The notes under the pieces: model-generated
What the model was told of the DNA's origin: nothing
Databases searched by the model: none
The model's input: only the letters and a program-made list of their open reading frames with translations
From: Bacillota bacterium
GTDB lineage: Bacteria > Bacillota > Desulfitobacteriia > Desulfitobacteriales > JAJXUE01
Assembly: GCA_021811155.1 (NCBI GenBank)
Contig: JAJZPO010000011.1
Span: 1-49,042 of the forward strand
Length of the DNA: 49,042 bases
Direction of reading: 5' to 3'
Program-made: the position numbers and the translations under genes
Shown here: positions 1-49,042 of the stretch, in pieces
Layout of the letters: every line of letters begins with the position of its first letter
Numbering within the stretch: position 1 is the stretch's first letter

Positions 1-1
1 A

Positions 2-931
2 TATGGAAGTGTTGTCTTCCACATCAGCCTTTTGTTAATGCTGCTGGGGTTTACGCTTAGTTCACTGATGAGCATGGAGGGGACAATGGTGATTACGGAA
101 GGGCAGACCAGGCCGGATGAACCGAGCAGTTACGTTTTCCTGCGCCTGGCGCCTTTTTTCCCACCAGCTAACGAAGATAAGTTTGCGGTTACGTTACAAC
201 AGCTCAAGATTAACTATCCGGGCCAGGGGGTTCCGGATAACTACAGCAGCGCTATAACCCTGACGACAAATAGCGGAACGACCAAGGAAGCCCTGGTTAC
301 CAAGAGCGCACCGGCGTATTTGGGTGGGATTTCTTTTCATCAGGACTTGTACGGTTGTGCACCTGCGGTGGTGGTCAAGGATAAAACGGGCAGGCTAATT
401 CTGGAAACTTATGTCAACCTTACAACCAGATCTCAACCATCCGCCCAGACGTATGAAGACAGTTTTACGGTTCCCGGCACGGAGCTTAAGGTAGGGTTGA
501 CCTTTTTCCCTGATCTGTCGAAAAAAGAAAACTATATTACCGGAAGTTACCAGCCGGTCAATCCCGGCTTACAAGTTCGGGTTTCCCAAGGGGAACAGGT
601 TTTATTTAGTGGTTCTGCCGCTATTGGTGAAACTATTGAGTTTGGCAATTATCAGGTTGGCTTTCCTGATTTTAGGCGCTGGTCAGCCATTATGATAAGC
701 AAAGATCCTGGATTGCCCCTGGTCTATAGCGGTTTTTTGCTGGCGGTAGCAGGTTTAATAATGATTTATTTGCTCAGCCCTCAAAAAATCTATATTTATC
801 TCCAGCAGGAAGGGAGTTATAGTAGGGTCATCATTGGCGGAACATCACGTCGCTATCCCCAGCGTTTCCAAGAGTTAATAGAGGAGTTAAAAGGGGAATT
901 AGAAACTTATTTAATAAAAGAGGTATCCTGA
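2..931 (+). CDS. resB: ResB-family cytochrome c assembly protein, 5' truncated by window edge
   Basis: This is the C-terminal part of a ResB/Ccs1 protein, which with CcsA/ResC delivers and attaches haem to apocytochromes c on the outer face of the membrane (system II). The frame is open from base 2 and reads YGSVVFHISLLLMLLG, which matches the WGSPVFHVALL segment of the second ResB at 7523, so the true start lies before the window. The visible part has one membrane segment at the start, a long extracytoplasmic domain, and a final membrane segment (GLPLVYSGFLLAVAGLIMI) close to the C-terminus. It ends two bases before ccsA, so the two are probably co-transcribed and co-translated. The family assignment is secure; the N-terminal half is not visible. 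Confidence 0.9.
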   Translation, partial: YGSVVFHISLLLMLLGFTLSSLMSMEGTMVITEGQTRPDEPSSYVFLRLAPFFPPANEDKFAVTLQQLKINYPGQGVPDNYSSAITLTTNSGTTKEALVTKSAPAYLGGISFHQDLYGCAPAVVVKDKTGRLILETYVNLTTRSQPSAQTYEDSFTVPGTELKVGLTFFPDLSKKENYITGSYQPVNPGLQVRVSQGEQVLFSGSAAIGETIEFGNYQVGFPDFRRWSAIMISKDPGLPLVYSGFLLAVAGLIMIYLLSPQKIYIYLQQEGSYSRVIIGGTSRRYPQRFQELIEELKGELETYLIKEVS

Positions 932-932
932 T

Positions 933-1775
933 ATGATGCTTGAGCTGGAAGTCAGCTTGTTTTGGCTAGCAGTGAGCTTATATGCCGGCAGCACTTTGTT
1001 GTATCTGTACAGTCTGGCCTATGGCAAGGACAGGTATTTGGCGCCGGCTACTTGGGCTGCGTTTGCCGGTATAGTTCCCCACAGCGCGGCTTTGCTAATT
1101 CGCTGGGTAAGAGCAGGGCATGGTCCATATCTGACCTATTATGAATCATTGGCTGCTTTCTCCTGCTTTACGGTGGCCTTGTTTCTGTATTTACAATACA
1201 GAAACTCTAGGTTCCGTTCCTTGGGAATAGTGGTGATGCCTCTTTCTTTCATCATGATAGGGTTGGGAGTGCTCTCCTCCCCGGATATCCTTCCCCTGCC
1301 GGCTACCTTTGCCACCTATTGGTTGATGGTTCATGTTGTTTTTGCCATGCTCGCTTATGGCGCGACGGTGCTGGCCACAGCCTTCGGGATTCTTTATCTC
1401 CTTAAGCAGCATAAACAGAAACAAGGCCGGGAAGAAGGTTTTTGGCAGCGGCTTCCGAACCTGGGCAGTCTGGATGAGCTAAGCTACCAGAGCCTGGCCT
1501 TCGGGTTTATCTCAATTGCGATCATGATCATAGCGGGTGCTGTTTGGGCGAAGCGGTCCTGGGGCAGCTACTGGGGGTGGGACCCGATGGAGACCTGGTC
1601 CTTAATATCCTGGCTGGTTTACGGCAGTTACCTTCACCTGAGGATTACCTACCGTTGGAAAGGAACAAGGGCTGCCTGGTACACTGTCTTCGCCCTGGTT
1701 GTCCTGTTATTCTGCTTATTTGGCCTTAATTTCGTCTACCAGGGTTCTCATGCCGGGGTTTGGTTGATTAAATAG
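933..1775 (+). CDS. ccsA: CcsA/ResC-type cytochrome c assembly protein
   Basis: This 280-residue protein is the haem-handling partner of ResB. The family signature WGSYWGWDPMETW is present near residue 210, followed by a conserved YLHLR region. About eight hydrophobic segments can be read, and conserved histidines (MVHVVFAMLAYGA near residue 133 and QGSHAGVW near the C-terminus) are candidate haem ligands. The ATG at 933 follows the resB stop almost directly and has an AAAGAGG site upstream. Its place beside resB and a multiheme cytochrome gene about 3 kb downstream supports a role in maturing that cytochrome. The length is typical for the family and nothing is missing. Confidence 0.93.
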   Translation: MMLELEVSLFWLAVSLYAGSTLLYLYSLAYGKDRYLAPATWAAFAGIVPHSAALLIRWVRAGHGPYLTYYESLAAFSCFTVALFLYLQYRNSRFRSLGIVVMPLSFIMIGLGVLSSPDILPLPATFATYWLMVHVVFAMLAYGATVLATAFGILYLLKQHKQKQGREEGFWQRLPNLGSLDELSYQSLAFGFISIAIMIIAGAVWAKRSWGSYWGWDPMETWSLISWLVYGSYLHLRITYRWKGTRAAWYTVFALVVLLFCLFGLNFVYQGSHAGVWLIK

Positions 1776-1829
1776 GGCTTACGCTAAAGCAATTTGCCCA
1801 AAATTATACGCAAAAAAGGGGGTGAAGCC

Positions 1830-2231
1830 ATGTTAGCAATCCTGATTGTAATGAACAACTACTTTCATGATGTGGCTACCGCTATGCTGGCCAGTTTATC
1901 CGTCCTGCTGCTGGTTATATACCGCCAGGTTGATGAGCGAAGCTCACCGGAACAGGTCCGGCTTTTCCTTACCGTATACCGGAAGTTCACCGTGTATGCT
2001 AAAATAGCTTTGGCCTGGATTTTGCTAGGCGGAATTCCCAGAACCTTGGCCTTTAAAGATTATGAATGGCTGCCTGCTTTGGGTAAAGGTATTATAACTG
2101 CCTTAATAGTTAAACATGTGCTGATGTTTAGCCTGGTAGGCCTTGGACTGTACTTTTGGCGTTTATTGGCCCGAAAAGCAAATCTGCTGCAGGCAAATCC
2201 AGCTGTAAATTCACAGGGGGTGTCTAAATGA
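1830..2231 (+). CDS. small integral membrane protein of unknown function
   Basis: I do not recognise this 133-residue protein. It has three or four hydrophobic segments: NNYFHDVATAMLASLSVLLLVI near the start, FTVYAKIALAWILLGGI in the middle and KHVLMFSLVGLGLYFW near the end. The histidines in these segments (FHDV and KHVLM) could bind haem, as in small b-type cytochromes, but this is a guess. I chose the ATG at 1830, preceded by AAGGGGGTGA, over an upstream in-frame GTG without a good ribosome site. It follows ccsA by 54 bases and its stop overlaps the next start (ATGA), so it belongs to the resB-ccsA operon. Confidence 0.75.
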   Translation: MLAILIVMNNYFHDVATAMLASLSVLLLVIYRQVDERSSPEQVRLFLTVYRKFTVYAKIALAWILLGGIPRTLAFKDYEWLPALGKGIITALIVKHVLMFSLVGLGLYFWRLLARKANLLQANPAVNSQGVSK

Positions 2232-3673
2232 GCAAGGTACTGCTGGTTACCCCTGATTATCATTGCGGGGTGGTGGAATCCGCCGGAAAATGGCTGAATT
2301 GCGGCTTTGTCTATATAGCTGGGGAACTCCTAAAATACGGTCACCAGGTTAAAATCTATGATGCCATGACTAAGAATCACAGGCTTGAGGAAATAGCCGC
2401 CAACATAGCCAAGTATAAACCGGATATCGTGGCTACCACAGCTTACACTTCTACCATGCCGGCAGCGGCGGAAGTTCTGGCAGCAGCCAAGAAGGTACTG
2501 CCAGAGGTGACTACAGTCATTGGAGGCGTCCATCCCACCTTTTGTTATGCGGAGGTACTGGGAAACTATCCTTTTATTGATTATGTGGTCAGGGGAGAGG
2601 GTGAGGTAACTTTCCGGGAACTGGTCAATGCCCTCCAAGCCAGGGAATTACCCTATAATATCGAAGGGTTGGCTTATCGTTCCCAGGGCAAGGTGGTGGC
2701 TACACCGGGGAGATCTTTTGTCCACGACCTGGACAGCCTGACCCCGGCCTGGGAATTGGTAGAGTGGGAGGATTATACTTATTATATCTTTCCGGGTTCC
2801 CGTCTGGCCGTTATTTCCACCTCGCGGGGCTGCAGTCATGATTGCCGGTTTTGTTCCCAGCAAAAATTCTGGCACCAATCCTGGCGGGCACGCAGTGTGG
2901 ACAGTGTTATCGCTGAAATGGAGCTTCTGGTGGTCAGACACGGAGTTGATGTGATCCTGATTGCGGATGAACTGCCCACCAAGGACCGGGAACGCTGGGA
3001 GGCCATTCTTGATTGGTTGATTAAGCGCAACCTTGGTGTTAAGCTGCTGCTGGAAACCAGGGTGGATGATATTGTCCGTGATGAAGACATCATTCACAAA
3101 TACCGGCAGGCAGGAATAGTCCATATCTACGTCGGGGTGGAAGCTACCAGCCAGCTGTTGTTGGACCGTTTTCAAAAGGGTATTGCTACCAATGACTCCA
3201 AAAAGGCTTTGGAGATAATCAACCAGGCCGGAATAATCAGTGAGACTTCTTTTGTTTTAGGCACCCCGGAGGAAACCCCGGCGAATATCAGGCAGACACT
3301 GGAGCTTGCCAAGGAGTACAATCCTGATTTTGCCCATTTCCTGCTTTTAGCCCCCTGGCCCTATGCCGATATGTACAAAGAACTCCAGCCTCACATAGCT
3401 ACTTATGATTACACCCGTTACAACCTGGTGGACACAGTGATAAAACCCATCACTATGACCTGTGACGAGTTGTTTGCGGAAGCTCTGAAATGTTATCAGG
3501 AATACTATTTTTACAAATTAGGTCAATGGGCCAGGCTTAAGAATGGGTTTAAAAAAGAATATGTTTTGAAATCAATGCGCGTGATTTTAACCAATTCCTT
3601 TATCACTACCCATATTCCAAAATTAGGGAAAATGCCCGCCCGGGTCAAAAAAATGCTTAAGGCTCTGGGTTAA
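2228..3673 (+). CDS. B12-binding-domain radical SAM protein
   Basis: This 481-residue protein has an N-terminal cobalamin-binding-type Rossmann domain (residues about 1-140, with the IGGVHPT and VVRGEGE signatures) followed by a radical SAM domain. The cluster motif CSHDCRFC (CX3CX2C) lies near residue 200. Such enzymes (the BchE/HpnJ-like class) usually methylate or rearrange unreactive carbon atoms using methylcobalamin and S-adenosylmethionine. The substrate cannot be told. The canonical DXHXXG motif of the cobalamin domain is not evident, so tight B12 binding is uncertain. The start overlaps the preceding stop by four bases, which ties it to the cytochrome-assembly operon and suggests a role in tetrapyrrole, quinone or lipid modification. 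No terminator was seen directly after it. Confidence 0.88.
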   Translation: MSKVLLVTPDYHCGVVESAGKWLNCGFVYIAGELLKYGHQVKIYDAMTKNHRLEEIAANIAKYKPDIVATTAYTSTMPAAAEVLAAAKKVLPEVTTVIGGVHPTFCYAEVLGNYPFIDYVVRGEGEVTFRELVNALQARELPYNIEGLAYRSQGKVVATPGRSFVHDLDSLTPAWELVEWEDYTYYIFPGSRLAVISTSRGCSHDCRFCSQQKFWHQSWRARSVDSVIAEMELLVVRHGVDVILIADELPTKDRERWEAILDWLIKRNLGVKLLLETRVDDIVRDEDIIHKYRQAGIVHIYVGVEATSQLLLDRFQKGIATNDSKKALEIINQAGIISETSFVLGTPEETPANIRQTLELAKEYNPDFAHFLLLAPWPYADMYKELQPHIATYDYTRYNLVDTVIKPITMTCDELFAEALKCYQEYYFYKLGQWARLKNGFKKEYVLKSMRVILTNSFITTHIPKLGKMPARVKKMLKALG

Positions 3674-3853
3674 ACATATTCACTAAGTTTTGTTAAATTT
3701 TCTCATAAAAATTCAGCCGCTGAAAGGAAAAGAGGGAAGGACATAGAATAATAAACTTTGACAAAATATGCTCTTCCCCGGCGAGGTGGGGTTTAATTTG
3801 TTCCAGTTAGTGAAAGAGAGTACTAAAGAACACTGGGGGTCGTTTACCGGGTA

Positions 3854-4804
3854 ATGCTTACGCGAAAATTCTTCAGCCGCAAATATGCCATCATTGGCTT
3901 AATCTTCGGGGCGCTTTTCCTTGTCCTCTTGGGCGCTCTAATCTTCAAACCCCGGGCTGGGACACCCCATTTTCTCTACGCTATAACAGGTGACTCTACT
4001 GCCGGCAGGGCGCTGAGCGGCCCCATGGGAGTGGAGGTGGCTCCTGACGGCAGGATCTTTGTCGCCGATTCGGGCAACGCTCAGATCCAGGTGTTTGACT
4101 CCCGGGGAAAATACCTGCTCAGCTTGGGCAGGGGAGCGCTTGGCTATCCTGTGGCTCTGGTTTACGCCGGCCACAGACTCTATGTAGCCGACTCCGGCCT
4201 AAACAAAGTAGCGGTATTTGACGATAAAGGAAGTCAGGGTCCCCCTCTGCTGGACAACCTCCGCTTGCCGGGAGCCGGCGTGGTTGTGCGGCCTACCGCC
4301 ATTGCCGCCGGCCCCGGCGATCTCTTTTCCATCGCGGATGCGGCCAATCAAAGAATTCTTGTGCTGGATGCCAGGGGACAGCTGGTGAGGCAATTCGGCA
4401 GCCCTGGTTCGGGGCAGGGGAATTTCCTGTACCCCAACGGCTTAGCCCTTGACAACATGGGCAATATCTATGTGGCTGACTCCAATAACAGGCGAATTCA
4501 AATCTTCGATAAGAACGGGCAATTCTCCGTTCAGTTTCACGGCAATGAAGATCTGAACAACGCCGGCCCCTTAAGCTTGCCCAGAGGGTTGGCTGTAACA
4601 GAAGACGGGCAGGTTATCGTGGTTGACGTATTTGCCAACATGGTGCGCAGTTTCAATCAAAAAGGGAAAGAAGTATGGAATTTTGGCGGGATGGGGACGG
4701 AGAAGGGCCGGTTTAATTTCCCCAATGGCCTGGCGGTTGACCGTAAGGGCCGTATTTATGTTGCGGATAGGGAAAACAATCGGGTCCAGGTATTTGGCTA
4801 TTAG
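3854..4804 (+). CDS. NHL-repeat beta-propeller protein, membrane anchored or exported
   Basis: This 316-residue protein has a basic N-terminus and one hydrophobic segment (IIGLIFGALFLVLLGALIF, residues about 13-31), then about six NHL repeats. The repeats show the pattern P.G(L/V)AVD..G.IYVAD..N.R(I/V)QVF, clearest near residues 192-215 and 280-316. NHL propellers are protein- or ligand-binding scaffolds outside the cytoplasm. The gene lies 41 bases before the start of the multiheme cytochrome gene, and such pairs recur in respiratory gene clusters of metal- and humic-reducing bacteria, so a structural or electron-transfer partner role is plausible. No enzyme activity is implied. The start ATG at 3854 follows GGGGGTCG with moderate spacing. 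Confidence 0.85.
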   Translation: MLTRKFFSRKYAIIGLIFGALFLVLLGALIFKPRAGTPHFLYAITGDSTAGRALSGPMGVEVAPDGRIFVADSGNAQIQVFDSRGKYLLSLGRGALGYPVALVYAGHRLYVADSGLNKVAVFDDKGSQGPPLLDNLRLPGAGVVVRPTAIAAGPGDLFSIADAANQRILVLDARGQLVRQFGSPGSGQGNFLYPNGLALDNMGNIYVADSNNRRIQIFDKNGQFSVQFHGNEDLNNAGPLSLPRGLAVTEDGQVIVVDVFANMVRSFNQKGKEVWNFGGMGTEKGRFNFPNGLAVDRKGRIYVADRENNRVQVFGY

Positions 4805-4845
4805 CTGGAGCAGAAGACACAGGTTGGGAAAAAGAGGTGCGGCGT

Positions 4846-7065
4846 ATGAGAGGTAAAGCGCAGTTTGTGCGCAAACATAACACCAAAAGGTTTACCGGGC
4901 TGGGCTTGGCGTTCCTGCTGGCGTTAATCTGCCTGGCAGTTTCCTTTGCTGCTGATGTGCCTGCGGCTTTGGCTGCCGCTCCCCAGGTTGCCGTCACGAC
5001 ACCTGCCGCCAACCAGACGGCTGTGGGCACCAATACCCTGATTTCGGTAACCTTCGACAGCGATATGGATCCGGCCGCTTTCATTAATGCGAATTTCTAT
5101 GTGAAAACGGCGGGCGGCGCTGCGGTTGCGCCTGCTGCCGTTAACGGCATTGTTTACAATGCCCCTACGCGGACCGCAGTGTTTACCGCGGCATCCCCTT
5201 TGGGCACGAATACGCAGTATAACGCGACTCTCACCACGGCTGTGAAGAACACCGCGGGTACAGGCTTGGCGGCTAACTATACCTGGTCTTTTACCACCGG
5301 AACGGCCCCTTATGTGAATCCCCACGGCAACTACATGGTTACCACCGCCAACTGCGCCATCTGCCACCAAACCCACACGGCCTCGGGCGGTATTCTGCTC
5401 AAACAGCCCAACCAAACCGCTGTCTGCTTTACCTGCCACAACGGCACCGGCAGCAGCTACAATATTCAGGCTGCTTTCAAACCTGCCGCTCCCTTGGTTA
5501 AAACCTCCTACCACCAGGTGAAGAATACCGGCAATACTACCTATACCGGGGTTTTGGAATGTACCGACTGCCATAACCCGCACGGGGACACAAACGGCTC
5601 CGGGATTTTCCCCCGCCTGCTGAATTCGCCTGACGGGGTGAAACAAGGCAATGCTTTTTGCTTATCCTGCCATGGAACAATCAACCGTAATTTTGCCGGG
5701 GACAGCACCTATTACACCACTACGGCGGGGGATCACAGCAATGCCAACGCAGCCCATTACAATACGGGCAAAGCGGCGCTGCTCCCTCCCTCCGGCACCC
5801 AGATTACCTGTGTTCAGTGTCATGACAGGCACAGCGGGGCAAGCGCCAGGCTTCTGAATTCCTCCGAGCCGGGCTCCTGTTTCCAGTGCCACAACAACGC
5901 GGCAAACTCCATGAGCGGTATCAATATTAAGACTGAGTTTAGCAAGGCTTCAGTCCATGATGTGTTCGGCGCCACCCCGGGGAACCAGCTGCTGTGCTCC
6001 AGCTGCCACGGCCCCCACACGGTTGGAGCCGCCAAACTGAGCGCGAACCTGAGCTATTCCGATATTTCTGACCCCAAGAATACCAAGAACTCCTGGCTCC
6101 AGTCCTCAGGCGGGTCTGCTACCTATGCCCAGGCTATTTCCAACTTCTGCCTGGCCTGTCATGGAACAACCAAGCCCGTTGCCGGAGTGAGCCAGACCGG
6201 GGTGGTGCCGGTATCTGTCACCTTTGCCGCCGCCAACTTTACCACCAACAACGGCAACAATGGGGACGGCTGGGACAAGTCCACCTACGCCACATCGGTG
6301 CACTATGCTAAAGGGGTAAGCTGCGAGGACTGTCATAAGTCGCACGGCTCTGACTCTCCCAGGCTGCAGTCGAGGGCGGAAGATACGGATACGGTAAGCG
6401 GGGAGTGCCTGTACTGCCATGGCGGCAGCCCGCCCGCACAATTCTCCAGCGCGAAAAACGTGAAGCCTGACCTTACCCAGACCGGGTCGCCGTCCCCCGA
6501 CCGCTACCGCCACCCGACCTTGTTTATCTCGGGGCAGCATGCGGACACTGAAGACTACGCGGCTCTCAAGGCCAGCGGCAAACGCCACGCCGAGTGCATA
6601 GACTGCCACGACCCGCATAATGAACAGCAGACAACAGGAAACAATTCCCCGCCCGCGGCGCCACCCCCGTTGCGGAACGTGACCGGCGTGGATATCGACT
6701 ATGCTCAGCAGGGAGGGCTGACTTGGAACAACTGGGGTACAACTAACAAGGTCTGGACCTTTAAGAAGCCGATCGTCAACCAATACCAGCTGTGCTTTAA
6801 GTGCCACTCTTCTTATTCCTGGCAGAACACCCCGCCCCAGCCCAGCGGCAGCATCGCCCAAACCGATACCCCCAAGGAGTTTAACCCAGGGAATCTGTCC
6901 TACCACGCGGTGGTGGGCGCCAGTAAAATTCCGACTTTCACATATAACGCTCAGACTTATTACTATGGTAAATTTACTGCTAATCTGGATTCAACGGGTA
7001 CAGCCTGGAAAGCGACCAGCCGGATGTACTGCGAGGACTGCCACCGTTCGGGCTCATCCGCCTAG
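4846..7065 (+). CDS. exported multiheme c-type cytochrome with N-terminal Ig-like domain, ending at an in-frame TAG
   Basis: This 739-residue product has a signal peptide (LGLAFLLALICLAVSFA, cleavage expected near ALAAAPQ). A bacterial Ig-like (Big_5/SbsA type) domain follows (residues about 48-150, ending TWSFTTG), then a long haem region. I count 13 CXXCH motifs: CAICH, CFTCH, CTDCH, CLSCH, CVQCH, CFQCH, CSSCH, CLACH, CEDCH, CLYCH, CIDCH, CFKCH and CEDCH. Its likely role is electron transfer at or beyond the cell wall. The start is ATG 4846 with AAAGAGG seven bases upstream; a GTG at 4837 is less likely. The frame stops at TAG 7063-7065 in the middle of a haem-domain segment and stays open afterwards with two further CXXCH motifs. 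The following resB gene supports its maturation. Confidence 0.88.
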   Translation: MRGKAQFVRKHNTKRFTGLGLAFLLALICLAVSFAADVPAALAAAPQVAVTTPAANQTAVGTNTLISVTFDSDMDPAAFINANFYVKTAGGAAVAPAAVNGIVYNAPTRTAVFTAASPLGTNTQYNATLTTAVKNTAGTGLAANYTWSFTTGTAPYVNPHGNYMVTTANCAICHQTHTASGGILLKQPNQTAVCFTCHNGTGSSYNIQAAFKPAAPLVKTSYHQVKNTGNTTYTGVLECTDCHNPHGDTNGSGIFPRLLNSPDGVKQGNAFCLSCHGTINRNFAGDSTYYTTTAGDHSNANAAHYNTGKAALLPPSGTQITCVQCHDRHSGASARLLNSSEPGSCFQCHNNAANSMSGINIKTEFSKASVHDVFGATPGNQLLCSSCHGPHTVGAAKLSANLSYSDISDPKNTKNSWLQSSGGSATYAQAISNFCLACHGTTKPVAGVSQTGVVPVSVTFAAANFTTNNGNNGDGWDKSTYATSVHYAKGVSCEDCHKSHGSDSPRLQSRAEDTDTVSGECLYCHGGSPPAQFSSAKNVKPDLTQTGSPSPDRYRHPTLFISGQHADTEDYAALKASGKRHAECIDCHDPHNEQQTTGNNSPPAAPPPLRNVTGVDIDYAQQGGLTWNNWGTTNKVWTFKKPIVNQYQLCFKCHSSYSWQNTPPQPSGSIAQTDTPKEFNPGNLSYHAVVGASKIPTFTYNAQTYYYGKFTANLDSTGTAWKATSRMYCEDCHRSGSSA

Positions 7066-7500
7066 CGCGGACCCCACGGCTCCAACTACTGGTATATCTT
7101 AAAAGCGCCCTGGACGCCCAGCAACGGGGCGGAGGGCCTGGCCGGAACCGGATCTACGAACACGAGCACCCACCTGTGTTTTGTCTGCCACGACTACGGT
7201 TTCTACGCCAGCGGCGCCGACGGCGGGAGCGCAACTGTCCGCTCCCAGTTCTCCAACGGAAGCAGTTACAACCTTCATAAGAGACACAGCGGGCGGGGCT
7301 GCACGTCCTGCCACGCCAATATCCCTCACGGTTATTACAGAGAGAGTCTCCTGGCCCAGACTTCGGATCCCGCCCCATACAATGCCAATTCCTGGCTGGA
7401 ACTCCTGAACGGGGTCAGATCACCCGGGACATGGGGCCAAGGCAACTGCAACCACGGTACGATCCAGTATGGACCGAACGCAGGGAGCGGTTGTGGCTAA
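7066..7500 (+). pseudogene. in-frame continuation of the multiheme cytochrome after the TAG codon
   Basis: The reading frame of the cytochrome continues without a shift for 144 codons to TAA at 7498-7500. It begins RGPHGSNYWYILKAPW, a conserved-looking segment expected after the last CXXCH of the upstream part. It carries two more haem motifs, CFVCH and CTSCH, plus histidines that could act as distal ligands. Joined, the product would be 884 residues with 15 haem sites. There is no ribosome-binding site or start codon at its head, so it is not an independent gene. It is either translated by amber readthrough (suppression or pyrrolysine), lost through a recent nonsense mutation, or the TAG is a sequencing error. 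Base use matches the upstream gene. Confidence 0.8.
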
Positions 7501-7522
7501 GATTTGAAACGGAGGCGGGAGT

Positions 7523-8884
7523 GTGGGCATCCTTTTGTGGAAATTAATCAAGTCCCTTGCTTCCACCCGACTGGCTCTTTGGCTGATGCTGGTTCTGGCC
7601 TTGCTCACTTTCTACGGGGTTACTCCGGCAAAAAACCGCTACATCTTTTCCCACCCGCTCTTTCTTGTCCCGGCAGGCTTGCTGTTTCTGAACACCCTGG
7701 CCTGTACGCTGCAGCAAATTTACCGGGCCTGGCAGAGGCAAAAACCTGCTCCTAGCGCTACAGCGCTTGCTTTCCCGCCGGCCTTAAAAGTTGTCCTGCC
7801 AGATGGTGTGCCGCCGCGTAAGGCTCTGGGGCTGCTGCGGGATCTGCTGCGCAAACGGGGGTACCGTTCGAAGCTGACCCTGGTGGAGGACGGGGACTCT
7901 TCAGGCCATGCTGTTGCGGCCCAACGCTGGACCCTGGGTTATTGGGGATCGCCTGTCTTCCACGTGGCCCTGCTGGTGATCATGGCCGGCGGCATCCTCT
8001 CCGTGGCCGGCAGGATTACCGATGGCGTGGTCCTCACCGAGGGCAGCGCCATCGGCCTAAACCCGCAGATTGCCGGCCGGCCCTCCGCTGCGCTTAGTTT
8101 GAACGGGGTTAAGCTGGACTACGACGCCGCCGGCAAGCTTACGGAAGTGAGCGCGGAGATAGCTCTGCAGCGCGGCGGCGGGGAGAGAACAGGACTGATT
8201 ACCAGCCAGCTTAGATTTCAGGACGGGCTGGTTACCTACAGCTATTATGAGCACGGTTACGCCACAGGGCTGATTTTCCGTCAGGGCGACCAGGTTGTGC
8301 GCGCCAGGGTGGCCTTGGAAAATCTGCCGGACGGCAAGGGAGGATATAAGCAGGAAGGGGACGCAGCTTTGCCGGGCAGCGCTTTTGCGGGCAAAAAGTT
8401 TCACATCAGTTTTTGGCCCAACCTGGTAATGAACAGGGATACGGTGGGGACTGCCGGGGATGCCCCCAAGCGCCCGGCTGTGGCTGTCACTCTGGTTGAC
8501 CAGGCTAACCAAGCGGGGATAACCAAGCTCATCCAGCTCGGCGAGACAGGGGATTTGGCCGGCTTAAGCGTGACTTTTGATCACTACAAACCATGGCTAA
8601 GCATTAAAATGGACAGGGACCCGGGTTATCCTCTGTTCTTTGCCGGGTTTTGGCTGGCTTTGGCGGGACTTGCCGTGATGTTTGCGGCTGTTCCCAAACA
8701 AGTTATGGCCAGGATTGCCTTTGAGGACGAGCAATTTGTTCTGCTCTTGGGCGGCAGGACATACCGCTTTCAGCAGGCCTTTAAAGCAGAACTGGCTGCT
8801 ATTGCCGCTGCGTTAGGGCAAAACCTGGCTAAGCCTGGTCTTGGCGGGCGGGAGGACAGCATGGGGATTGAGAACAACCTATAA
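7523..8884 (+). CDS. resB: ResB-family cytochrome c assembly protein (second copy)
   Basis: This is a full-length, 453-residue ResB protein: two N-terminal membrane segments (LALWLMLVLALLTFYGV and PLFLVPAGLLFLNTLACTL), a third at WGSPVFHVALLVIMAGGILSVAG, a large extracytoplasmic domain and a final segment (YPLFFAGFWLALAGLAVMFAAV). It starts at GTG 7523 behind GGAGGCGGG. It follows the multiheme cytochrome by 22 bases, so it is probably co-transcribed with it and may be dedicated to loading its many haems. No second ccsA is next to it; the ccsA at 933 could serve both. The two ResB copies are clearly diverged and are not a recent duplication. Confidence 0.92.
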   Translation: MGILLWKLIKSLASTRLALWLMLVLALLTFYGVTPAKNRYIFSHPLFLVPAGLLFLNTLACTLQQIYRAWQRQKPAPSATALAFPPALKVVLPDGVPPRKALGLLRDLLRKRGYRSKLTLVEDGDSSGHAVAAQRWTLGYWGSPVFHVALLVIMAGGILSVAGRITDGVVLTEGSAIGLNPQIAGRPSAALSLNGVKLDYDAAGKLTEVSAEIALQRGGGERTGLITSQLRFQDGLVTYSYYEHGYATGLIFRQGDQVVRARVALENLPDGKGGYKQEGDAALPGSAFAGKKFHISFWPNLVMNRDTVGTAGDAPKRPAVAVTLVDQANQAGITKLIQLGETGDLAGLSVTFDHYKPWLSIKMDRDPGYPLFFAGFWLALAGLAVMFAAVPKQVMARIAFEDEQFVLLLGGRTYRFQQAFKAELAAIAAALGQNLAKPGLGGREDSMGIENNL

Positions 8885-8888
8885 TTGT

Positions 8889-8968
8889 TAGCCACATATG
8901 CCGCTTAAAGTAAGCGAACCCTCCTTAAGCTCGAGGGTTCGCTTTAGCTTTAGCGGCATATGGCTATT
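8889..8968 (+). terminator. long imperfect hairpin after resB, possible terminator
   Basis: Two arms of about 35 bases (8889-8923 and 8932-8968) pair around an eight-base loop. The innermost part GCGAACCCTC/GAGGGTTCGC and the outer part ATATGCCGC/GCGGCATAT are perfect, with a few mismatches between them. No run of T follows on either strand, so it is not a standard intrinsic terminator. It may stabilise the mRNA end or separate the cytochrome operon from the molybdopterin operon. Confidence 0.55.
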
Positions 8969-8985
8969 AACAGGCGCCAAAATAA

Positions 8986-9003
8986 TTGTGAGATATCTCA
9001 CAA
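8986..9003 (+). promoter_or_regulatory. CRP/FNR-family operator, perfect 18-bp palindrome
   Basis: TTGTGAGATATCTCACAA is a perfect palindrome and fits the CRP consensus TGTGA-N6-TCACA exactly. Its centre lies about 72 bases before the predicted start of transcription of the molybdopterin operon, the classic class I activator position. The binding protein is not in the window; in clostridia a CRP/FNR-family redox or effector sensor is likely. Confidence 0.7.
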
Positions 9004-9031
9004 CACAAGGCTGATTTTGTCACAGACATTT

Positions 9032-9060
9032 TTGCCCTTCGCAGTTAATCTGACTATATT
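9032..9060 (+). promoter_or_regulatory. predicted sigma-A promoter of the molybdopterin oxidoreductase operon
   Basis: TTGCCC (9032-9037) and TATATT (9055-9060) are separated by 17 bases, the ideal spacing. The weak -35 and good -10 fit an activated promoter, consistent with the CRP-type palindrome upstream. Transcription would start near 9067, leaving a leader of about 90 bases. Confidence 0.5.
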
Positions 9061-9160
9061 ACATAAAGTTTCAACTTTTCAATTAACTCTGCGTTGGTTC
9101 AGAGCGCTTTATCCAGGCGAAGGAAGCCGACATATTTGATCAAAATGGAGGAGTGTGGAG

Positions 9161-11731
9161 TTGAAAGACAGGAAGTTTAAACTTACCCGGCGCCAATTCA
9201 TCAAGGGTTCCGCGGCCACCGGTGTTCTGCTCGGCGCCGTTGGCCCGGCCGGAATTCTCCGGCAGAGCACAGCCGCTGCCGGACAGCCGTCGCCGGACAT
9301 TAAGTATGTACGGACCACTTGTTCCCCCAATTGCACCGGCGCCTGCGGCATGAAAGCGGTGGTGGAAAATGGGCAACTCAAGGCCATCATTCAGGCCGCC
9401 GACTACCCTGAACCGGAATACAATCCCCGCGGCTGCTTAAAAGGACTCTCCATGATGAACCTGGTTTACGGTCCTGACCGCTTAAAGCAGCCGCTGCTGC
9501 GAACCGGCGCCCCCGGCAAGGGGGAATTCAAGCAAGCTTCCTGGAACGAAGCCCTTGATTTCACCGCCAAACGCCTGAAGGAAATCGCGGACAAATACGG
9601 TCCGGAATCTATCGGTGTGGTGTTTCAGGTAGGGGGCACCGGCTATGTTCAAAAGGGGGCGGTAAGCGCGCTCGCGACCCAGGCAGGCTGGACATTGCAC
9701 CACGCTTACGACATGAACGGGGACCTGCCGATGTTCTGGCCCATGACTTTCGGGGTGCAAACAGAAGAACTGGAACCGCTGGAGTGGCTGAATTCAACTT
9801 ACATAGCCGTTTTTGGTTCGAATTTACTGGCTACACGCCTGCCGGATGCCCATTTTTTCGTGGTGGCCAGAAACCGGGGCGCAAAATTGGCGGTATTTGA
9901 CCCCAACTACACTCCCACCGCATCCAAAGCCGACGAATGGGTATCTCTTAAACCTAGCAGCGATGCCGCCTTAGGGTTGGGCCTGGCCAGGGTAATCATA
10001 GAGGAAAAGCTTTACAACGGACCCTTTGTCAAGACCTATACCGATCTTCCCCTCCTGGTCAGGACGGATAACGGCAAACGCCTTAAAGCCGACGATGTGA
10101 AAGGGCTTGCCAAACCCTTGGACACGCCTGCTTACCGGGAGGCCTACGTCGCCTTCAACGGCCGCTTGCTGGCTGTCCACCCGGAAAAGCTTGACCTTCC
10201 CCTTGATGTAAGCCTGGAAGGCGAAGTGGAAGTGGAACTGAAGGACGGACAAAAAATCAAGGCTAAGCCGGGCTTTCAGCTGCTGAAAGAAAGCTTGAAT
10301 GACTATGCTCCCGGCAAAGTTGAGGAACTTACCGGAGTCCCGCAGGATGACGTTGTGCGGCTGGCCCGGGAAATGGCCTCCGCCAAAGCGCTGCACCTGA
10401 TCTATGGGGCGAGCAATTACCAGTGGTACCACGGCGACCTGAAGGGACGGGCCCTGGCGCTTATTCCCGTGCTTACCGGAAATCTGGGCAAACCGGGGAG
10501 CGGGATGTCCACTTACGCCGGCCAGTACCGGATCCGGATGAACCTGGCCAAGTGGTGGGCGCCTCAGGGGAAAAAGCAGAATTGGCTGCCCTGGCTCTAT
10601 GTACTGCACGGTCCAACCAAGCAGATGAAAGCGAAATGGCCCAAAAACGGAATCAAAGCCCTCATAGTCGGGTGGGGCAACCCATTTGAACAGCACAATA
10701 TGGCCAACAAGCTGCGGCAGATGGTAGAAAAAGGCGACCTGGAATTTGTAGCCAACCTGGATTTTCAGCTGACCACCAGCGGCCGCTACAGCGATGTTGT
10801 CCTGCCGGCGGTCACCTGGTACGAGAAAACTGAACTGGTAGCCAGCCCTGTCCACCCTTACCTCCAACTGCAGCAGCCGGCTATCAAGCCCTTGTACGAG
10901 GGGAAACCGGAACTCTGGATTATGCGGGAACTGGCCAAAAGGCTCAACCCCGAATTTGAACAGCACTTTTTCCCGGGGCTTGACCCGGATGCGGCAGCAG
11001 AGAAAGTGATAGAGCTGCTCTTAAAAACCGGGGGACCTGCGGTCGAGGGAATCACGCTTGAACAGTTGAGAAAAGGGCCGGTTCGGGTGAAGTCCGCCGC
11101 GCCGGGAAACCGCCAAATTCCCTTCTACGAGCAGGTTCAGCTTAAACAGCCTTTCCCCCCGGTCAGCCTTCCCGCGAAAATAGAACAAACCGCCCAGTTT
11201 GTCAAGAGCGGCAGGATCGAGTTTTACAAGGATGAGGACGTCATGCTTCAGCTTGGCGAGGCCCTGCCCGTGCATAAGCCGCCGTTTGAGGAGAGCGAAT
11301 ATGCCTTAAACCCTGCTGCCAGGGAGAAATACCCCTTTGCCTATGTCACCCGCAACGCCATTTACCGCGTGCATTCAACCCATTCCAACAACGTGTGGAT
11401 GAACGAGCTTCAGGACGGCAAACCGCGGGTTTGGCTGAATCCGCAGGACGCCGCGGCCAAGGGGATCAAAGACGGTGATCCAGTAGAAGTGTTCAACGAC
11501 CGCGGCAAGCTGGAGGCCTACGCCGTTTTGGACCCGGGAATAGGCAGAAAGGTCCTGGTTTTTGAGCAGGGTTGGTGGAGCCGCTACCTCGGCGGAACAT
11601 CCTATAACTCCTTGACCTATCCCTTCATCAAGCCGACCAATGAAATCTACTTTGTTCCAGGCATATGGGCACCCAATACGGCTTGGAATGAAGCCCTTTG
11701 CGACGTAAGAAAGGCGGGTGAGCGTATATGA
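9161..11731 (+). CDS. TAT-exported molybdopterin oxidoreductase, catalytic subunit (DMSO reductase superfamily)
   Basis: This protein of about 856 residues starts with a twin-arginine signal (RRQFIKGSAATGVLLGAVG), so it acts outside the membrane. A [4Fe-4S] site follows: CSPNCTGAC (CX3CX3C), with the fourth cysteine in NPRGCLKG. Then come molybdopterin domains (VFDPNYTPTASKADEWVSL, LIPVLTGNLGKPGSG) and a C-terminal dinucleotide-binding domain. With the ferredoxin and NrfD subunits downstream it forms a Psr/Dms-type quinone-linked reductase or dehydrogenase. Candidate substrates are polysulfide, thiosulfate, tetrathionate, DMSO or oxyanions; the sequence does not decide. The start is probably TTG 9161, eight bases from GGAGG; GTG 9155 is too close. 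No maturation chaperone (TorD/NarJ type) gene is adjacent. Confidence 0.9.
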   Translation: MKDRKFKLTRRQFIKGSAATGVLLGAVGPAGILRQSTAAAGQPSPDIKYVRTTCSPNCTGACGMKAVVENGQLKAIIQAADYPEPEYNPRGCLKGLSMMNLVYGPDRLKQPLLRTGAPGKGEFKQASWNEALDFTAKRLKEIADKYGPESIGVVFQVGGTGYVQKGAVSALATQAGWTLHHAYDMNGDLPMFWPMTFGVQTEELEPLEWLNSTYIAVFGSNLLATRLPDAHFFVVARNRGAKLAVFDPNYTPTASKADEWVSLKPSSDAALGLGLARVIIEEKLYNGPFVKTYTDLPLLVRTDNGKRLKADDVKGLAKPLDTPAYREAYVAFNGRLLAVHPEKLDLPLDVSLEGEVEVELKDGQKIKAKPGFQLLKESLNDYAPGKVEELTGVPQDDVVRLAREMASAKALHLIYGASNYQWYHGDLKGRALALIPVLTGNLGKPGSGMSTYAGQYRIRMNLAKWWAPQGKKQNWLPWLYVLHGPTKQMKAKWPKNGIKALIVGWGNPFEQHNMANKLRQMVEKGDLEFVANLDFQLTTSGRYSDVVLPAVTWYEKTELVASPVHPYLQLQQPAIKPLYEGKPELWIMRELAKRLNPEFEQHFFPGLDPDAAAEKVIELLLKTGGPAVEGITLEQLRKGPVRVKSAAPGNRQIPFYEQVQLKQPFPPVSLPAKIEQTAQFVKSGRIEFYKDEDVMLQLGEALPVHKPPFEESEYALNPAAREKYPFAYVTRNAIYRVHSTHSNNVWMNELQDGKPRVWLNPQDAAAKGIKDGDPVEVFNDRGKLEAYAVLDPGIGRKVLVFEQGWWSRYLGGTSYNSLTYPFIKPTNEIYFVPGIWAPNTAWNEALCDVRKAGERI

Positions 11732-12411
11732 GGCTGGGGATGGTGATTGACCTTACCCGTTGTATTGGCTGCAGGTCCTGCATGGTAGCCTGCAAAGCAC
11801 ACAACAGCCAGCCGCCCGGCACCTGGTGGAACCGGGTATTCACGCCGGGGGCGAGCTTTCACCAGAGCGCGGTCGGTAAAGACGGGGAATTTCAGATGAA
11901 CTTTTTGCCGGTCTCGTGTCAGATGTGCGACAATCCTCCCTGTCAAAAAGTCTGCCCGGTAGGTGCGACTTATACCGACGAGCGGGGAGTCGTTCTGGTG
12001 GATTACGAGCGCTGCATCGGGTGCCGTTACTGCCTGGCCGCCTGCCCCTACGGGGTGCGCCAGTTCAACTGGGAAGACCCCAGAAAGGCCAAGGAACAAG
12101 CGGGGTATATGAAAGGGTACGATTACGGCTATCCGGAGGATTACCGTGATCAAGGCCGCCTGGTGTATACGCCTGACAGGCCGCGCGGGGTTGCCGAGAA
12201 GTGCACTTTCTGCGTGCAATATACCAAGAACGGTGAGTCGCCGGCCTGTGTCCGCGCTTGCCCGTCCAAGGCCCGCATTTTTGGCGATCTTGACGATCCC
12301 AAATCGGAAGTGAGCCGCTTAATCCGGGAAAGGCAGACCTTCCGGCTGAAAGAAGAACTTGGCACAGAACCGAAAGTATTTTACCTGGCGCCTGCCAAGC
12401 CGGTGCGATAA
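11728..12411 (+). CDS. four-cluster ferredoxin subunit of the molybdopterin oxidoreductase
   Basis: This 227-residue protein contains four cysteine groups typical of DmsB/PsrB/NrfC subunits: CIGCRSCMVAC, CQMCDNPPCQKVCP, CIGCRYCLAACPYG and CTFCVQY followed by CVRACP. These hold four [4Fe-4S] clusters that relay electrons between the catalytic subunit and the membrane subunit. It has no signal of its own and is expected to be co-exported with the TAT-bearing catalytic subunit. Its ATG overlaps the catalytic-subunit stop (ATGA), showing translational coupling. Length and cysteine pattern are normal for the family. Confidence 0.95.
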   Translation: MRLGMVIDLTRCIGCRSCMVACKAHNSQPPGTWWNRVFTPGASFHQSAVGKDGEFQMNFLPVSCQMCDNPPCQKVCPVGATYTDERGVVLVDYERCIGCRYCLAACPYGVRQFNWEDPRKAKEQAGYMKGYDYGYPEDYRDQGRLVYTPDRPRGVAEKCTFCVQYTKNGESPACVRACPSKARIFGDLDDPKSEVSRLIRERQTFRLKEELGTEPKVFYLAPAKPVR

Positions 12412-12424
12412 GGAGGGTTGTAAG

Positions 12425-13729
12425 GTGAAAAAGAGCTCTTTTGTTTTAGGACTTGGGTTGGCATTGATGCTCACCGGTTTGGTTACCTGGGGCTACCAGA
12501 TTGCGCGCGGTCTTATCGTCACCAATATGCGCAATCCGTTCAGTTGGGGTTTGTATATTTCCACCTTTGCTTTCTTTGTCGGGATTGCCGCCGGCGGGCT
12601 GATAGTTTCCTCCTCGGTTTATCTCTTCAATCTTGAACGGTTGAAGCCATTTACCAGGATCGCTTCACTTTCCGCCTTTGCCAGCACCTTGGGGGCAACC
12701 GCCATGATTTTGCCGGACATGGGGCGGGTGGACAGGATTTTCAATCTGGTGCTGCATCCCAATTTCCGTTCTCCCTTGGTTTGGGATGTGATTGTTATTA
12801 CCTGTTACATGCTTCTCACCTTTTTGAGCGTCTATTTTCAGCTGTTGCCGGACTGGAAAAGGGACGGACGCGGCTTTTTCCGCGGCTGGACAAATAACCT
12901 GTCCCTCGCCCAAGTTCAGGCAATATCCGGCAGATGGTCCAAAAGGGTTTCCATTGTCGGACTGCCCTTCGCAATTCTGATTCATACTGTAACTGCCTTG
13001 ATCTTTGCTACCCAGGCCTCCCGCGGCTGGTGGAATACCGCCATACTGCCGCCTGACTTCATCGCCATGGCGGTAGCTTCCGGTACCGCTCTGGTACTCC
13101 TGATCTCCGTGCTGGCAGTAGGAAAGGAACGCTTTGCGGAGTATCAGGGGGCCTTTAAGGGTATGGCCCGCATTGTTGCCGGCGCTTTGGTGGTGCATTT
13201 CTTCCTGGTCGCGGTGGATCTGCTGATCCACTGGTGGTGGGGCAAGCCTGAAGGTTTGAACATTTTGTCCCTGGTTTTCGGCCGTTACGGATTAGTCTAT
13301 GCCGTTGAACTGGTTCTACCCGCGTTCACGATGCTCTGCTTCTTCAGCCAAAAAGGTTCAAGCAGCTTCAAGAGCCTGATTCTTGGCAGCAGCCTGCTGT
13401 TTATCGGCGTTTTTGCCCACCGCATGATGCTGATGTTCCCTTCCTTCAACGAATTTCCTTTGAGCATCGCTTTGCCCGGCCTTGGGATTGAAAACTGGCC
13501 TTATCCCATAGCCACCGGGGAGCTGAAAGAAGGCATGCCGGTATTTGTCAGCTCCTGGGCTTACACCCCTACTTTAGTGGAATACGCCATAGCGCTGTTG
13601 CCTTTTGGCCTGGTTCTGACCGTGGTAAGTTTAGCTCTCCGGCTTTACAACTTCCTGCCGCACAAAGGGAACAATTCCCTGAGGGGTAAGTCAGGAATTT
13701 CGTACTCCAACGATACTGCGTCAGTCTAA
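12425..13729 (+). CDS. NrfD/PsrC-type membrane anchor subunit
   Basis: This 434-residue polytopic protein has about ten hydrophobic segments and belongs to the NrfD/PsrC/HybB-like family that exchanges electrons with the quinone pool. Typical family stretches are NPFSWGLYISTFAFFVGIAAGGL near the N-terminus and HRMMLMFPSFNEFPLS in the C-terminal third. The start is GTG 12425, seven bases after AAGGAGGG; an open frame further upstream lacks a ribosome site. It completes the three-gene A-B-C operon and is followed by a clear intrinsic terminator at 13849. Because this family binds no haem, it should link the FeS subunit directly to menaquinone. Confidence 0.92.
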   Translation: MKKSSFVLGLGLALMLTGLVTWGYQIARGLIVTNMRNPFSWGLYISTFAFFVGIAAGGLIVSSSVYLFNLERLKPFTRIASLSAFASTLGATAMILPDMGRVDRIFNLVLHPNFRSPLVWDVIVITCYMLLTFLSVYFQLLPDWKRDGRGFFRGWTNNLSLAQVQAISGRWSKRVSIVGLPFAILIHTVTALIFATQASRGWWNTAILPPDFIAMAVASGTALVLLISVLAVGKERFAEYQGAFKGMARIVAGALVVHFFLVAVDLLIHWWWGKPEGLNILSLVFGRYGLVYAVELVLPAFTMLCFFSQKGSSSFKSLILGSSLLFIGVFAHRMMLMFPSFNEFPLSIALPGLGIENWPYPIATGELKEGMPVFVSSWAYTPTLVEYAIALLPFGLVLTVVSLALRLYNFLPHKGNNSLRGKSGISYSNDTASV

Positions 13730-13848
13730 AAAACGGACCTAACATTGGCAGCGCCGCCACCAGCCGTAATCATCTGCCTATTGGCTGGAAAAGCTGAAAC
13801 CCTATGGAGTAAAAGCCCTTATTGCAAGGAAATAAGAGAAGCAATTGA

Positions 13849-13875
13849 TTAAGGGGGATACCCCTTAATTTTTTT
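13849..13875 (+). terminator. intrinsic terminator after the molybdopterin operon
   Basis: The stem TTAAGGGG/CCCCTTAA (13849-13856 and 13861-13868) with loop GATA is followed directly by seven T. It ends the three-gene operon and separates it from the two-component system. The preceding stretch 13730-13848 holds no convincing gene. Confidence 0.85.
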
Positions 13876-13902
13876 ATCTGCGATCTTTCCAGCACGGTCG
13901 GT

Positions 13903-13936
13903 TTTTAATGAAGTTTTAATTGATTTGGCTTAGAAT
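13903..13936 (+). promoter_or_regulatory. tandem TTTTAAT repeats before a -10 box, possible OmpR-family operator
   Basis: TTTTAAT occurs at 13903-13909 and again at 13914-13920, 11 bases apart, and TAGAAT (13931-13936) follows ten bases later. This layout resembles a pho-box-style OmpR/PhoB site that replaces a -35 element. It sits 86 bases before the response-regulator gene and suggests autoregulation. No protein-DNA evidence is available. Confidence 0.4.
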
Positions 13937-14021
13937 GACAAGCATAGTTAAGTCATTTTTGCAAAAATAATAGTTGAGCAGATTGTGTTTGAAAGATGGG
14001 CATTATAAACTAGAGGGTGCA

Positions 14022-14696
14022 ATGATGAAGATTCTGGTTGTAGAAGATGACAGTTCCCTGCTGGGGCTGATCAGCAGCGTGTTAAAAGAAGAATCGTATC
14101 AGGTGGACTCTGCAGAGAGCGGCAGTGAGGGCCTGCTGATGGCTGAAAGGGATGTCTATGATGTGTTGATTCTGGACATCATGCTGCCGGAGATTGATGG
14201 CTTGTCCATTGTCAAGCGGCTCCGCTCCCAGACTGTGAAAACCCCGGTCCTGTTTCTGACTGCCAGGGACAGCGTGGATGACCGGGTCAAAGGCCTCGAT
14301 GTCGGAGCGGATGACTATCTGGTCAAGCCGTTTGCCATAAGTGAGCTGCTGGCCCGGGTCAGGGCGCTGCTGCGCAGGACGAAAGGGGAGATGGACGGGG
14401 AGATTTCCTATGGCCCGATCTCCCTGCAGCCCAATGCCCATGACGGCTTTGTCGGCGACAACCGGCTTAATCTCACGCTGAAGGAATATGAGCTCTTGGA
14501 GTTTTTCCTGCGCAACAGTGGGCAGATCCTGCTGCGCGAGCAAATCTTTAACCGGATTTGGGGCTTTGAGTCAGATTCCGGTATCAACGTGGTTGATGTC
14601 TATGTGCATTATTTGCGCAAAAAACTGGCCCAATATGAGTGCGGCGAGTTCATCAAAACAGTGCGCGGCGTTGGTTATATGCTAAAGGGAGACTAG
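14022..14696 (+). CDS. OmpR/PhoB-family response regulator
   Basis: This 224-residue protein has a receiver domain with the acidic pair (VVEDDSS), the phosphoacceptor Asp in LILDIMLPEIDG near residue 51, the conserved Thr in FLTARDS and the Lys in DDYLVKPF. A winged-helix DNA-binding domain follows (LTLKEYELLEFFLRN...VDVYVHYLRKKL...VRGVGYML). I start it at ATG 14022; ATG 14025 directly after is equally possible. The gene is followed by the histidine kinase five bases later, so they form one operon. Its position after the molybdopterin operon invites a link to respiration, but the two are separated by a terminator and the signal is unknown. Confidence 0.95.
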   Translation: MMKILVVEDDSSLLGLISSVLKEESYQVDSAESGSEGLLMAERDVYDVLILDIMLPEIDGLSIVKRLRSQTVKTPVLFLTARDSVDDRVKGLDVGADDYLVKPFAISELLARVRALLRRTKGEMDGEISYGPISLQPNAHDGFVGDNRLNLTLKEYELLEFFLRNSGQILLREQIFNRIWGFESDSGINVVDVYVHYLRKKLAQYECGEFIKTVRGVGYMLKGD

Positions 14697-14701
14697 ACTC
14701 T

Positions 14702-15997
14702 ATGTTTCAAAAAACCCGGGTGCGGTTAGCTGCCTTGAACACTTTAGTCCTGTTTGTGATCCTTAGCCTGTTTGGCGGGGTTATTTATGTTTTTTCATCC
14801 AGCCGTCTGTACGTTCGGGTCGACTTTACCCTGGCAGCGGTAGCCAATCGTCTGAAACAGGAGCAGTACCGCAATCTAACCCGCCAGAGCGATGACCGTC
14901 CCGCTGACCGGAAAGTCGTAATCTTGCTCTGGAACAAGGCAGGACACCTGCTGGCGCAAATGCCGCCCGATGCGTTTTTTGCGTCTGAGTTAGCCAAGTT
15001 CGGGGGGACAGCAAGTGGTTTCCGCAACGTGACCACCGCTGACGGCCATAGCTATCGTGCCTTATCTGTCCCCTTGACTCAAACATCCGGTGCGCCTGGG
15101 AATCCTCCTGAGGGGTTGAGTCCGGATTCAACTCTTCTGTTGGTAATGAACATTGATCCGGAAGCACATATGCTGAGCGACCTGGTGATGATTATCGCCA
15201 TCGGCAGTCTTTCCGGGGGGGTGGTCTCCCTGCTGGCCGGCCTTTTTCTCGCCAACCGGGCCTTGATTCCCATCAAGAAGTCCTGGGACAAACAACAGGA
15301 ATTTGTGACAGATGCCTCGCATGAACTGCGCACCCCTCTTTCCGTCATCCAGGGGCACCTGGAGCTTCTCTTCCGCCACCCTGACCATACGATTGAACAG
15401 GACAGCGAAAAGCTTTCCGCCGTCCTGACAGAAGTGAAACGGATGATCAAGATGGTTACCCAGCTCTTGACCCTGGCCCGCTCTGATTCCAACCAAACTG
15501 AACTGGAAACTACTGATTTCGGCTTGGGACGCCTGATCAGCGATATTGCCGAACAGTTCAGGACTCTGGCTGAAACCAAAAATATCAGCATAGAGACTTT
15601 ACTGGATGAAAATATGGAGTTCAATGGTGACAAACAGCGTATAAACCAACTTGTGGTAATCCTTTTGGATAACGCGCTGAAATTTACGCCCGAGTCCGGC
15701 AGAATCAGGATAATTGGGAGCAAGGCAAGGCATGGAATAAAGATCAGCGTGGAGGATACTGGGCCGGGAATCCCTGCCAAAGACCTGCCGTTGATTTTTG
15801 ACCGGTTTTACCGCGGCGACAAAGTGCGGAGACGCAGCAGCGGCGGAACCGGACTGGGCCTGGCCATTGCCAAATGGATCGTAAAAGCCCACAATGGGGA
15901 AATATGGGTTGAGAGCAAGCCGGGCGAAGGGACCAGAATCCACATTTCGCTGCCCCTGAAGCGTCCCAGGCAGGACAAGAACGTACTATTAGCATGA
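14702..15997 (+). CDS. membrane sensor histidine kinase
   Basis: This 431-residue kinase has two membrane segments (LNTLVLFVILSLFGGVIYVF near residue 20, and MIIAIGSLSGGVVSLLAGLFLA near residue 180) around an extracytoplasmic domain of about 140 residues. The HisKA box FVTDASHELRTPLSVIQG holds the phosphorylated His. The ATPase domain has all boxes: N (DNALKFTPESG), G1 (DTGPGIP), F (LIFDRFYRGD) and G2 (GGTGLGLAI). No clear HAMP domain is seen between the second membrane segment and the HisKA domain. It starts at ATG 14702 with GGGAGA upstream. It is the partner of the adjacent OmpR-type regulator. The sensed signal cannot be deduced. Confidence 0.94.
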   Translation: MFQKTRVRLAALNTLVLFVILSLFGGVIYVFSSSRLYVRVDFTLAAVANRLKQEQYRNLTRQSDDRPADRKVVILLWNKAGHLLAQMPPDAFFASELAKFGGTASGFRNVTTADGHSYRALSVPLTQTSGAPGNPPEGLSPDSTLLLVMNIDPEAHMLSDLVMIIAIGSLSGGVVSLLAGLFLANRALIPIKKSWDKQQEFVTDASHELRTPLSVIQGHLELLFRHPDHTIEQDSEKLSAVLTEVKRMIKMVTQLLTLARSDSNQTELETTDFGLGRLISDIAEQFRTLAETKNISIETLLDENMEFNGDKQRINQLVVILLDNALKFTPESGRIRIIGSKARHGIKISVEDTGPGIPAKDLPLIFDRFYRGDKVRRRSSGGTGLGLAIAKWIVKAHNGEIWVESKPGEGTRIHISLPLKRPRQDKNVLLA

Positions 15998-16354
15998 AGT
16001 ATTCTGCTCTGCAACATGCTTCGGGTCTGCTCGGGTCGAGTTTACTTTCCGCTTCGTTCAGCAGACTCCGTCGCCGAGCATACTTTTCGGTTCGCTTCCT
16101 CATTGATCTTCCCACTAATCTTAAGAACTATGAAAGTAGTGGGACCCCTGACCGCAAACGTAGCCATAAATGGGGCGCGAGCATTCGTGCTCCCGTTCGG
16201 GCGCTCGCCGAGTATGCTTGCGGCTCCTCCGTAATGCTTCTCTGCGCGGAAAGTAAACTCACCCTTGAGCTTTCTGGTCTTTTGCATTCCAGTGGTGCCG
16301 CGTATCGGCAGTGAATTCTGACTCCTGAATACCTGAATACAAATCTGCCGGTGT
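15998..16354. repeat. structured non-coding element bounded by 15-bp inverted repeats (16038-16260)
   Basis: GAGTTTACTTTCCGC at 16038-16052 is exactly repeated in inverted form at 16246-16260. Inside lie more pairs: CCCACTA/TAGTGGG (16111-16143), GAGCA-TTCG-TGCTC near 16180, and two similar direct copies of CGCCGAG(C/T)AT(A/G)CTT near 16072 and 16206. Frames are open on both strands but none has a ribosome site or a recognisable protein. It may be a MITE-like repeat or a structured RNA. The rest of this 500-base gap before 16506 holds only a terminator and the promoter region of the next gene. Confidence 0.5.
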
Positions 16355-16383
16355 AAAGCTGGGTGAGGAACCCAGCTTTTTTG
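16355..16383 (+). terminator. intrinsic terminator
   Basis: The ten-base stem AAAGCTGGGT/ACCCAGCTTT (16355-16364 and 16370-16379) has a five-base loop and is followed by a T run. It probably ends the transcript of the two-component operon and whatever the structured element belongs to. Confidence 0.85.
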
Positions 16384-16505
16384 TTTAGATTTTGTTTGAT
16401 TATTTTTAAAGAAAACTTAATATCCCTTGTATATACTGGACCATGAACTCCAGCTTGGGCAACTGTACACGTTGGCGATAATGCGACACAAGGAGTTGAT
16501 TTGGA

Positions 16506-16715
16506 GTGCTTTGTCCGGTTTGCGGCGCCTATTCTGTTGGGCAGATAGGCCGGAGGCGCTATTATTGCGGCGAATGCTACCATGAATGGGTCGAAACCGA
16601 AGGGAAATTCAAGGTTTTCAGGATTTCCTCCGATGGCCATCTGGTCCGCACTGGGGTGTTGGCGGACAAGAAGCCTGTGCCGGTTTTTGCGGCCAAAACA
16701 AAAGAAGCGCTGTGA
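16506..16715 (+). CDS. small zinc-ribbon protein
   Basis: This 69-residue protein begins CPVCGAYSVGQIGRRRYYCGECYHEW, a four-cysteine zinc ribbon, and has no other known domain. It starts at GTG 16506 with AAGGAG ten bases upstream. Such small ribbons occur as nucleic-acid-binding or partner proteins; no precise role can be given. Its stop overlaps a possible GTG start of the LtaS-like gene (GTGA at 16712), so the two may be co-translated. Confidence 0.7.
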   Translation: MLCPVCGAYSVGQIGRRRYYCGECYHEWVETEGKFKVFRISSDGHLVRTGVLADKKPVPVFAAKTKEAL

Positions 16716-16762
16716 AATTGGCTTGGGGCCGTAATTCAGGGTTTGTCCAGACTGTTCAAGGG

Positions 16763-18694
16763 GTGGAAATAGAGTTGTCCATAAGGTTATACCCTAAACG
16801 TGCAGGAAGATTTATAAAACATAATCAGGATTTTTTCATAGTTACACTTGCGGTGCTCTTAAAGGAAATATTCTTCAGCGCCAGCATCGGTTTCGGTTTC
16901 GGGTCCCTCGAAGGAGTGGTATCTTCTGCGGCCATCCTGTTGGGCTTGTTCTGTGTCTCATTGGTTTTTCCCTTCCGGACCAGAACCTGGCTCTTGCTGC
17001 TTTTGGATTTGGTTATTTCTGTGATGTTATTGGCTGACCTGCTCTTCTACCGCTTCTTCCACAGCGTAATCACCATTCCTGTCCTCTTCGAGGCGGGCCA
17101 GGTGGAAGGAGTATCTTCCAGCGTTGCGGCGCTGCTTTCCAACTGGGATGCTTTGTTTTTTGCTGACTTCGTGTTCCTGATTCCCTATTTCATATACCTC
17201 AACAAGCACAATCTCGGGTTTAGATACCGCTGGCTGCGCAGGGTTGGCCAGGTTGCCGTAATCCTGCTGGTCTGCGGCCTGACCCTCAATTTTACCACCC
17301 AGAACGTAGAGGCTAACTTCAGTCAAAATGCATACACCGGCTTGAGCTGGGATACTTCTGTGCTGCGAAATCTGGGTGTGGTCAATTTTCACCTGCTTGA
17401 CCTGTACAGCTTTCTCAAGCAAAAAGATGCCAAAGGGTCCCTGGAGAGCGAAGCGCCGCAGCTTAAAGCCTGGATGGGCAGCCACAGTGAGCCCTCAAAC
17501 CTCAATTTGACCGGTGCGGCCAAGGGCAAGAACCTGATTATCATTCAGCTGGAGGCCACACAGGAGTTTTTGCTGGGCCGTTCAGTCAATGGCCAGGAGG
17601 TTACGCCAAATCTGAACCGTCTGACCCAGAGCAGCATTTATTTTGACAACTTCTTCACGCAAATAGGCCAGGGCAACACGTCCGACGCGGAGTTCATGAC
17701 CCTGAATTCCCTCTACCCCGCGCCAAGCGGTTCTAATTACGTTATGCACGCCAACGACACTTATCAGTCCTTGCCCTGGACGCTCAAGGGGGCGGGGTAT
17801 CAGGGGGCTTACGCCTTCCATGCCAATACGCCGCAGTTCTGGAACAGGGCCAACATGTACAAAGTGGAGGGCTTCGACAAGTTCTTCAATGACAGCAATT
17901 TCTTCAGGGATGATGAGAATGTGGGCATGGGACTTTCCGATGCGTCCATGTTCCGGCAGGCTTTGACCCAGATCAAGCAGCTGCCGCAGCCCTATTTTTC
18001 CTTTCTGATTACGCTCTCAGGCCATTACCCTTATGACATACCGGACAGCAAAAAGACGCTGAACATCCCGGCGGGGGAGTACAGCGGCATGTTCAAAAAC
18101 TATTTGCAGGCCCAGCATTACGCCGACCAGGCCTTGGGTGACTTTATGAACCAGCTGCAGCAGCAAGGCATTTTGTCCAACTCCGTGGTTGTGGTCTACG
18201 GCGACCATTATGGCACCGGCTGGACCAATCAGGACCTGGAAAAGTTCCTGGGCACAAATCAGCCTTTGAGCGATTACCAGTTGAAGGAACTCAACAAAGT
18301 CCCCCTTCTGATTCACCTGCCATGGGGGCAGGCTGCTGGGACCAGGCATATCTCTGGCGGAGAAATGGACCTTTTTCCGACCCTGCTGAACCTGCTGGGT
18401 GTTGACTCCGGCAAGGAGTTCTATTTTGGCCAGGACCTGTTGAATGCCAAAGACGGTTTTTCCGCCTTTCGGGTTTGGACGCCGGACGGGTCCTTTGCCA
18501 CCGATGAGGTTTTCTACATCGCCAATTGGGACGGCAAATTTGAGGACGGTACGGCCTATAACAGAAAAACCGGGCAAAAGATCAGCCTCCAGGGCCTGAA
18601 GGATGATTATGACCTGGCCGAGTGGGAACTCCACGCCTCGGACCTGATTCTGCAAACCAATTCCCTGCCTCAGCTTATCCCGATAAATCATTAA
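16763..18694 (+). CDS. LTA-synthase-type membrane sulfatase/phosphoglycerol transferase
   Basis: This protein of about 643 residues has five N-terminal membrane segments and an extracytoplasmic sulfatase-fold domain. The metal and nucleophile motifs are present: LEATQEF, GNTSDAEF (the Thr would carry the glycerophosphate intermediate), LSGHYPY and VYGDHYG. These are the marks of LtaS/MdoB enzymes, which build glycerophosphate polymers or decorate envelope glycans, and they support a Gram-positive-type envelope. The start is uncertain: GTG 16763, TTG 16775 (GGTGG eight bases before) or GTG 16712, which overlaps the preceding stop. A strong terminator follows. It is not functionally tied to the neighbouring catabolic genes. 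Confidence 0.88.
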   Translation: MEIELSIRLYPKRAGRFIKHNQDFFIVTLAVLLKEIFFSASIGFGFGSLEGVVSSAAILLGLFCVSLVFPFRTRTWLLLLLDLVISVMLLADLLFYRFFHSVITIPVLFEAGQVEGVSSSVAALLSNWDALFFADFVFLIPYFIYLNKHNLGFRYRWLRRVGQVAVILLVCGLTLNFTTQNVEANFSQNAYTGLSWDTSVLRNLGVVNFHLLDLYSFLKQKDAKGSLESEAPQLKAWMGSHSEPSNLNLTGAAKGKNLIIIQLEATQEFLLGRSVNGQEVTPNLNRLTQSSIYFDNFFTQIGQGNTSDAEFMTLNSLYPAPSGSNYVMHANDTYQSLPWTLKGAGYQGAYAFHANTPQFWNRANMYKVEGFDKFFNDSNFFRDDENVGMGLSDASMFRQALTQIKQLPQPYFSFLITLSGHYPYDIPDSKKTLNIPAGEYSGMFKNYLQAQHYADQALGDFMNQLQQQGILSNSVVVVYGDHYGTGWTNQDLEKFLGTNQPLSDYQLKELNKVPLLIHLPWGQAAGTRHISGGEMDLFPTLLNLLGVDSGKEFYFGQDLLNAKDGFSAFRVWTPDGSFATDEVFYIANWDGKFEDGTAYNRKTGQKISLQGLKDDYDLAEWELHASDLILQTNSLPQLIPINH

Positions 18695-18703
18695 TAGGGG
18701 CGG

Positions 18704-18721
18704 TGTGGCAAACCTGCCACA
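18704..18721. promoter_or_regulatory. palindrome upstream of the OYE operon, possible activator site
   Basis: TGTGGCA-AACC-TGCCACA is a perfect seven-base inverted repeat with a four-base spacer, about 150 bases before the sigma-54 promoter at 18864. A similar element, TGTGGCA-TGCT-TGCGCA, occurs at 23984-24000 about 230 bases before the second sigma-54 promoter. It could be an enhancer site for the activator encoded at 22489, or simply part of the transcript end of the preceding gene. Confidence 0.3.
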
Positions 18722-18755
18722 GGCGTTTCCAAACTGCAACAGCATAAGTTTCCAG

Positions 18756-18783
18756 AGCGGCAAACGGGTTTTGCCGCTTTTTT
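18756..18783 (+). terminator. intrinsic terminator after the LtaS-like gene
   Basis: The stem AGCGGCAAA/TTTGCCGCT (18756-18764 and 18770-18778) is followed by six T. It cleanly separates the envelope gene from the sigma-54-controlled operon downstream. Confidence 0.85.
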
Positions 18784-18863
18784 GTCCTTCAGGACTTGGA
18801 ATTGGTGTTGTAAAGTTGCCACGCTGGTATCAGCCAAGGCGCACCACCAGCTATCTCCTCCAT

Positions 18864-18879
18864 TGGCACGGGTTTTGCT
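18864..18879 (+). promoter_or_regulatory. sigma-54 promoter of the OYE operon
   Basis: TGGCAC-GGGTT-TTGCT matches the -24/-12 consensus TGGCAC-N5-TTGC(A/T) at every defined position. It lies 43 bases before the TTG start at 18922. It is almost identical to the promoter of the bbs-like operon at 24225, and a sigma-54 activator gene lies between the two operons. Confidence 0.85.
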
Positions 18880-18921
18880 GCAAGCTTGTTTAAGGCTACC
18901 AAATTGTTGGAGGTGTATGCT

Positions 18922-20889
18922 TTGACAAAACCAGGTGAGAAAAAACTCGCCCATTTATTCCAACCGGGCAAAATAGGTAAGTTTACAACCAAGAACAGGG
19001 TAAAGTACGGGGCCTGCTGCGTATCCAATTACAATACCAGGGACGGATTTATCACAGAACGGGAACTGGCCCGCACCAAGGTAATCGCCGGAACAGGCTG
19101 CGGCATTATCACCAACCAGGGGGCTTACCCGGACCCCAAGGGTGAAGGCAAGGCCTACTTTCGCCAGATTGCTCTGTTCGATGACAAGTTTTTGCCCCAA
19201 TTCGAAAAGATTGCCGGGTACATTCATGACAATGGCGGGGTAGCAATTCAGCAAATCCTGCACGCGGGCCGCTACGGCGGGATTGACCTCGGGTACTGCA
19301 TCCAGCCCTCAGTAGTGCCGCAGACTTTGCCGCATTTCCGCCCGCCGCGGGAGGTAAGCAAGGAGGAAATCAGGCAAATCGTCAAGGAACACGCCGAGGC
19401 GGCAAAGCGGGCTGTCATAGCAGGCTTCGACGGGGTAGAAATCACCAGTTTTATGGGTTATTTGCTGGCCAATTTTAACTCCAGGTTCACCAACCAGCGC
19501 AGCGACGAATACGGCGGTTCGGTAGAAAACAGGGGCCGCTTTATGCGGGAACTTATCTATGAGATCAAAAATGCCGTCGGGGACGAACACCCTCTGATAG
19601 TGCGTTTGAATGGAGCCGAACTGATGGACCGCTGGGGCGGGAACAGTGAGGACGAGTGTTTTGAATTGATGGAGATGGCAGGGAAGAGCGGCCTGGACAT
19701 GATCAGTGTCACGGTAGGCTGGCAGGAGGCGCCTGTCTCCTCGATTGGACGCGATGTGCCCCCGGGGCACTGGAACCGGCTGGCGGCCAGGGCCAAAAAA
19801 TTGCTGCCGGATATTCCTATTGCCTTCGGTGTTAGGCTGCCGGACCCGGTTATGGCCAATGAGTGCATTGAAAAAGGTGATTTCGACTTCTGGGAGGTCT
19901 GCCGCCCACTCCTGGCAGACCCGGAATTGGTCCACAAGGCTGCTGAAGACCGCCTGGATGAAGTCAGGCCCTGCCTGGGTGACATGCTCTGCCTTTCCCG
20001 GCTGTTCCGCGACTTGCCCTATCTCTGCACCTGCAACCCGGCCCTCGGCCATGAGGTGGAGCCCGAGTACCACATCAAGCCGGCAGCGGTGCAAAAGAAT
20101 ATCATGGTAATCGGGGCCGGCCCGGCCGGAATGGAATTTGCGATAAACGCTGTGAAAAGGGGTCATAGGGTGACGATCTTTGACAAGGGTGACCGCCTGG
20201 GAGGCAACCTGGCGTCCTATGCCGCCCATGACCTGGCAAACCCCGAAGATTTGCAGAAACTTCTGGCGCAATACAAGACTATGCAGGAAAAGCTGGGCAT
20301 TGAGGTCCAGTTGAACACTGAAGTTAACCCCAAGCTGATGCGCAGCATCCTGCACAAGTACGATGTAGCTGTGGTGGCCACCGGGGCCAGAATTGACATG
20401 GAAGCGGTTCCCGCTGCCGGCCAAGAGGTAATCAGCGCCCTGGACGCTGCAGGGGGCAAGGCCCATACTGGCAACAAGGTTGTGGTGCTGGGCGGCGGCA
20501 AAATCGGCCTGGTCCTGGCCGAGTTCCTCAAAACCCAGGGTGTGGATGTGAGCATCGTCGAAACAGCAAAACGGGTCGGAGAAGATGTGATTCCCTCCTG
20601 GAAATGGCGCCACACATCCTGGCTAAGCGGGTTGAAAATTCCGGCACATACCGGGAGCAGGGTGCAAAGGATCGAGGCGGCAGGGGTTGCGGTAATTAAT
20701 GAAAAGGGTGAAGAGAACTTCCTGGCCGCCGATACGGTGATAGCAGCCGCCCCAAGAAAATCGAACCAGGAGCTGGCCCGGGAACTGGAGTTTATGGTGG
20801 ACGAGCTGCACATTATCGGGGACGCCGCCTCTCCCCGGGGTTTGTACCAGGCAATCCATGATGGTTACCGCCTGGGAGTGCGGATCTAA
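18922..20889 (+). CDS. old-yellow-enzyme/2,4-dienoyl-CoA-reductase-family flavoenzyme with altered active site
   Basis: This 655-residue enzyme has an N-terminal FMN TIM barrel (QQILHAGRYGG) and C-terminal FAD and NAD(P) Rossmann regions (VIGAGPAGMEF and VVLGGGKIGL), like E. coli FadH. The FadH active-site Tyr is kept (GYLLANF), but FadH's catalytic His in GWHEA is Gln here (GWQEA). The iron-sulfur motif, C-X2-C-X3-C-X11-C in FadH, reads C-X2-D-X2-C-X11-C-X-C, so one ligand must come from Asp or the extra Cys. Relatives include bile-acid reductases and the aryl-CoA (naphthoyl-CoA) reductases of anaerobic naphthalene degraders. The sigma-54 promoter and a bbs-like operon nearby favour an aromatic or alicyclic CoA-ester substrate. 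The start is TTG 18922, seven bases after GGAGGT. Confidence 0.88.
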   Translation: MTKPGEKKLAHLFQPGKIGKFTTKNRVKYGACCVSNYNTRDGFITERELARTKVIAGTGCGIITNQGAYPDPKGEGKAYFRQIALFDDKFLPQFEKIAGYIHDNGGVAIQQILHAGRYGGIDLGYCIQPSVVPQTLPHFRPPREVSKEEIRQIVKEHAEAAKRAVIAGFDGVEITSFMGYLLANFNSRFTNQRSDEYGGSVENRGRFMRELIYEIKNAVGDEHPLIVRLNGAELMDRWGGNSEDECFELMEMAGKSGLDMISVTVGWQEAPVSSIGRDVPPGHWNRLAARAKKLLPDIPIAFGVRLPDPVMANECIEKGDFDFWEVCRPLLADPELVHKAAEDRLDEVRPCLGDMLCLSRLFRDLPYLCTCNPALGHEVEPEYHIKPAAVQKNIMVIGAGPAGMEFAINAVKRGHRVTIFDKGDRLGGNLASYAAHDLANPEDLQKLLAQYKTMQEKLGIEVQLNTEVNPKLMRSILHKYDVAVVATGARIDMEAVPAAGQEVISALDAAGGKAHTGNKVVVLGGGKIGLVLAEFLKTQGVDVSIVETAKRVGEDVIPSWKWRHTSWLSGLKIPAHTGSRVQRIEAAGVAVINEKGEENFLAADTVIAAAPRKSNQELARELEFMVDELHIIGDAASPRGLYQAIHDGYRLGVRI

Positions 20890-20906
20890 AAAAGGGGGAG
20901 CGCGAG

Positions 20907-21335
20907 ATGACTACGGCATTGATCGACGCCTTATCAGACCTCGACACATGGCAGGCTGCGCTTGACTCACAGCAAGCTGTGTTTGCGGCCATGCTGCCCG
21001 GTGCCAGTATTGGAATTATTCCCAAAAGGGACCTTCAGGCGCCTGGCGGGAAAATGCTGGTGTGGGAAGCGCAGCAGGGCAGAATAGTGGCAGAGGAGCG
21101 GGGCTTTTCCGGCATTCGCAGCGTGGGGGTTGACCTCTTGTTTGTGGCAGACGACGAGGCTATTGAAGCCCTGCGCACCCTCAAAGGCAGTGGGGCTTTG
21201 GAGGAGATGAAAGAATTCATCCGCCAGGGCAATATCTTGTTTTATGTCCTGAAGACCAAGGATGACCTGACTGACCTGGGGTTTGAGGAATTCCTTGAGG
21301 CTTTGGGCCTAGCCTTTGCGGGCCCTTGCCGTTAA
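20907..21335 (+). CDS. hypothetical protein in the OYE operon
   Basis: I do not recognise this 142-residue protein. It is soluble, without a signal peptide, membrane segment or cysteine cluster, and mixes helical stretches (DTWQAALDSQQAVFAAM) with beta-like ones (SVGVDLLFVAD, GNILFYVLK). It starts at ATG 20907 behind GGGGGAG, 17 bases after the flavoenzyme gene, so it is the second gene of the operon. Its fixed place next to the flavoenzyme suggests an accessory or regulatory role. Confidence 0.7.
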   Translation: MTTALIDALSDLDTWQAALDSQQAVFAAMLPGASIGIIPKRDLQAPGGKMLVWEAQQGRIVAEERGFSGIRSVGVDLLFVADDEAIEALRTLKGSGALEEMKEFIRQGNILFYVLKTKDDLTDLGFEEFLEALGLAFAGPCR

Positions 21336-21362
21336 AATTAAATTAAGCCGGGGGGCTGCAAA

Positions 21363-21542
21363 ATGATTTTTTTCAATCCCAGCGGGGCCCCTGAATTGGC
21401 CTGCAACGCTTGCGGCTGCCGCTGGTTTGACCGCATGACCAATACCTGTTACGAGTGCGGCGCCGAAGTCCCGGCGGAGGACGTGGCCGAATTCCAGGCT
21501 GCCTTGACGGAGTTTCAGCACAAGGCGGAGCAGGTCACTTAA
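21363..21542 (+). CDS. 59-residue zinc-ribbon protein
   Basis: The frame encodes MIFFNPSGAPELACNACGC and continues through CYECGAEVP, giving a CX2C...CX2C zinc or iron site within the first 40 residues and an acidic helical tail. It has an ATG start, a G-rich ribosome site (GGGGGG, eight bases upstream) and lies 27 bases after the preceding gene. Rubredoxin-like electron transfer is possible in principle, but the spacing looks more like a structural zinc ribbon. Confidence 0.65.
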   Translation: MIFFNPSGAPELACNACGCRWFDRMTNTCYECGAEVPAEDVAEFQAALTEFQHKAEQVT

Positions 21543-21555
21543 GGGAGTCGGCCTA

Positions 21556-21681
21556 TTGTTTAAACCACCGCCAGGAGGCCGGTTTAGGCCGTTTCGCCGC
21601 AAAAAACGGCGTTTTGGCAGGGAAGAGATGAGTCTGATCGAAGCATGTGCTATGCTCAGCGGGAAAGCGAAGAGGCAATGA
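21556..21681 (+). CDS. 41-residue Arg/Pro-rich small protein
   Basis: A TTG at 21556 stands nine bases after AAGGGAG and opens a 41-codon frame. It encodes a very basic, proline-rich head (KPPPGGRFRPFRRKKRRFGR) and a helical tail (SLIEACAMLSGKAKRQ). Its TGA overlaps the next ATG by the ATGA arrangement. Ribosome site, overlap and operon position argue for translation; the composition alone does not tell a function. Nucleic-acid or membrane-surface binding is possible. Confidence 0.45.
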   Translation: MFKPPPGGRFRPFRRKKRRFGREEMSLIEACAMLSGKAKRQ

Positions 21682-22184
21682 AAGCAAGGGAGTTGATTTA
21701 CTTGGAGGATAAGGTAAAACGGCTGGAAAAAGACTGGCGCTCAATGATCTTTATTGCCCATGATTTTTTCCACCGTTGGCGGCAGGTTGTGGAAGAAAGG
21801 TATGGAGCGGAAGAAGGGGCAGAGCTGGTCAACCTTTTTTGGCAGGCAGTGGGAGGGGGTACAGGAGAAAGCTATCTGCAGCGGGGACGCGATGTGACAG
21901 ATCTGGCCCAGGTGGTGAAGGCCATGGCCCGGGCCAGTGAAGTCATGGGAGAAACTGTGCGCGTGGTCAGGGACGGCGAGGAGTACCTGCTGGTCCATGA
22001 TGCCTGCCCGTGGATCGATTCCTTCCGGGATTATGGCGCACCCGGCCTGTGCCAGGCCGGATGTGACCGCTGGTTCAGCACAGCGGCAAAGACAATTTCG
22101 CCGGCGCTTGAGGTCAGGACGGAAAGCTGCCTGGCAGCGGGGGAGAGCAGCTGCACCAGGCGTTACCGGAAGGCAGTAAGGTAG
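21678..22184 (+). CDS. ATC-hydrolase-like / cysteine-rich domain protein
   Basis: This 168-residue protein has an N-terminal helical part (LEDKVKRLEKDW) and a C-terminal cysteine-containing part (DACPWIDSFR...GLCQAGCDRWF...ESCLAAGESSCTRRY). The pattern resembles the L-2-amino-thiazoline-4-carboxylate-hydrolase-like family, whose members are mostly uncharacterised and often bind metal or small molecules. It is the last gene of the OYE operon and is followed by a strong terminator. In anaerobic aromatic degraders such domains may act as ligand sensors, but this is only a suggestion. The ATG at 21678 is preferred because of the overlap with the small upstream gene. Confidence 0.6.
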   Translation: MKARELIYLEDKVKRLEKDWRSMIFIAHDFFHRWRQVVEERYGAEEGAELVNLFWQAVGGGTGESYLQRGRDVTDLAQVVKAMARASEVMGETVRVVRDGEEYLLVHDACPWIDSFRDYGAPGLCQAGCDRWFSTAAKTISPALEVRTESCLAAGESSCTRRYRKAVR

Positions 22185-22213
22185 TAAACCGGATTTGTTG
22201 GAGAAAATCCTGT

Positions 22214-22260
22214 AAAAGCCTGAAGAAACGACGATTTTTGTTTCTTCAGGCTTTTGTTTT
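22214..22260 (+). terminator. intrinsic terminator of the OYE operon
   Basis: A 16-base perfect stem AAAAGCCTGAAGAAAC/GTTTCTTCAGGCTTTT (22214-22229 and 22240-22255) with a ten-base loop is followed by TTGTTTT on the 3' side. The rest of the gap up to 22488 is AT-rich and presumably holds the promoter of the activator gene. Confidence 0.88.
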
Positions 22261-22488
22261 GCAGAGAAAACCGTTAATCCCTTAATTACTGCGGATTAGC
22301 CGTAAATGTATACAACGTGCCGGTAATCTGGTGAATTACAGTACCGTATGTGTTATGCTTAAAAAATCAAGCAACTCCTCGGGGACGTTACCGGGATTCT
22401 CAGTAAACAATCCCTGAAACTCTATAGTATGCTCTTCCATATCACCTGTAGTAAGGGTCTGTGCTTACTGCGCAAAGGAGATGGTACT

Positions 22489-23934
22489 ATGACTACGTCC
22501 AGCGCAATTGCCCAGTGGGTAGAAGAGAATTTGAGGGTGCCGCCAAGTCATCTCCAAAGGATATCTAAACGATATGATAGGATAGACTTAATGATCCAGT
22601 CAAAAAAACTGATGGAGGCAGTGCTGGAGTCCATACCTGTCGGTATAGAAGTGGTCGATGCAAACGGGACAGTGGTATATATTAATAGATGCTTTGAAAC
22701 GTTATCCGGCATTAACAGGCACACCAGGCTAGGCAAGAATATTTTTAATACCAACCCGACCGGAATTCTGGCGCAAGCGTTAAAAAGTCAAACCGGAATT
22801 CATGATGTGTTGACGTTTGCCCGGGAATCCAAGGTTGGAGCCATTGGCAATGCGTCAGCCATCTTTTCGGATGGAAAGTTGATCGGGGCAATAACCGCTC
22901 TGAGAGAGGTATCCGAAGTCATACACTTAGCGCGAAAATACGCCCAGGTTATTTATACTCCGCCCAAACTGCCGGAGCAGGAAGTCCCTAAGTATAACTT
23001 TTCGGATATCATTGGCAGCTGCAGAGAAACCGCTGAGACTGTCCGACTTGCGAAAAAGGTTGCGACAAGTGATGCAACGGTTCTGTTGGAAGGGGAAAAC
23101 GGCACCGGCAAAGAGTTATTTGCCCACTCCATTCATGCAGGCAGTTCGCGCTTCAATAAGCCATTCCTGAGAATTAACTGTGCGGCCATTCCCGAAAATC
23201 TGTTGGAGAGCGAACTCTTCGGTTACGAGCACGGGGCGTTTACGGGGGCATCAAAGTCCAAGGCGGGTATCTTCGAATTGGCCAACGAGGGCTCATTATT
23301 TCTTGATGAGATTGGGGACATGTCTCTTCTCTTGCAGTCAAAGCTGCTGCGCGTATTACAGGAGCATGAAATCAGGCGCTTAGGCGGTTCCAAAACTATT
23401 TCGGTTGATGTGCGGATTATTGCCGCGACCAACCGGGACTTAAAACAAATGGTAGTTAAAGGGGCATTCCGGGAAGATCTATATTACAGGCTGAATGTAT
23501 TCTCTCTCCGGATTCCTGCACTGCGGGAACGCATTGACGACATTGAAGCATTGAGCCACCATTTCATAGCAAAACATAACCTCAGGTCCAAAAAACACAT
23601 TGAAGGTATTGAAACCGAGGCTTTGGACGCATTTTACCACCACCGGTGGCCGGGTAACGTCAGAGAACTGGAAAGTGTCATTGAATACGCAATTATTGCG
23701 ACTGACAACCATATGATCGGTGTTAACGACATTAAGGCAAAAATACCAATTTCGCAGGCGCCCAAGTGTCAAACTGCGCTGTTGACTATTGATGAAATGG
23801 AAAGGCGCATGATTGAACGGGCGTTAGAACTCTTCGGAGATAGCATGGATGGCAAGAAACAAGCGGCCGCTGCATTGGGGATATCTGTGGCAACTTTGTA
23901 CAATAAGCTGAGGAAAAATAGATTAGACGCCTAA
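22489..23934 (+). CDS. sigma-54-dependent transcriptional activator with PAS domain
   Basis: This 481-residue regulator has a short N-terminal helix, a PAS domain (residues about 40-150, LMEAVLESIPVGIEVVDANGTVVYIN), an AAA+ domain and a C-terminal Fis-type helix-turn-helix (KKQAAAALGISVATLYNKL). The AAA+ domain carries the Walker A motif GENGTGKE, the sigma-54 contact loop GAFTGA, Walker B (LFLDEIGD) and the arginine-rich sensor region. It has no receiver domain, so a ligand or redox signal bound by PAS probably controls it. The ATG at 22489 has AAAGGAGATGG before it. It lies between two operons with nearly identical sigma-54 promoters (18864 and 24225) and is their likely activator. Confidence 0.93.
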   Translation: MTTSSAIAQWVEENLRVPPSHLQRISKRYDRIDLMIQSKKLMEAVLESIPVGIEVVDANGTVVYINRCFETLSGINRHTRLGKNIFNTNPTGILAQALKSQTGIHDVLTFARESKVGAIGNASAIFSDGKLIGAITALREVSEVIHLARKYAQVIYTPPKLPEQEVPKYNFSDIIGSCRETAETVRLAKKVATSDATVLLEGENGTGKELFAHSIHAGSSRFNKPFLRINCAAIPENLLESELFGYEHGAFTGASKSKAGIFELANEGSLFLDEIGDMSLLLQSKLLRVLQEHEIRRLGGSKTISVDVRIIAATNRDLKQMVVKGAFREDLYYRLNVFSLRIPALRERIDDIEALSHHFIAKHNLRSKKHIEGIETEALDAFYHHRWPGNVRELESVIEYAIIATDNHMIGVNDIKAKIPISQAPKCQTALLTIDEMERRMIERALELFGDSMDGKKQAAAALGISVATLYNKLRKNRLDA

Positions 23935-23952
23935 ACTTTGGCATTTGGCGGA

Positions 23953-23984
23953 AGACACCCTGTGGTGATGGGTGTCTTTTTTTT
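23953..23984 (+). terminator. intrinsic terminator after the activator gene
   Basis: The stem AGACACCC/GGGTGTCT (23953-23960 and 23970-23977) with a nine-base loop is followed by a run of eight or more T. Confidence 0.88.
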
Positions 23985-24058
23985 GTGGCATGCTTGCGCA
24001 GCCGCGTTATTGGCAAGCAGTTAACTTTTTGGCCGGTACAACATTTATGTGTTGCCAA
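23984..24058. promoter_or_regulatory. inverted-repeat cluster upstream of the bbs-like operon, candidate enhancer
   Basis: TGTGGCA-TGCT-TGCGCA (23984-24000) is followed by TTGGCAA (24011-24017), matched in inverted form by TTGCCAA (24052-24058), and by CAACA-N6-TGTTG (24039-24054). They lie 170-240 bases before the sigma-54 promoter, the usual range for activator sites. The rest of the gap to 24224 is AT-rich without a gene. Confidence 0.35.
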
Positions 24059-24224
24059 AATTATAATAGTTAGTAAATTCTGAATTTGCCATTATAAAAT
24101 TTAGAGTGTAAAACTGGCCCAAATGAGAGGTTTTAAGCTGTGTAGGTTCGCAAGGAAATTATAAATTTTAAAATAAGTAACGGGATTATTTAAATATTAC
24201 GGCTTAACTGCCTCTTCCGGCTTG

Positions 24225-24240
24225 TGGCACGGATATTGCT
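24225..24240 (+). promoter_or_regulatory. sigma-54 promoter of the bbs-like operon
   Basis: TGGCAC-GGATA-TTGCT is a perfect match to the -24/-12 consensus, with transcription expected to start near 24251. It lies 112 bases before the first gene and controls what looks like an eight-gene operon. No competing sigma-A promoter is obvious. Confidence 0.87.
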
Positions 24241-24351
24241 TTAGGTAAGGGCATTTGCTAAAGCCGGGCATAAGTGAACGCAAAAGCGTCAATTGCGAAT
24301 TGGAATTGTGAATTCCAAGTGGTACCAAGGTATGAGAGGAGATGGTTTGAC

Positions 24352-24780
24352 TTGAGTGTGAAGCCCGCAACTAATCAAGAGTATGAATTCTATCATCCCG
24401 ACCTGTTCGTAATGCCTGAAAACGGGGCAAAGCCCTATCTGTTGGGATACTTGTGCCAAAAGTGCGGCAAAACGTGGTTTCCGAAGGCAGTGCCTTGTCC
24501 TGAGTGTTGGTCCGAGGACATAATTCAAATTCCTCTCAGCAGGGTGGGCAAATTGTACAGTTATTCCACTGTCCACGTAGGGCAGAAGGGGATCCAGACT
24601 CCCTATGTGATCGGTTACGTGGATTTGCCGGAAAACGTCCGGGTCTTTGCCCAACTTGACATGGAGCCGGCCGAGCTGAAAATTGGTATGGATGTTGAGG
24701 TAACCGCCGGCGTAACCCGGGTGGACCCTAACGGGGTAAAAACCGTCAGCTATAAATTCAAGGCAGTTCCAGCCGATTGA
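24352..24780 (+). CDS. bbsA: DUF35 zinc-ribbon/OB-fold protein, BbsA-like thiolase subunit
   Basis: This 142-residue protein has a rubredoxin-like zinc ribbon (CQKCGKTWFPKAVPCPEC) and then an OB fold (GKLYSYSTVHVGQKG...PYVIGYVDLPENVRVFAQL). DUF35 proteins bind acyl-CoA-type thiolases and are needed for their activity. In benzylsuccinate degradation BbsA pairs with BbsB to cleave benzoylsuccinyl-CoA into benzoyl-CoA and succinyl-CoA. The start is TTG 24352, ten bases after GAGGAG. It is the first gene after the sigma-54 promoter, and the thiolase follows by 26 bases. The bbs name rests on gene order more than on this protein alone. Confidence 0.75.
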   Translation: MSVKPATNQEYEFYHPDLFVMPENGAKPYLLGYLCQKCGKTWFPKAVPCPECWSEDIIQIPLSRVGKLYSYSTVHVGQKGIQTPYVIGYVDLPENVRVFAQLDMEPAELKIGMDVEVTAGVTRVDPNGVKTVSYKFKAVPAD

Positions 24781-24806
24781 AGTGTGAAGTTGGAGGAGAA
24801 TGGTCT

Positions 24807-25952
24807 ATGAGAAAAGTCTATATTGTTGGCGCCGGCATGACGCCTTTCGGAAAGTTTCCCGACCGGCCTTATTACAATCTCGGCAAACAAGCGGCGCTGG
24901 AGGCTATTAAAGATGCCGCCATCGATCACCGGCAGATTCAAGCCGGTTTTGTAGGCAACGTCATGGCAGGCATGGTACCCGGCCAGAAGGTGTTCAAAGA
25001 ACTGGGTATGACCGGCATGCAAATTGTCAACGTGGAAAACGCCTGTTCCAGCGGCGCTACTGCCGTGAACCTGGGATATTGGGCCGTAGCCAGTGGGCAG
25101 TACGATGCGGTGATGGCAGTCGGTACCGAGAACTTGACCGGTAACCGCTCCGGCGGCACTGCCCTTGCCCCCGACCCGGACGACATTGAAGGTGTTCAGG
25201 GAGCGGTAATGCCTGGCATCTACGCCATGCGGGCCCGCCGTTATATGGAGGAGTATGGCATAACCCCAGAGGATTTGGCGCTGGTGGCGGTTAAGAATCA
25301 TAAACACGCCTCACTGAACCCGTATGCCCAATTCCGGAACTTGGTAACGGTGGAAGAAGTATTAGCTTCCCGGATGATAGCTGAGCCGTTTACTTTGCTG
25401 CAGTGCTGCCCGGTGGCGGACGGCGCTGCCGCAGTGGTGCTCTGTTCCGAAGAGAAGATGAGGGAACTGGGAGCCAAAGGTGTCCAAATCAATGCTTCAA
25501 TTTTGGTGTCAGGCAAATACAAGACCGAACCCGGCGACATGACAGTGCCGGAAATATCCGAGCGGGCGAGCCGCTTGGCTTACAGCATGGCCGGATTGGG
25601 ACCCGAAGACATTAATCTGGTTGAGTGCCATGATGCCTTTACCATTGCAGAAATTCTGTATTACGAGGTTTTGGGATTTTGCGGCAGGGGTGAAGGGGTT
25701 GGCTTGCTGCGGAGCGGGGCAGTGGAGTTGGGCGGCAAGGTCGTATTCAGTCCTCGCGGCGGCCTGATGTGCATGGGGCATCCGCTTGGCGCCACCGGGG
25801 TGGCCCAGATCGTAGAAGCCGTGTGGCAGCTGCGCGGGGAGGCGGGGGCCCGCCAAGTGCAGGGGGCCAAAGTGGCTATGACCCACGTGACAGGTGGGGG
25901 TGTGTCCGGCATGGACAACGCCGCCTGCGGGGTTCACATCCTGACAGTGTAA
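24807..25952 (+). CDS. bbsB: thiolase-like enzyme, BbsB-like benzoylsuccinyl-CoA thiolase
   Basis: This 381-residue protein belongs to the SCP-x/lipid-transfer type of thiolases. The nucleophilic Cys lies in VENACSSGATAV near residue 80; the catalytic His is in MGHPLGATG and a glycine-rich loop (VTGGGVSG) is near the end. A DUF35 partner directly upstream is typical for this type. Its proposed reaction is CoA-dependent cleavage of a 3-oxoacyl-CoA such as benzoylsuccinyl-CoA, the last step of the pathway. It starts at ATG 24807 behind GGAGGAG. Confidence 0.8.
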   Translation: MRKVYIVGAGMTPFGKFPDRPYYNLGKQAALEAIKDAAIDHRQIQAGFVGNVMAGMVPGQKVFKELGMTGMQIVNVENACSSGATAVNLGYWAVASGQYDAVMAVGTENLTGNRSGGTALAPDPDDIEGVQGAVMPGIYAMRARRYMEEYGITPEDLALVAVKNHKHASLNPYAQFRNLVTVEEVLASRMIAEPFTLLQCCPVADGAAAVVLCSEEKMRELGAKGVQINASILVSGKYKTEPGDMTVPEISERASRLAYSMAGLGPEDINLVECHDAFTIAEILYYEVLGFCGRGEGVGLLRSGAVELGGKVVFSPRGGLMCMGHPLGATGVAQIVEAVWQLRGEAGARQVQGAKVAMTHVTGGGVSGMDNAACGVHILTV

Positions 25953-25977
25953 AGACTCAGGAAAGGAGACCTGTGCG

Positions 25978-26733
25978 ATGTCAATCAGAAACAGGGTTGC
26001 TGTTGTGACCGGCTCAGGCAGCGGAATTGGCGAGGTTATTGCCAAGTCGTTGGCGCGGGAGGGAGCCAGGGTGGTTGTCAACGACGTCAACTCCGAACAG
26101 GCCGGGCGGGTGCAAGCTGACATAGTTAAGGCCGGGTACGAAGCCATAGCTGTGACTGCTGATGTCTCCAAACAGAGCCAGGTTCAGGATATGTTCAAGA
26201 CAGCTCAGACCGCCTTCGGCCGCGTTGACATTCTCGTTAACAATGCGGGCATCGCCAAGGACAGGGGGCTGATGAAGCTGTCCGAGGCAGACTGGGACAG
26301 CGTGATCGCTGTCAACCTTAAGGGGACGTTTCTCTGCAGCCAGGCGGCCGCAGCCTATATGCGCGAACAGAAGTACGGCAGAATCATCAATATTTCCTCC
26401 CGGGCCTGGTTGGGCTGGCCCGGCCAGGCTAATTACGCCGCTTCCAAAGGGGGAGTGGTCAGCCTGACGCGCACTCTGGCGCTTGAGCTGGCCAAATATG
26501 AGATTACCGTTAACTGTATTGCTCCGGGGATAATTGATACGCCGCTGTTCCACACCTTGCCGGAGGAGGCGGTTGCCAATTTAATGAGAGCGCAGCCCAT
26601 GGGAACGATTGGCAAAGCGGCAGATATCGCCTATGGTGCAGAGTTTTTCGCAGCGGATGAATCAAACTATGTTACCGGCCAGGTTATCTTTATTTGCGGC
26701 GGCAAGAGCGTGCTAAGTTCGCTGTCTGTGTAG
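25978..26733 (+). CDS. bbsC: short-chain dehydrogenase, BbsC-like
   Basis: This 251-residue SDR has the nucleotide-binding TGSGSGIG, the NNAG motif and the catalytic Ser (NISSRAW) with YAASK. With the next gene it matches BbsCD, the two-subunit NAD-dependent dehydrogenase that oxidises 2-(alpha-hydroxybenzyl)succinyl-CoA to the ketone. All catalytic residues are intact here. It begins at ATG 25978 behind AAAGGAG. An 83-base segment around the active site is nearly identical to the one in the next gene, although the rest of the two genes differ strongly. Confidence 0.8.
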   Translation: MSIRNRVAVVTGSGSGIGEVIAKSLAREGARVVVNDVNSEQAGRVQADIVKAGYEAIAVTADVSKQSQVQDMFKTAQTAFGRVDILVNNAGIAKDRGLMKLSEADWDSVIAVNLKGTFLCSQAAAAYMREQKYGRIINISSRAWLGWPGQANYAASKGGVVSLTRTLALELAKYEITVNCIAPGIIDTPLFHTLPEEAVANLMRAQPMGTIGKAADIAYGAEFFAADESNYVTGQVIFICGGKSVLSSLSV

Positions 26734-26766
26734 CGGCAAACAGGCTCGTAAAGGAGGGTATTTAAG

Positions 26767-27519
26767 GTGCGTTTTGACCAGCGTGTGGCGATGATAACCG
26801 GATCCGGCAGCGGCATCGGCGAAGGGATAGCCAAGACTTTGAGCGCGGCTGGAGTTAAAGTCGTGATTAATGATCTGGACGATCAGAAGATCGAGCGCGT
26901 TGTGGGCGAAATCAAAGCTGACGGAGGGACGGCAACCGGAATCAGGGCCGATGTCACAAAGCTTGACGAGGTCGAGGCAATGTACGCAAGCATTGTCCGG
27001 GAGTTTGGCCAAATCGATATTTTGGTGAACAATGCCGGCATCGCCCGTGACAAATCGATCAGGAAAATGAGCGAGGCAGATTGGGATGCGGTCATTGACG
27101 TCAATCTGAAAGGGGTTTTTCTTAACTGCAAGGTAGCCTCGGAGTACATGCGGGAGCGCAATTACGGCAGAATCATCAATATTTCGTCCCGGGCCTGGTT
27201 GGGCTGGCCCGGCCAGGCAAATTACGCCGCTTCCAAAGGGGGAGTAATCAGCCTCACCCGAACGCTGGCCCTGGAACTGGGCAAGAAGGGGATTACTGTA
27301 AACTGCATTGCCCCCGGCATCATTGAAACCGCTTTGTGGCACTCCCTGCCGGAAGACGCTAAAGCCAGGCTCCTCAAAGCCCAGCCAACCGGCAAGATTG
27401 GTTCACCCAAAGACATTGCCAACGCGGCAGCTTTCTTTGCAGCCGACGCAGCCGGTTATATTACCGGACAAACAATGTTTGTCTGCGGCGGCAAGAGCCT
27501 ATTTGCGAATCTGGGCTAA
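26767..27519 (+). CDS. bbsD: short-chain dehydrogenase, BbsD-like
   Basis: This 250-residue SDR is a tandem paralogue of the preceding gene with complete motifs: TGSGSGIG, NNAGIARD, catalytic Ser in NISSRAW and YAASK. It starts at GTG 26767, eight bases after GGAGGG, and lies 33 bases downstream of the first SDR. Two adjacent, diverged SDR genes at this place in the gene order are the hallmark of bbsC and bbsD. Which copy is the catalytic subunit cannot be settled from sequence; both look active. Confidence 0.8.
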   Translation: MRFDQRVAMITGSGSGIGEGIAKTLSAAGVKVVINDLDDQKIERVVGEIKADGGTATGIRADVTKLDEVEAMYASIVREFGQIDILVNNAGIARDKSIRKMSEADWDAVIDVNLKGVFLNCKVASEYMRERNYGRIINISSRAWLGWPGQANYAASKGGVISLTRTLALELGKKGITVNCIAPGIIETALWHSLPEDAKARLLKAQPTGKIGSPKDIANAAAFFAADAAGYITGQTMFVCGGKSLFANLG

Positions 27520-27553
27520 AGCCCGGATTCGCAGACGAAAGGGAAGTGCGACG

Positions 27554-28792
27554 ATGACAGAAGCCTCACACAGCCTCTTTGACAGTCTGCGAGTCCTGGA
27601 ACTGGCTGGGGAATTGGGCGCTTATACCGGCAAGCTGTTCGCCGACCTGGGCGCGGATGTGATCCGGATCGAACCGCTGGCCGGGGATCCGACCCGCCAA
27701 CGCCGGCCGTTCTTTCAAGCTGCCGCCGGCAGGGAAAACAGTCTTCGCTATCAATACTTAAATACCAACAAAAAGGCCATGGCCCTGGACTTGACGGACC
27801 CGGCAGCCGGCGAGATTTTGCGCAGGCTAATCAGGACGGCGGATTTATGCCTTGAAAGTTATCCGCCGGGGTATCTCGACCGGCTGGGATTGGGGTATGA
27901 GAACCTGAGCCAAATAAACCCGAGGCTGGTGCACACGGCCATTACGCCCTATGGGCAGTCCGGTCCGTACAAGGACTATCCCTACAGCGACCTGACAAGC
28001 TTGGCCATGGGTGGGATGCTGTACCTGGCGGGCATCGAAGCGGAGAAACCGGCCCGTGTACCGGATAATCAGTCGTTCTTTCAGGCCGATTTGTACGCTG
28101 CCTACGCCAGCATTGTGGCCCTTTATCACGCTGACGCAACGGAAGAGGGACAGTTTGTCGACGTTTCCATCCAGGAAAGCGTTACAACAGCTCTGGAAAA
28201 TGCAATTCAGACCTATGACCTGGAAGGGCGGATTCGCCGTGCAGCCGGTTCAGTGGAGGCGGGTTATGGCGCCTACGCCTGTCAAGACGGTTATGTGTAT
28301 GTTATGGCGGCTATGGGGCGCAATGCCTACCTGTGGGATCCTTTGGTCCAGTGGATGGCGGAGAAAAATATACCTGAGGCGGAAATTCTCGCAGAGGACA
28401 GATGGAAGGACCCGGAATACCGCAAGCTGGAAGAGGCCAAAACCACTTTTAAACGCATATTTGAGACATTTTCCAGGCAGTATCGCAAAGAAGAGCTGTA
28501 CGAGGAAAGCCAGAAGCGCAAGGTTGTGATCTACCCGGTCAATTCAGCCAAGGACGTGCTGGAAAACCCCCAACTGGCACACAGAAGCTTCTTTAAGCAC
28601 ATGTACGTGGCTTCTTTGGGCAGCAACCTCTGCTATCCGGGCGCTCCGTATGCTCTGGAAAAGATGGTTTGGCAGCTGAGGGCTCCGGCTCCCGTTTTTG
28701 GCCAGGACACAGCAGGAATCTTAGGGAATTTAGGGTATGGTCCGGAGGAGATCCAAGCCTTGGTGGAACGGGGTGTTGCTTATGTCAGGTAA
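27554..28792 (+). CDS. bbsE: class III CoA-transferase (CaiB/BaiF), BbsE-like subunit
   Basis: This 412-residue protein begins with the family's typical segment (LRVLELAGELGAYTGKLFADLGADVIRIEP) and has the conserved GYGAYACQDGYV loop. A candidate catalytic Asp lies in QADLYAAYAS near residue 180. With the next gene it would form the succinyl-CoA:benzylsuccinate CoA-transferase that activates the fumarate-addition product. It starts at ATG 27554 with AAAGGGAAG upstream, and its end overlaps the second transferase gene by 11 bases, typical of subunits of one complex. Confidence 0.8.
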   Translation: MTEASHSLFDSLRVLELAGELGAYTGKLFADLGADVIRIEPLAGDPTRQRRPFFQAAAGRENSLRYQYLNTNKKAMALDLTDPAAGEILRRLIRTADLCLESYPPGYLDRLGLGYENLSQINPRLVHTAITPYGQSGPYKDYPYSDLTSLAMGGMLYLAGIEAEKPARVPDNQSFFQADLYAAYASIVALYHADATEEGQFVDVSIQESVTTALENAIQTYDLEGRIRRAAGSVEAGYGAYACQDGYVYVMAAMGRNAYLWDPLVQWMAEKNIPEAEILAEDRWKDPEYRKLEEAKTTFKRIFETFSRQYRKEELYEESQKRKVVIYPVNSAKDVLENPQLAHRSFFKHMYVASLGSNLCYPGAPYALEKMVWQLRAPAPVFGQDTAGILGNLGYGPEEIQALVERGVAYVR

Positions 28793-30002
28793 ACTGCCTT
28801 TGGCTGGCATAAGAATTGCGGATTTTTCCTGGGTGGGGGCAGGGCCGATTACTACCCGTTTGCTGGCCGAATTCGGAGCGGAAGTTATCAGGCTGGAGTC
28901 GCAAAAGAGACCGGAAATTCTCAGGTTGACGGGACCTTATAAGGACGGGATTGCCGGGATTGAACGCAGCGGTTATTACAGCGTGCGGAATCCAAACAAA
29001 AAGAGCATTGACATTGACATGAACCATCCCAAGGCCAGGGACCTGGCGGTGAAGCTGATTCAGCAGAGCGACATCGTGATCAATAATTTTACCCTGGGAA
29101 CTATGGAAAAATGGCATCTCGGTTACGAAGAAGTCAAACAGATCAAACCGGATATTATTTATGTCACCATGCCGATTCAAGGCTCCACCGGGCCGCATCG
29201 CAATTACATGGGTTTTGGGGCCACCATGAATGCCCTGGTGGGAATTAATCATCTGAGCGGCTTCCCGGACAAGGAACCTTTCGGTAGCGGGACCAATTAT
29301 CCGGATCATGTTCCCAATCCGACCCATACTGCGTTTGCCATTATTGCCGCACTATGGCATCGCAGAAGAACAGGGGAAGGACAGGCAATCGAAGTAGCGC
29401 AGACTGAGGTGGCCTTAAATGTCCTGCCCACGGCCATTATGGATTATGCTGCCAACAACCGGATTGAGGCGCGAATTGGCAACAGAGATCTCAATGCGGC
29501 TCCTCATGGAGTGTATCAAACGCTCGGCAGCAGGCGGTGGATCGCCATCGCTATTTTCACTGACACTGAGTGGGCGGCGCTGACAGAGGTCATGGGCCAT
29601 CCGGCTTGGACGGAGGATCACAGGTTTGCCACCCTCACCGGACGCTTGGAGCACCAGGACGAACTGGATAGGTTGATCGAGAACTGGACCAGTCAACAAG
29701 AACCGTATCATCTCATGGAGAGATTGGCAGGGGCCGGCATCCGGGCCGGAGTTGTCCAGAACGCCAAGGATCTCCTGGAGGATCCCCACCTCCACGCGCG
29801 CGGCTTTTGGATCTACCTCAATCACCCGGAGATGCGCCGACATGTGTATAATAACTCTCCGTTTCGGCTCTCCAGGACGCCGACGCAAATAAGCACACCG
29901 GCGCCTTTGCTGGGGCAGCACACGGATGAAGTGTTGCGGGATGTTCTGGGCTTGAGTCAAAGGGAAATTGACCAACTCAGGCAAGAAAGGGTAATCGGCT
30001 GA
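28782..30002 (+). CDS. bbsF: class III CoA-transferase (CaiB/BaiF), BbsF-like subunit
   Basis: This 406-residue protein is the second CaiB/BaiF-type subunit, with the segment IRIADFSWVGAGPITTRLLAEF and a candidate catalytic Asp in YPDHVPNPT. It is clearly diverged from its neighbour, as BbsE and BbsF are from each other, which argues for a heteromeric enzyme rather than a simple duplication. Its ATG lies inside the end of the preceding gene. Order alone decides which is called E or F. Confidence 0.8.
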   Translation: MSGKLPLAGIRIADFSWVGAGPITTRLLAEFGAEVIRLESQKRPEILRLTGPYKDGIAGIERSGYYSVRNPNKKSIDIDMNHPKARDLAVKLIQQSDIVINNFTLGTMEKWHLGYEEVKQIKPDIIYVTMPIQGSTGPHRNYMGFGATMNALVGINHLSGFPDKEPFGSGTNYPDHVPNPTHTAFAIIAALWHRRRTGEGQAIEVAQTEVALNVLPTAIMDYAANNRIEARIGNRDLNAAPHGVYQTLGSRRWIAIAIFTDTEWAALTEVMGHPAWTEDHRFATLTGRLEHQDELDRLIENWTSQQEPYHLMERLAGAGIRAGVVQNAKDLLEDPHLHARGFWIYLNHPEMRRHVYNNSPFRLSRTPTQISTPAPLLGQHTDEVLRDVLGLSQREIDQLRQERVIG

Positions 30003-30027
30003 GACCGGCCGCGAGAGAGGGATAGCT

Positions 30028-31227
30028 ATGGACTTTTCCTTACCTGAAGAGCTCCTCCAGCTCAAAGCGATGGTGCGAAAATTTACCGAACATGAGTTGT
30101 TCCCTTTGGAGAAAACCGTGATCGAGCGGGAAGCCGGCAGAGGTCTTACTGATCTGCCGGCATTACCTCCCGAAGACGAGACAAGGCTCATGCAGCGGAC
30201 AGCAGAACTAGGGCTCTGGGGCCTTGACGTTCCGGCACAGTTTGGAGGGCAAGGTCTGGGCGCTTTAGCCAAAACGGTGGTTGTGGAAGAGCTGAACAGG
30301 TCGATCGTGCCTTTCACCCTGCCGCCGGATGCTCCGAATCTGAATTTCCTGTTAGAAGCCTGCAGCGAGGAGCAGTTCGAAAAGTATTTGATTCCGTATG
30401 CCAAGGGAGAAAAACTGTCCGCCTTGGCGCTCACTGAACCCAATGCCGGGTCCGACGCGGGAGCCATCCAGATGAGAGCTGACTTCATTGACGGACACTG
30501 GCTATTGAACGGCAGCAAAATGTTTATCAGTTACGCCCGGAAGGTAGATTTCTTTATTGTAATAGCGGTGTCGGATCGGCAAAAGGGCAAACGCGGCGGA
30601 TTCACTGCATTTCTGGTTGATCAGGGCGCTCCGGGACTGCACATTATGCGCAATGTCAACACCATAGGCGAAATGCTGACTTATGAGCTCGTTTTCGAAG
30701 ATCTTGAACTGGACCCGGGGCAAGTCCTGGGCGAGCCGGGTCAGGCTTTCATACCGCTGCAAAACCGCTTAGGAGTTAGGCGCCTGGAACTGGCGGCACG
30801 ATGCTTGGGGTATGCGGACAGGCTGATTCACCTGATGATTGAGCAAGCCAACGTCAGGCAGACCTTCGGCAAGCCCTTGGCAGACAGGCAAGCGGTGCAG
30901 TGGTGGATATCCGATTCATTGATGGAGCTGCATGCGGCTCGCCTGATGACCTATCATGCCGCCTGGAAGGCGGACCAGGGCGCCAGGGATCTGCGCCAGG
31001 AAGCTGCCATGGTTAAAGTGTTCGCCACAGAAATGCTTGCCAAAGTTGCCGACCGGGCTATTCAGGTTCACGGTGGGATGGGGCTCAGCAAGGAACTGCC
31101 AATTGAATACATTTACCGGCTGGCGCGAATTTTCCGGATTGTCGAAGGTCCCTCAGAAATCCACAGGTGGCTGTTAGCAAGGGAAACTTTCAAGCAAGGG
31201 AAACCCTATGACATGTTCCGGCTATAA
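30028..31227 (+). CDS. bbsG: acyl-CoA dehydrogenase, BbsG-like
   Basis: This 399-residue flavoenzyme has the family signatures ALTEPNAGSDAG (FAD/substrate contact) and QVHGGMGLSKELP. The catalytic base Glu sits in IVEGPSEIHRW near the C-terminus. In the bbs pathway it oxidises (R)-benzylsuccinyl-CoA to (E)-phenylitaconyl-CoA. The start is ATG 30028 behind GAGAGGG. Electron-transfer flavoprotein genes, its usual partner, are not in the window. Confidence 0.82.
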   Translation: MDFSLPEELLQLKAMVRKFTEHELFPLEKTVIEREAGRGLTDLPALPPEDETRLMQRTAELGLWGLDVPAQFGGQGLGALAKTVVVEELNRSIVPFTLPPDAPNLNFLLEACSEEQFEKYLIPYAKGEKLSALALTEPNAGSDAGAIQMRADFIDGHWLLNGSKMFISYARKVDFFIVIAVSDRQKGKRGGFTAFLVDQGAPGLHIMRNVNTIGEMLTYELVFEDLELDPGQVLGEPGQAFIPLQNRLGVRRLELAARCLGYADRLIHLMIEQANVRQTFGKPLADRQAVQWWISDSLMELHAARLMTYHAAWKADQGARDLRQEAAMVKVFATEMLAKVADRAIQVHGGMGLSKELPIEYIYRLARIFRIVEGPSEIHRWLLARETFKQGKPYDMFRL

Positions 31228-31248
31228 CCAGAAGGGAGAAGGTTATTT

Positions 31249-32016
31249 ATGGGTGTTTTGTTCAGCAAAGAAGGTCATGTGGCTTATGTTACGTTAAACA
31301 GGCCCGAGGCGCTGAATGCCTTGGACCCGGAGTCGTGGCAAGAACTGCATCAGATTTGGCGGGGAATCAGGGAAGACCGGGAAATCCGGGTAACTGTTCT
31401 CACCGGCGCCGGTGACCGCGCTTTTTGCACCGGCTCAGATCTGAAAAAGACGCTGTCCCCCCAAGAAAGTCTGGCGTCGACTTATTTTGATGAAGAGAAT
31501 TTGTTGGCCCCCATGGAAATGTGGAAGCCGATAGTTTGCGCCATCAACGGCTACGCCATAGGGGGCGGCCTGGAAATGGCTCTTGCCTGTGACATCCGCA
31601 TTGCATCTACACAAGCCAGTTTTGGCTTGTCCGAAGTAAAGGTTGGCAGCCTGCCGGGTTTGGGGGGGACGCAGCGCTTGGTACGTGCTATTCCCAGGGC
31701 AATTGCCATGAAGATGCTTTTGACCGGGGACAGGATCGATGCCCAGGAGGCTTATCGCATTGGACTGATAAGCGACATGGTTGAACCTGATGCGCTGATG
31801 GACAAAGCTAAAGAGATTGCAGCCAAGATTGCCGGAAATGCTCCTCTTTCTGTCAAGGCGGCCAAACAAGCGGTCGTTGTGGGATCGGATCTCCCGGTCA
31901 AGCAGGGCTCAACTCTCGAAAACCTGTTATGGGGACTGTTGCGTGATACTGAAGACCGTATTGAAGGCAGGAGAGCTTTCGCAGAAAAGAGAGCTCCAGA
32001 GTACAAGGGAAAATAA
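31249..32016 (+). CDS. bbsH: enoyl-CoA hydratase/crotonase family, BbsH-like
   Basis: This 255-residue crotonase has both oxyanion-hole segments (CTGSDL and AIGGGLEMALACDIRIA) and the first catalytic Glu in SEVKVGSLPG. The second catalytic Glu of classical hydratases (E in AMEMVLTGDRI) is Lys here (AMKMLLTGDRI). In the bbs pathway the enzyme hydrates phenylitaconyl-CoA. The missing Glu could reflect a different hydration geometry or another reaction. The ATG at 31249 follows GGGAGAAGG. It is the last gene of the eight-gene set. Confidence 0.8.
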   Translation: MGVLFSKEGHVAYVTLNRPEALNALDPESWQELHQIWRGIREDREIRVTVLTGAGDRAFCTGSDLKKTLSPQESLASTYFDEENLLAPMEMWKPIVCAINGYAIGGGLEMALACDIRIASTQASFGLSEVKVGSLPGLGGTQRLVRAIPRAIAMKMLLTGDRIDAQEAYRIGLISDMVEPDALMDKAKEIAAKIAGNAPLSVKAAKQAVVVGSDLPVKQGSTLENLLWGLLRDTEDRIEGRRAFAEKRAPEYKGK

Positions 32017-32319
32017 TCCTTTCTCAGCAGCGTTAAGGCAAGCAAATCACCGGTTGGAGCCCCAACCCACAGCCGGTTAAAACTATCCAAGCGCCGACTG
32101 ATTAAATGGAGAATGGGGCCAAGTTTAAGCAAAAGTCAGAAAATTAGGAAAATATCAGGACCGAGTTTTCCCGTTGCTTATGAACATGGGGTCCTGCAGG
32201 AAGGGAGGGAGCGCTTTGAGAACCTGATAACAGGGCATACGCACTTCTCTGCGGTGCAATTGCCGGAGTCACAGGACAGCCAGAGTCACAAAGGACAGGT
32301 TGAAGAAAGGGGTTAGAAC
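32017..32319. other. gap between the bbs-like operon and the MFS gene
   Basis: About 300 bases without a convincing gene. There is a short hairpin, GGTTGG-AGCC-CCAACC (32052-32067), without a T run, and an open frame of 67 codons from 32113 that resembles nothing known and is rich in Ser/Gln. No terminator and no sigma-54 promoter were seen, so the MFS gene may be read from the bbs-like transcript or from an unrecognised promoter here. Confidence 0.5.
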
Positions 32320-33678
32320 ATGAGTCAAGTATCCATTGGCGCACGGCTTAATCGTTTGCCGGTTACAAGAACCCATAAGTTCCTGATAGCTGCAACAGGC
32401 CTAGGCACTTTTTTCGAAATGTATGATATTCTGCTTGCAGCTACCCTGGCAATGGTTCTGACAAAGGAATTTCATCTAAGCGCCGTTACATTGCCGCTGG
32501 TGATGGGTTCGGGTTTCCTGGGCATGTTCATTGGTTGCCTCGTGTTGGGCAGCCTGGGTGACCGCAGAGGACGCAGGTCGCTGTTTATGATTTCCCTGGC
32601 GGTTTACTCTGTATTTACCTTAATTGGCGCTTTCAGCGTCAGCGCTTCCATGCTGATTGTCTCGCGTTTTATCGCGGGGATCGGCTTGGGGGTGGAGTTC
32701 CCGGTCGTTGATACTTACCTGGGCGATATGCTCCCGGCGCGCTACCGTGGGGTGGGAACAGCCGTGGCGCTGACGATCGGTACCTGCGGCTATTCGACTG
32801 TCGGTTTTCTGTCGCGGGTGTTGGTGCCCGCTCATCCTCTGGGCTGGGACGGCTGGCGCTGGTTGTTTGTGCTTGGTTCTTTAGGCGCGGTTATTGTGTG
32901 GACTATGCGCAGGCACCTGCCGGAGTCTTCGAGGTGGCTGGAATCTGTTGGCCGGGTTGACGAGGCAGAGGCAATCACCAGGAAAATGGAAGAGGAAGCG
33001 CTGGCAAAGCTGGGCGGGCGTCCGCTGCCGACACCTTCCAGCGAGGAAGCGGTGGTTGCCAGGAAGCTGCCCTGGACCTATATGTTCCACCGTACCTACA
33101 GGGGCAGGGTTGCGGTTCTCTGGATCCTGGAAATCTTTCAGACGGCGGGTTTCTACGGCTTTGCTACCATGGTGCCAATGGTATTAGTGGCAAAGGGGTT
33201 TTCCATAGTAAACTCATTACTTTATACCGGACTGTCTTTTCTCGGTTACCCGGTAGGCGGAATTATCGCGACTGCGCTGGCGGAGAGAATTCAGCGCAAG
33301 TGGTTAATTGTCGGCAGCACCTTCATTATAGGACTCTTCGGCATGCTTCTCGCCTTTGCAAACTCAACCGTGCCGATTGTAATCTATGCTTTCATAGTGG
33401 TAGTTGCGGGTTCGGGGTTAGGAACCGGACTTCATATTTTCCAGGCTGAAATTTTCCCGACTGCTATAAGGTCAACAGCCACAAGTGTTTCTTATGGTCT
33501 TAGCCGCTTGGCCGCCGGAGCCCTGCCGTTCATTCTCGTACCGCTGCTCAAAAGCCGTGGGCCTGTCGCCATGCTGACCGCGATAACCATTTCAATGCTG
33601 ATAGTCATTCTTGATATTGGCATTTTTGCACCGAAGACGACCGGCCGGGCACTCGAATCACTGAATGTGGTAGATTAG
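32320..33678 (+). CDS. MFS transporter, aromatic-acid/organic-acid symporter type
   Basis: This 452-residue protein has 12 hydrophobic segments and the MFS loop motif GSLGDRRGRRSLF between helices 2 and 3. The helix 4-5 region reads IAGIGLGVEFPVVDTYLGDMLP and the helix 6-7 loop begins LPESSRWL, as in the sugar/aromatic-acid:proton symporter branch. It starts at ATG 32320 with AAAGGGG before it. Its place after the bbs-like genes suggests uptake or efflux of an aromatic acid or succinate adduct, but the exact substrate is unknown. A terminator follows. Confidence 0.82.
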   Translation: MSQVSIGARLNRLPVTRTHKFLIAATGLGTFFEMYDILLAATLAMVLTKEFHLSAVTLPLVMGSGFLGMFIGCLVLGSLGDRRGRRSLFMISLAVYSVFTLIGAFSVSASMLIVSRFIAGIGLGVEFPVVDTYLGDMLPARYRGVGTAVALTIGTCGYSTVGFLSRVLVPAHPLGWDGWRWLFVLGSLGAVIVWTMRRHLPESSRWLESVGRVDEAEAITRKMEEEALAKLGGRPLPTPSSEEAVVARKLPWTYMFHRTYRGRVAVLWILEIFQTAGFYGFATMVPMVLVAKGFSIVNSLLYTGLSFLGYPVGGIIATALAERIQRKWLIVGSTFIIGLFGMLLAFANSTVPIVIYAFIVVVAGSGLGTGLHIFQAEIFPTAIRSTATSVSYGLSRLAAGALPFILVPLLKSRGPVAMLTAITISMLIVILDIGIFAPKTTGRALESLNVVD

Positions 33679-33714
33679 ACTGAAAATTTCTGAGACAAAT
33701 TGAGTTTGCCTAAG

Positions 33715-33757
33715 GCATCCTGGGAATTGAGCTCCCCAGGGTGCTATTCTTTTTTTC
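33715..33757 (+). terminator. intrinsic terminator after the MFS gene
   Basis: GCATCCTGGGA (33715-33725) pairs with TCCCCAGGGTGC (33733-33744), and a stretch of about nine T follows after a short ATTC. It ends the aromatic-hydrocarbon module. Confidence 0.8.
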
Positions 33758-33840
33758 ACATAAAACTCTTATCTGCATAGTCAGCGTCGGATGAGAGCGG
33801 TCGTAAGCTGAAGGATGAGAATTCTCGGCGCTAATGCCGC

Positions 33841-34005
33841 CACTATATTTGGCTGGTCAGCTTAAGCTCGTCCGGTGACTGGGATGTCAACCCTCAATAT
33901 ATCGGTACTGTTGGCTTGTGTATTCTGCTATTTGCGGTGATAAATCGTCAACTGGGCAGTGAATCTACTGAATTTAGCCATCAGGTATGTTATGCTCACA
34001 GGTGA
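33841..34005 (+). pseudogene. possible 3' remnant of a membrane-protein gene
   Basis: A 54-codon frame that begins right after a stop codon encodes GDWDVNPQYIGTVGLCILLF followed by AVINRQLGSES. It looks like the last membrane helix and tail of a transporter, but there is no start codon with a ribosome site and no upstream part. It may be a gene relic or chance. Nothing else is visible between the terminator and the activator gene at 34037. Confidence 0.25.
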
Positions 34006-34036
34006 ATAGTTTCTCATTAAGACCGGGTGGCAGCAC

Positions 34037-35395
34037 ATGAAAAAGATTGAAAGCAATATCCTTGATTCAATCCATGACGGGGTAATGGTGGTGGACACCG
34101 ATTCCACCATAGTGTACGCCAATCCGGCTTATACCCGCAGTTTCGGTGTGCCTGTAAACAAAGTGCTGGGCCGGAAACTATCAGATATCGAAGCCAACTC
34201 CAGGGTACTGGAGGTGCTGCGCACCGGCAAACCGATCGTGGACGATCCCTCCCACGTTGAATCTGTGGGAATTGACATTGTGGCCAACATTACCCCCATT
34301 TATCAAGCCGGTACAATGGTGGGGGCTGTGGCTGTTTTCCGGGATGTAACCGAGGTAATGGTGCTCAAGGACCTGACTACCCGTTACTTTTCTGAACTGC
34401 AGCAGCTCAGAACACAACTTTTGTCTATGGATAACCTGGTGCTGGACAGTCCGCAGATGCTGAGGGTGGTGGAACTGATTCAGCGGGTGGCCATGGTGGA
34501 CTCAACGGTCCTGATAACCGGTGAGTCGGGCGTGGGCAAGGAAATGGTGGCAAAACTGATTCACCGCACCAGTGAACGCAAAGACGGTCCCCTGGTAGTC
34601 ATCAACTGCGGCGCGATTCCGGAAAACCTGCTGGAGTCTGAACTTTTCGGTTACGAGAAAGGCGCCTTTACAGGGGCCAATCCCCAGGGCAAGCCGGGCA
34701 TGCTGGAGGTGGCCAGTCATGGGACTTTGTTTTTTGATGAAATCGGGGAAATGCCTTTGAGCCTTCAGGTCAAGCTGCTGCGGGTGTTAGAGGAACAGCG
34801 CTTCACGCGGGTTGGCGGGGTCAGGCCGGTGGAGGTTGATGTACGTTTCTTGGCTGCAACAAACCGGGATTTGATGTATATGGTTAAGCAGAAAACCTTC
34901 CGGGAGGATTTGTTTTACCGCCTCAACGTGGTATCTGTGAACATTCCCCCTTTGCGGGAGAGGAAAAAGGATATAGCCAGGCTGGTCCGGGTCTTTCTCC
35001 ATAAATTTAATCTGAAGTACCACCTCAATAAAAGAATTACGCCGGAAGTTATCCGCTATTTTGAAGACTCTTACAGCTGGCCGGGCAATGTAAGAGAACT
35101 GGAAAATATAGTTGAGAGGATGGTTGTATCATCACCAAACGAAACCATAACCCTCGGGGAAGAGGTTCTGACAGATTACTTCACCCGGCCGGGGAGTGAG
35201 GAAGCGCGCGTCGTGGTCAGCGGGCTGATGGATATCAGGCAGGCCCGGGCCCTGTTGGAACGCGACCTGATTCAAAAGGCTATGGAGGTCTGCGGTTCGA
35301 CCCGGAGCGCGGCCAAGGCGCTCGGGATGGACCACTCAACCGTGGCAAGGAAAGCCAAAAAATATGGCTATGAGCGGGTAATGGCTGAAGATTAA
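34037..35395 (+). CDS. sigma-54-dependent activator, one PAS domain, TyrR-like C-terminus
   Basis: This 452-residue regulator has an N-terminal PAS domain (residues 1-105, DSIHDGVMVVDTDSTIVYAN), a coiled linker and a complete AAA+ domain (GESGVGKE, GAFTGA, LFFDEIGEM). The C-terminal helix-turn-helix is of TyrR type (TRSAAKALGMDHSTVARKAKKYGY). There is no receiver domain, so PAS should read a ligand. It is followed by a second activator of the same type. Together they lie just upstream of two operons that share sigma-54 promoters and GGTA(A/C)-N6-GTACC palindromes. Confidence 0.93.
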   Translation: MKKIESNILDSIHDGVMVVDTDSTIVYANPAYTRSFGVPVNKVLGRKLSDIEANSRVLEVLRTGKPIVDDPSHVESVGIDIVANITPIYQAGTMVGAVAVFRDVTEVMVLKDLTTRYFSELQQLRTQLLSMDNLVLDSPQMLRVVELIQRVAMVDSTVLITGESGVGKEMVAKLIHRTSERKDGPLVVINCGAIPENLLESELFGYEKGAFTGANPQGKPGMLEVASHGTLFFDEIGEMPLSLQVKLLRVLEEQRFTRVGGVRPVEVDVRFLAATNRDLMYMVKQKTFREDLFYRLNVVSVNIPPLRERKKDIARLVRVFLHKFNLKYHLNKRITPEVIRYFEDSYSWPGNVRELENIVERMVVSSPNETITLGEEVLTDYFTRPGSEEARVVVSGLMDIRQARALLERDLIQKAMEVCGSTRSAAKALGMDHSTVARKAKKYGYERVMAED

Positions 35396-35461
35396 TTTGG
35401 GTTTTTTCGGTACTGAGAGACAAAAGAGCCTGAATGTACTGATTTCCGATGGGAGGTGGCA

Positions 35462-37198
35462 GTGTTGCCTTGGTTTGAGGAGCTGGGTGAAGTTCTGAAT
35501 GTGGTGCACAACGGTGTCATAGCCATTGATGCCGGGGAGCGGATTATGATCTATAACCGTCAGGCGGAGAGCATGCTAGGGGTTCCAGCCGGTCAGGCCA
35601 TAGGCAAAAAGATTACTTCAGTTCTACCCACTTCGGAATTGCCGGCAGTTCTTGCCAGCGGCCAGTCCCAGTTTGGCCAGAAGATGAGGCTGAACCAAGG
35701 CGTCACTGTGCTGACTAACCGCTCCCCGATTATCAAGGATGACCAAGTGGTAGGAGCCATTGCGGTATTTCAGGACTTTTCCGAGCTGGAGTCCCTGGCT
35801 TTAGAACTGTGCCAGGTTCGCGAGCTGAACAAAGAATTGGAGGCCATACTGGAATCCTTCTATGACGGCATCGGTATCATCGCCGGAGACGGCACTTTGC
35901 TGCGGGTGAACACCAGCTATGAAAGAATTACCGGTTTGTCCAGAGAGGAAAACGGGGTGGGCCGCAATGTCAGGGAACTGCAGGATGACGGGACGGTCTC
36001 TCAGGCGGTGGCCCTGCTCGTCCTGAGCCAGAAGAAGCCCATAACAATCAAACAACGTATCAAGACAGGCAAGGAAGTATTGATTACCGGCAGCCCCGTC
36101 TTTAACGAAAACGATGAGATCTTTCGGGTGGTCTGCAATATCAGGGATATGACTGAGCTAAACGTCCTGCGGGAACAGATTGAGAGCGCTCAACTTCAGA
36201 ACCGGCGTTACGCCGACGAGATCCAGGCCCTAAGGTCACGCCTCCTGCGCCATGAGGATTTTGTGTTTCGCAGCGCTGTCATGGAGAAGGTTTTTAAGCT
36301 GATTGACAGGGTGGCCGGTGTCAATTCCCATGTCTTAATCACCGGCGAATCCGGTGTAGGCAAGGAAATCGTGGCCAGGCTCATCCATGAGTTCAGTCCC
36401 AGGGTCCGGGGACCATTTCTGCAGATCAACTGCGGGGCAATACCCGAAAGCCTGCTGGAATCGGAACTTTTCGGCTACGAAGAAGGCGCTTTTACCGGGG
36501 CGCGCAGCGGCGGCAAAAAGGGCATCTTTGAACTGTGCCAGGGCGGTACCCTGCTGTTGGATGAGATTGGCGAGCTGCCCATGAGCATGCAGGTGAAACT
36601 GCTCAGGGTACTGCAGCAGCAGGAGGTTTTCAGTCTGGGGGCCATTCGGCCGGTAAAGCTTGACGTACGGATTGTAGCCGCAACCAATAAAAATCTGGAA
36701 GAGATGGTGGCACAGCATTCTTTCCGGGCTGATTTGTTTTACCGTCTGAACGTGGTGCCCATTCATATACCGGCCTTGCGCGAACGGGTCCCCGATATTG
36801 TGCCCCTTGCTCTTTACTTCCTGGAGGTTTTTAACGGCAAGTACAAGAGTAACAAGCGTTTCGAGCCCGAAGTCCTGAGCGCCCTGGAGAGGTATTCCTG
36901 GCCCGGAAACGTACGGGAGCTGGAAAATCTGGTGGAGCGATTGGTTGTGGTCAGTGAGGACGAGGTACTGACCCTGAAGCATTTGCCCGCAGGCTTCAGC
37001 CTTCCCGAGCACCAACCTTTAGTGATCCAGGTTAATGAGCCGATGTCTTTCCAGGACGCGGTGGAGGTATTAGAGAAGGAATTGCTCAGAAAAGTCCTGC
37101 AGATCTACCCCACCACACGGCAAGCCGCCAGGCTCTTGGGGGTATCACATCCCACGGTCATCCGTAAAATGCAAAAATACCGGCTGAGAACCGGGTGA
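35462..37198 (+). CDS. sigma-54-dependent activator, two PAS domains, TyrR-like C-terminus
   Basis: This 578-residue regulator has two PAS domains (about residues 5-110 and 125-235), a coiled coil (IESAQLQNRRYADEIQALRSRL) and a full AAA+ domain (GESGVGKE, GAFTGA, LLLDEIGEL). The TyrR-like helix-turn-helix reads TRQAARLLGVSHPTVIRKMQKYRL. The GTG at 35462 or TTG at 35465, five or eight bases after GGGAGG, is the likely start. It is a diverged paralogue of the preceding gene with an extra sensory domain. It lies directly before the molybdenum-hydroxylase operon and may control that and the oxidoreductase operon at 41650. Confidence 0.92.
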   Translation: MLPWFEELGEVLNVVHNGVIAIDAGERIMIYNRQAESMLGVPAGQAIGKKITSVLPTSELPAVLASGQSQFGQKMRLNQGVTVLTNRSPIIKDDQVVGAIAVFQDFSELESLALELCQVRELNKELEAILESFYDGIGIIAGDGTLLRVNTSYERITGLSREENGVGRNVRELQDDGTVSQAVALLVLSQKKPITIKQRIKTGKEVLITGSPVFNENDEIFRVVCNIRDMTELNVLREQIESAQLQNRRYADEIQALRSRLLRHEDFVFRSAVMEKVFKLIDRVAGVNSHVLITGESGVGKEIVARLIHEFSPRVRGPFLQINCGAIPESLLESELFGYEEGAFTGARSGGKKGIFELCQGGTLLLDEIGELPMSMQVKLLRVLQQQEVFSLGAIRPVKLDVRIVAATNKNLEEMVAQHSFRADLFYRLNVVPIHIPALRERVPDIVPLALYFLEVFNGKYKSNKRFEPEVLSALERYSWPGNVRELENLVERLVVVSEDEVLTLKHLPAGFSLPEHQPLVIQVNEPMSFQDAVEVLEKELLRKVLQIYPTTRQAARLLGVSHPTVIRKMQKYRLRTG

Positions 37199-37218
37199 CA
37201 TAAGAAAGGCTTACACTT

Positions 37219-37254
37219 GGGGACGTCTTAAAAGCAATTTTTTGAGACGTCCCC
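37219..37254. repeat. REP-like hairpin GGGGACGTCT/AGACGTCCCC
   Basis: Ten-base perfect arms (37219-37228 and 37245-37254) enclose a 16-base AT-rich loop. No T run follows, so termination is doubtful. The sequence resembles palindromic extragenic repeats headed by GGGGAC found in clostridial genomes. Confidence 0.5.
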
Positions 37255-37294
37255 ATATGTGTTTTGTGGGCGAAAAGGGAACCGTCCGGGCAGC

Positions 37295-37397
37295 GGTAAA
37301 TCCGCGTGGCAACACGGTACGTATTCGTACCATGTACTTGACTGAAGGTGCTGGACTTTTTGCTGTATCACTGTCCGGGACGGTAAACTGCTGTACC
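37295..37397 (+). promoter_or_regulatory. enhancer sites GGTA(A/C)-N6-GTACC upstream of the molybdenum-hydroxylase operon
   Basis: Two full sites, at 37316-37331 and 37382-37397, and one weaker copy (GGTAA-N6-GTGGC) at 37295-37310, share the palindrome found three times upstream of 41547. The first two are 21 bases apart, two helical turns. They lie 120-225 bases before the sigma-54 promoter. The natural binders are the TyrR-like activators encoded next door. Confidence 0.6.
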
Positions 37398-37517
37398 GCA
37401 AGCAGACTGTGCACATCCAGTTTCCCATGGCGTTATTGACTGTTAACACCCTGTTTCCTGCCATACACCCGCCTTTTTTGCTCCCTTGCTGGGGAAATGG
37501 CCCGGAATCGGACAAAT

Positions 37518-37533
37518 AGGAACTGATCTTGCA
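37518..37533 (+). promoter_or_regulatory. sigma-54 promoter of the molybdenum-hydroxylase operon
   Basis: AGGAAC-TGATC-TTGCA keeps the invariant GG and GC at the right spacing and shares the core GGAACTG with the promoter at 41547 (GGGAAC-TGGTT-TTGCA). It lies 46 bases before the GTG start at 37579. It is weaker than the two TGGCAC promoters, but its twin and the palindromes support it. Confidence 0.65.
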
Positions 37534-37578
37534 TATAGATTACGTGATATCTTTGAAAAGCAATCGGAGGTGATTTTT

Positions 37579-38463
37579 GTGCAGGACTTTGATTACTGGG
37601 AACCAGACAGCCTGGCGGAAGCGGTAACCATTCTCTCGGCGCTTAAGGGACAGGCATTTCCTCTCGCAGGGGGAACTGATCTGCTGCCAAAGCTGCAGAA
37701 AGGCCAGGTGAGCGGTTCGGGTGTGGTAAACCTGAAGCATGTCCCCGAACTGGCAGGTCTGGGCATGGAAAGAACAAGCCTGAGGATTGGGGCCTTGACT
37801 ACTGTAAGCAGCCTGTTGGCAAACAAGGAGGTCTCCACTTATTTTCCGGCGCTGGCCGGAGCCGCCAGGGCTTTGGGGACGCCTCAAATCCGCAACCTGG
37901 CCACTGTGGGCGGCAATCTCTGCAATGCATCCCCCGCGGCAGACTTGGCGGTTGTCCTGCTGGCCTATGAGGGGCGCTTCAAGCTGGCAGGTCCGGGAGG
38001 TGCCAGGACTTTGGCGGCGCAGGATTTCTTCATCGGGCCCGGGCAAACAGCGCTGACCCAGGGAGAAATTCTCACGGCGGTGGAGATTGATATTCCGCCT
38101 CTGCACAGCCGCAGCGCATTTTTAAAGCATGGTTTGCGCAAAAGCCATGAAATCGCCCTGGTCAATGCTGCTGTGCAATTGACGCTTGAGAGCGGCACAG
38201 ATAAGATTGCTGCGACCAGGATTGCCCTGGGCGCAGTGGCGCCTACCCCGCTGCGCGTCCGGACAGCCGAAGCGGTTCTGGTTGGGACCCGGGGCGGCAG
38301 CGCTGCCTGGGATGAGGCGGCTGAAAAAGTCATGGCGGCCGTTGCGCCCATCGACGATATCCGCAGCACAGGCGCTTATCGCAGGCATATTGCCGGAGTA
38401 TTGACGCGAAGAGCATTACACGAGGCTTGGGGGGAAGCTTATGAAACTGCCAATCACGCTTAA
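37579..38463 (+). CDS. molybdenum hydroxylase, FAD-binding subunit (CoxM/XdhB type)
   Basis: This 294-residue protein has the FAD-binding signatures PLAGGTDLLP near residue 35 and ATVGGNLCNASPAADL near residue 112. It would pass electrons from the FeS subunit to NAD or another acceptor. It lacks the cysteine-rich insertion of 4-hydroxybenzoyl-CoA reductase (HcrB), so that specific enzyme is unlikely. The start is GTG 37579 with GGAGGTGA upstream. Its end overlaps the FeS-subunit start by 23 bases, so the complex is encoded in the order FAD-FeS-Mo. Confidence 0.92.
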   Translation: MQDFDYWEPDSLAEAVTILSALKGQAFPLAGGTDLLPKLQKGQVSGSGVVNLKHVPELAGLGMERTSLRIGALTTVSSLLANKEVSTYFPALAGAARALGTPQIRNLATVGGNLCNASPAADLAVVLLAYEGRFKLAGPGGARTLAAQDFFIGPGQTALTQGEILTAVEIDIPPLHSRSAFLKHGLRKSHEIALVNAAVQLTLESGTDKIAATRIALGAVAPTPLRVRTAEAVLVGTRGGSAAWDEAAEKVMAAVAPIDDIRSTGAYRRHIAGVLTRRALHEAWGEAYETANHA

Positions 38464-38917
38464 AGTTAACGGGGAGAGTTACCGTTTGGATGCGGAGGCA
38501 AAACGGACTTTGCTCGATGTGCTCAGGGAGGACCTGGCCTTGACCGGCACCAAAAAAGGGTGCGGCGCCGGTGAGTGCGGAGCCTGTACTGTGCTGATGG
38601 ACGGCAAGCCGGTAAATTCCTGTCTCGTGCTGGCCGTGGATGCCTCAGGCAGGGAGATCACCACCATCGAAGGGGTAGGCGGACTCGATGGGCTGAGCCC
38701 CGTCCAGGAGGCTCTTGTGGACCATGGCGCCGTTCAGTGCGGCTATTGCACCCCTGGCGTAGTCTTGACGGCCAAAGCGCTGCTTGACAGCAACCCGCAC
38801 CCTACGGAAGCAGAAGTCAGGGAAGGACTGAGCGGCAATCTCTGCCGCTGCACCGGATACGTGAAGATCGTTGAAGCCGTTCTGGCTGTCAGCCGCGCTT
38901 CGGAAAGGAGGGATTGA
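38441..38917 (+). CDS. molybdenum hydroxylase, [2Fe-2S] subunit (CoxS/XdhC type)
   Basis: This 158-residue protein carries both [2Fe-2S] clusters of the family: the plant-type cluster CGAGECGACTVLMDG...NSC near residues 43-64 and the four-helix cluster CGYCTPG...CRCTGY near residues 103-140. It moves electrons from the molybdenum centre to FAD. It starts at ATG 38441 inside the end of the FAD-subunit gene and stops three bases before the Mo-subunit start. Confidence 0.95.
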   Translation: MKLPITLKVNGESYRLDAEAKRTLLDVLREDLALTGTKKGCGAGECGACTVLMDGKPVNSCLVLAVDASGREITTIEGVGGLDGLSPVQEALVDHGAVQCGYCTPGVVLTAKALLDSNPHPTEAEVREGLSGNLCRCTGYVKIVEAVLAVSRASERRD

Positions 38918-38920
38918 AAG

Positions 38921-41197
38921 ATGAGTTATGCCATTGTGGGCCAGAGGGTGAGAAGGGTGGATGCGCGAGAAAAGGTTTCAGGCCGGGCGGTGTATACCGG
39001 CGACCTGAATCTGCCCCATATGCTGGTAGGCAAGGTGCTGCGCAGTCCCCATGCCCATGCCAGGATCCTCAGCATTGATACCTCGAAGGCCCGTTCCCTG
39101 CCTGGGGTCAAAGCGGTTCTTACCTGGGAGGACACGCCGAAAATCCTCTGGAACAGCGCCGGGTTTCCCCCATCCCCTGGCGCGGTCCTGATGGAAGACC
39201 AGTATATCCTCACGGACAAGGCACGCTATGTGGGAGATGCTGTCGCAGCCGTGGCGGCGGTGGATGAGGATACAGCCGAGCGGGCGTTGGAACTGATTGA
39301 GGTAGAATATGAAGCGCTGACCCCTGCTATGGATGTGGAGGCAGCCATGGCTGAGGGAGCGCCGCTCATTCACAGCGCGGAAAAAAACGTGGCGGCACAC
39401 ATGCCGGTTGTGATCGGGGATGTGGAAGAGGGGTTCAGGCAGGCTGACTTTGTGTTCGAAGACCGGTATTACGTCCCCAAAGTGTACCAGGTGACCATGG
39501 AGCCCTGCGGGGTTGCGGTGGCAGCGCCTGACATCGACGGCCGTATCACCATCTGGACCTCCACCCAGATGCCCCACCTGGTACGCGGTATCACCGCGCA
39601 TGCCCTGGGTTTGAAGACGGGTAAGGTGCGGATTATCAAACCGCCTGTGGGAGGAGCGTTCGGCAGCCGGCTGGGCGTGGTGAACGAGCCTGTCGCCGCC
39701 CTGCTGGCACTGAAGTCAGGCTATCCTGTGATGCTTAAATATACCAGGGAAGAGTCTTTTCTGGGGACAGAATCCAGGCATCCCATCACCATGGTCTTAA
39801 AAACCGGGGTGAAAAAGGATGGGAGTTTTACCGCCCGGCAAATGACAGCCTATATTGACGGCGGCGCCTATGCCACCCACACGCCTTCTTTCGCGGGGCC
39901 GGTGGCGGGGTGGTTTTTGGCCATGTACAAGTGCGCCAACATCAAGGTCGACAACTATTCCGTCTACACCAACAGCACCCAGTGCGGCGCCTTCCGCGGT
40001 TACGGCAATCCGCAGGTGGTGTTTGCCGTGGAGTCCCAGGTGGATGACATAGCGATGGCTTTAGGGCTTGATCCCCTGGAGATCCGCCGCAAGAACCATC
40101 CGTGTGAAGGCGAGGTCTGGACCTGGTCCGGTTGGGAAATTGAAAGCTGCGGCCTGGAGGAAGCCATTGAGCGCGGCGCCAAGGCGATCGGTTGGGATAC
40201 GAAAAGAAACGGGCAGGCAGTCCCGTCCGGGACCAAGAAACGCGGTGTGGGCATGGGGTACATGATGCATGTCAGCGGGGCCAGGCCCATGCTGCACGAA
40301 ACTTCGGCCGCTGTAGTGAAGATTAATGAGGACGGCAGCGCCAATCTCATTTTCAGCAATTCGGATGTCGGCCAGGGGAGCGGCACAGCCCTGACCCAGG
40401 TGGCCGCGGAGGAACTGGGGCTGGCCTATGAGGATGTGATGATCACCAAGACGGCTGATACAGATGTGGCTGGATTTGACATCGGCAGCCACGCCAGCCG
40501 CCAAGCCTACTCAGGCGGCAACGCTGTCAGAAAGGCTGCTGCGGCGGCCAGGGAGAAGCTCCTGACCATGGCTGCGGAAATCCTCCAGGTGCCGGTTGAA
40601 AACCTCACTGTGGAAAACGGAGTGGTCCTGACCCGGGAAGGGGAGGAAAAATCCATCAGCGTGGCAGAAGTTTCGCACAAGGCTCACTTTGGCAGCCACG
40701 GCCATCAGATCATCGGGGTCGCCAGCGAGGAGCCTGAGGGCAACCCGCCGGTTTATGCCGCCCAGTTCGCGGAGGTGGAGGTGGACACAGAGACCGGAGT
40801 GGTGGAGGTGCTGAAGGTTGTGGCCGCTCACGATGTGGGTACTGCCATCAACCCAACGCTGGTGGAAGGGCAGATTCAGGGAGCGCTGCAGCAGGGAATC
40901 GGTTATGCGCTGACGGAGGAATACCGTTATGACCCTGCCAGCGGTCGTCCCCTCAACGCAAACCTGGCAGATTATAAAATACTGACAGCTATGGATATGC
41001 CTGAGGTAGAGACCATTCTGGTGGAGGCTTCCTGCCGGACCGGGCCGTTTGGCGCCAAGAGCGTCGGGGAATCGGGCCTGGTGGGGACGGCGGCAGCAAT
41101 TGCCAATGCGGTCTTTGATGCCACCGGCATCCGCTTCAGAGAACTGCCGATAACGCCGGAAAAAGTGCTGGCAGCTTTACGGGCCCAGGAAAAGTAA
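38921..41197 (+). CDS. molybdenum hydroxylase, molybdopterin-binding catalytic subunit
   Basis: This 758-residue protein belongs to the xanthine dehydrogenase/aldehyde oxidase/CoxL family. Visible features are GGAFGSRLG, the substrate-region FRGYGNPQ, QGSGTALTQVAAEELG, IQGALQQGIGYAL and the catalytic Glu in GAKSVGESGLVG near the C-terminus. It hydroxylates a heteroaromatic ring, purine or aldehyde with water as the oxygen source. The CoxL-specific cysteine signature of CO dehydrogenase is absent. The substrate cannot be named from sequence. The operon context (2-oxoacid oxidoreductase, cyclic-amidase-like gene) suggests a nitrogen heterocycle. The start is ATG 38921 with GGAGGGATTG upstream. 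Confidence 0.93.
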   Translation: MSYAIVGQRVRRVDAREKVSGRAVYTGDLNLPHMLVGKVLRSPHAHARILSIDTSKARSLPGVKAVLTWEDTPKILWNSAGFPPSPGAVLMEDQYILTDKARYVGDAVAAVAAVDEDTAERALELIEVEYEALTPAMDVEAAMAEGAPLIHSAEKNVAAHMPVVIGDVEEGFRQADFVFEDRYYVPKVYQVTMEPCGVAVAAPDIDGRITIWTSTQMPHLVRGITAHALGLKTGKVRIIKPPVGGAFGSRLGVVNEPVAALLALKSGYPVMLKYTREESFLGTESRHPITMVLKTGVKKDGSFTARQMTAYIDGGAYATHTPSFAGPVAGWFLAMYKCANIKVDNYSVYTNSTQCGAFRGYGNPQVVFAVESQVDDIAMALGLDPLEIRRKNHPCEGEVWTWSGWEIESCGLEEAIERGAKAIGWDTKRNGQAVPSGTKKRGVGMGYMMHVSGARPMLHETSAAVVKINEDGSANLIFSNSDVGQGSGTALTQVAAEELGLAYEDVMITKTADTDVAGFDIGSHASRQAYSGGNAVRKAAAAAREKLLTMAAEILQVPVENLTVENGVVLTREGEEKSISVAEVSHKAHFGSHGHQIIGVASEEPEGNPPVYAAQFAEVEVDTETGVVEVLKVVAAHDVGTAINPTLVEGQIQGALQQGIGYALTEEYRYDPASGRPLNANLADYKILTAMDMPEVETILVEASCRTGPFGAKSVGESGLVGTAAAIANAVFDATGIRFRELPITPEKVLAALRAQEK

Positions 41198-41211
41198 TCT
41201 GAGAGTTTTGG

Positions 41212-41240
41212 CCAAGCCAACCAGACCCTGGTTGGCTTGG
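41212..41240 (+). terminator. 13-bp perfect hairpin after the molybdenum-hydroxylase operon
   Basis: CCAAGCCAACCAG-ACC-CTGGTTGGCTTGG is a very stable stem with a three-base loop, 14 bases after the Mo-subunit stop. No U run follows, so termination efficiency is uncertain. Confidence 0.55.
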
Positions 41241-41242
41241 TT

Positions 41243-41437
41243 GGTACATTGGCGTACCAGCGGGGGGCGCCTGGCCACGGACCGGAGCTTGGTGCAGGCG
41301 ACTTCACCCCATTTTTCCACCTGGCGCAGGAACAGGTGAATTCCGGTAAATCGATGTACCAGAGGCCGAAGTTGACAGGACCGGCATTTCCAGGTTTCTG
41401 CCGGAATAATCTGTGGTGAGTGGTAAATCGGTGTACC
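41243..41437 (+). promoter_or_regulatory. three enhancer sites GGTA(A/C)-N6-GTACC upstream of the oxidoreductase operon
   Basis: The sites lie at 41243-41258, 41345-41360 and 41422-41437, with the inner six bases ATTGGC, ATCGAT and ATCGGT, and each is followed by A. They are 110-300 bases before the sigma-54 promoter at 41547. The same palindrome precedes the molybdenum-hydroxylase promoter, so both operons should be under one activator. No gene is evident in this 450-base gap. Confidence 0.65.
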
Positions 41438-41546
41438 ATGGTTTTCTTCCCGCCTGCCGGAGTACAGACAGCTCAAAGCTGTTTTCCTGCCGTCCAGGCC
41501 TAATCTTTGACTGTTTAGGGTGAAAATTGACTCCTATTGCCTATGC

Positions 41547-41562
41547 GGGAACTGGTTTTGCA
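41547..41562 (+). promoter_or_regulatory. sigma-54 promoter of the 2-oxoacid oxidoreductase operon
   Basis: GGGAAC-TGGTT-TTGCA has the GG and GC elements ten bases apart and closely resembles the promoter at 37518. It lies 88 bases before the GTG start at 41650. Confidence 0.68.
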
Positions 41563-41649
41563 TTACAAGGCTGGGGCTAAACTTTCTCCGGCCTCATGCC
41601 GTGCTGAAATTATTGGTCGCGTCAAGCTAAAGCTTAGGAGGTGCAAAAA

Positions 41650-42207
41650 GTGTTGCAGTTTGTTGTCCAGGGCAGGGGGGGACAGGGAGCCCAGCGTGCC
41701 GGTGAAATCCTGGCCAACCTGTTCTTCCGGGAAGGGAAATATGTTCAGGCCTACGCCACGTATGGCGGAGCCCGCCGCGGTACTCCGGTAAGCTCCTTTA
41801 TCCGGGTCGATGACAAGCCGATCCGGCTGCGCTGCGATATTGAAAATCCTGACATCATTGTGTGCTTTGATCCCAGCCTGCTGAACGCTGCGCTCTTAAA
41901 AGGCACGGGAGCGCATACCCTGGTCCTGATCAATTCGGCCAAACCTGCAGGGTTCTTTTCCCATCTGGGGAATTTCCGGGCCGTTACCATTGACGCCAAG
42001 TCAATTGCCCAGGCTAACGGTCTGGGGCGTATCGTCAATTCAACCCTGGTTGGGGCCGTTGTGGGCCTGTTGGGCGAGCCTGGAATTGACGCCTTAACCA
42101 GTGTGGTTGCGGACATGAGCCCGGTCAAACAGACGGAGAATGTCGCCGCCTGTCTTGACGGTTTTCGGCTCGTTGCGCAAGGGGGGGCTTTGCATGTCGC
42201 AGGTTAA
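41650..42207 (+). CDS. 2-oxoacid:acceptor oxidoreductase, gamma subunit
   Basis: This 185-residue protein begins with the gamma-subunit signature VVQGRGGQGAQRAGEILA and the following TYGGARRGTPV segment, as in pyruvate and phenylglyoxylate oxidoreductases. It helps bind CoA and close the active site. The start is GTG 41650, eight bases after AGGAGG, and its end overlaps the next gene by 14 bases. Order here is gamma, FAD/ferredoxin fusion, alpha, beta. Confidence 0.9.
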   Translation: MLQFVVQGRGGQGAQRAGEILANLFFREGKYVQAYATYGGARRGTPVSSFIRVDDKPIRLRCDIENPDIIVCFDPSLLNAALLKGTGAHTLVLINSAKPAGFFSHLGNFRAVTIDAKSIAQANGLGRIVNSTLVGAVVGLLGEPGIDALTSVVADMSPVKQTENVAACLDGFRLVAQGGALHVAG

Positions 42208-43879
42208 CAGAGAAGTGCCGCCGATTTGGACCACGGGTTGGACCGATGTATTGAACACCGGCACCTGGCGCAGCGCCATTCCGGTCCACCGTAAACGTCC
42301 CTCGCCCTGCCGCAGCGCTTGTCCTGTGGAAGGGGAGATACCTGTCTGGGTCCAGTTGGCCAGAGAAGAACGCCACCGGGAAGCGTGGCTGACCCTGGCG
42401 CTTAATAATCCAATGCCGGCCGTAACCGGGCGCATTTGCCACCATCCCTGTGAGGGAGAATGCAACCGGGGCCGGTATGACGGAGCTGTCTCGATCAATG
42501 CCCTGGAACAATTTCTCGGCGACTTGGCCCTGGAGCAGGGCTGGACCCTGCCGGAACCTCAAACCGGTCCGGAACAAAGGGTGGCCGGTCTGGAACAAAG
42601 AGTGGCGGTGATCGGCGGCGGGCCCGCCGGTTTGTCCTGCGCTTACCAGCTCCGGCTGAGGGGATACCGGGTGACCGTGTTTGAAGCCAGGCCCGAATTG
42701 GGCGGTGTGCTGCGCTATGGAATTCCCCGCTACCGGCTGCCGGAGGCAGTATTGGCTGGGGAAATCCGGCGCCTATTGGCCTTGGGTATCGAGGTTTCCC
42801 TTAACCGGCAGGTTACAGCCGCTGATTTGAAGGAGTTGGAAGAGGAATATGCCGCCGTGTTTCTGGCCATTGGGGCGGGTAAGGCCAAACTCCTGCCCCA
42901 GTTTCCCGCTGGAGACGCCCGGGTCTTTGACGGCCTGAACTTTCTGGATGCGGTCAATACCGGCAGTTCACCTCGCTTGGGCCGCCAGGTGGTGGTTATC
43001 GGCGGCGGCAGTGTGGCCATGGATGCAGCCCGCTCAGCCCGCAGGCTGGGTAGCCAGGTGAAGGTCCTGGCTCTGGAGAGCAAGGGGTCTCTGCCCGCCC
43101 AGGCGGACGAAGTGCGCGAGGCCCTGGAGGAAGGTGTTCTGCTCTATGACGGGGCCATGGTACAAGAGATAGGCGGGGAGGGGGAAAGGCTCAGCCTGGC
43201 CTGCTGCAAGGTTGTGCTGGACACAGGAGCGCCTCAGGGGGTTCTTCGGCCCGTAGCGCTTCCAGGCACCGGGTTTGCGCTGGAGGCGGACAATATAATC
43301 CTGGCTATAGGCCAGGATCCCGACCTGAGCGGCTGGGATGAAAAACTGGGCAGGGACAAGGAGTTATTGGCGGTGGACTTCAGAGGTATGACCAGCCGCC
43401 GGGGCGTTTTTGCCGGCGGCGACGCGGCAAGTTATGAACGCTATGTCTCTGCTGCAATTGGCCAGGGGAAAAAAGCTGCCGCCGGAATCGCAGCTTTCCT
43501 GAGCGGAGAGGTTTGGTCCGAGGAGCCGGCTATTACAGCGGGCGAGGTCTCTTTCGCAGAAGTCAATACCTTTTATTTCCCTGTGCTCCCAAGGCAAGAG
43601 AGGGAGACACTTCCGGTCGAAGCCAGACTGGGGAACTTTGCCGAGGTGAAGGGCGGGTATGGCCGGGCTGAGGCCCAGCTTCAGGCCGAACGCTGTTTTA
43701 GCTGCGGCCAGTGTCTGGAATGCGACAATTGCTACTATTTCTGCCCGGATATGGCAGTGGTCAAAGATTCCTCCCTGGCGGAACATTACCGTGTGCTGGA
43801 CCAGTATTGCAAAGGGTGCGGCAGCTGCGTGGAGGAATGTCCCCGGGGCGCGGTGGTCTTGAAGGAGGAGACACGATGA
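42194..43879 (+). CDS. GltD-like FAD/NAD(P) oxidoreductase fused to a two-cluster ferredoxin domain
   Basis: This 561-residue protein joins a glutamate-synthase-small-subunit-like flavoprotein to a C-terminal ferredoxin. The N-terminal cysteines (CRSACPVEGEIP, CHHPCEGECNRG) would hold two [4Fe-4S] clusters; FAD binding is at VIGGGPAGLSCAYQLR and NAD(P) binding at VVIGGGSVAMDAAR. The C-terminal part reads CFSCGQCLECDNC...CP and CKGCGSCVEECP. It should pass electrons from the thiamine-diphosphate subunits to NAD(P), as the FAD subunit of NAD-dependent phenylglyoxylate dehydrogenase does. Overlaps on both sides show it is part of the complex. An adapted pyruvate synthase is the alternative. Confidence 0.88.
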   Translation: MSQVNREVPPIWTTGWTDVLNTGTWRSAIPVHRKRPSPCRSACPVEGEIPVWVQLAREERHREAWLTLALNNPMPAVTGRICHHPCEGECNRGRYDGAVSINALEQFLGDLALEQGWTLPEPQTGPEQRVAGLEQRVAVIGGGPAGLSCAYQLRLRGYRVTVFEARPELGGVLRYGIPRYRLPEAVLAGEIRRLLALGIEVSLNRQVTAADLKELEEEYAAVFLAIGAGKAKLLPQFPAGDARVFDGLNFLDAVNTGSSPRLGRQVVVIGGGSVAMDAARSARRLGSQVKVLALESKGSLPAQADEVREALEEGVLLYDGAMVQEIGGEGERLSLACCKVVLDTGAPQGVLRPVALPGTGFALEADNIILAIGQDPDLSGWDEKLGRDKELLAVDFRGMTSRRGVFAGGDAASYERYVSAAIGQGKKAAAGIAAFLSGEVWSEEPAITAGEVSFAEVNTFYFPVLPRQERETLPVEARLGNFAEVKGGYGRAEAQLQAERCFSCGQCLECDNCYYFCPDMAVVKDSSLAEHYRVLDQYCKGCGSCVEECPRGAVVLKEETR

Positions 43880-45033
43880 GAAAGGAACACACCCGCTTGC
43901 TGCTGAACGGGAACCACGCCGTAGCTTACGGGGTCAGACTGGCCCAGGCCAAGGTAATTCCGGTTTACCCTATCACGCCGCAAACTCCGATTGTGGAAAA
44001 AATCTCGGAATTCCAGGCCAGGGGAGAAATGGAAGTTGAACTGATGACCGCGGAATCCGAGCACTCCGCCATGTCGGCCTGCATCACCGCTTCGTTGACT
44101 GGAGTCAGGGTGTTTACAGCCACAGCTTCCCAGGGCTTGATGCTGATGCATGAAATGCTGCACTATGCTTCAGGGGCGAGAACGCCTATCGTGATGGCCA
44201 ACGTCAACCGCACCATCGGATCCCCCTGGGGCTTTTGGCCTGACCAGACAGACAGCCTGGCCCAGCGGGACACGGGCTGGATTCAGTATTACTGTGAGCA
44301 TGGTCAGGAATCCCTGGATACCGTGCTTCAGGCTTACCGTGTGGCTGAGCAGGCGCTCTTGCCGGCCATGGTCGTGCATGAAGCCTTTTACGTTTCCCAT
44401 GCCCTGGAAGCGGTGGAGGTTCCGGACCAAACCATTGCTGACCGCTACCTGCCGCCCTTCGACCCGCCGCACCGGCTGGACCCGGAGATCGGGGAATCCT
44501 GGGGTAATACGGTGAACCAGGACATGTTTCACCGCCACCGCCATGACCTGGGACAGGCCATGGAAAGGGTGCCCGGCCTGGCCAGGGAAGCGGACGCCGA
44601 GTATAAGAAACTTACGGGCCGGGGTTACGGCATTATTGAACAGTACCGCTGCGACGGCGCGAAACTGGTGCTAGCCACTATGGGAAGCATGGCGGGAACG
44701 GCCCGGGAGGCAGCAGACCAACTGCGCAGCGCCGGCGTCGCCGTGGGCCTGTTAAAAGTGAAGCTGTTCAGGCCTTTCCCAACGGAAGACGTGCGCAAAG
44801 CCCTGCAGGGCGTGCCCAAAGTAATGGTGCTGGACCGCAATTTCGCTCCCGGCACCGGCGGCTTCCTGCACCAGGAGCTGAAGGCCGCCCTTTATGGCAT
44901 GGAAAACGCCCCGTCAGTGCACGGCTACCTGGCCGGGGTGGGCGGTACCAACGTTTCCCCCGCAAACATATTAGAACTGGCGCAAGCAGCCCTGACGGAA
45001 GGGCCTGCCGCCAATTCGGTCTGGAAGGGGTGA
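43876..45033 (+). CDS. 2-oxoacid:acceptor oxidoreductase, alpha subunit
   Basis: This 385-residue protein carries the alpha-subunit signatures: the YPITPQTP motif, AESEHSAMSACITASLTGVRVFTATASQG, and a C-terminal VMVLDRNFAPGTGG region. It starts at ATG 43876, overlapping the preceding stop (ATGA). It binds the 2-oxoacid and CoA with the beta subunit. Members acting on pyruvate, 2-oxoisovalerate, oxalate or phenylglyoxylate cannot be told apart by eye. Confidence 0.92.
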   Translation: MRKEHTRLLLNGNHAVAYGVRLAQAKVIPVYPITPQTPIVEKISEFQARGEMEVELMTAESEHSAMSACITASLTGVRVFTATASQGLMLMHEMLHYASGARTPIVMANVNRTIGSPWGFWPDQTDSLAQRDTGWIQYYCEHGQESLDTVLQAYRVAEQALLPAMVVHEAFYVSHALEAVEVPDQTIADRYLPPFDPPHRLDPEIGESWGNTVNQDMFHRHRHDLGQAMERVPGLAREADAEYKKLTGRGYGIIEQYRCDGAKLVLATMGSMAGTAREAADQLRSAGVAVGLLKVKLFRPFPTEDVRKALQGVPKVMVLDRNFAPGTGGFLHQELKAALYGMENAPSVHGYLAGVGGTNVSPANILELAQAALTEGPAANSVWKG

Positions 45034-45039
45034 TCTGCT

Positions 45040-45903
45040 TTGGGTTATTCGATCGCAGAAGAAAAAATCTTCAACTCCGGCCATGCGGCCTGCCCAGGGT
45101 GCAGTGAAGCCCTGGCTATCCGCTACATTGTGAACACCTTGGGCCGCGACACCATTGCTGTAGTGCCTCCTTCCTGTATAGCGATTATCTCCGGCCCGCA
45201 GCCTTATAGCTCCATGCGTATCCCGGTCTATCAAACCACGCTCGAGTCCAGCGCTGCTTCGGCAGCCGGAATCAAACGGGCGCTGAAAGCGAAAGGCAAC
45301 GACCACACCAAGGTGGTGGTGATAGCCGGGGACGGCGGCACCTACGATATCGGCTTCCAGGCCCTGTCTTCCGCGGCGGAGCGCAATGAAGACTTCATCT
45401 ATGTGTGTCTGGATAACGAAGGCTACATGAATACGGGCGCGCAAAAAAGTTCCTCTACACCTTACCTGGCCTATACTACTTCCACCCCGTCGGGCAAACC
45501 CACCCCGAAAAAGAACCTGGCTGAGATTATGGCAGCCCACGGCATTCCTTATGTGGCCACCGCCACTACCGGTTATCCCGACGACCTGGCCCGCAAGGTG
45601 GCCCGGGCCAGGGAACTGAAGGGGATGCGCTTCATCCTGGTCCTGACACCATGCCTTGACGGCTGGGGCCTGGCAGATAACGCCGGACCGAAAACTTCTC
45701 GCCTGGCGGTGGAGAGCGGTATCTTTCCGCTTTACGAAGTAGAAGACGGGGTGCGCTACACCCTCAATTACGGTTCCAAAGGAATCCCTGTAGGCGCCTA
45801 CTTTTCCCAGCAGAGCCGGTTCAAGCACCTCGCCCAGGCGCAGCTGGACGAAATCCAGACTATGGTGGACGTGAACTGGCGGCGGCTGCAGACAAAGTTC
45901 TGA
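45040..45903 (+). CDS. 2-oxoacid:acceptor oxidoreductase, beta (thiamine diphosphate) subunit
   Basis: This 287-residue protein has the thiamine-diphosphate motif GDGGTYDIGFQALSSAAER...LDNEGYMNTG and cysteines for one [4Fe-4S] cluster (ACPGCSEAL near the start, VPPSC, and one further Cys). It begins at TTG 45040 with AAGGGG eight bases upstream. It completes the four-gene oxidoreductase. The next gene follows after 63 bases without a terminator. Confidence 0.92.
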   Translation: MGYSIAEEKIFNSGHAACPGCSEALAIRYIVNTLGRDTIAVVPPSCIAIISGPQPYSSMRIPVYQTTLESSAASAAGIKRALKAKGNDHTKVVVIAGDGGTYDIGFQALSSAAERNEDFIYVCLDNEGYMNTGAQKSSSTPYLAYTTSTPSGKPTPKKNLAEIMAAHGIPYVATATTGYPDDLARKVARARELKGMRFILVLTPCLDGWGLADNAGPKTSRLAVESGIFPLYEVEDGVRYTLNYGSKGIPVGAYFSQQSRFKHLAQAQLDEIQTMVDVNWRRLQTKF

Positions 45904-45966
45904 CTTCTGTATTCCGACCCCAGAGACCTGCCAGTAAGAATAATGAGTAGAAGGAGGTAATTTGCA

Positions 45967-47307
45967 GTGGGAAAACTGGTACTCAAAGGAGGACGCCTGG
46001 TCATACCCGGTGTCGGGATTGTGTCAGCAGACGTGCTGATGGAAAACGGCAAAATCGAAGCTGTGGGTTATGGACTGACAGGGGATAAGGAGGTCGATGT
46101 CTCCGGCAAATACGTCCTGCCTGGACTAATCGACCCACATATCCATCTGGGCATTTTTGGCGACCTGGCAGAAGAAATGGAAAAGGAAACAGCCTCGGCC
46201 TTAATGGGCGGCGTCACCACCGTGGGTTGTTACATGGGGGGGCCAAATCCCTATTTACAGGACTTCAAAAACACCATCGCTCTGGCGGATGCCAAGTCAG
46301 CCACAGATATCTTTTTCCACCTTTCCATCATGACCCCGGCGCAGCAGCAGGAGATCCCGGCCTATGCCGCTGAACTGGGCATTACGTCCTTCAAAATGTA
46401 CATGTCGGGTATCCCAGGGCTGATCCCGGATGTGGATGATGGGTTTATGCTGCAAACTCTGGAACTTGCCGCCGGTCTGGGCGATAAGGCTACGGTCTGC
46501 GTCCATGCGGAAAATCCTCATCTCATCAGGGTTGCCACGGAACGGGTTAAGGCCCGGGGCGGGGAAACCCTGGCAGACTGGTCCGATACCCACCCCAACG
46601 CTGCCGAGGCAGACGCGGTGCGCAGGGCGGCCTATCTCAACGATTTGGCCGGCAGCCGGTTGTATATTGTCCACGTCTCCACAGCCGAGAGCGTTCAAGC
46701 CTTGACGGAATTAAAACCCCGCTATCCCCGGTTGTTCGCAGAAACCACTTCGCCTTATCTCTCCATCGACAAGTTCAGTCCCCTGGGCCTGGTGGCCCAT
46801 ATGGTACCGCCCTTCCGGGAGCCGGAAAGCGTGGATGCCCTGTGGCAGGGCTTGAAGGCGGGAATCCTGGATACCGTTGGCACAGACAATGTCACACTTA
46901 CCCTTGACCTTAAGGGCGCCGGCAAAGGGATTTGGGGCGCTATGCCCGGGTACCCTGCGGTGGGCACGAGCTTGCCGGTGATGCTGCATCACGGGGTTAA
47001 TGGGCGGGGATTTGAACTCCTCAGATTGGCAGAGGTCATGAGCAAAAATCCGGCGCAGATCTTCGGAGTCTACCCACAGAAGGGCACCATCGCGCCGGGC
47101 AGTGACGCCGACCTGGTGGTTATCGATACCGGCTTGGTGAAAGAAGTACGGCATGAAGAACTGGGTTCACGCGCTGATTTCAGCCTTTATGACGGGCAAA
47201 ATCTGCAAGGGTGGCCGGTCATGACCATTAAGGCCGGTCAGGTTGTGGTTCAAAACGGCAAAATGATAGGAGACAGAAAAGGCGGTTTCCTTAAAAGGAG
47301 TTTGTAA
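45967..47307 (+). CDS. dihydropyrimidinase/hydantoinase/allantoinase-family amidohydrolase
   Basis: This 446-residue enzyme shows the binuclear metal site of cyclic amidohydrolases: DPHIHLG near residue 57, the Lys in SFKMYMSG that is usually carbamylated, HAEN, HVSTAES and the Asp in GTDNVTL. Such enzymes open hydantoin, dihydropyrimidine, allantoin or similar cyclic amides. It starts at GTG 45967 with AAGGAGG upstream and follows the oxidoreductase operon. A joint pathway in which a ring is hydroxylated by the molybdenum enzyme and opened here would fit, but other substrates are possible. Confidence 0.88.
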   Translation: MGKLVLKGGRLVIPGVGIVSADVLMENGKIEAVGYGLTGDKEVDVSGKYVLPGLIDPHIHLGIFGDLAEEMEKETASALMGGVTTVGCYMGGPNPYLQDFKNTIALADAKSATDIFFHLSIMTPAQQQEIPAYAAELGITSFKMYMSGIPGLIPDVDDGFMLQTLELAAGLGDKATVCVHAENPHLIRVATERVKARGGETLADWSDTHPNAAEADAVRRAAYLNDLAGSRLYIVHVSTAESVQALTELKPRYPRLFAETTSPYLSIDKFSPLGLVAHMVPPFREPESVDALWQGLKAGILDTVGTDNVTLTLDLKGAGKGIWGAMPGYPAVGTSLPVMLHHGVNGRGFELLRLAEVMSKNPAQIFGVYPQKGTIAPGSDADLVVIDTGLVKEVRHEELGSRADFSLYDGQNLQGWPVMTIKAGQVVVQNGKMIGDRKGGFLKRSL

Positions 47308-47335
47308 CAAAGAACTGAAAGAGGAGGGATGCTGT

Positions 47336-49042
47336 TTGGCTAAGAGTCAGTTAGCCGAAAACCCCAAAGACTATTGGGTGAAAAGCGCCTGCAAGATGTG
47401 CATTCACAGCTGCGCCATCCTGGTCCATGTCCAAAACGGAGTAGTCGTAAAAATCGAAGGAGACCCTGAAAACGAGAACAACAAAGGGAAACTCTGTCCG
47501 AAGGGCCAGGCGGGAATAATGCGGCTCTATGATCCGAACCGGGTCAAGACGCCCTTGAAGCGCACGAACCCGGAAAAGGGCCCAGGAGTCGACCCCAAAT
47601 GGCAGGCCATATCCTGGGATGAAGCCTACGACATTGTAGCCAAAAGGCTGAAAAAAATCAGGGAAGAAGATCCCCGCAAGCTCCTGGTCTCCATCAACGA
47701 TTTTCACCGCATCCACCTTTGGGGCTGGGGCGCCGCTTTCGGGTCCGCCAATTACTTTTCCACCGTGGGCCAGTATTGCGGCGCAGCCTATCACCCCATC
47801 AACGGCACCCTGGACGGCTCCTTCGCTGCGGTAAATGACTATGAGTACTGCAATTACTGGATCCAAATCGGGGGCGGGGACGGTTTTTCCTCCCACCTGC
47901 ATGTAGCGGGCTCCATTAAACGCATGGCGGAAGCCAGGGTGAACCGGGGGATGAAAGTAGTAGTGGTGGAACCCCGCATGTCCACCGGAGCTGCCAAAGC
48001 CGATGAGTGGGTACCCATCCTGCCGGGTACGGACCGGGCTTTTGTGTTGGGGATGGTACATGTGCTCCTGCATGAGTTAGACCTTTATGATGCTGATTTT
48101 CTTAAGCGCCGCAGCAATGGTCCCTACCTCATTGGACCTGACGGGTTGTTTGTACGTGAGCGCGAGAGCAGCAAACCCTTGGTCTGGGATGCCGGGGCAA
48201 GGGCCCCCAAAGCTTTTGATGACCCGGACATCCAGGACTTTGCCCTGGAAGGCAAGTATAAAGTGAACGGTGTTGAGTGCAGGCCTGCGTTCCAGGTCAT
48301 CAAAGATAGTTTGGCTGACCACACTCCGGAGCGAATGTCGAAAATCTGCACAGTGCCGGCTGAAACTATCCGGCGCATTGCCAAGGAGTTCGGCGAGGCC
48401 GCGCGCATCGGCAGCACCATCGTCATCGACGGGAAGGAATACCCGTACCGGCCGGCGGCGGTAAACTACTACCGCGGGGCCATCGGCCATGTGGATGGGG
48501 GACTTGACTCCATGTCCCTAAAGCTGATCAACCTCATTGTCGGCAATATCGATGTACCGGGAGGACATATCGGGGTAGGCCTGGACCATAGGCTGCTCCT
48601 GGTGGAGGAGGGCCCGGATGGCATGGTGAAACCCCAGCCTCACATCCTGCACCCTCCCTATGCCTTTGCGGGCAAACCGTACAGCTTCCAACTCATGGAG
48701 TGGTACCCCATCGGCATCGATCCAGGCCACCTGAGCGCAGACAATATCCTGAATCCGGAGAAATACGGCTTTGACTTCCAGCCGGAAGCATTGATAATTG
48801 AACACTCAAACCCCATGTGGAACCTTTCTAATACGGAAAAGGTGATGGAGGTCTTCCGGCGCCTGGATTTCATTGTGGCTATCGATGTGGTCTTGAACGA
48901 GTCAACCGAATGGGCCGATATAGTGCTGCCCGACCACACTTACCTGGAGTCCCATCTTCTGATTGACATCGAGCCACCGGTGGTTACCGGCCATGTCTAC
49001 CGCCGTCCGGTTATCGAGCCCCTCTATGACAGCCGGGACGCC
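47336..49042 (+). CDS. cytoplasmic molybdopterin oxidoreductase, 3' truncated by window edge
   Basis: The frame is open from TTG 47336, seven bases after GGAGGG, to the end of the window (569 codons). It has no TAT signal, so it is cytoplasmic. The [4Fe-4S] motif is CKMCIHSC with the fourth Cys in KLCPKGQAG. The molybdopterin regions VVVVEPRMSTGAAKADEWVP and GNIDVPGGHIG identify the DMSO-reductase superfamily. A Cys in QYCGAAYHPINGT lies where the molybdenum ligand may be. It resembles acetylene-hydratase/thiosulfate-reductase-like branches more than nitrate reductases. It follows the amidohydrolase by 28 bases and is probably in the same operon. The dinucleotide-binding C-terminus is missing. 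Confidence 0.87.
   Translation, partial: MAKSQLAENPKDYWVKSACKMCIHSCAILVHVQNGVVVKIEGDPENENNKGKLCPKGQAGIMRLYDPNRVKTPLKRTNPEKGPGVDPKWQAISWDEAYDIVAKRLKKIREEDPRKLLVSINDFHRIHLWGWGAAFGSANYFSTVGQYCGAAYHPINGTLDGSFAAVNDYEYCNYWIQIGGGDGFSSHLHVAGSIKRMAEARVNRGMKVVVVEPRMSTGAAKADEWVPILPGTDRAFVLGMVHVLLHELDLYDADFLKRRSNGPYLIGPDGLFVRERESSKPLVWDAGARAPKAFDDPDIQDFALEGKYKVNGVECRPAFQVIKDSLADHTPERMSKICTVPAETIRRIAKEFGEAARIGSTIVIDGKEYPYRPAAVNYYRGAIGHVDGGLDSMSLKLINLIVGNIDVPGGHIGVGLDHRLLLVEEGPDGMVKPQPHILHPPYAFAGKPYSFQLMEWYPIGIDPGHLSADNILNPEKYGFDFQPEALIIEHSNPMWNLSNTEKVMEVFRRLDFIVAIDVVLNESTEWADIVLPDHTYLESHLLIDIEPPVVTGHVYRRPVIEPLYDSRDA

Follow-up and report, generated by a model that had tools for sequence, protein, structure and literature searches.

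A genuine bbs operon, running from bbsA to bbsH behind an exact sigma-54 promoter, is present in the draft genome of a member of the Desulfitobacteriales (Bacillota; GCA_021811155.1) in whose assembly we found no fumarate-adding enzyme. Together with a sigma-54 activator gene of its own and an MFS transporter gene, the operon makes up a cassette, and we lean, by a little, towards reading this cassette as serving the importer-fed scavenging of benzylsuccinate or of a similar arylsuccinate. Benzylsuccinate is the initial product when toluene is degraded anaerobically. Given that the assembly contains no benzylsuccinate-making enzyme, the host may live on the leakage of toluene degraders and not on toluene itself.

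The bbs operon and its place in the Bbs family

In the window, by which we mean the whole stretch of 49,042 nucleotides that was analysed, the ORF list shows eight intact and co-directional open reading frames on the + strand between positions 24274 and 32016, in the order bbsA-B-C-D-E-F-G-H, and their Pfam domains follow one another as zinc-ribbon/OB-fold (DUF35/ChsH2), thiolase, two SDRs, two class III CoA-transferases, acyl-CoA dehydrogenase and crotonase. The features of the cassette are as follows:

22429..23934, + strand: sigma-54-dependent activator (PAS, AAA+, Fis-type HTH); Pfam Sigma54_activat 1e-72, PAS, HTH_8
24225..24240, + strand: -24/-12 sigma-54 promoter TGGCACGGATATTGCT; exact match to the consensus TGGCAC-N5-TTGCT
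24274..24780, + strand: bbsA, zinc-ribbon/OB-fold subunit of benzoylsuccinyl-CoA thiolase; PDB best match 7pxp_A
24777..25952, + strand: bbsB, thiolase subunit; PDB best match 7pxp_C
25978..26733, + strand: bbsC, SDR subunit; BbsC/BbsD alignment and tree of the window and related loci
26767..27519, + strand: bbsD, catalytic SDR subunit; PDB best match 7pcs_B BbsD
27548..28792, + strand: bbsE, benzylsuccinate CoA-transferase subunit; PDB best match 9fn0_A
28737..30002, + strand: bbsF, CoA-transferase subunit; PDB best match 9fn0_B
30028..31227, + strand: bbsG, benzylsuccinyl-CoA dehydrogenase; acyl-CoA dehydrogenase family, identity and synteny with Bacillota operons
31249..32016, + strand: bbsH, benzylidenesuccinyl-CoA hydratase (crotonase); Pfam, identity and synteny with the nearest Bacillota operons
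32320..33678, + strand: MFS organic-acid symporter, candidate arylsuccinate importer; TIGR00895, under its cut-off

The activator is the probable regulator of the operon. Two exact sigma-54 consensus matches were observed in the window against 0.06 expected per shuffled window, and an rpoN gene was found in the genome. The perfect promoter described in the initial annotation is borne out, as is its view that this promoter takes the place of two-component control, the arrangement not being of the TdiSR type. Sites resembling the sigma-54 consensus (9 of its 11 bases) also precede bbsA in three bss-bearing Bacillota loci, and the promoter therefore seems to be characteristic of these Bacillota in general and not peculiar to this operon. 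The span of 24225 to 32016 first given to the operon holds at its end, whereas 24225 is the start of the promoter and the genes begin at 24352 (or at 24274, where the listed ORF opens). Ribosome-binding sites and the relatives indicate that the true starts likely lie inside the listed ORFs of bbsA (about 24352, a TTG after AGGAGA), bbsB (about 24807) and bbsF (about 28782).

For BbsA, B, D, E and F, the best match in the PDB is in each case the Bbs subunit of a solved structure, with a wide margin for A (139.7 bits, runner-up 66.9), B (388 bits, runner-up 263), E (389 bits, runner-up 141.5) and F (471 bits, runner-up 181), and with 7pcs_B BbsD ranking first among 697 sequences for BbsD (269 bits). 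For BbsG, the PDB matches are general acyl-CoA dehydrogenases and no others, which gives a family-level assignment; the protein is 74–76% identical to, and syntenic with, the BbsG of bss-linked Desulfosporosinus and Paradesulfitobacterium operons. BbsC and BbsH were assigned through synteny and identity to linked operons, BbsH having syntenic counterparts of 77–82% identity in the Bacillota bbs operons closest to it, and both catalytic glutamates of this crotonase were seen on inspection by eye. D190 of BbsF is invariant in an alignment of eight BbsF from bbs operons and is, by inference, the putative catalytic aspartate. ETF genes are absent from the operon, a point that counts against the scavenging reading.

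An alignment of BbsF was used to scan genome contigs, giving 80 loci that were then studied by synteny and by a concatenated BbsB+E+F tree. In this tree the window operon lies within a clade of 33 Bbs operons (support 100), as sister to those of Paradesulfitobacterium ferrireducens and Desulfosporosinus BRH_c37 (support 100), both of whose genomes bear bss genes, and actinomycetal sets that include part of the eight genes branch outside the clade. BbsB, E and F thus do not branch with ordinary enzymes; such branching was one of the two outcomes that the initial annotation had named as speaking against itself. By PDB best matches, phylogeny and gene order, the complete bbsABCDEFGH-like operon claimed there, in its exact order, is a true bbs operon as far as sequence can tell, and its attribution to a Gram-positive host agrees with the bbs-bearing relatives in the same order, Paradesulfitobacterium and Desulfosporosinus. 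NCBIfam equivalog cut-offs were dropped as a membership test and are no defining feature of this operon: BbsA (166 bits, cut-off 250) and BbsB (437 bits, cut-off 750) fall below them, and since the BbsA and BbsB of bss-linked Bacillota miss them likewise, these cut-offs do not discriminate in Bacillota.

BbsC has been described, in a title cited in PMC10818641, as an inactive pseudoenzyme subunit. In our alignment, the BbsC of the window retains GxxxGxG, NNAG and N-S-Y-K, and the full motif set is found in 8 of the 10 other Bacillota loci examined, in none of the examined loci labelled Pseudomonadota, Thermodesulfobacteriota or Myxococcota, and not in NaphS2. In many Thermodesulfobacteriota, BbsC still has N-S-Y-K, and only its cofactor motifs are gone. 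Bacillota BbsC stand apart from Gram-negative BbsC in the SDR tree, in which the placing of the latter is unsure because their branches are long. The intact Bacillota BbsC suggests that the pseudoenzyme state may have arisen later, in Gram-negative lineages.

The missing fumarate-adding enzyme

All genome-level statements made here come from targeted searches of the genome, a 3.22 Mb draft of 149 contigs with 99.51% completeness and 0.64% contamination. The search for the PFL family gave one locus, in two overlapping frames (C31:22743-24730), and a BssA query, the P. ferrireducens protein that scores 1396 bits to toluene BssA, found no better match in the genome than this gene. We rejected it as a fumarate-adding enzyme, given that it is closest to choline TMA-lyase/PFL2 types, reaches BssA at E=2e-6 only and is frame-broken. 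Looking for a second glycyl-radical activase (BssD), we found that the only strong activase match in the genome adjoins this same glycyl-radical gene, which is not of the Bss type, and the BssF query found no BssF in the genome. BssF (565 aa, without a Pfam model) was detected in each of the five bss-bearing Bacillota that were tested, one of them a MAG with no bssA in its assembly, Desulfosporosinus UBA8487. The anaerobic hydrocarbon oxidation that the initial annotation ascribed to the host is thus not supported by the genome: no bssA-, nmsA-, hbsA- or assA-type enzyme, second glycyl-radical activase or BssF was found at this completeness, and the lack of a fumarate-adding enzyme is the other outcome that the annotation had set against itself.

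Two side observations concern these genes. The glycyl-radical enzyme of contig C31 (L003 10324-13316) has an N-terminal extension of about 190 aa, SCP2-like by eye, before its PFL-like domain, and its reading frame is broken close to a run of G; the neighbouring genes encode an activase, an aldehyde dehydrogenase and two nitrilase-like proteins. The 565-aa protein without a Pfam match at L038 10157-11854, which is probably BssF, is kept in Bacillota bss clusters at 46–77% identity to this copy and has homologues at 42–45% in Geotalea, Geobacter and Aromatoleum genomes.

The main rival to scavenging is that the host is an ordinary anaerobic degrader of toluene or alkylbenzenes whose bss cluster was merely lost from the draft assembly or bin, for example because it lies on a plasmid or was left unbinned. 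The fragmentation of the assembly speaks for such a loss, and so does Desulfosporosinus UBA8487 (G058), in which bssE, bssF and bssD remain beside bbs although bssA is missing; four other bbs-bearing genomes without bssA are MAGs too. Overall, a fumarate-adding enzyme is found in 28 of the 34 true-bbs genomes, and, apart from the window genome, the five that have none are all MAGs. Against it stand the high completeness and the fact that BssA, the second activase and BssF are all absent, and not bssA alone. Moreover, the ORFs of the flanks, 24 kb before the operon and 17 kb after it, include no bss-type gene, and these 41 kb contrast with most of the Bacillota bbs loci whose flanks are long enough, in which bss genes lie within 10–15 kb. 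The fumarase gene is missing as well: of the five nearest loci with linked bss, four have a fumarase C-terminal-domain gene, which would aid fumarate regeneration, behind bbsH, and the window operon has none there. With all this, we regard the loss of a bss cluster as an unlikely explanation, though one to be taken seriously.

The cassette, its substrate and the fate of benzoyl-CoA

G001, a genome of the same genus, matches the left flank in collinear order, at about 82% DNA identity, as far as window position 22166, and the right flank from 33907 onwards; the activator, bbs and MFS genes are all missing between these conserved flanks, which adjoin other genes there. Given that the two flanks lie on different contigs of G001 (83% complete), the comparison shows variable content and not a single empty site. 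Base composition, tried as a sign of recent acquisition, was uninformative, its GC being similar in the cassette and the flanks. In the right flank, the genes at 37486-47307 encode a three-subunit xanthine-dehydrogenase-like enzyme (777.6 bits to the XdhA model, cut-off 780), a GltD-like FAD oxidoreductase, a 2-oxoacid:ferredoxin oxidoreductase subunit and a dihydropyrimidinase-like hydrolase, and suggest a separate catabolic cluster.

Three features of the MFS gene count against the importer-fed reading: it lies about 300 bp away from bbsH, it belongs only weakly to the aromatic acid/H+ symport family (TIGR00895, 184 bits against a cut-off of 418), and its nearest homolog (56%) adjoins genes resembling a 2-hydroxyacid oxidase. 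In two other genomes with bbs, G037 and G058, nothing matched it at E <= 1e-60.

Contig C54 encodes a class II benzoyl-CoA reductase of the BamB type, which reaches 1122 bits against the solved enzyme and 221 against the runner-up. Ferredoxin and HdrA-like partners accompany it, the same contig has a gene of the benzoate-CoA ligase family that passes its cut-off, and there is a second BamB on contig C23. Together, these genes make it plausible that the bbs pathway ends in benzoyl-CoA in this host. The route beyond benzoyl-CoA is atypical, which counts against the scavenging reading, since the BamA-like hydrolase of C54 (333 aa) reaches 157 bits against the curated BamA cut-off of 464. BamA (TIGR03200) alone is a misleading test for benzoyl-CoA use, given that this protein below the cut-off adjoins a clear BamB. 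The BamA-like crotonase beside BamB on C54 (L048 8269-9264; about 333 aa) has a Cys-rich, zinc-ribbon-like tail, and P. ferrireducens has a similar protein (L049 9922-10881); both score about 150 bits against the BamA model, whose cut-off is 464.

The substrate could also be a different 2-substituted succinate, such as hydroxybenzyl- or naphthylmethylsuccinate or a natural benzylsuccinate-like acid, and no product of a hydrocarbon. The fumarate-adding enzymes beside the Bacillota bbs operons of the clade are of at least two kinds (BssA of 864 aa and a 61%-identical form of 809 aa), related CoA-transferase/thiolase sets occur in aerobes, and some 5 kb upstream of the window operon there is the gene of an OYE flavoenzyme behind a sigma-54 site of its own. 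However, the closest operon, 73% identical over BbsB/E/F, is linked to a BssA with 1396 bits to toluene BssA, the genome has its benzoyl-CoA reductase cluster, and the OYE scores best against mycofactocin and bile-acid OYE models (below their cut-offs) and is also present in G001, which has no bbs. We hold such a substrate to be rather improbable. The site in front of this OYE/FadH-type flavoenzyme, at 18864-18879, is the second perfect match of the window; the Fe-S cysteine motif of the enzyme looks altered, the gene is common to G001, and its candidacy as a naphthoyl-CoA reductase is not supported, the family models giving it no support.

That the operon works in reverse, making benzylsuccinate from benzoyl-CoA and succinyl-CoA, seems to us very improbable. 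The bbs steps have been reported as reversible, and a Geobacter bbs operon yields benzylsuccinate in E. coli (PMC10818641), but benzylsuccinate has no known use here, and the adjoining activator and transporter and the benzoyl-CoA catabolic cluster suit catabolism better.

We therefore return to scavenging as the preferred reading. Toluene or alkane degraders would release an arylsuccinate, in all likelihood (R)-benzylsuccinate or one of its methyl or hydroxy analogues; the host would import it, with the MFS protein as the candidate importer, and its presence would activate the PAS-AAA+ regulator, so that the sigma-54 RNA polymerase would transcribe bbsA-H. BbsEF would transfer CoA from succinyl-CoA to the arylsuccinate, BbsG would dehydrogenate, BbsH hydrate and BbsCD oxidise the product, and thiolysis by BbsAB would give benzoyl-CoA, which would enter the BamB-type reductase pathway of the genome, and succinyl-CoA, which would recharge BbsEF. 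The fuller version of this proposal, a self-contained arylsuccinate-scavenging cassette with which a bacterium unable to activate toluene imports leaked benzylsuccinate and finishes its degradation, with both subunits of BbsCD catalytically competent, we put forward tentatively, as one that may well prove too strong.

Free benzylsuccinates occur in contaminated groundwater (PMC7599786), and it has been suggested that other microbes degrade acids of this kind (PMC4561516). Strains of Azoarcus CIB were unable to live on benzylsuccinate as their only source of carbon, for which poor uptake was blamed (PMC5874301), and the MFS protein is a candidate transporter to test where this known bbs strain failed. 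If a bbs operon does occur alone with a candidate importer, benzylsuccinate would be a shared metabolite consumed by others, its use as a field marker for toluene degradation would be affected, and the assumption that bbs implies hydrocarbon activation would be broken.

Comparison with known bbs systems

Among the more distant systems, the BbsEF/thiolase/DUF35 sets of aerobic Actinomycetota and of Variovorax plasmids also join a CoA-transferase pair with a thiolase and an OB-fold protein, but in a different gene order and often without an acyl-CoA dehydrogenase; the BbsB/E/F tree took in the actinomycetal sets and left out the Variovorax plasmid locus, and a plasmid collection searched for close operons gave only distant sets, in aerobes. 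The bns operon for naphthylmethylsuccinate beta-oxidation (NaphS2, locus L068) shares the pathway logic and the enzyme families and is more distant (BbsF 51%); in the window genome, where the searches were aimed at other enzymes, no reductase of the naphthoyl type came to notice.

The bbs operons of Thauera, Aromatoleum, Azoarcus and Geobacter encode the same eight enzymes, in the same order in most lineages, at about 45–55% identity to the window operon for most subunits. In contrast to the TdiSR two-component control of the denitrifiers, the window operon is under a sigma-54 promoter, and its BbsC has the cofactor motifs that Gram-negative BbsC lacks. In known anaerobic toluene degraders, bss and bbs have been described as fully conserved together (PMC10818641).

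Closest of all are the bbsABCDEFGH operons of P. ferrireducens and Desulfosporosinus (BRH_c37, UBA8487 and Tol-M), with the same order and 60–82% protein identity; Bacillota with bss, bbs and bam have already been published, namely Desulfosporosinus Tol-M (PMC4299902). A second bbs copy of Tol-M (L042, contig 98) keeps bbsE-H, with bbsD seemingly truncated and bbsA-C not seen alongside. The genomes of these relatives contain bss genes, be it bssA or others, and in most cases a fumarase gene after bbsH, whereas the window genome has no bss, and the window operon, unlike theirs, stands beside an activator and an MFS transporter of its own. Judged against the open-access literature, it is this bss-less bbs operon with its own regulator and transporter that sets the present system apart from known bbs.
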